From Bryobacteraceae bacterium (GTDB lineage: Bacteria; Acidobacteriota; Terriglobia; Bryobacterales; Bryobacteraceae), in assembly GCA_030041985.1 (NCBI GenBank), contig JASIAM010000150.1:1-35430 (forward strand): a DNA stretch of 35,430 nucleotides, read 5' to 3'. A program made the translations under genes and the position numbers. How positions within the stretch are numbered: position 1 is the first letter of the stretch; each line of letters starts with the position of its first letter. The notes under the pieces were generated by a model. That model ran no database searches. It saw only the letters and a program-made list of their open reading frames with translations, and was not told the DNA's origin. This document shows positions 1 through 35,430 of this stretch, piece by piece.

Positions 1-2130
1 CGAAGGCAGCGGAATCTGATAGCCGCGAACGGTTTGGCGAATTTCCTCAAAGACGACCTCGGGCAACCAGGGCCCGGCCGCCGCCGCTTCCCCCATTTCG
101 CGCGCGATGAAACCGATAATTTCGAGATCCGGCTTGGCGCCCATGACATTGATGGCGCGCTTCAGCCGCTGCACTTCGCCAGTGCCATTGGTGACCGTGC
201 CGTTTTTTTCATAAGCGCAGGCGGCGGGGAGAACCACGTCCGCGAGTTGCGCGGTTTCGGTGAGAAACATGTCTTGCACCACCAGAAATCCGCAGTTTTT
301 CGAATGCCCTTCGCGGCCGCCGAAGCCTTTGAACGGGTTCGCGCCAACCACCCAGAGCACGCTCAAATCAGCGCGCAGCATTTCTTCCAAGTGCATGCCC
401 GGTTCCGGGGAAGGCTCGTAACCGGGAAGCAGTTCGGGCACGAGTCCCATATCCAGTGCGCCGCGGGAATTGGAGTAATCGACGAGAGAGATATAGCTTA
501 CCGGGATGCCGAGCGATTCACCGAATTCGGCCAGACGGCGAACGTCATCGCCCTGGAAGGAGTCATCGAAGAGAATGACCAGCTCCGGCTCGGCTTTGAG
601 CTTATCGCGCAGCGAATCAAGCGCCGTAAAGTAATCGCCGGGCGTTGCGCCAACGTTGGTTCGATTGACAAAACCTTCGGGATCACCGGTGGCGACGCCG
701 GGTCCATGGACCGGCACGAAGTAGGCGCCGGCTTCGGGATTGGGAGTCACGCCCGGTCCACCTACGGGAGCCGCTCCGGGACCAGTCGAAACCGCGCCCA
801 CGTCGCGGCCGGGAATTACTCCGAGATCTGTGCCGATTTTCCGCGGAGGTCCGCCGATGCGAACGCTCGCTACGGTGTACTTATCCTCGCGCACGGGCTT
901 GGGTGTTACAGCGTAAACATGCGCCTGATGATGACGATAGTTGGCGCGAATCTGGTAGGAGAGGAGGGGGTGCTCGATAGCGAGATCTGCGCCCAGCACC
1001 AGAACGGCTTTGCGTTCGTAGAGGTCAGCCACCGTGGCCAGTTTCGCGGTTTTTCCGCTCAACGCATCGAGCAGGGCCACGACATCTCCGGTGCGGTGAT
1101 GATCGATGTTGTTCGTCTTCAACACCCGGCGCGCGAATTTCTGCAGATAGAAATTTTCTTCGTTGGTGGTGTGGTTAGAACCGATCACACCGAAGCTGCC
1201 GTGTTCGGCGAGCGTCTGATTAAACTTGCGGGCTACGGCATCGAGCGCCTTCGACCAGGAAACTTCCTCGAGCTTTCCGTTCACGCGCATCAGCGGCGCC
1301 TGCAAACGATCGGAATGGCCGTAGAAATCGAAGGCGTAGCGGCCCTTGATGCACAGAAACTCGTCGTTGATGCCGGAGTGATCGCGATTGTTGCCGCGAA
1401 TGATCTGGTCGTTGCGCGTGCCCAGCGTGGTTTTGCAGCCATCGGCGCAATGGGTGCAGATGGTGCCGACATGGGTCATTTCCCAGGGGCGCGTTTGATA
1501 CCGGTAGATGCCGCTGGTCAGGGCGCCGACAGGACAGATATCGATGCAAGCGCCGCACTCATCGCACAGCAGATGGTCACCCCGGTTGGGCGCAATTTCG
1601 GAAACCACGCCGCGATTGATTACGCCGAGGGCGCCCACGCCCAGGCCTTCGTTGCAGATGCGGACGCAGCGGTAGCACAGGATGCAGCGCGGGGCATCGA
1701 AAAACACGACTGGTGAAAACTGTTTTTCGGGGGTGTGGACCTTGATTTCGGTGTAGCGGCTCTCGCCAGCGCCGTAACGGAAGGTCATATCCTGCAATTC
1801 GCACTCGCCGCCTTTATCGCACACCGGGCAATCGAGCGGATGATTAGTGAGCAGCAACTCCAGCATGGATTTGCGGGCCTGGGCGACCTGCGCGGTGGCC
1901 GTGCGCACCACCATGCCTTCCGCGACGGGGATGGTGCAGGCGGTCTGCAGCTTGGGAAACTTCTCGATTTCCACCAGGCACATGCGGCAGGCGGCCTGCA
2001 GCGTGAGGCCTTCGTAATAGCAGAAGGCAGGCACTTCGATGCCCTGACGCTTGGCGGCATCGATGAGAAGAGTGCCTGGCGCGGCTTCCACCGGTTGGCC
2101 GTCGATGGTGAGTTTTACAAGGTCAGGCAT
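1..2130 (-). CDS. nuoG: NADH-quinone oxidoreductase subunit G (partial, 3' end outside window)
   Basis: This is the large iron-sulfur subunit of the peripheral arm of complex I, carrying electrons from NuoF towards the quinone site. The frame is open from an ATG at 2130 (GAGG about 8 nt upstream) through base 1, giving 710 codons with the C-terminus missing. Seen in order: an N-terminal 2Fe-2S ferredoxin domain (Cys37, 48, 51, 65), a His-Cys box (NHPLDCPVC), two 4Fe-4S Cys clusters (CILCYRC and CDECGAC regions), then a molybdopterin-oxidoreductase-type domain opening with CTHCADGC near residue 225, so an N7-type cluster appears to be present. A Gly/Pro-rich stretch at about residues 435-485 interrupts the molybdopterin-like domain and looks like a lineage-specific insertion. 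It is the last visible gene of the nuo operon, 138 bp after nuoF. Confidence 0.96.
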   Translation of the reverse strand, partial: MPDLVKLTIDGQPVEAAPGTLLIDAAKRQGIEVPAFCYYEGLTLQAACRMCLVEIEKFPKLQTACTIPVAEGMVVRTATAQVAQARKSMLELLLTNHPLDCPVCDKGGECELQDMTFRYGAGESRYTEIKVHTPEKQFSPVVFFDAPRCILCYRCVRICNEGLGVGALGVINRGVVSEIAPNRGDHLLCDECGACIDICPVGALTSGIYRYQTRPWEMTHVGTICTHCADGCKTTLGTRNDQIIRGNNRDHSGINDEFLCIKGRYAFDFYGHSDRLQAPLMRVNGKLEEVSWSKALDAVARKFNQTLAEHGSFGVIGSNHTTNEENFYLQKFARRVLKTNNIDHHRTGDVVALLDALSGKTAKLATVADLYERKAVLVLGADLAIEHPLLSYQIRANYRHHQAHVYAVTPKPVREDKYTVASVRIGGPPRKIGTDLGVIPGRDVGAVSTGPGAAPVGGPGVTPNPEAGAYFVPVHGPGVATGDPEGFVNRTNVGATPGDYFTALDSLRDKLKAEPELVILFDDSFQGDDVRRLAEFGESLGIPVSYISLVDYSNSRGALDMGLVPELLPGYEPSPEPGMHLEEMLRADLSVLWVVGANPFKGFGGREGHSKNCGFLVVQDMFLTETAQLADVVLPAACAYEKNGTVTNGTGEVQRLKRAINVMGAKPDLEIIGFIAREMGEAAAAGPWLPEVVFEEIRQTVRGYQIPLPS

Positions 2131-2213
2131 TTGGGGACCTCAAAACGAAAAAACGCCGACTAGAGGTGTTCGGTACTATGTAAGTGACTGATTTTGTGCT
2201 ATTTACGTATAAT

Positions 2214-2255
2214 AGAGACGCATTTTGCGGGCGTTTTCGGCGAAAATGCGTCCCT
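2214..2255. promoter_or_regulatory. Inverted repeat in the nuoF-nuoG gap
   Basis: Arms of 13 bp (2214-2226 and 2243-2255) pair with one mismatch around a 16-nt loop. The repeat lies in the only sizeable gap of the operon (2131-2268), just after the nuoF stop in the direction of transcription. No T-run follows on the minus strand, so it is more likely an RNA-stabilising or attenuating hairpin than a full terminator. Its function is inferred from position only. Confidence 0.5.
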
Positions 2256-2268
2256 GTGGCGGCTGCTT

Positions 2269-3582
2269 TCATACCAGCACCGCCTCGCGTGCATGTTCGA
2301 AGGGGCAGGGCCGGCCATTGAGGTGATCTTCGAACTCTTCGCGGAATTTTTCGACGATGGAGATGGTGGGCAGAGCGGCGGCATCGCCGAGGGGGCAAAA
2401 CGTCCGGCCCAGCATGTTCTTCGCAACATCGCCCAGCAGATCGATGTCTTCGCGCGTTCCACCGCCCTCGTGAAACCGGATCAGAACCTTGCGCAGCCAA
2501 GTGGTGCCTTCGCGGCAGGGGATGCACCAGCCGCAGCTTTCGTGGGCGTAGAAGCGCATGATGCGCAGGGCGGCTTTCACCATGCAGGTGTCCTCATCCA
2601 TGACGACAACGCCGCCCGACCCCAGCATGGATTTGCGCGCGGCCATGGAATCATAATCCATGGTGGCGCCTTCGCATTCGGCTGCCGTCAGCAGCGGGCA
2701 AGACGAGCCACCCGGAATGAACGCTTTCAACTTTTTGCCATTGCGCATGCCGCCGCCGACTTCATTGATCATCTGCATTACGGGGAAACCGAGGCGCAAT
2801 TCGTAGACGCCCGGTTTGTTCACATGGCCGGTGAGGCAGGTGAGCTTGGTGCCTCCGGCTTTGGGCACGCCTAAATCAGCAAAAGCCTGCCCGCCATTCA
2901 AGATGATGGGCGGAACGGCGCAGATGGATTCGACGTTATTGAGGATGGTGGGGCATTGGAAGGCGCCCACCACGGCGGGAAACGGAGGCCGGATGCGCGG
3001 CACACCGCGCTTGCCTTCGAGCGATTCGAGCAGCGCCGATTCCTCACCGCATTCGTAAGCGCCCGCACCGGTGTGCGTGTACAGGTCGAAATCGACGCCG
3101 GTGCCTTGAATGTTTTTGCCAAGCCAGCCTTTCTGGTAGGCTTCCCCGATCGCCTTATCCATGATTTCGATCAGGTAACGGTATTCGCCACGGATGTAGA
3201 TCCAGCCCTTATGCGCATCGACTGCCAATCCGGCGATCAGGCAACCCTCGATCAACTGGTGCGGGTCGTACTCGATCAGGAGGCGGTCCTTGCAGGTGCC
3301 CGGTTCGCTTTCATCGGCATTCACCACGATGTACTTGGGCTTGGGCGAGGTGCGCGGAACGAAGCTCCATTTCATTCCGGTGGGGAAACCCGCCCCGCCG
3401 CGCCCGCGGAGGTTGGAAATCTTGACCTCGTTGACGATGTCCTCGGGCTTCATGCCCACGGCTTTGCGGAATGCCTGGTAGCCATCGGTGGCCAGGTAAG
3501 TATCGAGGGCGGCCGAATTGGGCAAGCCGAACCGGCGCGACAAGATTCTGGTTTCGAGCGGGCTAGGTTCGTTATACAACAT
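2269..3582 (-). CDS. nuoF: NADH-quinone oxidoreductase subunit F
   Basis: This is the NADH-binding, FMN-containing 51-kDa subunit (437 aa, normal length), where NADH is oxidised at the tip of the complex I peripheral arm. The NADH/FMN glycine-rich motifs are visible (LRGRGGAGFPTG near residue 60 and GAGAYECGEESAL near 173). The C-terminal N3 cluster signature is present (SCGWCIPCREGT near 350, plus a fourth Cys in TFCPLGD). The gene starts 2 bp after the nuoE stop, so the two are almost certainly translationally coupled. No residues look damaged. Confidence 0.98.
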   Translation of the reverse strand: MLYNEPSPLETRILSRRFGLPNSAALDTYLATDGYQAFRKAVGMKPEDIVNEVKISNLRGRGGAGFPTGMKWSFVPRTSPKPKYIVVNADESEPGTCKDRLLIEYDPHQLIEGCLIAGLAVDAHKGWIYIRGEYRYLIEIMDKAIGEAYQKGWLGKNIQGTGVDFDLYTHTGAGAYECGEESALLESLEGKRGVPRIRPPFPAVVGAFQCPTILNNVESICAVPPIILNGGQAFADLGVPKAGGTKLTCLTGHVNKPGVYELRLGFPVMQMINEVGGGMRNGKKLKAFIPGGSSCPLLTAAECEGATMDYDSMAARKSMLGSGGVVVMDEDTCMVKAALRIMRFYAHESCGWCIPCREGTTWLRKVLIRFHEGGGTREDIDLLGDVAKNMLGRTFCPLGDAAALPTISIVEKFREEFEDHLNGRPCPFEHAREAVLV

Positions 3583-3584
3583 GT

Positions 3585-4067
3585 TTATTGTTTCTTCCCC
3601 AGGCTATCCAAAAGCTGATCGAGTTTTTCCGGAGTTACGAAGTGATGAAAATCGTAGTTGACCTGAATGGCCGGCGCCCACGAGCAAGCGCCGACACATT
3701 CCACCTCTTCGAGAGAAATCTGCCCGTCGGCAGTCACTTCTTTGTGACCGATTCCCAGCTTTTTGGTGGCCTGTTCCCACAGCTTATCCGCATCCCACAA
3801 CAGGCAACTGATATTGGTGCAGATCTGCACGTGGTATTTGCCCATAGGTTTGCGGTGCAGCATCGAGTAATAGGAAACGACTTCGTGGACCTGCAGGGAG
3901 GTGACGCCCACGCGGCGGGCCACTTCCTCGACCAGCTCGTCAGTGATGCTGCCGATTTCATCCTGCGCGTACATCAGCATGGGAATCATGGCTGCGCGCT
4001 CGCGTCCCGCGGGATAACTCTTCAGCAATTTTTCGAAGCGAGTTTCTAATTCAGCAGAAAAAGTCAT
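3585..4067 (-). CDS. nuoE: NADH-quinone oxidoreductase subunit E
   Basis: This is the 24-kDa thioredoxin-fold 2Fe-2S subunit (160 aa) that works next to NuoF in the NADH dehydrogenase module. The N1a ligands are seen as CTNISC in the middle of the protein and CVGAC further on. The N-terminal helical part (YPAGRERAAMIPML, then VARRVGVTSLQVHEVVSYYSM) fits the family. It lies between nuoD (21 bp upstream) and nuoF (2 bp downstream) on the same strand. Confidence 0.97.
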   Translation of the reverse strand: MTFSAELETRFEKLLKSYPAGRERAAMIPMLMYAQDEIGSITDELVEEVARRVGVTSLQVHEVVSYYSMLHRKPMGKYHVQICTNISCLLWDADKLWEQATKKLGIGHKEVTADGQISLEEVECVGACSWAPAIQVNYDFHHFVTPEKLDQLLDSLGKKQ

Positions 4068-4088
4068 GTCAGTATGCCAGCCCCCGCC

Positions 4089-5318
4089 TCATCGGTCCGT
4101 GTCCCCCAAAACGAAATCCATACTGCCGATGGACGCGATCACGTCGGCGATCAAAATGCCCTCGACCAGTTTCGGCGTGGCCTGCAGGTTTCCGAAACTG
4201 GGAGTCCGCATGTGCACGCGGTACGGTTTGGTGGTGCCATCGCTGACTACGTAATATCCCAACTCGCCGCGCGGCGATTCGATCACCTGGTACACTTCGC
4301 CCTCGGGCACGCGGAAACCCTCGGTTACGATTTTGAAGTGATAGATGAGGGCTTCCATCTGAGTTTTCATCTTCTCGCGATCAGGCAGCACAACGTGGGG
4401 CGAATCGGCATGCCAGGGCCCGGAGGGCATGCCTTCCATGGCCTGTTTGATGATGCGGGCGCTCTGGCGCATCTCTTCGATGCGGCACTGGTAGCGGGCA
4501 TACACGTCGTTTTCGGTTCGCGTCACGACTTCGAAATCGAACTTGTCGTAGCTCGTGTAGGGCGCGTACTTGCGGGCATCCAGCGGCAAGCCCGCGGCAC
4601 GGAGCATCGGCCCGGTGATGCCTAAGTCCAGCATGTCTTCAAGCGAGATGAAGCCCACGCCCTTGGTGCGCCCGATCCAGATGGGGTTATTGGTTAATAG
4701 ATTCTCGTACTCGTCGACGCGGCTGGGAAACACATCGATAAATTTCTTGACGCGCTGATACCAGCCGCGCGGCGGTTCGAGCGCCAGTCCGCCGATGCGG
4801 AAATAGCTGGTCATCATGCGCTGGCCGGAGAACATTTCGAAGATCCGGAGAATCTCTTCGCGCTCGCGGAAGCAGTACAGGAAGACGCTCATCGCGCCGA
4901 TATCAATGGCGTGTGTGGCGAGCCAGACCAGGTGACTGTTGAGGCGCGTAAATTCGGTGAGCATCACGCGCATCCATTGCGCCTGGGGCGGAATTTCGAG
5001 GCCCAGCAGTTTTTCGACAGCCAGGCAATAGCCGAGATTATTGGAAAGAGGCGCCAGATAATCGACGCGGTCGGTGAGGGTTACGGCCTGCTGGTAATGT
5101 TTCTGCTCAAATTCTTTTTCGATGCCGGTATGGAGATAGCCGATGTCCGGCTCGCAATGGACGATGATTTCACCATCCAGCTCGATTTTGAGGCGCAGCA
5201 CGCCGTGCGTGGAGGGATGCTGCGGGCCCATGTTGAGGACCATCCGGCGAATGCCGGTTTCGGTTCGTGGCTCCTCAACCACGGCTGCGAATTGACCTGG
5301 AACGCCAGATTCGGACAT
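4089..5318 (-). CDS. nuoD: NADH-quinone oxidoreductase subunit D
   Basis: This is the 49-kDa subunit (409 aa) that forms the quinone-binding pocket together with NuoB. The start is set at ATG 5318 (MSESGVPGQ) because it follows the nuoC stop by 2 bp; the open frame continues upstream to 5522 but that part is nuoC in another frame. Seen: the conserved NMGPQHPSTHGVLR near the N-terminus, LTEFTRLNSHLVW, and a C-terminus ending IASIGSMDFVLGDTDR, which is typical of NuoD. Since the partner NuoB is not encoded nearby, NuoB must come from elsewhere for this subunit to function. Confidence 0.97.
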   Translation of the reverse strand: MSESGVPGQFAAVVEEPRTETGIRRMVLNMGPQHPSTHGVLRLKIELDGEIIVHCEPDIGYLHTGIEKEFEQKHYQQAVTLTDRVDYLAPLSNNLGYCLAVEKLLGLEIPPQAQWMRVMLTEFTRLNSHLVWLATHAIDIGAMSVFLYCFREREEILRIFEMFSGQRMMTSYFRIGGLALEPPRGWYQRVKKFIDVFPSRVDEYENLLTNNPIWIGRTKGVGFISLEDMLDLGITGPMLRAAGLPLDARKYAPYTSYDKFDFEVVTRTENDVYARYQCRIEEMRQSARIIKQAMEGMPSGPWHADSPHVVLPDREKMKTQMEALIYHFKIVTEGFRVPEGEVYQVIESPRGELGYYVVSDGTTKPYRVHMRTPSFGNLQATPKLVEGILIADVIASIGSMDFVLGDTDR

Positions 5319-5320
5319 AT

Positions 5321-5830
5321 TTAAACCCTCGGCCCGGTCACTGGATAATCCTTGCGCAAGGGGTAGCCCTCCCAGTCCTCGGGCATCATGATCCGCTTCA
5401 AATTCGGGTGGTTGCGGAAGCGGATTCCGAACAAATCGAACACTTCGCGCTCGTACCAGTTGGCCGAACGCCAAACCGCGGTTAGCGAATCGATTTCCGG
5501 GTCTTGTCCTTGCAGGCGGCACTTGACGCGCAGCCGCTGGTTGCGTTCGACGGAATGCAGATGGTACACGGCTTCAAAGCGCGGCTCGGCCGGGTAGCGG
5601 TCTACCGCGGTTACGGAACTCAGCCGGATGAATTTCTGCTCGTATTTGAGAAATTCGCAAACGGCCACAATCCGCTCGGGCGCAATTTCGAGGGTGAGTT
5701 CGCCACGGTCGAACTTGCCGCCGGTCACGGCAGCGGAATCAAACCCTTCCACCGCCAGCGCGGCCGCGTTCTCTCGCAAGCTATCTGGCAGCATGGGCAT
5801 CCTGTGGAACGGATCGGGCGGCCGAAGCAT
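5321..5830 (-). CDS. nuoC: NADH-quinone oxidoreductase subunit C
   Basis: This is the 30-kDa subunit of complex I (169 aa). The C-terminal family signature is clear: YEREVFDLFGIRFRNHPNL, then RIMMPEDWEGYPLRKDYP. The ATG at 5830 is preferred over an in-frame ATG at 5800 because a purine-rich GGGGCGGAG lies just upstream of it. With this start the gene overlaps the end of nuoA by 50 bp (20 bp with the later start), which leaves no room for nuoB. Confidence 0.95.
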   Translation of the reverse strand: MLRPPDPFHRMPMLPDSLRENAAALAVEGFDSAAVTGGKFDRGELTLEIAPERIVAVCEFLKYEQKFIRLSSVTAVDRYPAEPRFEAVYHLHSVERNQRLRVKCRLQGQDPEIDSLTAVWRSANWYEREVFDLFGIRFRNHPNLKRIMMPEDWEGYPLRKDYPVTGPRV

Positions 5831-6257
5831 CGCTCCGCCCCGACAAAGCTTGACCAGACAAAGCCTGGCGGCCCTGCGGCCGATCCGAGTGGGCCCAATC
5901 GAGCGCGCCCTTTTTCCAAATATAGAAAAACCCGGAAAGAATCAGCACGACAAATACCAGCATTTCTAAGAAGCCGAACATTTTCAGTTCGCGGTAGACG
6001 ACGGCCCACGGATACAGGAAGATGGCCTCGATATCGAACACGATAAACAGCATCGCCACCAGATAAAACTTGACGCTGAAGCGGCCCCGCGCATCGCCCG
6101 TAGGCACGATTCCAGATTCGTATGGCATGTCTTTGACGCGATTGCGGACCTTCTTGCCCAGCGCGTAGGAGATGAGGATGAGGGCGGCTGCCAGCACCAA
6201 GGCCAGCAGGCCCTGCGCCAAAACAGGGAAATACAACTCGGTGTAGGAATCCGGCAT
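5781..6257 (-). CDS. nuoA: NADH-quinone oxidoreductase subunit A
   Basis: This is a small membrane subunit of complex I (158 aa). Three transmembrane segments are visible, with the conserved DMPYESGIVPTGDARGRFSV loop region and FIVFDIEAIFLYPWAV in the second helix. After the third helix the protein carries about 40 extra residues of low complexity (GQALSGQALSGRSDAS and onwards), longer than a typical NuoA and partly overlapping nuoC. It is the first gene of the operon. The extended tail sits exactly where nuoB would be expected and could be a scar of its deletion. Confidence 0.95.
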   Translation of the reverse strand: MPDSYTELYFPVLAQGLLALVLAAALILISYALGKKVRNRVKDMPYESGIVPTGDARGRFSVKFYLVAMLFIVFDIEAIFLYPWAVVYRELKMFGFLEMLVFVVLILSGFFYIWKKGALDWAHSDRPQGRQALSGQALSGRSDASAARSVPQDAHAAR

Positions 6258-6264
6258 CTGCTTT

Positions 6265-6293
6265 TTAGTTGTGGTTCAACCTTTGACTATAAT
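6265..6293 (+). promoter_or_regulatory. Predicted promoter of thiS
   Basis: A TATAAT at 6288-6293 lies 17 bp after a weak -35 (TTAGTT, 6265-6270). The start would be near 6300, about 25 nt before the thiS ATG. It overlaps the divergent nuo promoter, so polymerase could probably occupy only one at a time. Confidence 0.4.
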
Positions 6294-6315
6294 GGTTGCA
6301 AAACTGGAGTGTCAA
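6286..6315 (-). promoter_or_regulatory. Predicted sigma-70-type promoter of the nuo operon
   Basis: On the minus strand a perfect TTGACA (6315-6310) is followed after 18 bp by TATAGT (6291-6286). Transcription would start near 6279, about 20 nt before nuoA. Its -10 overlaps a plus-strand TATAAT, so it shares its core with the thiS promoter. Confidence 0.6.
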
Positions 6316-6324
6316 CCAACAGCG

Positions 6325-6531
6325 ATGACGATGGAGATCGTGCTCAACGGAAAGCCACGCACGGCACGGGAAGGCCAGAGTGTTTTGAATCTTCTGGAAG
6401 AGCTGCAGCTTGACCCCGCGCGGGTGGCCGTGGAACTCGACCGGCGCATTTTGAAGCAGCCGTTATGGGCGGAAACGGTGCTGCGCGCGGGCGCAGAGAT
6501 TGAGATCGTGCAGTTTGTGGGCGGGGGCTAG
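6325..6531 (+). CDS. thiS: Sulfur carrier protein ThiS
   Basis: This is a ubiquitin-like sulfur carrier for the thiazole ring of thiamine. After C-terminal adenylation and thiocarboxylation it delivers sulfur to ThiG. The protein is 68 aa from ATG 6325 (66 aa from ATG 6331, also plausible); the open frame extends further upstream but the added residues do not resemble the family. Seen: MEIVLNGKPRTAREG at the start, the VAVELDRRIL segment, and a C-terminus ending FVGGG, so the required Gly-Gly end is intact. No thiG, thiF or thiO lies nearby. It ends 5 bp before the convergent RND gene. A fragment of a very similar thiS sits at 11575-11675. Confidence 0.88.
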   Translation: MTMEIVLNGKPRTAREGQSVLNLLEELQLDPARVAVELDRRILKQPLWAETVLRAGAEIEIVQFVGGG

Positions 6532-6536
6532 AATGC

Positions 6537-9500
6537 CTACACCTCTTCCTGGGCATGCGCTTCGGCCGGCAGTGGATCACGCGGCCCGGCGGCCCACACG
6601 TAGAGGGTCGGCAGAAGATAGATTCCCAGCAGGAGCGCCGCGACCAATCCTCCAACAATTACTATGGCAAACGGCCTTTGGGAATCTGAGCCAATGCCAC
6701 GGGACAGAGCCGCGGGGAGCAGGCCCAAGCTAGCAACCATCATCGTCATGCTTATTGGCCGAAGTCTTTCGACGGACCCTTCAATGGCTGCATCGCGAAT
6801 ATCATAGCCTCGCGCGCGAAGCTGGTTAATGTATTCCAGCATGATCACTCCGGTCTGCACGGAGACGCCGAACAGCGCGAGAAAACCAACTCCAGACGAT
6901 ACGCTGAAATGCGTTCCCGTAAGCAGGAGAGCCAGTAACCCGCCGATAGGGGCCATGGCTACGTTGGCCAGGATCAACAGAACCCACTTGAGCGATTTAA
7001 ACATCGTGAACAGGATCACGCAGATCGCGAGGAGTGTAATAGGCACAACCACCATCAGGCGTGCCGAGGAGCGCTTTTGGCTTTCGTATTCCCCCGCCCA
7101 ATCGATGCGATAACCCTCGGGAAGCTTGACCTGCTGATTCACTTTTCGCATAGCCTCTTCAACCGTGCTGCCCAGATCGCGTCCGACGACGCTGTATTTG
7201 ATCGCGACGTATCGGGAACCTCCCTCGCGAAAGATCTCCGATGCCCCGTCGAGGACTTTGACATTGCACAGTTGCGCCAGTGACACGCGCTCCCCGGAAG
7301 GACTGAGGATGCGGATGTTTTCTATAGCCTCTTTGGTATCGCGGTAGGGAGCTTGATAGCGTACTACGAGGTCATAGCGCCGCTCGCCCTGGAGGACTTC
7401 GCTAACCGCCTTGCCACCGACGGCCGTTTCCACTGCGTCCTGAACATCGGAGACGTTGATGCCATAGCGCGCGGCTACGTCGCGATCCACGGAGAATTCT
7501 GCATTCGGCTGTCCGATCACGCGAAACAGGCCCAGATCCGAAACGCCGGCGACAGTGCGCAGTACATTGACGATCTTGCTGCCGGTGGCTTCCAGCTTCC
7601 GGAGATCGTCGCCATAGATCTTGATGGCGGATTGCCCTTTAACACCGCTAACGGCCTCCTCCATGTTGTCGGCAATGGGTTGGGAGAAATTCCAGAGGGT
7701 ACCGGGTATCTTTTCGACCTCGTGATCCAGCGCCGCGATGAGTGCTTCTTTGTTCTGATGGAATCCTGGCCGCCATTGCTCCTTGGGCTTGAGGTCAATG
7801 AAGTACTCGGTATTGAAGAAGCCGGCGATATCGGTTCCGTCGTCCGGGCGGCCTACCTGGCTGATTACCTGTGTGACTTCGGGGAAAGAAGCAAAGGCGA
7901 TGCGCGCCCGATTCATCACGCGCGTCCCCTCGGTTGGCCCGGTGCTGGGCGCCAGAGTGCCGCGCGCCCAGATAGCTCCTTCATCCAGATGCGGGAGGAA
8001 TTCGGAACCGATGATCCCGCTCAGCGCCAGATATGCCGAAAGCCCCAATGCTCCCACAGCCACCAGGGCGGTAAGCCACCGGAAGCGAATCGCCTGAATG
8101 AGACTCTTGCGATAGAGAACCGTCATCATTACCATTAACGGGTTGCGCCATTCCCGGACGGCGCGGCGGAAAACAAAGCTGGTGAGCACCGGTGCGATCA
8201 GCATCGAGAAAATCAGCGACCCCAGCAGCGCGAAGCTAACCGTCCAAGCCATCGGTTTGAACAGCCGGCCTTCGACTCGCTGCAACGTGAATATTGGGAG
8301 ATACGCGGTTATGATGATGCCGATGGAGTAAAAGACCGGCCGCTGCACCTCATGCGAGGCTGTGCGGATGCGGTCGAGGGATGTCTCGTTCGCGTGATTC
8401 CGGCCGAGGTAACGTACGATGTTCTCCACAATCACTACGGCGCCTTCCACCACCATGCCGAAATCCAGCGCTCCCAGGGAAAGCAGATTTGCGGGAATGT
8501 GATTCAGGGACAGGCAGATAGAGGCGAATAATAGAGAGAACGGAATGGTAAGCGCCACAATAAAGGCCCCACGCGCGTTACCAAGAAACAAGAAAAGAAT
8601 AACGGCCACCAGAATGATGCCTTCAGCGAGGTTGTGAAGAACCGTGTGGGTGGTGTAGTGAAGCAGGTTGCTGCGGTCGAGAAACGGCACGATCTTCACG
8701 CCAGGCGGTAGCAGGTGATCGTTCAGTTCTTGCACCTTTTCGTGAATGCCCACCAGGGTGGAATCGGAATCAGCGCCCTTTCGGAGCAGGACAATTCCTT
8801 CCACGACATCGGAACTATCCACGATTGTGCCGTTGTCGCGCAGGTATGCTTTACCGATGCGGCCCAAGCGGATTTTCGGCCCTTGGGTTACCGTTGCAAT
8901 ATCGCGGATGCGGATGGGTGTGCCGTTTTGTGTCTTCACGACGATCTTTTCGATATCGTCGACGTCTTTAACCAGTCCGAGAGCGCGAACATTGATTTGC
9001 TGCAATCCGGACTCCAGAAAACTGCCACCAGCATTTACATTGTTGTTGGCAAGTTGCTGTTCGACTTGGCCGATCGTCAGGTTATAGTCGATCAGCTTAT
9101 TCGGTTCCACCTGCACTTGGTACTCACGGGTCATGCCGCCGAAGCTCACCACGTCGACCACGTTGGGAACCGACTTGAACTGCTTTTCTAAAATCCAATC
9201 CTGAAGAGACTTCAACTCCATGAGGTCATACTGAGGGTTGGTGCTTCGCAGGGTGTACCAGTAGATTTGCCCAACAGGACTATAATCCGAACCGATTTGC
9301 GGCTGTAAACCGCCCGGCAGATCCACCTGCGAGAGCCGCTCCAAAACCTTCTGGCGATTCCAATCGTTGGCGGATTCGTCATCAAAAATGAGCATCACGC
9401 TCGAGAGGCCGAAAACGGAAAAAGAGCGCAGATGATCCAGATGCGGAATTCCATTGGTGACGGTTTCAATCGGGACGGTAACCTGCTGCTCTACCTCTTC

Positions 9501-9674
9501 GGCCGCATGGCCGGGCCACTGCGTAATGATTTGGACGTAATTATTGGCAACATCGGGATAGGCTTCAACCGGCAAATTGTGGAACGAAATGGCGCCCCAA
9601 AGCAGCAGTAACACGGCAGCCACCACCACAAGGAACCGGTTGTTCAACGCGGAATCGATTAATCCATGGATCAT
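6537..9674 (-). CDS. HME-family RND heavy-metal efflux transporter (CzcA/CusA-like)
   Basis: This is a full-length inner-membrane RND pump (1045 aa) of the heavy-metal-efflux type, normally the proton-driven part of a CzcCBA or CusCBA tripartite complex. Seen: the N-terminal helix (NNRFLVVVAAVLLLLWG), YPDVANNYVQI, two large periplasmic loops, and the helix-4 motif LDFGMVVEGAVVIVEN. Compared with the classical DFGxxxDG...E motif of CzcA, the first Asp and the last Glu are kept but the central Asp (Asp408 in CzcA) is Glu, a conservative change. No membrane-fusion or outer-membrane partner lies in the window, so it is an orphan pump subunit. The substrate metal cannot be told from sequence. Confidence 0.93.
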   Translation of the reverse strand: MIHGLIDSALNNRFLVVVAAVLLLLWGAISFHNLPVEAYPDVANNYVQIITQWPGHAAEEVEQQVTVPIETVTNGIPHLDHLRSFSVFGLSSVMLIFDDESANDWNRQKVLERLSQVDLPGGLQPQIGSDYSPVGQIYWYTLRSTNPQYDLMELKSLQDWILEKQFKSVPNVVDVVSFGGMTREYQVQVEPNKLIDYNLTIGQVEQQLANNNVNAGGSFLESGLQQINVRALGLVKDVDDIEKIVVKTQNGTPIRIRDIATVTQGPKIRLGRIGKAYLRDNGTIVDSSDVVEGIVLLRKGADSDSTLVGIHEKVQELNDHLLPPGVKIVPFLDRSNLLHYTTHTVLHNLAEGIILVAVILFLFLGNARGAFIVALTIPFSLLFASICLSLNHIPANLLSLGALDFGMVVEGAVVIVENIVRYLGRNHANETSLDRIRTASHEVQRPVFYSIGIIITAYLPIFTLQRVEGRLFKPMAWTVSFALLGSLIFSMLIAPVLTSFVFRRAVREWRNPLMVMMTVLYRKSLIQAIRFRWLTALVAVGALGLSAYLALSGIIGSEFLPHLDEGAIWARGTLAPSTGPTEGTRVMNRARIAFASFPEVTQVISQVGRPDDGTDIAGFFNTEYFIDLKPKEQWRPGFHQNKEALIAALDHEVEKIPGTLWNFSQPIADNMEEAVSGVKGQSAIKIYGDDLRKLEATGSKIVNVLRTVAGVSDLGLFRVIGQPNAEFSVDRDVAARYGINVSDVQDAVETAVGGKAVSEVLQGERRYDLVVRYQAPYRDTKEAIENIRILSPSGERVSLAQLCNVKVLDGASEIFREGGSRYVAIKYSVVGRDLGSTVEEAMRKVNQQVKLPEGYRIDWAGEYESQKRSSARLMVVVPITLLAICVILFTMFKSLKWVLLILANVAMAPIGGLLALLLTGTHFSVSSGVGFLALFGVSVQTGVIMLEYINQLRARGYDIRDAAIEGSVERLRPISMTMMVASLGLLPAALSRGIGSDSQRPFAIVIVGGLVAALLLGIYLLPTLYVWAAGPRDPLPAEAHAQEEV

Positions 9675-9761
9675 AAAGGGCGAAACTTGACCTCTGAGGA
9701 AGTACAGATTTCATGGTGAGGCTCCCTAACCTATACGCCAAGCCTTTGGGCGGCATGGCAT

Positions 9762-9787
9762 CCGAAAGATACATCCAGATCTTTCGG
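9762..9787. terminator. Stem-loop between the PIN and RND genes
   Basis: A perfect 9-bp inverted repeat (CCGAAAGAT and ATCTTTCGG) encloses an 8-nt loop. It sits downstream of the PIN gene and upstream of the RND gene, both on the minus strand. No T-run follows on either strand, so it could be a weak terminator or an mRNA end structure. Confidence 0.4.
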
Positions 9788-9899
9788 GTATTTTATGGCG
9801 TTGCCGGGGCGGATCACTCCGCGCGTTTGATCCTATCGAACCGCACATCGCACTCGTTTTGCCGGTTGATCGTGAATTCAGGGATCAGCCCGCATGCTC

Positions 9900-10277
9900 T
9901 CAAACGCGTATCAATCGGAGCTTCGGATCAAGCCTTTTCAGATCGAGTGGGTCGCTGGTGACCACCGCATACCCTGCGGCCTGGGCACAGATTACAACGT
10001 GCGCATCGGTGATATCCGTAGTGGAGGTTTGCCCTAGCAGCGCGCCAACGGCCTGAGCATGCGATCCATCCAGCGGGATTACCTCGGTCCTCTCAAATTG
10101 AATCATCCTCCAAAGGCGCACCTGCCTGGCGGGGTTGCGAAGGACTTGCGCGAGGGCCGTGGCGGGAATGATGATCCGGCCATTCTCCGACAGGGCGGTG
10201 TTGAGAATCAGAAGGACCCGGCGGCTGTTCCGTTCCATGGCAATCAGGCCGCCGGCGTCGAAAACGATTCCGTTCAC
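9900..10277 (-). CDS. PIN-domain ribonuclease toxin (VapC-like)
   Basis: This is a 125-aa PIN-domain protein, probably an RNase toxin. The acidic residues expected around the metal site are visible: Asp7 (IVFDAGG), Asp88/Asp91 (TTDITDAH) and Asp109/Asp112 (TSDPLD). The position usually held by Glu is Gln44 (LAQVLRNP), as I recall for some PIN subfamilies. It starts with GTG at 10277, overlapping the stop of the upstream antitoxin gene in a GTGA, which is classic toxin-antitoxin coupling. A 93% identical partial copy lies at 11324-11582. Confidence 0.85.
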   Translation of the reverse strand: MNGIVFDAGGLIAMERNSRRVLLILNTALSENGRIIIPATALAQVLRNPARQVRLWRMIQFERTEVIPLDGSHAQAVGALLGQTSTTDITDAHVVICAQAAGYAVVTSDPLDLKRLDPKLRLIRV

Positions 10278-10540
10278 GCGGCCTTTCGCGACTTGGCTCT
10301 ACGCTTGCGCGCCGAGAGCATCCTCCTCGCCCACGCGCGTTCCCTGGGTTTGGGCGGGCCGCCGGTGGCGTTCAGTGCTTCCTCGATCATGGCTCGGAAC
10401 TCAGCCGCATTCTCCAACGATTTTTGGACAGCCTGCTGAATGAAACCGGAGATGGTCGGGGATTCTTGAGCGGCGACGCGCTTGCGGATCTCCTCAAGTT
10501 GTCGGTCCGGCAAAGTGATCGTGATTTTTGTGGTCGCCAT
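10274..10540 (-). CDS. Ribbon-helix-helix (CopG-like) antitoxin
   Basis: This is the small DNA-binding antitoxin partner of the PIN toxin. From ATG 10540 it is 88 aa; the frame opens at 10579 but MATTKITITLPDRQ is the normal beginning of such proteins. The N-terminal beta strand plus two helices (KITITLPDRQLEEI, then SGFIQQAVQKSL) match the MetJ/Arc/CopG fold, and the tail is very basic (RRMLSARKRRAKSRK). It probably represses its own operon through the 100-bp region shared with the divergent BrnT gene. Confidence 0.8.
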   Translation of the reverse strand: MATTKITITLPDRQLEEIRKRVAAQESPTISGFIQQAVQKSLENAAEFRAMIEEALNATGGPPKPRERAWARRMLSARKRRAKSRKAA

Positions 10541-10640
10541 ACCGCTCACCATACCACAATCCGTTGCCCGGCGAGCCACGCACGCAGGCGAATGCCCTGC
10601 GCTCCCGCTGCACTATTGGGAACCCGTAGTACAATGAAAT

Positions 10641-10919
10641 TTGCGGTTCGAATGGCACGAGGCTAAGGCCGCGGCCAACCTGCGAAACCACGGCGTGAGC
10701 TTCGAGTTAGCATCCACCGTTTTTCAGGATCCATTCGCCATCGAGCGAGTGGATGATCGTGAGGATTATGGAGAGGACCGCTTCGTAATCATCGGCATGG
10801 CGGAGGGTAAGGTTGTGCTGTTCGTGGCCTATACGGAGCGCGAGGAACGCATCCGAATCATTTCAGCGCGGAGGGCGCTGCAAATTGAGCAAGACGACTA
10901 CTTCCAGCAAAACGCCTAG
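10641..10919 (+). CDS. brnT: BrnT-family toxin
   Basis: This 92-aa protein matches the BrnT (DUF497) RNase toxin family: FEWHEAKAAANLRNHGVSF at the N-terminus, the VF.DP segment, and the conserved C-terminal IRIISARRA block. The start is a TTG at 10641: the preceding in-frame triplets contain a stop, and the nearby ATG at 10634 is in a frame that ends after ten codons. It is followed after 4 bp by an XRE-type antitoxin instead of the usual ribbon-helix-helix BrnA. A decayed second copy of the last third lies at 13004-13110. Confidence 0.85.
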   Translation: MRFEWHEAKAAANLRNHGVSFELASTVFQDPFAIERVDDREDYGEDRFVIIGMAEGKVVLFVAYTEREERIRIISARRALQIEQDDYFQQNA

Positions 10920-10923
10920 ACCG

Positions 10924-11202
10924 ATGACACCTGAGGCCATCGAGGCGGCTGCGCGGGCTGATCGCGACGCCCGGCCTCTCACGGGATCGGACCTTAAGCG
11001 AATGAAACGCACGCCGCAGGTAAAAGTCATCCGCCGTGCGCTGGAACTCACCCAGGAGGAGTTTGCGGCCCGGTACCACATTCCATTGGGAACCCTGCGC
11101 GATTGGGAGCAGGGTCGCGCGGAACCGGACCAACCTACGCGGGCGTACCTGATGGTGATTGCGAGAGACCCTGATCATGTGAATCGCGTCCTGAATCGGT
11201 GA
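10924..11202 (+). CDS. XRE-family helix-turn-helix antitoxin of BrnT
   Basis: This 92-aa DNA-binding protein has a helix-turn-helix at about residues 40-62 (LELTQEEFAARYHIPLGTLR, then DWEQGR). The Asp-Ala-Arg-Pro-Leu segment near residue 17 and the C-terminal YLMVIARDPDHV are typical of antitoxins paired with BrnT or HigB toxins. ATG 10924 is chosen because it lies 4 bp after the brnT stop; the longer frame upstream is brnT sequence. It is expected to neutralise the toxin and repress the operon. A degraded copy lies at 13111-13222. Confidence 0.82.
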   Translation: MTPEAIEAAARADRDARPLTGSDLKRMKRTPQVKVIRRALELTQEEFAARYHIPLGTLRDWEQGRAEPDQPTRAYLMVIARDPDHVNRVLNR

Positions 11203-11230
11203 TGTGGCAGGAGGGGTCGACTGCTTAGTC

Positions 11231-11318
11231 AATCTCGGTTATCACGTCCACGTATTGCAATCCCGCTTTTTTCCCGGTGTGGCATAGAAGGTCAGCAGAT
11301 GTTGGTTGTCGACGGTCT
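11231..11318 (-). pseudogene. Fragment of a VWFA gene (3' part)
   Basis: About 88 bp resemble the C-terminal coding region of the VWFA gene at 13358-13446, by eye roughly four fifths identical. Read on the minus strand, DNQHLLTFYATPGKK is recognisable against DNQYLLTFYPTPGKK of the intact gene. A one-base loss near the lysine codons breaks the frame. It lies about 30 bp after the intact BrnT-XRE pair, the same order as the decayed pair and intact VWFA gene near 13 kb. Confidence 0.75.
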
Positions 11319-11323
11319 TTTAG

Positions 11324-11582
11324 ACGGGTATCAATCGGGGCTTCGGATCCAGCCTTTTCAGATCGAGCGGGCCGCTGGTGACTACCGCATACCCTGCGAT
11401 CCGGGCGCAGATTACAACGTGCGCATCGGTGATATCTGTAGTGGAGGTTTGCCCTAGCAGCGCGCCAACGGCCTGGGCATGCGATCCATCCAGTGGGATT
11501 ACCTCGGTTTTCTCAAATTGAATCATTCTCCAAAGGCGCACCTGCCTAACGGGGTTGCGAAGGACTTGCGCGAGGGCCGTGG
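11324..11582 (-). pseudogene. 5'-truncated copy of the PIN toxin gene
   Basis: The sequence aligns without gaps to 9904-10162 at a constant offset of 1420, with about 17 differences in 252 bp (near 93%), mostly transitions. It covers residues from Thr40 to the end. The first 39 residues, including catalytic Asp7, are gone and replaced by a thiS fragment. The late Asp109 is Gly, and there are two changes to Pro near the C-terminus. The frame stays open into the neighbouring fragment, but the product would lack an active site. No RHH antitoxin gene is attached. Confidence 0.88.
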
Positions 11583-11675
11583 AACTTGACCGGCGCATTT
11601 TGAAGCAGCCCTTGTGGGCGGAAACAGTGCTCCGCACGGGGGCGGAGATCGAAATCGTGCAGTTCGTGGGCGGGG
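11575..11675 (+). pseudogene. Fragment of a thiS gene (3' half)
   Basis: The sequence corresponds to thiS positions 6426-6526 at a constant offset, about 88% identical. It encodes ELDRRILKQPLWAETVL and on to FVGGD in place of FVGGG, so the essential Gly-Gly end is lost and the stop is replaced. Of eleven codon changes before the final Gly, ten are silent third-position changes. The fragment joins the PIN fragment through GGCCGTGG (11575-11582), which is present in both parents. Confidence 0.85.
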
Positions 11676-11748
11676 ATTGGCCGACGCAGGAAACCAGTGT
11701 CCGAATACGCAAATGGTCACTTATCGCAGCCGGACCGCACCCGCCGAG

Positions 11749-12618
11749 CTATTGCAGCTCTATTGCAACTTGTTTCCCCCGTTTGGTGACCCGCTCACGA
11801 TTCGCCAAGAGCCGTAGCACCAGCAGCATCGGTACCGCAGCCACTAAAAAGAACACAAAACCACCATTGCGGTGGAGCCTGCCTACCCAGAAACCACTGT
11901 CTACGTAAACGCCGAGCCATGAGATAGTCAAAATGCGAACTGCATTTTTGAAGATACCAATCGGGACGGCAAGCAAAACAAAGAAGCCTCTGAGCCAATT
12001 TGAGCGAAGGAAAAGGTAAGCGGCCAGAAGACTGGTGACCAACAGCGAGAGCGTTGAGCGGATGCCGCTGCACTCTTCGGCCACTTCGATGGTGACGCCG
12101 GGCAAGACAAATCGAAATCCGCCTTCCCTGATGGCGGGGATCCGTGCCAACTTGAACAATACAGCGGTAGTATCCGCGGATCCCCTTTGCAAGAACGTAA
12201 CCACGTGATTCAGGACTTCACCCGGGATCGGAATCATCAGGAAAAGAAGACCCAGTGGGAATAGGGCGCCTCGTGCGGCCGACGCACCATAGCAACATAC
12301 AAAGCCTCCTACCCAGGCAACGATGCCGCCGCATATGCCGGCAGAAAGAGAATATTCAGAGTTGAGACGCGATGAAATTCCAACGAAGAGGAGCAGACCC
12401 GCCAGGACTAAGATCAGACCAGTGGCCGGCGCGTACCGCACGTTTGCGAAAATCGTTTTTCGGTTAAGCCATAACAGACCAAGACTAATAAATGGGACCG
12501 CGAGGATCGAAGTGTAACGGGCATCGTCGAGAGCAAGCCTAACCAGTAGTTTCGAAGGCGCACTGAACACACTAAGAACAGCCACAGAAAAACACAGAAA
12601 GAAGACACTCCGGCGCAC
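11749..12618 (-). CDS. Exosortase (EpsH/Xrt family)
   Basis: This is a multispanning membrane transpeptidase-like protease (289 aa) that processes proteins with a C-terminal PEP-CTERM tail. The three catalytic residues are seen in order: Cys183 in AEECSGIRS, Arg228 in IGIFKNAVRI, and His249 in GRLHRNGGF, each next to a membrane segment. About eight hydrophobic helices are visible. The start is a GTG at 12618, since the frame reads back to a stop at 12643 with no ATG. It begins 24 nt after a 68-aa PEP-CTERM gene, so the two are likely one transcript. No polysaccharide genes flank it. Base composition looks lower in GC than its neighbours, hinting at transfer. Confidence 0.92.
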   Translation of the reverse strand: MRRSVFFLCFSVAVLSVFSAPSKLLVRLALDDARYTSILAVPFISLGLLWLNRKTIFANVRYAPATGLILVLAGLLLFVGISSRLNSEYSLSAGICGGIVAWVGGFVCCYGASAARGALFPLGLLFLMIPIPGEVLNHVVTFLQRGSADTTAVLFKLARIPAIREGGFRFVLPGVTIEVAEECSGIRSTLSLLVTSLLAAYLFLRSNWLRGFFVLLAVPIGIFKNAVRILTISWLGVYVDSGFWVGRLHRNGGFVFFLVAAVPMLLVLRLLANRERVTKRGKQVAIELQ

Positions 12619-12642
12619 GCCAATGACACTGCTTAAAGATTG

Positions 12643-12849
12643 TTACTTGCTCTGGTTCGAGTGTTTTTTACGGTACAAGAGGCAAGCCCCGAACACGCCC
12701 ATGACGCCAACAAGGAGTTCCGGAACCGAACTGGGTTCGGGCACCCTGCAAATCGCGGTCGCGCATGGTACTGCCGTCGCTGTGGGCGTTTGTGAGTATG
12801 CAAGAAACGCAAGGCCGAAAGTGAGCAGAACACTGGAAAGCCTGATCAT
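12643..12849 (-). CDS. Small PEP-CTERM protein, candidate dedicated exosortase substrate
   Basis: This is a 68-aa protein with three parts: a signal-peptide-like start (IRLSSVLLTFGLAFLAY), a very short middle with two cysteines (Cys29, Cys34), and a C-terminal sorting signal made of VPEPS (36-40), a hydrophobic span (about 43-59) and a basic end (RKKH). This is the textbook PEP-CTERM layout, yet only some ten residues lie between the probable signal cleavage and the PEP motif. It is directly upstream of the exosortase on the same strand, so it is most likely its cognate substrate. The function of the tiny mature peptide is unknown. Confidence 0.82.
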   Translation of the reverse strand: MIRLSSVLLTFGLAFLAYSQTPTATAVPCATAICRVPEPSSVPELLVGVMGVFGACLLYRKKHSNQSK

Positions 12850-12858
12850 GATGTGCCG

Positions 12859-12887
12859 ATACTACTGTAAGGGAAACAGGATTGCAA
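12859..12887 (-). promoter_or_regulatory. Predicted promoter of the PEP-CTERM/exosortase operon
   Basis: On the minus strand TTGCAA (12887-12882) precedes TAGTAT (12864-12859) by 17 bp. The predicted start lies within a few bases of the ATG at 12849, and no Shine-Dalgarno sequence is seen, so the transcript may be leaderless. The -35 sits inside the palindrome at 12879-12890. Confidence 0.35.
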
Positions 12888-12890
12888 TCC
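12879..12890. promoter_or_regulatory. Perfect 12-bp palindrome, possible operator
   Basis: GGATTGCAATCC is its own reverse complement. It covers the predicted -35 of the exosortase operon, the position expected for a repressor or activator site. No specific regulator is recognised. Confidence 0.35.
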
Positions 12891-13003
12891 CAATGGCGAA
12901 AATTGAATCTACTAGTACTCCTTCTCCGCCGGATTGCCTGGATAGGGTCGGAACCGGTACCGCCCGGCGGCGATACGGCACGAGAGGTGCCGCCGGCAAT
13001 ATT

Positions 13004-13110
13004 GCGCTGTTCGTGGCCTACACGGAGCGCGAGGAACGTGTCCGAATCATTTCGGCGCGGAGGGCACTGCAAAATGAGCAAGACGACTGCTTTCAGCAAA
13101 ACGCCTGGAC
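13004..13110 (+). pseudogene. Relic of a second brnT gene (last third)
   Basis: About 107 bp match brnT positions 10812-10918 at roughly 92% identity, covering residues 58 to 92. The former stop codon is changed (TAG to TGG), so the frame reads through into the antitoxin relic. The 5' two thirds of the gene are absent; the sequence before 13000 is unrelated to the intact copy. Confidence 0.85.
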
Positions 13111-13222
13111 CGATGCGCGGTTGGGAGCAGGGTCGCGCGGAACCGCACCATCCTACGCGGACTTGATGCCGATTGCAGGGGAACCCGAGCCATGCGAATC
13201 GAGTCCTGAATCGGTGATGCGG
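13111..13222 (+). pseudogene. Relic of a second XRE antitoxin gene
   Basis: Right after the brnT relic the sequence jumps from the antitoxin start codon region to the part encoding DWEQGR, an internal deletion of about 170 bp relative to 10928-11096. It then follows the intact gene to its end at lower identity (about 80%, with small gaps). The helix-turn-helix is gone, so no working antitoxin can be made. Confidence 0.8.
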
Positions 13223-13225
13223 CCG

Positions 13226-13297
13226 GTTACAAAGAAGAGACTGCTCGCAACCCTTGGGACCTAGGCAGGTTGGCGAGCAGTCCGCCAGTTTTGTAAC
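13226..13297 (-). terminator. Strong stem-loop terminator of the VWFA gene
   Basis: An inner stem (13239-13252 with 13268-13282, 14 pairs with one bulged base) and an outer stem (13226-13233 with 13290-13297, 8 perfect pairs) lie just after the VWFA stop. On the minus strand the inner stem is followed by a pyrimidine-rich TCTTCTTTG, fitting an intrinsic terminator. Confidence 0.65.
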
Positions 13298-13303
13298 AAC
13301 GGC

Positions 13304-14239
13304 TCATTTAGCAGCAGGCACCCAAACGGCGTCCGGGGTTGACAGGTCTACACCGGCAACTTCGGTTGTCACATCCACGAATTGCAGTCCCGCCTTTTTC
13401 CCGGGTGTGGGGTAGAAGGTGAGCAGGTATTGGTTATCGAGTACCTTCTGGAAATTATCCAAGTAAGGCGCGAAACTTACCGGCTCCGGCCAGCCCATAT
13501 AGAAGGACTCGCCTCCAGTCGCCTCGGCCAGCTTTGCGAGTCCGTTTTGGCCGTTGGTAGCCGCCCAGAAATTACGCCCCCAATGTCCGACACCGGGAAA
13601 ATAGAGGGAGTGTACGAGCGTCCCCGTGCGCTGCGCGACTGAGGCCGCAGTATCGACGTCGGGGTTCAGCAGGGCATTGTGCGCACGGTGAGCACGGTCA
13701 ATCCCGTCGGTCACCAGGAGAACCTCGCGGCGGTTGGGCGTGTCCGGCCAGCGATTCATCAGATCCACTACGGAAAGGTAAGGGCTGCCGAAAGCACCGG
13801 CATAGCCGAGAGGCAGCCGCAGCGCCTTTGCCGCGGCGGCATGGTCTGTGGTGAAGTTCTGGAGGATCTCCACGCTGGCGTTCCTCGCATAGCCGACCGC
13901 GATGGCGGTAGTTGCCGGTTGCGCCTCGATGAATTTGCGCAGATCGGAGAGCTGGTTGCCCAACGTAGACACCGACGAATCGTCAATCAGGATGAAAAGC
14001 TCGAGGCCGGCGCGATCCCCAGTAGCGGGAACCCATTCGGTTACCTGTAGCCGGTCCTTCCCTTTTTTGACGATGACGTCTTCTTGTTTAATCTCAGGGG
14101 CGCGTTTGCCATTTTCGACGTTGGCGGTCACAACCATTTTCACAGGGACATTGGAATCGGTAGTGCCGGCGGTTGCGGCGCCCAGAGTGGCGATGCCAAA
14201 GATCGCCGCGGCGGTGAGAGTTGCGATAGAGCGAAACAT
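13304..14239 (-). CDS. Secreted VWFA-domain protein
   Basis: This is a 311-aa secreted protein from ATG 14239, chosen because MFRSIATLTAAAIFGIATLG is a clear signal peptide and an AAAGGA-type ribosome site precedes it; an upstream in-frame ATG exists at 14284. A von Willebrand factor A domain is seen with the MIDAS motif DSSVS (Asp87, Ser89, Ser91) and VLLVTDGIDR further on. It resembles the VWFA-related proteins common in Acidobacteria, whose role is unknown; adhesion or extracytoplasmic protein binding is likely. A piece of a similar gene lies at 11231-11318. Confidence 0.85.
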   Translation of the reverse strand: MFRSIATLTAAAIFGIATLGAATAGTTDSNVPVKMVVTANVENGKRAPEIKQEDVIVKKGKDRLQVTEWVPATGDRAGLELFILIDDSSVSTLGNQLSDLRKFIEAQPATTAIAVGYARNASVEILQNFTTDHAAAAKALRLPLGYAGAFGSPYLSVVDLMNRWPDTPNRREVLLVTDGIDRAHRAHNALLNPDVDTAASVAQRTGTLVHSLYFPGVGHWGRNFWAATNGQNGLAKLAEATGGESFYMGWPEPVSFAPYLDNFQKVLDNQYLLTFYPTPGKKAGLQFVDVTTEVAGVDLSTPDAVWVPAAK

Positions 14240-14436
14240 TTTTTCGACTTCCTTTCGCGCATGAGAGGGCAATCGCTTCTCCAAAGGCTTTCGAAAGAAT
14301 CGGACAGAGACGCCGGCGTGTTTTCAGCGGATTAGCAAGAGGTGCGTGTCGCCGCAAATGGCGGCCGGCAGCGGCGCGTCGAAAGCCTACGACAGGGAAA
14401 CCGAGAGACTGGCTGCAGGGGCAGTCTATGGCCCTT

Positions 14437-14724
14437 TCACGGCTTTCGCATCTTCCGGTAGGCTGAGGGCCTTGGGCGAACACGGAACACATGAATGTAG
14501 TGGCGGTGTGAATTAACGGTGTAGAGGATACGATAGCGCTCGTTACCGAAGCGCACCCGATAGGCGTTGGCGTAAGCCTTCAGTTTGACGCTGTCCGGCG
14601 GGATCGGATTATCGAGCAAGGCCTCGATTGTTTCCTTGGCCTCGGTGGCGAGGCCTTCTGGCAAACGGGAAATTTCGCGGTCGGCGCCTTTGCCGATTCC
14701 GTAGGTCCACTCAGAGCCATCCAT
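14437..14724 (-). CDS. RelE/ParE-superfamily toxin
   Basis: This is a 95-aa protein of the RelE-like fold. Family features seen: an N-terminal strand, helices rich in Glu and Leu (LATEAKETIEALL), VKLKAYANAYRVRFGNERYRILY, and a C-terminal RPRPSAYRK. Such proteins are ribosome-dependent mRNA interferases or gyrase poisons; which of these applies is not clear. It starts inside the end of the upstream gene (14-bp overlap), as is usual for toxin-antitoxin pairs with the antitoxin first. Confidence 0.75.
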   Translation of the reverse strand: MDGSEWTYGIGKGADREISRLPEGLATEAKETIEALLDNPIPPDSVKLKAYANAYRVRFGNERYRILYTVNSHRHYIHVFRVRPRPSAYRKMRKP

Positions 14725-15073
14725 GCTTGCGTAGAAACTCTTCCCTAGTCAAAACCGGCTCGTTTCTGCGCTGGTGCAGTACGCGGATATCGTCGGCGTC
14801 CTCCGCATGCGTGTCTTCGAGCGATTCTTCCGGCTCTCGCCGGCTCTTCATCTGCTGCACGACCTGACGCCGCGCGCGGTCCGGCGTATTGGCGGTAGCC
14901 CGGACACTCGGCTCCTCCGCCACGAGGCTCAGGAAACTGCCATCGTCCTGGCGAACGGTGACGGTCAGGAATTCCTGTTTCGTGGCTTTATCGCGCCAAG
15001 TACGCAGGGGGTAGAGATCGGCGGTACGGTTGGAGCGCGGCCGCGTTGACCTCGATTTCTGTTTCGTAGGCAT
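14711..15073 (-). CDS. Putative antitoxin of the RelE-like toxin
   Basis: This is a 120-aa hydrophilic protein without a recognised DNA-binding motif. The N-terminal 20 residues are very basic (KQKSRSTRPRSNR), the middle is beta-rich (FLTVTVRQDDGSFLSLV), and the C-terminus is acidic then helical (EDADDIRVLHQRR, then TREEFLRKHGWL). It has a GAGG ribosome site 5-6 nt before the ATG and overlaps the toxin by 14 bp, which is the main reason for the call. An unrelated small protein cannot be excluded. Confidence 0.55.
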   Translation of the reverse strand: MPTKQKSRSTRPRSNRTADLYPLRTWRDKATKQEFLTVTVRQDDGSFLSLVAEEPSVRATANTPDRARRQVVQQMKSRREPEESLEDTHAEDADDIRVLHQRRNEPVLTREEFLRKHGWL

Positions 15074-15079
15074 CTGACC

Positions 15080-16147
15080 TCACTGTACACCCGACTCTCG
15101 CGCGTATCGCAGCAAAGCCGCGGCCCGGTAGAGGCCGTGCACGAATTTGCCGTAAGGCAACGTCGCGAAGAGGGCCAGCACGGCCGCCAGATGAATCACC
15201 AGAAGCGCAGGCATTAGCGAAGATTGGCGCAGGACCAACAGGAGCAGGCCCGTGAAGCCGGTGGCGAACAGCAGCGCGAGGAAGGTCACGTCCAAGCTAT
15301 CCTGCCGGCTGGCGGCAATGGCGGGGTCGCGGCGGAACTTCAGCCAATAAAGGCCGGGCGGGCCGATCAGCAGGCCGATGCCGCCGAGCGTTCCCAATAT
15401 GACAGGAAGGCTCTGGTACGGATAAGGCGCGCGGCGCGTCAGGGCGTAGTGATACCACGCGGCTACACAAGTCGAGGAGAAGCACAATAGAAATCCATAA
15501 AAGGTGAAGTGGTGGAACCAGCGGCGGGCCTGCGAATGCCGGGCATCGGGATAGGTGCAGCCCGCGCCGCCGCTGGAGAGGTACTCGAGCGTGAGCATGC
15601 TGCGAGCAGCGCGTGCCAGCGCCGGCAGGTTGGCGTTGGGCAATCCGGCGAGCGGGCTTGACAGAGATGCGCCAAGCGCGACAGCGATCAGTAGCGCAAC
15701 CGCGCCGAATATGGCGACCATTACGCCGTGAGGAATGACCTCGTAAAATGATGCCGTGCTCGAAGGCGCATGCGTCAGCCCTATGAAGCCAGCCACAAGG
15801 GAAACGGCCATTACAGCCAGTGCCAATGAGCCGGTCCTGCGGAAGAGGCATCCCAGGACCCGCGGCCGCGCGTAGCTTCGATAAGAATCGAGGCGAATTT
15901 GCGCCAACACCTGCGGCACATTGACGGCGAATTCGTGCGGCGGAGCGTACTGGCAGGCGTAATAGCACTCGGCGCAATTGTGGCAAAGGTTGGCGAGGTA
16001 GTGGAGATCGGCCGCGTGCACGGGGCGGGCTTCCAGGGCCGGGAAAACGGCGCAGTAGCCTTCGCAATAGCGGCAGGCATTGCAGATCGTGAGGATGCGG
16101 CGGCCCTCGTCGAGCGCGACTTGTTCGGGCGAACTAGCGGGCGGCAC
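15080..16147 (-). CDS. tcuB: TcuB/CitB-type iron-sulfur membrane protein
   Basis: This is the membrane partner that reoxidises the flavin of TcuA during tricarballylate-type substrate oxidation, passing electrons to the respiratory chain. From GTG 16147 it is 355 aa; that start has a strong GGGAGGGAAG ribosome site and overlaps the tcuA stop by 14 bp. The frame is open further upstream to 16303 but only as antisense-free overlap with tcuA. Seen: two 4Fe-4S motifs (CNACRYCEGYC and CHNCAECYYAC), then about six membrane helices, with HHFTFYGFLLCF typical of the family. Confidence 0.88.
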   Translation of the reverse strand: MPPASSPEQVALDEGRRILTICNACRYCEGYCAVFPALEARPVHAADLHYLANLCHNCAECYYACQYAPPHEFAVNVPQVLAQIRLDSYRSYARPRVLGCLFRRTGSLALAVMAVSLVAGFIGLTHAPSSTASFYEVIPHGVMVAIFGAVALLIAVALGASLSSPLAGLPNANLPALARAARSMLTLEYLSSGGAGCTYPDARHSQARRWFHHFTFYGFLLCFSSTCVAAWYHYALTRRAPYPYQSLPVILGTLGGIGLLIGPPGLYWLKFRRDPAIAASRQDSLDVTFLALLFATGFTGLLLLVLRQSSLMPALLVIHLAAVLALFATLPYGKFVHGLYRAAALLRYARESGVQ

Positions 16148-17528
16148 GCGCGGCTTCCCTCCCGGCGATGCGTCCGAATACGGTTCCAATCGCCATACCG
16201 AATCCCGCCAGATACCCTTTGCCCAGGATGTTGCCCGCCATGATTTCCCCGGCAGCGAAGATGTTTCGCGAGGGGCCTCCGTGCGCCATTTCAACGGCTG
16301 CATTTTCCCCCACCTTCACACCCAGGTATGTAAAGGTAATGCCGGGACGCAAAGGATAACCGAAGAAGGGCGGCGTATCGAGCGGTAGCGCCCAGTGGGA
16401 TTTGGGCGGGATAAGCCCGCTGGTATGGCAATCATCGAGCGCCTGATGATTGAATTTGCCCGCAACCACAGAGCGATTGTATGCGCACACTGTCGCTGTG
16501 AGCCGGCCGGGCGGCAAGCCAAGCGCAGAGGCAAGTTCGGAGATGCGTTCGCCGCGAAACGGCGGGAAGACAGATGGCATGAACTTATCCATCACTTTGG
16601 AATCGATGATGGAGAAGGCAATCTGGCCGGGCTGCTGGGCTACGAGGCGTCCCCAGATGGCGTAGCGCTTAGGCCAAAGGTCCTCGCCTTCATCGTAAAA
16701 GCGCTCCGCCTGTTGGTTGACGGCAATGCCGAGGGGCACGCAGTCGAGCCGGGTGACGATGCCGCCATCGAATTTGGGCGCGCGGCCATCAATAGCGACA
16801 GCGTGGCATTGGGTGGGATCTCCCACCGGCTCGGCGCCAGCCGTGAGCAGGAGTTTCAGAACCGCGCCGCGGTTGTAGGGTGTGCCGCGCACCAGGAAGT
16901 TTTCCGCGGCTGGCCCCCACGCGTCTTTGAGCCATTCCAGGTTAGCCTCGAACCCGCCCGCGGCAGCCACCAGCGCTTTGCCTTTAAAGGTAGCCGGGCG
17001 GCCATTCACCAGGGCGCGGCCGGAATCAAAGACGCTGTTGCGAATATCCAATGACGTGACCTCCGCATCATAAACGATGCGCACGCCGCGCTGTTCCGCC
17101 GCCCGGTAATAGGCGTTCAGCAGCGCTTTGCCTCCCCCTAGAAAAAAGGCGTTGGTGCGGCCCAGATGCAATGTCCCACCGAGTGGCGGCTGAAAGCGGA
17201 CGCCGTGACTCATCATCCACTGGGCGCACTCCTCAGACTCCCGAATTACCGTGCGTGCCAGGCGCTCATCCGTTTGGCCGCCTGTGACTCGTAGCAAGTC
17301 GTCCAGATATTCCTGTTCCGAATAGCTACCGGTGAGAACGCCCGTGGGCCGCGCATGCATGGTGCGCATGTTGCGTGTATGGCGGCTGTTGCCGCCGCGA
17401 AATTCCGGGGGAGCGCATTCGAGCACGGTTACCGGCGCGCCCGCCTCGGCGGCGCTCAGGGCGGCGCACAGGCCGGCATTACCACCGCCAATAACGACGA
17501 TATCGGATTGGAGGAGGGGATCGGCCAT
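16134..17528 (-). CDS. tcuA: FAD-dependent tricarballylate dehydrogenase-like flavoprotein
   Basis: This is a 464-aa flavoprotein of the fumarate reductase/succinate dehydrogenase class. The dinucleotide fold is seen at the N-terminus (IVVIGGGNAGLCAALSAAEAG), followed by RGGNSRHTRN, and the C-terminal FAD contact FAAGEIMAGNILGKGYLAG. In Salmonella TcuA oxidises tricarballylate to cis-aconitate; here the substrate is inferred from the pairing with TcuB only. It is divergent from a secreted class II aldolase with 74 bp between. Confidence 0.87.
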   Translation of the reverse strand: MADPLLQSDIVVIGGGNAGLCAALSAAEAGAPVTVLECAPPEFRGGNSRHTRNMRTMHARPTGVLTGSYSEQEYLDDLLRVTGGQTDERLARTVIRESEECAQWMMSHGVRFQPPLGGTLHLGRTNAFFLGGGKALLNAYYRAAEQRGVRIVYDAEVTSLDIRNSVFDSGRALVNGRPATFKGKALVAAAGGFEANLEWLKDAWGPAAENFLVRGTPYNRGAVLKLLLTAGAEPVGDPTQCHAVAIDGRAPKFDGGIVTRLDCVPLGIAVNQQAERFYDEGEDLWPKRYAIWGRLVAQQPGQIAFSIIDSKVMDKFMPSVFPPFRGERISELASALGLPPGRLTATVCAYNRSVVAGKFNHQALDDCHTSGLIPPKSHWALPLDTPPFFGYPLRPGITFTYLGVKVGENAAVEMAHGGPSRNIFAAGEIMAGNILGKGYLAGFGMAIGTVFGRIAGREAARAAR

Positions 17529-17554
17529 GAAGACGCCGGACCACTCCCTTATAG

Positions 17555-17582
17555 TTGCGGCTCGGCAGAACTATTGTAGAAT
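17555..17582 (+). promoter_or_regulatory. Predicted promoter of the aldolase-DUF6644 operon
   Basis: TTGCGG (17555-17560) and TAGAAT (17577-17582) are 16 bp apart. The next gene starts at 17603 with an AGGAG seven bases before its ATG. The region is shared with divergent tcuA, so one regulator could control both directions. Confidence 0.4.
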
Positions 17583-17602
17583 CACGGGGCAGGAGTTAGC
17601 GT

Positions 17603-18367
17603 ATGAAGACGGGTCGATGGTTTTTGCCTGGTATGGCGTTGCTGGCGGCGGAATGCTTGCTCGGCGCGCCGCACAACGCGCAAGTGGATGAGCTGGTGAT
17701 CGCCAATCATATCCTGGCGAGCATCGGAGTGTTGGATGCCTATGGCCATGTGAGCGTGCGCGACGAACGCAATCCGAATCATTACCTGTTGGCGCGGCAC
17801 ATGGCGGCAGGGCTGGTTACGGCTGATGACATTATCGAGTACGATCTCGACAGCAAGCCGGTGAACGCCAATGAATCCACAGGCTACACCGAGCGCTTCA
17901 TTCACGGCAACATCTACAAGGCGCGTAAGGATGTGATGGCGGTCGTTCATTTTCATGCCTCGGAGGTGATTCCCTTCGGCGTGACGGACATTCCGCTGCG
18001 GCCGGTGTACCATATGGCCGCATTTCTGGGCCCGGGCGTGCCAGTGTTCGAAATCCGTAAGGCCGGAGGCGTCACCGATATGTTGATTCGCAACAACACG
18101 CTCGGCCAGGCACTCGCGCAAACCCTGGGAGACAAGCCCGCCGTGCTGCTGCGCGGGCATGGAGCAGTAGTGGTTGCGCCTTCCCTGCACGTGGTAACGG
18201 GGCGCGCCTATTACATGATGGTCGATGCGCGCGTGCAAGCGCAGGCGCTGCAGCTTGGCGGCGGAAAAGTGCACTACCTGGAGCCGGAGGAAGCCCGCAA
18301 AGCCGCGCCGCAAGATGGCTACGAGCGCGCCTGGGACCTTTGGAAACAGTCCGTCACCAGGAAATGA
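17603..18367 (+). CDS. Class II aldolase/adducin-family protein with signal peptide
   Basis: This is a 254-aa protein of the metal-dependent class II aldolase family (relatives of fuculose-phosphate aldolase and ribulose-5-phosphate epimerase). The metal ligands are seen: His116 and His118 (VVHFHASE) and His186 (LRGHGAV), with a likely catalytic Glu97 (YTERFIHGNIY). Unlike the cytosolic enzymes it begins with a signal peptide (RWFLPGMALLAAECLLGA), so it probably works in the periplasm. It is first of three close plus-strand genes, 6 bp before the DUF6644 pair. The substrate is unknown. Confidence 0.85.
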   Translation: MKTGRWFLPGMALLAAECLLGAPHNAQVDELVIANHILASIGVLDAYGHVSVRDERNPNHYLLARHMAAGLVTADDIIEYDLDSKPVNANESTGYTERFIHGNIYKARKDVMAVVHFHASEVIPFGVTDIPLRPVYHMAAFLGPGVPVFEIRKAGGVTDMLIRNNTLGQALAQTLGDKPAVLLRGHGAVVVAPSLHVVTGRAYYMMVDARVQAQALQLGGGKVHYLEPEEARKAAPQDGYERAWDLWKQSVTRK

Positions 18368-18373
18368 GCCTGT

Positions 18374-18853
18374 ATGAATGACGCCCCGCCGATTTTTCAC
18401 TGGATGCAAAGCATGCCGCTGAGCGCGTGTATCCGCGGCTCGCGAGCCGCAATCCCGATTATCGAAACCATCCACCTGCTGGCGATGGCGCTTGCGGCCG
18501 GGACGATTATGGTGATCGACCTCAGCATTCTGGGAGTCGCACTGCGGCGCGAGTCAGTGCCGCGAATCGCGCGGGAACTGGGACCCTGGACCTGGGGCGG
18601 GTTCGGCGTAACGCTATTTACCGGCATCCTGCTGTTTTTGGCAGAAGCTGAGAAGATGGCGTGCAAGCCGGTTTTTTGGGCGAAGCTGGCGCTGCTGGCG
18701 GGCGCCTTCACGTATCATTTGACGATCCATCGCCAACTCTGTGCCGCAAAGGAGCCGTTTGCGCTCGCCCGGGCGAGGCTTACTGCCGGCGCATCCCTCG
18801 CATTGTGGTTTGGCGTGGCGTTCGGGGGCAAAGCGATCGGATTGTTTGGATGA
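18374..18853 (+). CDS. Small membrane protein, DUF6644-like (copy 1)
   Basis: This is a 159-aa protein with four predicted helices. It opens with FHWMQSMPLSACIRGSRAAIPI and has ETIHLLAMALAAGTIMVIDL, LGPWTWGGFGVTLFTG and KPVFWAKLALL. The same landmarks recur in the next gene, so the two are paralogues that may form a heteromer. It overlaps that gene by 4 bp (ATGA). The function is not known; conserved His residues in the membrane suggest possible haem or electron-carrier binding, which is inference only. Confidence 0.75.
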   Translation: MNDAPPIFHWMQSMPLSACIRGSRAAIPIIETIHLLAMALAAGTIMVIDLSILGVALRRESVPRIARELGPWTWGGFGVTLFTGILLFLAEAEKMACKPVFWAKLALLAGAFTYHLTIHRQLCAAKEPFALARARLTAGASLALWFGVAFGGKAIGLFG

Positions 18854-19347
18854 AGCCGCGATTGCTGGTGCTCTTCGAGTGGCTGAATGACTCGCCGTTG
18901 GGCGCCGCAATCCGGGCATCCGAGTGGTGGTATCCGATCCTGGAGGCCGTGCACTCCCTTGGAATCATTGTGGTTCTGGGCAGCATTTGGACGCTGGACC
19001 TGCGCCTGCTCGGCCTGGGAGTGCGCAGCCGGCGCGTTTCCGAAGTTGCCAGCCAGCTTTTGCCGTTCACTTGGGCCGGCTTCGGCGTGCAGGCCGCGAG
19101 CGGCGCCTTGCTGACCGTTTCCGAGGCTTCGCGGCTGTATCACATCCCTTATTTCTGGATCAAATTGGCGCTGCTGTCGTTGGCCGGATTGAACGCGCTT
19201 GTGTTTCATACCGGCGTGTATCGGAGCGTGGGAGAGTGGGAAACAGCGCCGGAAATTCCGCTGCGGGCAAGGCTGGCGGGTGCGCTTTCGCTGGGACTGT
19301 GGGCGCTGGTAATCGCTGCGGGACGCGCCATTGGGTACGCGCTGTGA
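18850..19347 (+). CDS. Small membrane protein, DUF6644-like (copy 2)
   Basis: This is a 165-aa four-helix membrane protein, a paralogue of the preceding gene: compare EWLNDSPLGAAIRASEWWYPI, LEAVHSLGIIVVLGSIWTLDL, LPFTWAGFGVQAASG and IPYFWIKLALLSL with their counterparts. The start at ATG 18850 overlaps the upstream stop. The open frame extends back to 18661 but that part is the first paralogue in another frame. It ends inside a large inverted repeat. Confidence 0.75.
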   Translation: MKPRLLVLFEWLNDSPLGAAIRASEWWYPILEAVHSLGIIVVLGSIWTLDLRLLGLGVRSRRVSEVASQLLPFTWAGFGVQAASGALLTVSEASRLYHIPYFWIKLALLSLAGLNALVFHTGVYRSVGEWETAPEIPLRARLAGALSLGLWALVIAAGRAIGYAL

Positions 19348-19409
19348 CGAGGTAAAAAAGAGCGGCTCCGTCAAAGGAGCAAAATCGGAGCCGCCCGAGG
19401 CTCGTCACA
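19343..19409. terminator. Nested inverted repeat after the DUF6644 pair
   Basis: Outer arms TGTGACGAG / CTCGTCACA (19343-19351, 19401-19409) and inner arms GCGGCTCCG / CGGAGCCGC (19362-19370, 19386-19394) are both perfect. The stop codon of the membrane gene lies in the outer arm. No long T-run follows; this is probably the end of the operon transcript. Confidence 0.55.
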
Positions 19410-19492
19410 TTTGGAAGATCGGCGATGCCGTCTGTCTATTTCTATGGTGGATCAGAGTCGCGAAGAGTTAAAGCCCCAAAGGTACCTCAGTG

Positions 19493-19508
19493 AGTACTAA
19501 ATGGTACT
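19493..19508. promoter_or_regulatory. Possible operator before the aldo/keto reductase gene
   Basis: AGTAC and GTACT form a 5-bp inverted repeat around six bases, within a stretch (19480-19560) where GTAC recurs five times. It lies about 55 bp before the aldo/keto reductase start. The rest of the 215-bp gap (19348-19562) shows only the preceding hairpin. Weak evidence. Confidence 0.25.
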
Positions 19509-19562
19509 AGAAAATCAGTTGGCCCCAATGCGACAGATACAGCAGGTACAATCGTACGAGCT

Positions 19563-20600
19563 ATGAACTACCGTACTTTAGGCCGCACCGGAGTGCAAGT
19601 CAGCCCTCTTTGCCTGGGAGCTATGATGTTCGGCAAATGGGGCAACCCCGACCATGCCGATGGCGTCCGCATCATTCACCGCGCACTCGACGCGGGAATC
19701 AATTTCATCGACACGGCCGATGTCTACTCGCAGGGCGAATCAGAAGAAATCGTGGGGAAGGCGTTGGCGGACGGCCGCCGCGGCAATGTGATTCTGGCGA
19801 CCAAGGTCCATGGTCCCATGGGTAACGGCCCGAATCAGAAGGGCAACTCGCGCCGCTGGATTATCGAGGAGGTGGAGGCGTCATTGCGGCGTCTGGGCAC
19901 GGAGTGGATCGACCTCTACCAGATCCACAGGCCGTCTCCCGATACCGATATCGAAGAAACGCTCGCGGCTCTAGACGGCTTGGTGAGGCAGGGGAAGGTG
20001 CGGTACATCGGCAGTTCGACATTTCCCGCGTCGCAAATCGTGGAAGCGCAGTGGGTCGCGCGGGAGCGGCGCCTCGAGCGGTTTGTATGCGAGCAACCGC
20101 CGTATTCGCTGCTGGTGCGCTCGATAGAGGCGGATGTGTTGCCCACCTGTTTGCGGCACGGGATGGGGGTGATTCCCTGGAGTCCTCTGGCCGGCGGCTG
20201 GCTTTCGGGCAAATGGCGCAAGTCCGCCGCAGCGCCTTCTTCACACCGCAGTGCAGGGTTGCCGCAGCTCTTCGACCTCTCCAACCCGCATAATCAGCGG
20301 AAACTGGAAGCGGCCGATGCTTTGGCGGCGCTGGCGGACCAGGCGGGTATGCCGCTGGTGCATCTGGCGCTGGCATTCGTGCTGAACCATCCGGCCGTGA
20401 CTTCGGCGATCATAGGGCCGCGCACCATGGAACAACTGGAATCGCAGCTTCCTGCCGCCGCGATCCAGCTCGATCCAAGCGTGCTGAACCGTATCGACGA
20501 GATCGTGCCTCCAGGAAGCAACGTTCATCCGGCGGAGTTTGGCCTGGAGAATCCGGCGCTGGCTACCGCGGCTTTGCGGCGCACGGCGGCTGCCGGTTAA
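19563..20600 (+). CDS. Aldo/keto reductase
   Basis: This is an NAD(P)H-dependent oxidoreductase of the aldo/keto reductase superfamily, 345 aa, expected as a cytosolic TIM barrel. The catalytic tetrad is complete: Asp50 and Tyr55 (FIDTADVYSQGESE), Lys81 (ATKVHG) and His122 (LYQIHRP). The N-terminal YRTLGRTGVQVSPLCLGAM and the late IIGPRTMEQLE (cofactor-binding region) fit the YajO/Tas/MocA-type subgroup. It stands alone between a terminator and a convergent cytochrome gene. The substrate is not predictable. Confidence 0.92.
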   Translation: MNYRTLGRTGVQVSPLCLGAMMFGKWGNPDHADGVRIIHRALDAGINFIDTADVYSQGESEEIVGKALADGRRGNVILATKVHGPMGNGPNQKGNSRRWIIEEVEASLRRLGTEWIDLYQIHRPSPDTDIEETLAALDGLVRQGKVRYIGSSTFPASQIVEAQWVARERRLERFVCEQPPYSLLVRSIEADVLPTCLRHGMGVIPWSPLAGGWLSGKWRKSAAAPSSHRSAGLPQLFDLSNPHNQRKLEAADALAALADQAGMPLVHLALAFVLNHPAVTSAIIGPRTMEQLESQLPAAAIQLDPSVLNRIDEIVPPGSNVHPAEFGLENPALATAALRRTAAAG

Positions 20601-20623
20601 CCCAAGTTCGTTAAGCCTCGGTG

Positions 20624-21094
20624 TTATGGATGGGGATTTACCGCCAGAAACATAAGGCCGCGCAGATCATCTACGTTCTGCGAGAGCGCGTTGGTTCCAG
20701 CCGGGAAGCGGTTCACTTTCAGGATGTACGACAGAACTTCCGCGACCTGCTGTTCGTTCAACCCGCCCGGCCGGTTGGCCGGCATGGTGAACTGAATCTT
20801 CTCGAACAGGTCCGCGATGTTGGCGCAGTTCCAATCAAACACGAAATCGCGGCCGGACAGCGGTGGAGCGTCCTCGGAACCTTCGAGCGACATGCCATGG
20901 CAGGTGGCGCAGCGGGCCCTGTAAAAGGACTCCCCACGCACCGCTTGGCCGTCTGTGTAAATGCCCGCCCAAGCCGATTTGTAAATCTCATCCCACACGC
21001 TAAAAGGTTCGGTCGACTTGCCCAGGGAGGCCAGGAAAAAGAGCGCCAGAGACGAGACGCTCAGCAGGCTGATAAGGCGGAAGCGGCGGACCAT
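20624..21094 (-). CDS. Secreted c-type cytochrome
   Basis: This is a 156-aa monohaem cytochrome c with an N-terminal signal anchor (LISLLSVSSLALFFLASL). Haem attachment is at CATCH (Cys62, Cys65, axial His66); Met104 in FTMPANRPGGL is the likely sixth ligand. The QVAEVLSYILKVN helix near the C-terminus is typical of class I cytochromes found with alcohol dehydrogenases and other periplasmic oxidases. No such enzyme gene is adjacent, so its electron partner is unknown. Confidence 0.88.
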   Translation of the reverse strand: MVRRFRLISLLSVSSLALFFLASLGKSTEPFSVWDEIYKSAWAGIYTDGQAVRGESFYRARCATCHGMSLEGSEDAPPLSGRDFVFDWNCANIADLFEKIQFTMPANRPGGLNEQQVAEVLSYILKVNRFPAGTNALSQNVDDLRGLMFLAVNPHP

Positions 21095-21158
21095 TCCTAT
21101 GAGACATGATATGACGCCCGGCCGGGATTTGGGAATGGGCGTGTTTGCAGGGAGATCT

Positions 21159-21194
21159 GTCAGCCTTTAGCTGACGGCTGATAGCTGATAGCTT
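21159..21194. repeat. Small stem-loop with short direct repeats
   Basis: GTCAGC and GCTGAC (21159-21164, 21170-21175) pair around a 5-nt loop, followed by tandem GCTGATA units. This looks like a small dispersed intergenic repeat; it may also end the transcript of the unknown secreted gene on the minus strand. Confidence 0.35.
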
Positions 21195-21200
21195 CTTCTC

Positions 21201-21893
21201 CTACGGCTGCAAATCGAGCTTCGTCTTTCCGGCCGGGCCCGAGTAAATCAATTCCAGCGAATGAATGCCTTTCGCCTTGCCGCCATACGGGAAATAGAGG
21301 AATCCGGCTTGTGGCAGAGGGCGATCCCCCTCCACCAGTGCTGCTTTCTTCACGCGCAGCGCCCACGCGCGCCGCAACTCGGCGGGAGGTTTGGGCGGCT
21401 CCGGAGGAGGGCTGTTATTATCACCGCCGCCAATGCTGGTGCTGGAAGACTTCTGCACCGGTTCCGGCGGCGTCCACTCGGGATCTTTCACGTTGGCTCC
21501 TACGTGCTCGTAAGACTCGCCGGGCGCCGGGTTCTTTTTCCCGTTGATACGCAGCGAAAAGTCACTGAAAGACATCGCCAGGTGCGACCCCGGCGGCCCG
21601 TAAAAGGCCACTTCGACTACCACGTAGTCTTCGGTGGAGAGCGTACCTTCCGGCGCTGGAATGCCATGGCCGGCAAACTCGGCGGCGATGGTGAACATGC
21701 CGGCTTTGCCCTGCGCCGGATAGTCGGTAGGCGCTGTTCTAGGAGGAAGGCCCTTCTGAACTTCGTCTGCCGTTCCGGCTCTTAAGACATTGACTGTTGC
21801 ACGTTCCGGCGCCGGAGCGACCGGCGTTTGGGCGCACAGGCAAAGGGTGGCGAAACCCGCGCCTGCGATTTGGAAAAACATTGGCAACCGCAT
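21201..21893 (-). CDS. Secreted protein of unknown function
   Basis: This is a 230-aa protein from ATG 21893 (MRLPMFFQIAGAGFATLCLCAQ), a good signal peptide; an upstream in-frame ATG at 21941 would overlap the neighbouring gene. The body is beta-rich (YVVVEVAFYGPPGSHLAMSF; FSLRINGKKN), with a Pro/Ser/Gly-rich linker near residue 155 and a second beta-rich part ending LELIYSGPAGKTKLDL. It may be a periplasmic or surface protein. It lies 44 bp after the GT1 gene on the same strand and could be co-transcribed. I do not recognise the family. Confidence 0.6.
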   Translation of the reverse strand: MRLPMFFQIAGAGFATLCLCAQTPVAPAPERATVNVLRAGTADEVQKGLPPRTAPTDYPAQGKAGMFTIAAEFAGHGIPAPEGTLSTEDYVVVEVAFYGPPGSHLAMSFSDFSLRINGKKNPAPGESYEHVGANVKDPEWTPPEPVQKSSSTSIGGGDNNSPPPEPPKPPAELRRAWALRVKKAALVEGDRPLPQAGFLYFPYGGKAKGIHSLELIYSGPAGKTKLDLQP

Positions 21894-21937
21894 TTCAGAA
21901 ACACAGTAGCATAAGGATTCGAATGGGGGGTGGCGTA

Positions 21938-23059
21938 TCAAATGGCCACCTTGGCCAGCGCCTCCAGTGTCGCTGCGGCAGTAGCCCTCCAGGAAAAATG
22001 AGAAGCGCGGCCTGGACCGGCGGCAGCCAGGCGCTCCCGCAGTTCTGTGTCATCGGTAATGCGGACCATCGCTCCAGCCAGCGCACGGGCATCATGCGGA
22101 TCAAATAGCAGGGCGGCATCTCCCGCAATCGTTGCAATCGGCTCGATCGAAGAGCAGGCCAGCGGCACTCCCGCGGCGAGCGCTTCCAAAACCGGCAGGC
22201 CGAAGCCCTCAAACAGCGATGGATACACGAACGCCCACGCGCGCGCGTAAAGATCGAGCAGATTTTCCCGCGGAATCCAGCCGGGAAATTCAACCGTATC
22301 TCCCAGTGCCAGCGACTCGCGCAATTCGTGCAGAGGGCCGGAAACAAATCCGTGAAAGCCGCAAACCACCAGCCGAAACTCCGGATGTGTTGCCCGAAAC
22401 TCCGCGAATGCGCGCAGCAGAGACGCCAGGTTTTTGTGCGGGTGCAAGGTGGAAACGGTCAGAAGAAAGGGATCGGGGCGGCGTCGCGCGGCGATCGGGA
22501 AAAACCCGGGGTCAACGCCCAGATGCACCACGCGCAGCTTTGACTTGTGGGGCGATTCCGGAAGCCGGTAGAATCTGCGCAGATCGGCGGCAGTGGCTTC
22601 CGAATCCGCCAGAAGCCCTTGGGAAACGCGCGCCGACCAATACAGGAAGAAATTCCAAAACGGCAAATCGAACCAGCGGAAGTATTCGGGGTGCCGCTTA
22701 TGTTGTAAATCGTGAAATACGGTCACCTGCGGGCACGGTGAAACGAGCGGCGCGGTAAATCCGGGGTTCAGCATCACGTCCAGATGAAGGCGCGCCGCTG
22801 CGAGGGGCAGAAGCGTCTGCTCCCAAAGCAAACGGGCCGGGCGGAATGCGGCTCGGACCGGTTGCGGCATCCAGGTGAAGTTGGCGTGCTTGGGTACGAG
22901 ATCCGGACCGGTTTCGCGGTTGGTGAAGACGAAATATTGGTTTGGAGAGGCAGAGGCGGCCTCGATGTCCGCGAGCGCCACGAGCAAGTTGCGCAGGTAG
23001 ATCTCGGTTCCGCCAACGCGTCCGGGAAGCAGGTAGAGCGCGTTGACCCCTATCCGCAT
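21938..23059 (-). CDS. GT4/GT1-type glycosyltransferase
   Basis: This is a 373-aa GT-B-fold glycosyltransferase. The start ATG 23059 (MRIGVNALYLLPGRVGGTEIYLRNLL) follows the upstream stop by one base. Seen: the glycine-rich acceptor loop near the N-terminus, the central VSTLHPHKNLASLLRAF, and the nucleotide-sugar site PSLFEGFGLPVLEALAAGVP with its E-x7-E pattern. This subgroup often contains mannosyl- and rhamnosyltransferases. It is part of the minus-strand glycosylation operon. Confidence 0.92.
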   Translation of the reverse strand: MRIGVNALYLLPGRVGGTEIYLRNLLVALADIEAASASPNQYFVFTNRETGPDLVPKHANFTWMPQPVRAAFRPARLLWEQTLLPLAAARLHLDVMLNPGFTAPLVSPCPQVTVFHDLQHKRHPEYFRWFDLPFWNFFLYWSARVSQGLLADSEATAADLRRFYRLPESPHKSKLRVVHLGVDPGFFPIAARRRPDPFLLTVSTLHPHKNLASLLRAFAEFRATHPEFRLVVCGFHGFVSGPLHELRESLALGDTVEFPGWIPRENLLDLYARAWAFVYPSLFEGFGLPVLEALAAGVPLACSSIEPIATIAGDAALLFDPHDARALAGAMVRITDDTELRERLAAAGPGRASHFSWRATAAATLEALAKVAI

Positions 23060-23060
23060 T

Positions 23061-24866
23061 TCAATGAGCGGCAGCTCGCAAACGTGCCTGGGCCTGCCCC
23101 AGCCCATTGATGGCGGGAATGAACGTGGGATCGATCGCCAGGGCGCGCTGATAATCCTGCACGGCCGTTTTCGGGTCATTGGTGGCCATATGAACCAGGC
23201 CCTCATAGACGAACGTGGCGGCGAATTTGGGGTCGAGTTTTTCCGCGGTGTTGAGCGCGTCCATGGCTTGGGCCCACTGGGAATGCTTGCCGTAGATCAT
23301 CCCGATTTGCGAATAGACATGCGCCGTGGGCTCGAGAGCGGCGGCCTGGCGCAGTTTGGCGAGCGCGTTATCGGGTTGGTTGAGGCAATCGTAGGCCAAT
23401 CCCCAATCCACGAGCAAATCGTAATCGGGCGGCTGCAGTTTGGTGGTGTTCTCAAATTCTTTCACCGCCAGATCGCAGCGGTTGTCGTCGAACCACGCGC
23501 TGGCCAGATGAAAATGAGCGCGCCAGTTGGCGGGCGTACTGCGCACCGTATCCTGCCACAAGGCCAATTCGCTCGACCAGACATGAGAGCGCGCATAGGT
23601 CGCGCCCGCCAACACTACTGCCACAACAACGCCGGCTGTGGCCAGCACTTTGCGCTCAACCTTCAGCCGGCCGGCAAAATCGAGGATGATCAACAGCAGG
23701 CCCAACATCGACAAATACAAGCGCCGCTCGGCCACTGCATCGCGTATGGGCAGGATCGAAGAGGTCGGGGCCATCAGCAGCAGGTAGGAAAAGAAACCAA
23801 ACGAAGCCAGGCGGTATTCGCGTCGCTTCCACCAGGCCAGAAACGCAAGGCCGAGGAGCGCGGCTAAGCCGAGAATGGCTCCATGGTCGAAAATCGTGCG
23901 GGAGTAGGAAAAATCCCAGTCGGCAGACTGGCTGGCAGGGAATAAGAACAGCGCAGGGTAGACAAACAACGCGCGGCATTCGGTGAAGAAATACTGATAC
24001 CAGGTAAGGTCCTTCATGCCGAATCCGGCGTTGCCGCCGTGGCGCATCAGCGGCAGGAAGATCACGAATCCGCCCACTGCTCCCAGAGCTAACGGCAAAT
24101 ACAGCTTCCAGTTGCCGCGCACGCCCTTCAGCGAAAAGCCCGGATTCCACCAATAATCCGTGAGGAGCAGCAAGGCCGGCAATACAATGGTCTCCTCCTT
24201 GGCGAGCAGGGAGGCTCCAAAAAACAGAAGCACGATGGCGGCGTTCCCCCAGGAAACCGAGGTGTTGCGCCGGTAGAGGAAAATGGCGTAGGCCGCGAGC
24301 AACAGCAGCACGCTCAATCCATCGGAGCGGCCCGCGAGATAGGCCACCGCTTCAGTCTGTACGGGATGCAAAAGAAAAACCGCTGTGCCGAAGCCGGCCA
24401 GCAAATTGCGGCGCGCGGGATCTACTGCCGCCCACTCCAGAAGCCGGCGCAGAACGAAAAACATCAGCGCGGCCGAGAAGCAATGAAACAACACGTTCAA
24501 GACATGAAAGGAGTAAGTTTCGGTGCCCGACATTTGCACATTCCACCAGTAGGTGAACATCAGCAGCGGGCGCACACCGTGAATCCAGGCGGAAAGGGGG
24601 GTGCCGAAGTTGGGAAGAGACCAAACTTGCCCCGGCGTGGTGGAAACGGTGTCAAACGGTAAATGGGTGTCGTCGAAGAGAAAGGGGCCATGCAAAGCGG
24701 GGCTATATGCCCAGAAGGCGAGGATTACGGCGGCCGCTCCCGCGATGGCATAGGGCGCCCACGCTGCGCGGGCTCTCAGTGGCTGGGTGCTCGCGCCGGA
24801 CGCGGAGGGATGCGCAGAGGATGTACGCTGGCTACGGCGGATGGTGGATTTCTTAGCCGTTGGCAT
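23061..24866 (-). CDS. TMTC-like multispan glycosyltransferase with C-terminal TPR repeats
   Basis: This 601-aa protein (from ATG 24866) has about ten membrane helices followed by TPR repeats from about residue 435. The membrane part carries features shared with eukaryotic TMTC O-mannosyltransferases: FLFDDTHL in the first outer loop, RPLLMFTYWWN, FHVLNVLFH, and HPVQTEAVAYLAGRSD, then LLAKEE. A GT-C enzyme using a polyprenyl-phosphate sugar outside the membrane is the best guess, with the TPR part binding protein or glycan acceptors. Its start overlaps the DUF2304 gene by 14 bp, and a dolichol-phosphate-mannose-synthase-like gene is in the same operon. Activity is inferred. Confidence 0.75.
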   Translation of the reverse strand: MPTAKKSTIRRSQRTSSAHPSASGASTQPLRARAAWAPYAIAGAAAVILAFWAYSPALHGPFLFDDTHLPFDTVSTTPGQVWSLPNFGTPLSAWIHGVRPLLMFTYWWNVQMSGTETYSFHVLNVLFHCFSAALMFFVLRRLLEWAAVDPARRNLLAGFGTAVFLLHPVQTEAVAYLAGRSDGLSVLLLLAAYAIFLYRRNTSVSWGNAAIVLLFFGASLLAKEETIVLPALLLLTDYWWNPGFSLKGVRGNWKLYLPLALGAVGGFVIFLPLMRHGGNAGFGMKDLTWYQYFFTECRALFVYPALFLFPASQSADWDFSYSRTIFDHGAILGLAALLGLAFLAWWKRREYRLASFGFFSYLLLMAPTSSILPIRDAVAERRLYLSMLGLLLIILDFAGRLKVERKVLATAGVVVAVVLAGATYARSHVWSSELALWQDTVRSTPANWRAHFHLASAWFDDNRCDLAVKEFENTTKLQPPDYDLLVDWGLAYDCLNQPDNALAKLRQAAALEPTAHVYSQIGMIYGKHSQWAQAMDALNTAEKLDPKFAATFVYEGLVHMATNDPKTAVQDYQRALAIDPTFIPAINGLGQAQARLRAAAH

Positions 24867-25209
24867 GATCGCGGATGCTTTGGATATGGTATTCCAGAAT
24901 GGCCACACGCTGCGCGAGCGCGATGTTATCATCGCGCAGGCGCGAAACGATCACTGAGAAACGATAAAAGATAAGGAGGAAAATAGCTCCCGCCATCATC
25001 AGCAGAGCCAGCGGCGCACTTCCGACGCCGAGAACGCGCTCCGCCGCTTGCACCAGGAATTGCGCGCGTGAGAAAAGCAGCAGGACAAGGGCAGCGGCCA
25101 GCCAACTGACCGAGTACTCCACGCGGATATGCGCGCGCCGCACGGAAACCAGCACCAGGACAAGCAGCAGGACGCTGGTAACGGTAGCGACATTTAACAG
25201 ATGTTGCAT
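24853..25209 (-). CDS. DUF2304 small membrane protein
   Basis: This is a 118-aa protein with three hydrophobic helices and a C-terminal coiled segment (IVSRLRDDNIALAQRVAILEYH). The HIRVEYSVSWL and LLLFSRAQFLVQAAERVLGV segments match DUF2304, a family usually found next to polyprenyl-phosphate glycosyltransferases. It lies 15 bp after the GT2 gene and may help anchor or regulate that enzyme at the membrane; this role is inference from neighbourhood. Confidence 0.8.
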   Translation of the reverse strand: MQHLLNVATVTSVLLLVLVLVSVRRAHIRVEYSVSWLAAALVLLLFSRAQFLVQAAERVLGVGSAPLALLMMAGAIFLLIFYRFSVIVSRLRDDNIALAQRVAILEYHIQSIRDHANG

Positions 25210-25224
25210 TCCTATACTCCACCC

Positions 25225-25980
25225 TTATATTCCACGCGGGGCATCTTCCCCGCTGCGGTGCAGCCGGCGCTCATACTTCAACACATTCACAAACACTCCC
25301 AGCAGCACGTGAACGATGTAATAGAGGGACTTGACCGGGGTGATGGAAGAAACGCCGGTGGTGCGCGGCCGCATCTTACACGGGATTTCTTCGAAGCGGA
25401 ACCGGCGGCGCTGCAAAACCACCAGCGCCTCGATTTCCGGATACTCCAAAGGAAAACTGCGGCTGAACACTCCCAGTGCGCGGCGATTGACTCCGACAAA
25501 GCCGGATGTGGGGTCATACACCGGTTGCCCCAGAATCGGGCGCAGAACGAGGCGGAAGAAACGAATGCCCCACGCGCGGAGAACGCTGGTTTCCGAGCCA
25601 TTCGCGGCAAGAAACCGGGAGCCGATTACCATTTCACAGCCGGACGTCAACAGTTTCTCAAACAACCGCGGAACATCGCGCGCATCGTGCTGGCCATCGC
25701 CATCCAGGCGGATGACATATTCGAAGCCGAGCTCATAGGCCAGCTTGTAGCCGGCCTGGACGCATCCACCCAATCCGAGGTGGTGGGGCAGAGAGAGCAC
25801 GTCTGCCCCGGCAGCACGTGCCTGGAAAGCAGTGTCATCTACCGAGCCGTCGTCCACCACCAGCACCGGAACGCCAGGCATCGAGTGCAGTACGTCGCGC
25901 ACCACTCCGCCAATGGCGCCTTGCTCGTTGAAGGCCGGGACAATGACGAGTAGCGATTGCAGGCCGGCGGGACGGATCAC
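25225..25980 (-). CDS. GT2 glycosyltransferase, polyprenyl/dolichol-phosphate mannose synthase-like
   Basis: This is a 251-aa GT-A-fold enzyme expected to make a polyprenyl-phosphate-linked sugar at the cytoplasmic membrane face. The start is GTG 25980, overlapping the previous stop in GTGA; the frame upstream to 26394 is the neighbouring gene in another frame. Seen: LLVIVPAFNEQGAIGGVV, VLVVDDGSVDDT, and the DxD-type IRLDGDGQHDA, then DPTSGFVGVNRRAL. It has no C-terminal membrane helices, so the adjacent DUF2304 protein may supply them. Confidence 0.9.
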   Translation of the reverse strand: MIRPAGLQSLLVIVPAFNEQGAIGGVVRDVLHSMPGVPVLVVDDGSVDDTAFQARAAGADVLSLPHHLGLGGCVQAGYKLAYELGFEYVIRLDGDGQHDARDVPRLFEKLLTSGCEMVIGSRFLAANGSETSVLRAWGIRFFRLVLRPILGQPVYDPTSGFVGVNRRALGVFSRSFPLEYPEIEALVVLQRRRFRFEEIPCKMRPRTTGVSSITPVKSLYYIVHVLLGVFVNVLKYERRLHRSGEDAPRGI

Positions 25981-26990
25981 AACGCGGCAACCTTTCGCGC
26001 GCTGATGGCATGAGACCGCACAAGATGCCGGAAGACAGCGGGTGTGATGCGCGCCTGAGCGCGGATCTGGCGGCGCTGGCGCAATAGCCGGCTGGCATGG
26101 AGGGCCGCCGCCAGATGTGCCCGCAGCACGTACCAAGGCATGCGCGCGCCGGCATGGCCTTCCGCACGGAATCGCGCTGCCGCGCCGCGCCCGCGAAACA
26201 AATAGCAGGCGTGCCAAAAGTAGCGCGCCGCGGAGACGAAGGGCGCACGGAGCAGCATATCCGCCGGGAAATTTTTCGCTAATACAAACAGCCGGTTCCG
26301 TTCCACGTAATAGGCCTTCACGGGCGATGCCCGGCCGGCCGAATGCGAGTAATGGTGCTCCACCAAAGCATCCGGCACGTAAAGGCATTTCCATCCGGCC
26401 CAGCGGGCTCGCAAGCCCAGGTCCGTATCTTCGCAGTAGAGGAAGAAAGCGTCATCGAAACCGCCCAGAGATTCCAGCATCGCGCGGCGGTACAGCGCGG
26501 CCGAAGCGCTGGGGTACAGCGTCTCTTCCGCCACCGGAAAATCCTCCGGCGACCGGCCATGCCCGCGCTGTTTGCTGCTGCCATCGCGCCCGATCAGCAT
26601 GCCGGCGGAATCGAGAAAGTCTTCTCCGTAGAGCCGCACTTGTGACGCGCACATGCCCACATCCCGCCGCGGGCCAATCGCGGAGACCAGGGCTTCCAAC
26701 CATCGGGGATGAGCCACTGCATCATCATTCAGCGTGGCAATGAAGCGGGAGCGCGCCGCGGTAATGGCTTGATTGATAGCGCCCCCAAAACCGGCGTTGC
26801 GGCCATTTTCGATCAGGCGCGAACCAGGGAGCCGGCCCATGTGCCGCCGCGCCAGGCCACCACCGCTATTATCGATGACGACTACTGCGAAATCGGTGTA
26901 GGTCTGCCGGCTCAAAGCTTCCAGGCAGTCGCCCAACCTTTCATCAGCCAATAGCGTAGGAATTACCACGGATACTGCGGTGTCCTGCAA
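25977..26990 (-). CDS. GT2 glycosyltransferase, rhamnosyltransferase-like
   Basis: This is a 337-aa GT2 enzyme related to WbbL-type rhamnosyltransferases. Seen: SVVIPTLLADERLGDCLEAL, NAGFGGAINQAI, FIATLNDDAVAHPRW (acidic metal site), and the acceptor-side signature GGFDDAFFLYCEDTDLGLRA. The C-terminal third is Arg-rich and lacks membrane helices. It is the first gene of the minus-strand glycosylation operon and overlaps the next gene by 4 bp. Confidence 0.9.
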   Translation of the reverse strand: MQDTAVSVVIPTLLADERLGDCLEALSRQTYTDFAVVVIDNSGGGLARRHMGRLPGSRLIENGRNAGFGGAINQAITAARSRFIATLNDDAVAHPRWLEALVSAIGPRRDVGMCASQVRLYGEDFLDSAGMLIGRDGSSKQRGHGRSPEDFPVAEETLYPSASAALYRRAMLESLGGFDDAFFLYCEDTDLGLRARWAGWKCLYVPDALVEHHYSHSAGRASPVKAYYVERNRLFVLAKNFPADMLLRAPFVSAARYFWHACYLFRGRGAAARFRAEGHAGARMPWYVLRAHLAAALHASRLLRQRRQIRAQARITPAVFRHLVRSHAISARKVAAL

Positions 26991-27019
26991 CTCTCAATTC
27001 TAACCGGGAGCGGCCCTGC

Positions 27020-27056
27020 GGGACAGGCGCCTGCCGCCTGGCGGAAGCGCCTGCCC
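27020..27056 (-). terminator. Hairpin after katG
   Basis: AGGCGC (27025-27030) pairs with GCGCCT (27047-27052), extended outward by GGG/CCC with a bulge, and a small inner CCGCC/GGCGG pairing sits in the loop. GCGCCTGCC also occurs twice as a direct repeat. It lies between katG and the glycosylation operon; no T-run. Confidence 0.45.
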
Positions 27057-27088
27057 GACTTTCTGTATGGATTAGCTCGCCGCCAAGC

Positions 27089-29368
<2,280 letters not shown>

Positions 29369-29420
29369 CTATGATTGATCTAAAGAAACCGTGACGAACT
29401 GTGACACGCCCTTGCGGCTC

Positions 29421-29846
29421 CTAACGGGAAGCGTGCCGCGGAGCGCACTTCGTGCAAAGCCCGCGAAAGATAAGTTCGCATTCGCGAAGCACCCGCTTAC
29501 CGAGGGATCCCGAGGCCGGCTTCGGCACATCGTACCACTCCATGTCTTCAACATTGCCGCAGCGATCGCAAATGAAGTGGTGATGCCGCATGCCTTTCGC
29601 ATCGAATCGCGCGGCGCGGCCTTCGACAGCCACTTCGCGCACCAAACCGGCCCTTACCAAATCCGACAGATTGTTATAGATCGTGGCTCTCGAAGAGCGC
29701 GGATCCAGGCGATTCACGGCTTGGAAAATTTCCGCCGCCGTGGGATGCTTGGGGTGTTCCATCAGGAACGCCATTACCGCGTAGCGCTGCGGGGTGCACC
29801 GCAACCCGCTGCCCTCTAGTGTCCGTTTAATCGCATCCACGTCCAT
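29421..29846 (-). CDS. perR: Peroxide-responsive Fur-family repressor
   Basis: This is a 141-aa Fur-family metalloregulator. The structural zinc cysteines are seen as C93-x2-C96 and C131-x2-C134. The sensing-site pattern R-F-Asp82, His88 and His90 matches PerR (Asp85, His91, His93 in Bacillus), where Asp rather than Glu marks peroxide sensing by metal-catalysed His oxidation. The winged helix is at about 15-75 (TPQRYAVMAFL; SRATIYNNLSDLV). It sits directly upstream of katG and has a palindromic site just before its start, so autoregulation is likely. Confidence 0.9.
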   Translation of the reverse strand: MDVDAIKRTLEGSGLRCTPQRYAVMAFLMEHPKHPTAAEIFQAVNRLDPRSSRATIYNNLSDLVRAGLVREVAVEGRAARFDAKGMRHHHFICDRCGNVEDMEWYDVPKPASGSLGKRVLRECELIFRGLCTKCAPRHASR

Positions 29847-29852
29847 GAACTA

Positions 29853-29869
29853 ATTAGATTATATCTAAT
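29853..29869. promoter_or_regulatory. Per/Fur-box-like operator of perR
   Basis: ATTAGAT-TAT-ATCTAAT is a perfect 7-3-7 palindrome, also readable as a 7-1-7 PerR-type box (TTAGATT-A-TATCTAA, one mismatch between half-sites). It ends 7 bp before the perR start codon and is AT-rich in an otherwise GC-rich region. It could control perR-katG and the divergent receiver gene. Confidence 0.7.
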
Positions 29870-30049
29870 GTGAAATTTAGTCAAGAATGGACGAAGTTCA
29901 TGACAACCAGCTTACAAGATTCCTCGCAACCTTCAGTCTACCCCGGCCGAAGCGTGCCATTCTTCGCAAAAGCTTGGTGTTTTTCTCTGTTTTTCGGCAC
30001 ACGCCAGCGGTACCATAAAGAGGGACGAGAAGACTTTAAGGAGTGCGGC

Positions 30050-30436
30050 ATGCGATCCCGGGTTTTATGCATATCCGGATCTCCCGAAAATTACCGGACG
30101 TTGTGTGAAATGGTGCAATCGCTTCCGGTATCGCTGGAGTATGCGGAAACGGTGCGGGTGGCGCGCGCCCGGCTTTTGCACCAGGAGTATGATGCGGTTC
30201 TGACCGAATCGAGTCTCGCTGACGGGAATTGGGTGGATGTGCTCCACCTGCTTCGCGACAGCCCCTATGAACCCCAACTGATTGTGACGGATCCGCACGC
30301 GGACTCGCGGTTTTGGTCCGAAGTTCTGAATCTCGGCGCTTACGACGTGTTAAACCAACCTTTCTATGAGCCCGAGGTGCGCCGAATCTTATACAATGCG
30401 TGCACCCGGGACGTTCCGTCGGCAGAGGTTCTATAG
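30050..30436 (+). CDS. Degenerate receiver-domain protein
   Basis: This is a 128-aa single-domain protein with the fold pattern of a response-regulator receiver. The start ATG 30050 has an AGGAG six to seven bases upstream; the open frame from 29870 adds residues with no receiver character. The usual phosphorylation residues are altered: the N-terminal acidic pair is Ser-Gly (CISGSPENY), the phospho-Asp is Glu (DAVLTESSLADG), and the Lys is Gln (LNQPF). It therefore probably acts without phosphorylation, as a protein-binding module. It is divergent from perR. Confidence 0.75.
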   Translation: MRSRVLCISGSPENYRTLCEMVQSLPVSLEYAETVRVARARLLHQEYDAVLTESSLADGNWVDVLHLLRDSPYEPQLIVTDPHADSRFWSEVLNLGAYDVLNQPFYEPEVRRILYNACTRDVPSAEVL

Positions 30437-30459
30437 CCGGGACATAAGACTCGCGCCGT

Positions 30460-31233
30460 TCACTTTGGCTTAACGGCAAAATCCCAGATCTGCATATTGA
30501 GTTTGCCCATAGTATACTCCACTACTGCGTACTCACCCGGTTCGAGCGGCACTTTAGGCCAAATCTTATAGAGTCCGCCGGAAGTAAGCTGGCTTTGAAA
30601 AATGTCCACCATGTCCGGCTCTTCCACCACTTCTTTGGTGATGGGCATGATGGTTACATTCTCTACAATACGCACGCCTGCCTTAGATTTCAGCCTGGCA
30701 ATGCCGAAGCGCTCGGGGTCGGAAAGCTGGAGATAAAACTCCGGCTCCGCGCTCGAAAACACATTCATCGAATGAGACCCGTCGATTTCTACTGTAGCCT
30801 TGCCGGAAACTGCCGGGATGGGACTCAAAACCTTCAGAACGGAGCGGCCTTTACTAGTGTGCACGGTAGATTCGGCTGCTTTGATGGTGCGGGTTTGATC
30901 GCCATCGAGCCAATAGACACCGGGATTTTCAGGAATGCGTAAGATCAGCTTTTGCTGCTGGCGTTCAAAGGCGTCCTCTTCGGAGAGGTCCTTGGCCTCT
31001 TTTGCGATCTCTGCTTTGCGCTCCGCTTCCTCTTTTCGGGTTTTATCGAGGTCCACCAGAGTGAGAGGCATCTCTTCCCACTCACTACGTTCCACACTAT
31101 AAAAGCGGACCCGGTCGGATTCTACCTGGTACTCGCGAACCAAGTGAAAGGACCCGTCTTTGAGGTAGAGCTTGATATTGGCGGCCCAGGCTGTACAAAC
31201 CAGCACAAACAGGGCCAAAACAGTCCTTGTCAC
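30460..31233 (-). CDS. Secreted protein of unknown function
   Basis: This is a 257-aa protein with a short signal peptide (TRTVLALFVLVCTAWA). A beta-rich start (IKLYLKDGSFHLVREYQV, then RVRFYSVERSEWEEMPL) resembles small SH3-like secreted modules. A charged coiled segment follows at about 60-95 (DKTRKEEAERKAEIAKEAKDL), then a beta-rich C-terminal half ending EPGEYAVVEYTMGKLNMQIWDFAV. It resembles proteins seen in Acidobacteria whose function is not known. It is convergent with the receiver gene and divergent from the kinase gene. Confidence 0.65.
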   Translation of the reverse strand: MTRTVLALFVLVCTAWAANIKLYLKDGSFHLVREYQVESDRVRFYSVERSEWEEMPLTLVDLDKTRKEEAERKAEIAKEAKDLSEEDAFERQQQKLILRIPENPGVYWLDGDQTRTIKAAESTVHTSKGRSVLKVLSPIPAVSGKATVEIDGSHSMNVFSSAEPEFYLQLSDPERFGIARLKSKAGVRIVENVTIMPITKEVVEEPDMVDIFQSQLTSGGLYKIWPKVPLEPGEYAVVEYTMGKLNMQIWDFAVKPK

Positions 31234-31290
31234 GTTTCTACTCTAGCCCAAAATTTGTTTTGCTAGTGGGGTATCGACCACGGAAAAGGC

Positions 31291-32499
31291 ATGAACGCAA
31301 AAGCAGACACCGCCCGAACCCCGGGATTGCGATCTCCTCTCTCGGCATTCGGCCTGCCCATTGTTCTCGTTGCCGCCGCCTTGGGTCTGACGTTTCTGTG
31401 GCAAAGCACCGTTCCCACCACCGGATTTATCTTCCTATACGCCGCTGTAGTGTCCGCCAGTTGGTTTGGTGGAAAGTGGGGCGGCTGTGTGGCGGTCATC
31501 CTAAGCATACTGGCGGTGGAATACTTCTTCGTGCCTCCCATTCATTCCTTTGCCATACAGCGGGAGTTCCTGCCGGTATTTGTCGAGTTTGCAATATCGG
31601 CAGCCGTGATCGGCTGGTTCAGTTCGTGGCGCAAAGAGGCGGAGGCGGTGCTGAAGCGGGCGCGCAGCGAACTCAGCATGCGAGTCGAAGAACGGACGGC
31701 GGAGCTCCGCCACAGCAATGAGCAATTGAAGGCTGAAATGGCGGAGCGCAGGCGCGCGGAAGAGGCATGGCACGAAGCGCGGGCCGAACTGGCGCGAGTC
31801 ACTCGCATGAGCGCGCTTGGCCAACTGGCGGCCTCGATCTCCCACGAAGTAAACCAGCCGCTGGCGGCGGTAGTGACCAATGCGGATGCTTGCGCCCTAT
31901 GGCTCGAAGCCGACCCTCCGAACCTCGAAGAGGTGCGCGCGGCAGTGGATTGCATCGTGCGGGAGGGAACACGCGCCAGCGAAGTGGTCCGGCGCATTCG
32001 CGCCATGTTCACGCGGGCCGCTCCCCAACGAACGCTGGTGCAGATCAACGAGTTGATACGTGAAGCCAGCGCCCTGCTCGAAACTGAGATAGCGAAAAAC
32101 CAGGTTGTTTTATCGGTGGAACTGGCGGATGATCTGCCGGCCATATTCGCTGACCGGGTACAATTGCAGCAGGTGATCGTGAACCTGATGGTAAACGCTA
32201 TGGAAGCGATGAGCGGCGTTACGGACCGGCCGCACACACTGGCCATACGAACCGGGAGTGAGTCCCCTGGCGAAGTGCTCGTCTCGGTGCGGGACTCGGG
32301 TATCGGCATCGATTCCACCAATCAGAGGCGGATCTTCGATGCCTTCTTCACCACCAAGGCCCAAGGAATGGGCATGGGTCTCTCCATCAGTCATTCCATT
32401 ATCGAGACTCATGGGGGCCGCTTGTGGGCTGTGAGCAACACCGGTCACGGCGCCACGTTCCAGTTCACCTTGCCGGTAGATGGCACGCAATCGCAATGA
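31291..32499 (+). CDS. Sensor histidine kinase with DUF4118-like membrane domain
   Basis: This is a 402-aa kinase. Residues 20-115 form about four helices like the KdpD-type DUF4118 sensor (FIFLYAAVVSASWFGGKWGG; FVPPIHSFAI). A coiled coil follows, then the dimerisation domain with phospho-acceptor His185 (ASISHEVNQPLAAV) and the ATPase domain (NLMVNAMEAM; VRDSGIGID; GMGMGLSISHSIIETHGG). The HEVNQPL type pairs with FixJ/TodT-like regulators, and such a gene overlaps its stop codon by 4 bp. No periplasmic ligand domain is seen. Confidence 0.92.
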   Translation: MNAKADTARTPGLRSPLSAFGLPIVLVAAALGLTFLWQSTVPTTGFIFLYAAVVSASWFGGKWGGCVAVILSILAVEYFFVPPIHSFAIQREFLPVFVEFAISAAVIGWFSSWRKEAEAVLKRARSELSMRVEERTAELRHSNEQLKAEMAERRRAEEAWHEARAELARVTRMSALGQLAASISHEVNQPLAAVVTNADACALWLEADPPNLEEVRAAVDCIVREGTRASEVVRRIRAMFTRAAPQRTLVQINELIREASALLETEIAKNQVVLSVELADDLPAIFADRVQLQQVIVNLMVNAMEAMSGVTDRPHTLAIRTGSESPGEVLVSVRDSGIGIDSTNQRRIFDAFFTTKAQGMGMGLSISHSIIETHGGRLWAVSNTGHGATFQFTLPVDGTQSQ

Positions 32500-33140
32500 A
32501 AGACGCGGCTCCTGTGGTGTTTGTGGTCGATGACGACGCGGCGGTAAGGGAGTCTGTCGGAAAGCTCATTGCCTCAGTCGGCTTGCGATCCCAGACATTC
32601 GCATCGACTCAGGAGTTTCTCGCGAGCAAGCGGCCGGAAGCGCCTGCCTGCTTGGTGCTGGACGTGCGGCTGCCGGACATGAGCGGCCTGGAATTTCAGC
32701 GCCAGTTAGCTGAGGCTGACATCCGGATCCCCATCATATTCATCACCGGATATGGGGACATCCCCATGACTGTGCGCGCTATGAAGGCCGGTGCAGTGGA
32801 GTTCCTGACGAAGCCGTTTCGCGGCCAGGAGCTTCTCGATGCCGTTCAGGAGGCCATTGCCAGGGATCGCGCCGCCTGGAACCAACGCGCCCGGCTCGCG
32901 GAACTCACCGCTCGCCACCAATCTCTGACGGCCCGCGAAAAAGAAGTCATGAGCCTGGTCGTACTAGGTCTGCTCAACAAACAGATCGCCGCCGAACTGG
33001 GGACGAGCGAATTAACCATCAAGACTCACCGCGGCCGCGTCATGGAAAAAATGGGCGCCGATTCCGTGGCGGACCTGGTACGGATGTCTGAGACGCTGAA
33101 ATCCACCACCCCCAACCGTTCCCAGGCTCCGGATCCCTGA
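32496..33140 (+). CDS. FixJ/TodT-type response regulator (receiver plus LuxR HTH)
   Basis: This is a 214-aa transcription regulator. The receiver is intact: acidic pair in FVVDDDAAV, phospho-Asp56 (LVLDVRLPD), and Lys106 (FLTKPF). The LuxR-type helix-turn-helix is at about 145-205 (LTAREKEVMSLVVLG; ELTIKTHRGRVMEKM). It starts at ATG 32496 inside the kinase stop (ATGA), so it is the cognate partner of the upstream kinase. Confidence 0.94.
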   Translation: MKDAAPVVFVVDDDAAVRESVGKLIASVGLRSQTFASTQEFLASKRPEAPACLVLDVRLPDMSGLEFQRQLAEADIRIPIIFITGYGDIPMTVRAMKAGAVEFLTKPFRGQELLDAVQEAIARDRAAWNQRARLAELTARHQSLTAREKEVMSLVVLGLLNKQIAAELGTSELTIKTHRGRVMEKMGADSVADLVRMSETLKSTTPNRSQAPDP

Positions 33141-33215
33141 TCCCCGTTTATAGCAGCAGCGTGCTACGAAAGTAGGATGCCATCGGCCCGCCGCGCCCCT
33201 TATCATTACTTATAG

Positions 33216-33578
33216 ATGACCCGCCGCATTTCCATCGTGGATGACGACGCGCCGGTGCGCAACGCTCTGAAGAGTCTTATGCGATCGGTTCGCTTTCATG
33301 TGGAAACGTTTGCGTCGGCGGAGGAGTTTCTGGCTTCCGGACGAATCCACGAAACAGAATGTCTGATTCTGGACGTGTACCTGCCCGGTATGAGCGGCTT
33401 CGAGCTTCAGGACCAGTTGCGGAGCCAGCGCCCCGGCATCCCCATCATCTTCATCACTGCCCACGCGGACGATTCTTCACGGCAGCGCGCACTGAAAGGC
33501 GGAGCCATCGAATTGCTTGGCAAGCCAGTTCAGCGAGAGGCTCTGTTCCAGGCGATTCAATCGGCAATGGAGCACTGA
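33216..33578 (+). CDS. Single-domain response regulator
   Basis: This is a 120-aa lone receiver domain of the FixJ type, with ISIVDDDAPV, phospho-Asp53 (LILDVYLPGMSG), and Lys103 (LGKPV) all intact. It resembles the receiver of the preceding gene and may have arisen by duplication. It has no output domain; it could act as a phosphate sink for the upstream kinase or control the downstream sigma-54 activator, which lacks a receiver. Confidence 0.9.
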   Translation: MTRRISIVDDDAPVRNALKSLMRSVRFHVETFASAEEFLASGRIHETECLILDVYLPGMSGFELQDQLRSQRPGIPIIFITAHADDSSRQRALKGGAIELLGKPVQREALFQAIQSAMEH

Positions 33579-33668
33579 GACGAGTGACTCGTAAGAGTAT
33601 GCCTGTCCTACTAAGAGAGGATGGAATCGGATTGGCAGACGGCCTATGATTTTTTCAAGGAGCAGATA

Positions 33669-34667
33669 ATGACACAGGGAATCATTGGAACAAGCGGAGC
33701 TATAAAGTCGGTCTTGGATCAAGTAAGTGTGGTAGCACCCACAGACTCAACCGTCTTGATTCAAGGTGAGACTGGAACGGGAAAGGAACTGTTCGCCCAG
33801 GCTGTCCATTCCATGAGCCGCCGGCGCAACGCACCCATGGTGACATTGAACTGCGCCGCCATTCCAGCCGGTCTGCTCGAAAGCGAACTCTTTGGCCATG
33901 AACGCGGCGCATTCACGGGAGCATTGACCCAGCGCATTGGCCGGTTCGAAATGGCTGACCGGGGCACTCTCTTTTTGGACGAGATTGGCGATATGGCCTT
34001 GGATCTGCAGGCTAAATTGTTGCGCGTCCTGCAGGAGCAAGCGTTTGAACGCCTGGGGAGCACACGCACTTCCCACGTGAATGTCCGGCTGGTGGCAGCG
34101 ACTAATCGCGATCTCGCTCGCATGGTCGAAAACAAAGAGTTCCGCGCGGACTTATATTACCGGCTTAGTGTCTTTCCAATCTCACTTCCGCCTTTGCGGG
34201 AGCGCCGGGGAGATATTCCCGCGTTGGTGCGGCACTTTGTCATTAAGTACGCCGAGCGCATGAATAAGATTGTGGACTTTGTCCCAGCAGAGACGATGGA
34301 GGCCATAGTAGCTTATGACTGGCCAGGCAATGTCCGCCAACTGCAGAATTTCGTCGAACACGGAGTCATTGTGTCGGCGGGACCGGTTTTTCAGCCTTCA
34401 TTAAACCAACTGCAGTCGCACGGTAATGGGGAGAGTTCCTCAGCCAAAGTCAGCCGGACGCTAGAGGATGCCACCCGGCACCATATCATGGAGACTCTGA
34501 AGGAAACCAATTGGGTAGTGGGAGGGAGGAACGGCGCGGCAGCGCGTCTGGGCCTGGCGCGCACGACTCTGCTTTCGAAAATGCGGCGCTTAGGGATCGA
34601 GTTGACCATGCGGGAAGAACTCGGAAGCCGAAACGGCTCGCGCCGGGCATTCGCGTCCGCCTGCTGA
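33669..34667 (+). CDS. Sigma-54-dependent transcriptional activator (no N-terminal sensor)
   Basis: This is a 332-aa bacterial enhancer-binding protein. The start at ATG 33669 has AAGGAG six bases upstream and is preferred over ATG 33621. The AAA+ domain is complete: Walker A GETGTGKE (33-40), GAFTGA (80-85) that contacts sigma-54, Walker B LFLDEIGD, and RADLYYRLSVFPISLPPLRER. A Fis-type HTH closes it (NGAAARLGLARTTLLSKMRRLGI). It has no receiver or GAF domain in front, so control must come from another protein, perhaps the lone receiver just upstream. Confidence 0.93.
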   Translation: MTQGIIGTSGAIKSVLDQVSVVAPTDSTVLIQGETGTGKELFAQAVHSMSRRRNAPMVTLNCAAIPAGLLESELFGHERGAFTGALTQRIGRFEMADRGTLFLDEIGDMALDLQAKLLRVLQEQAFERLGSTRTSHVNVRLVAATNRDLARMVENKEFRADLYYRLSVFPISLPPLRERRGDIPALVRHFVIKYAERMNKIVDFVPAETMEAIVAYDWPGNVRQLQNFVEHGVIVSAGPVFQPSLNQLQSHGNGESSSAKVSRTLEDATRHHIMETLKETNWVVGGRNGAAARLGLARTTLLSKMRRLGIELTMREELGSRNGSRRAFASAC

Positions 34668-34676
34668 ACCGCACGT

Positions 34677-35430
34677 TTACGGCCGCGGCCGGGCCAGGGC
34701 GGCTTCCAGACGCGCATGCCCGTAATAGCGAGCCTGCTCGAGCGGCGTGCGGCCATCGCGGTTGCGAATGGTTTGGCCGGCGCCCGCGCGGAGCAGCGCA
34801 TCGAGCACGGCCGTATCGCCAAAATCGATCGTAGCCGCGTACATCAACGGCGTGAAGCCATTCTGGTCGGTAGCGTCGATGGGGACCCCCGCCTTGACAA
34901 GCAGCGGGATAACGGAAGGCCGATCCGTAATGGCGGCCCAGTGCAGCAGATTGATACCGGTACTCTCCGTGATATGCGCGGAAGCTCCGGCGGCGAGCAG
35001 TGCCTGCGTCACATCCGCGTAGCCAAAGGTCAGCGAGGATGTGAAGGCTTTCGTTTTGTTTGATTGGGGAGCTGCCGCCAGCAGCAGTTTGACATTCGCC
35101 AAGTCGCCGGTCATCGCGGCGAATGCGAGGGCGGAGGTGCTCGCTTCGGCGTGCGCATCGAGCAGAGCGCGAATGGCCCCTGCTGTGCCGCGGTATGCCG
35201 CCGCGATGGTGAGCGCATCGCAACCGGAGTCTGCCCCTGTGGCCGCGTCCGCACCGCGAGCGAGCAACAGCCGGACCTTCGCCTCATCCGGCGCCGCCAT
35301 CATCAGCAACGTAGTGCCGCTCGAGGTGTGCGTGTTGGGATCGAGACCAGCATCGAGTAGCGCGGCAAGCTGCCGGGCCGCACCGAACAGCGCCACGCGT
35401 TCCCACGGCGGGGCATTCTCCGTAGGCACC
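34677..35430 (-). CDS. Ankyrin-repeat protein (partial, 5' end outside window)
   Basis: The frame reads from the right edge and ends at 34677 after about 250 residues made of ankyrin repeats: LLDAGLDPN, LLMMAAPDEAKVRLLLARGAD, LLHWAAITDRPSVIPLLVKAGVPID, FTPLMYAA and GRTPLEQARYYGH. A GTG sits at 35429, but the text reads like mid-repeat, so the true start probably lies beyond the window. It would act in protein-protein binding; the partner is unknown. It is convergent with the sigma-54 activator. Confidence 0.88.
   Translation of the reverse strand, partial: VPTENAPPWERVALFGAARQLAALLDAGLDPNTHTSSGTTLLMMAAPDEAKVRLLLARGADAATGADSGCDALTIAAAYRGTAGAIRALLDAHAEASTSALAFAAMTGDLANVKLLLAAAPQSNKTKAFTSSLTFGYADVTQALLAAGASAHITESTGINLLHWAAITDRPSVIPLLVKAGVPIDATDQNGFTPLMYAATIDFGDTAVLDALLRAGAGQTIRNRDGRTPLEQARYYGHARLEAALARPRP

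Follow-up and report, generated by a model that had tools for sequence, protein, structure and literature searches.

The epsH exosortase gene is nearly always tied to extracellular polysaccharide genes, according to the accessible text of Haft 2006 (PMC1569441), and the locus described here raises the question of what an exosortase does when its gene is paired instead with that of a single, very small PEP-CTERM-like protein, which we term a mini. The pair lies in a 35,430-nucleotide stretch of DNA from a Bryobacteraceae bacterium, the whole of which is referred to as the window. An earlier note on this DNA had described a two-gene system consisting of an exosortase gene and, immediately ahead of it, its own short substrate. 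Both genes are indeed present on the minus strand and intact, and the 68-codon small gene ends 24 bp before the first possible start of the exosortase gene, a gap consistent with one transcript for both; enzyme and candidate target are thus adjacent, and the arrangement recurs in two further genomes. Within 11500-13100 we found no promoter-like site, against 0.8 expected by chance.

Table 1. Features of the mini-exosortase pair and its flanks, in window positions.
Feature	Positions	Strand	Basis
Left flank: broken copy (92%) of the PIN-toxin region 9897-10162	11317-11582	none	
Unique segment carrying the pair, between broken repeat copies	11676-12994	none	duplicate comparison; ~1.3 kb
Exosortase gene, 289 aa, GTG start	11749-12618	minus	profile matches PF09721, TIGR02602; no named Xrt subfamily
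His249 codon (GRLHR)	11872-11874	minus	invariant in 13/13
Arg228 codon (KNAVRI)	11935-11937	minus	invariant in 13/13
Cys183 codon (EECSG), predicted nucleophile	12070-12072	minus	invariant in 13/13
Intergenic gap, 24 bp, mini stop to first possible exosortase start	12619-12642	minus	
Mini PEP-CTERM-like protein gene, 68 aa, ATG start	12643-12849	minus	ORF; PF07589 18.2 bits (cut-off 20.7); G179 homologue
Remainder of mini hydrophobic span, basic tail YRKKHSNQSK, stop; residues 46-68	12643-12714	minus	
Mini recognition motif PEPSSVPEL (PEP-x4-E-L), residues 37-45	12715-12741	minus	
Mini middle, residues 20-36, QTPTATAVPCATAICRV, with CX4C	12742-12792	minus	read from sequence; rule-of-thumb cleavage
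Mini signal peptide, residues 1-19, predicted cleavage AYS^Q	12793-12849	minus	rule of thumb
Right flank: broken copies (three blocks, 89% each) of the BrnT/HTH toxin-antitoxin region 10806-11211	12995-13226	none	

The larger gene encodes a member of the exosortase family: it matches PF09721 with E 1.8e-42 and 145.9 bits (curated cut-off 25.7) and TIGR02602 with 118.4 bits (cut-off 105.55). It is a full exosortase with all three catalytic residues, as had been claimed for it; Cys183, Arg228 and His249 are unchanged across all 13 aligned exosortase sequences, and a conserved Cys, Arg and His are the catalytic residues proposed for exosortases in the text of Haft 2006 accessible to us (PMC1569441). 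The relatives of this enzyme share at most 49% identity with it. Its predicted model is mostly helical, with a mean pLDDT of 84.9, and neither sequence nor fold comparison brought up a related solved structure.

The small protein begins with MIRLSSVLLTFGLAFLAYS, continues with QTPTATAVPCATAICRV and PEPSSVPEL, and ends in a hydrophobic span and YRKKHSNQSK. A PEP motif, hydrophobic span and basic C-terminus behind a predicted N-terminal signal peptide, recognized by reading the sequence and by rule of thumb, give it the tripartite make-up of the PEP-CTERM substrate it had been taken for, but the tail stays below both curated cut-offs (PF07589, 18.2 bits against 20.7; TIGR02595, 13.3 against 16), and we therefore call it PEP-CTERM-like. 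The two cysteines ascribed to its short middle are there, as CX4C; the middle itself is 17 residues long rather than about ten, provided that signal peptidase cuts after AYS, whereas a later cut would leave 10.

The pair sits within a segmental duplication: 9897-11277 is repeated in blocks at 11317-13404, with 82-93% identity. Between its matching parts the first copy has 643 bp (10163-10805) that hold the rest of the PIN-like gene, an RHH-like gene and the start of BrnT, the PIN and RHH calls scoring slightly under the Pfam cut-offs; at the same place the second copy has 1412 bp (11583-12994), which contain the exosortase pair. The first 93 bp of this insert match a third place, 6418-6526 (88%), and so the unique segment extends from about 11676 to 12994. 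The pair looks like a unit that arrived in a toxin-antitoxin region, on our interpretation of the direction and mechanism of the event, and it was probably acquired horizontally; at E 1e-35, an exosortase of the window type is absent from each of four other genomes of the same genus. The inserted segment has no convincing terminal inverted repeats. A search for carriage by mobile elements gave 16 matching plasmid records, all below 60% identity and none with 80% coverage, and no match among viral contigs. The pair had been called isolated, and this holds for about 4 kb on either side; farther off, at 9-14 kb (21938-26394), there are glycosyltransferase and TPR genes, the nearest glycosyltransferase genes at 9 kb. 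As to the rest of the window, 9897-13404 together with 6418-6526 forms a mosaic of duplicated, broken toxin-antitoxin genes (PIN/RHH-like, BrnT/HTH), and a ParE-like gene is found at 14437-14724. The genes at 2269-5522, 15080-17528, 21938-26394, 27089-29356 and 31291-32499 include those for complex I subunits (51K and 49K type), an FAD oxidoreductase with an adjoining Fe-S-like membrane protein (by eye), glycosyltransferase, TPR, peroxidase and a DUF4118 histidine kinase.

Whether the mini could be an ordinary client of a general enzyme depends on what else the source genome (6.0 Mb, 355 contigs) encodes. TIGR02602 detects four exosortases in it, that of the window and others on contigs C17, C74 and C258. 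The C17 gene adjoins EpsI-like and glycosyltransferase-like genes (by eye); the C74 gene has that of a 288-aa PEP-CTERM protein directly upstream, so that upstream adjacency is not limited to minis; and the C258 protein is an exosortase E/protease (L004:790-2424; TIGR04162, 203.8 bits against a cut-off of 150). PF07589, searched at E up to 10, gave 28 matches, 11 of them over the cut-off. Reading of the frames left 25 that end in PEP plus a hydrophobic stretch (one without a visible basic tail) and three that were dropped as spurious; the 25 include the window mini, hence 24 others. By open-frame length the window protein is the sole mini among them, and none of the remaining source-genome tails scored has PEP-x4-[ED]. 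The genome also encodes a 57-aa VPEID-CTERM-like protein (L002:2379-2552 on C74, downstream of another exosortase) that scores 26.4 bits, short of the cut-off of 33. The circumstance named in the earlier note as fatal to a dedicated pair, many other PEP-CTERM proteins and no other exosortase, does not obtain: there are 24 others, but three other exosortases as well. Since these proteins and enzymes are present, a count of one is not available as an argument, and dedication of the window pair is deduced from linkage and motif.

To see how often such a pairing recurs we inspected 89 exosortase loci: the window, 38 of the best 42 further matches of a family search, all 46 new matches of a class search at E 1e-35, and four of eight matches in named genomes, the other four being three repeats of loci already included and one archaeal fragment. 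The family search had 211 matching genomes, and many of its weaker matches lie outside these 89 loci. A mini with signal peptide, PEP-type motif and tail is directly upstream in three loci, those of the window (68 aa), G191:C59 (66 aa) and G194:C11 (58 aa), at distances from the first possible exosortase start of 24, 30 and 30 bp respectively; the G191 contig starts 245 bp ahead of its mini, leaving that side out of view. No mini immediately precedes the exosortase gene in the other 86. Whether the small gene is conserved along with the exosortase, a point on which the earlier note had made its proposal depend, receives a mixed answer: the pairing recurs in two further genomes, but 86 of the 89 loci lack it. 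One MAG record in the wider material, CALQCC020000059.1, titled Bordetella parapertussis, falls in the probable acidobacterial family of the window, and its title looks wrong.

Polysaccharide markers, sought by tblastn with proteins of the G179 polysaccharide loci and of the C17 locus of the source genome, gave at least one hit in 71 of the 89 loci, that is, in 71 of the 86 without an adjoining mini and in none of the three mini pairs (Fisher p 0.007, for a comparison chosen after the data had been seen); in these counts some stretches end at contig ends, and the G179 locus matches its own queries. Fifteen of the 86, G191:C20 among them, are likewise free of markers. The G194 pair adjoins ApbE and RnfD-like genes. 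The proposal is thus borne out to the extent that the pair stands outside polysaccharide loci, its mini recurs (at three loci of 89) and the recognition tail is a variant one. In the exosortase tree a supported clade (100/99) unites G191:C59 and G194:C11 with G191:C20, and the window sequence stands in an unresolved fork; a single clade for the three pairs, which we considered, is not what the tree gives. Joining the window to the G191/G194 clade, a group named after the tree had been seen, was not rejected by the AU test (p 0.377), and one origin of the pairing or two are both possible.

Minis were also met away from exosortases. When six genomes with this exosortase type were searched for PEP-CTERM proteins, a tandem pair of minis came up in G179 and a single one in G044, making six minis in five genomes (window, G191, G194, two in G179, one in G044). 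One G179 mini (62 aa) is 43% identical to that of the window over 54 positions (E 4e-9 as a single comparison) and has PCATxxC, which in the window protein falls in the middle, and PEPSxxPELL in common with it; the window and G179 exosortases are 44-45% identical. Neither the G179 nor the G044 minis are linked to an exosortase, those of G179 being about 50 kb from its exosortase of this type and next to two PEP-CTERM proteins (303 and 248 aa) in a neighbourhood of polysaccharide-synthesis-like genes (by eye), which means that a mini is not bound to an isolated pair. The G179 homologue, together with a mini of like make-up before a related exosortase in two further genomes, suggests at the level of sequence that the arrangement of the pair is more than chance.

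The part of the minis that varies is the one to which a function had been tentatively attached. In its middle, the window mini shows no conservation with those of G191 and G194; CX4C precedes PEP in only two of the six (window and one G179), three (G191, G194 and the other G179) lack Cys in the stretch from likely signal peptide to PEP, and the G044 mini has one Cys in a doubtful place. By rule of thumb one G179 mini and that of G044 have only about 6-8 residues from signal peptide to PEP. The earlier suggestions that cysteine is a feature of the peptide system and that the peptide is lipid-modified accordingly find no general backing across these six proteins, in which we saw no lipobox by eye, and we rejected a Cys-modified peptide or lipoprotein as a general rule.

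What the six minis do share is a tail motif, PEP-x4-[ED]-L, found also in a 164-aa protein beside the exosortase G191:C20. We scored 55 tails found by PF07589 in the source genome and in the 30 best-ranked loci of the six-genome PEP-CTERM search (from 58 frames, three having been dropped for lack of a PEP 18-50 residues from the end): the acidic residue occurs in one, the window's own, and in none of the other 54. The five genomes with the motif all belong to the 23 of 257 that have this exosortase type (E 1e-35), a link that is not an independent test because four of the five were searched on account of their exosortase. The motif is not confined to minis; two larger proteins have it, one of 224 aa in G274, a genome with this exosortase type, and one of 256 aa in G486, a genome unmatched at E 1e-35, where it is encoded 6 kb from another exosortase. 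Conversely, five genomes with this exosortase type (G196, G198, G015, G168 and G533) encode minis whose tails are different. With leave-one-out profiles the left-out mini ranked first in two of six cases and second in one (35.2 against 35.5 bits), and in the other three at least five other PEP-CTERM proteins ranked above it; profiles separate the minis incompletely, and a mini family tied by profile to the exosortase genomes was set aside as weak. Searches of 237 and 399 genomes gave no further mini match above 37 bits among the matches listed; they scored at most 26 and 15 candidates per genome, respectively, the second up to E 0.002, so that they fall short of proving absence. The motif-filtered frames of the followed-up loci (11, 15 and 15) contained no further mini with PEP-x4-[ED]. 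Such small genes are easily missed: those of G191 and G194 are not among the PF07589 matches listed (to E 6.3).

The profile search also brought up PEP-CTERM proteins with other tails, mostly of 51-74 aa by first possible start. Some are encoded in head-to-tail arrays, of six genes in G106, four in G123 and three in G227 (L227:693-1875; L229:1056-1939; L239:553-1202), with tails often like VPEPxTIxLMGAGxAAIGFAxWRKNRKK. No exosortase was noticed beside these arrays within the stretches examined, and PF09721 matches nothing in G106, a genome 72% complete. In the family of the window, then, PEP-CTERM proteins of very small size are a recurrent feature. Near several exosortases of the window type there is, in addition, a recurrent PEP-CTERM protein, some 230-320 aa long and in many cases with QEF-type residues ahead of a PEP-like motif (L065, L069, L072, L073, L074, L075, L076, L084; L216:4381-5292, 6628-7374); three of these proteins tested had no NCBIfam match over cut-off, and it is possibly the usual client of this exosortase type.

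Our best reading, to which we give an even chance, is that the window encodes a dedicated exosortase-substrate pair making one short surface-bound or secreted peptide, the cleavage, fate and exclusivity being deduced. The two genes would be co-transcribed and the preprotein exported by Sec, with removal of its signal peptide. The C-terminal span would hold the mini in the inner membrane, where the neighbouring exosortase would bind PEPSSVPEL and cut there through Cys183, and the remaining peptide of about 15-20 residues, predicted to be of the QTPTATAVPCATAICR type, would be passed to a lipid or glycan acceptor or else released. The product would then be a short surface-bound or secreted peptide, not a large adhesin.

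The alternative that weighs most, though we think it rather unlikely, is an exosortase with many clients: the mini would be one of some 25 PEP-CTERM targets and the window enzyme a spare copy sharing them. The 24 other PEP-CTERM-type proteins of the source genome invite such a view, as do the PEP-CTERM gene upstream of the C74 exosortase and the existence in the family of exosortase-unlinked minis, some with ordinary tails, not least in genomes with this exosortase type. But C17, C74 and the exosortase E on C258 are at hand for other clients, which favours a dedicated pair; the mini tail is atypical, being under the cut-off and bearing an acidic residue that no other of 54 tails has; and the pair is alone on its segment. 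We consider it improbable that the mini carries no product and instead works together with the exosortase, as an assembly factor or a pseudo-substrate by which the enzyme is occupied or regulated. That would suit the near absence of a stretch between signal peptide and PEP in G044 and one G179 mini, and the fact that the tail is conserved and the stretch before PEP mostly is not, and there is a precedent of sorts in XrtF of Flavobacterium johnsoniae, which in the available part of PMC10936215 shares surface-colonisation phenotypes with an adjacent partner protein. It accords less well with a recognition tail of full tripartite make-up, or with the PCATxxC kept between the window and one G179 mini, for which a mere plug has no need.

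The flanks could also tempt one to see a relic, an acquired exosortase with the remnant of a shrunken PEP-CTERM gene in a decaying toxin-antitoxin region, given the broken PIN and BrnT copies on either side and the lack of this exosortase from the four congeneric genomes (E 1e-35). We find this very improbable: neither reading frame is broken, all three key residues are retained, and the mini is conserved with that of G179 although the exosortases differ at more than half of their positions. A broader extension of the dedicated-pair reading, which we offer as a speculation and hold to be unlikely, is that some exosortases of the window lineage are kept to mature peptides of about 6-20 residues from PEP-x4-[ED]-L minis, as a portable two-gene cassette for surface decoration or secretion and not for the anchoring of large proteins; the tandem arrays of minis with other tails would in that event follow the same practice in another form.

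The strongest reason for interest in the pair is that it would let the exosortase reaction be tested with one tiny substrate. The action of exosortases on their substrates and the location of the products are, as we read the field, poorly known, and how PEP-CTERM proteins cross the outer membrane is described as unclear in the part of PMC12188702 accessible to us; with a cassette of two genes, about 1.1 kb long and coding for a single small substrate, mass spectrometry could conveniently establish where the cut is made, what the acceptor is and what product results. Should minis prove genuine clients, short peptides would be among the products of exosortases, and the reading of PEP-CTERM systems in genomes would change.

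The earlier note knew of no described example exactly like this pair. Our literature search, which covered neither preprints nor most subscription journals, found no published description of such an exosortase-mini pair, but the components of the idea have precedents, in sorting enzymes with a single adjacent target and, close at hand, in the 57-aa VPEID-CTERM-like protein of an NCBIfam-named system. Adjacency of enzyme and single target is documented, in the accessible part of PMC3237569, for rhombosortase/GlyGly-CTERM systems, whose enzyme family is unrelated to the window exosortase. Exosortase E/VPEID-CTERM (TIGR04162/TIGR04161) likewise has a short substrate; exosortase E, however, has a CAAX-type protease part and the motif VPEID, whereas the mini has VPEPS, neither profile is among the matches of the window pair, and in the source genome exosortase E and the VPEID-CTERM-like protein are on different contigs, unlike the adjacent genes of the window. 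XrtC, XrtA, XrtW and the other NCBIfam exosortase subfamilies match the window enzyme as relatives, XrtC best, but it is under every named-subfamily cut-off (154 bits against 300 for XrtC, 127 against 208 for XrtA, 119.3 against 425 for XrtW). The nearest likeness is to the PEP-CTERM/exosortase (EpsH) system, with which the pair shares the PF09721/TIGR02602 match, the Cys/Arg/His residues and a substrate with signal peptide and tripartite tail; it differs in standing apart from polysaccharide genes and in having a tiny substrate whose PEP-x4-E-L tail lies under the family cut-offs.
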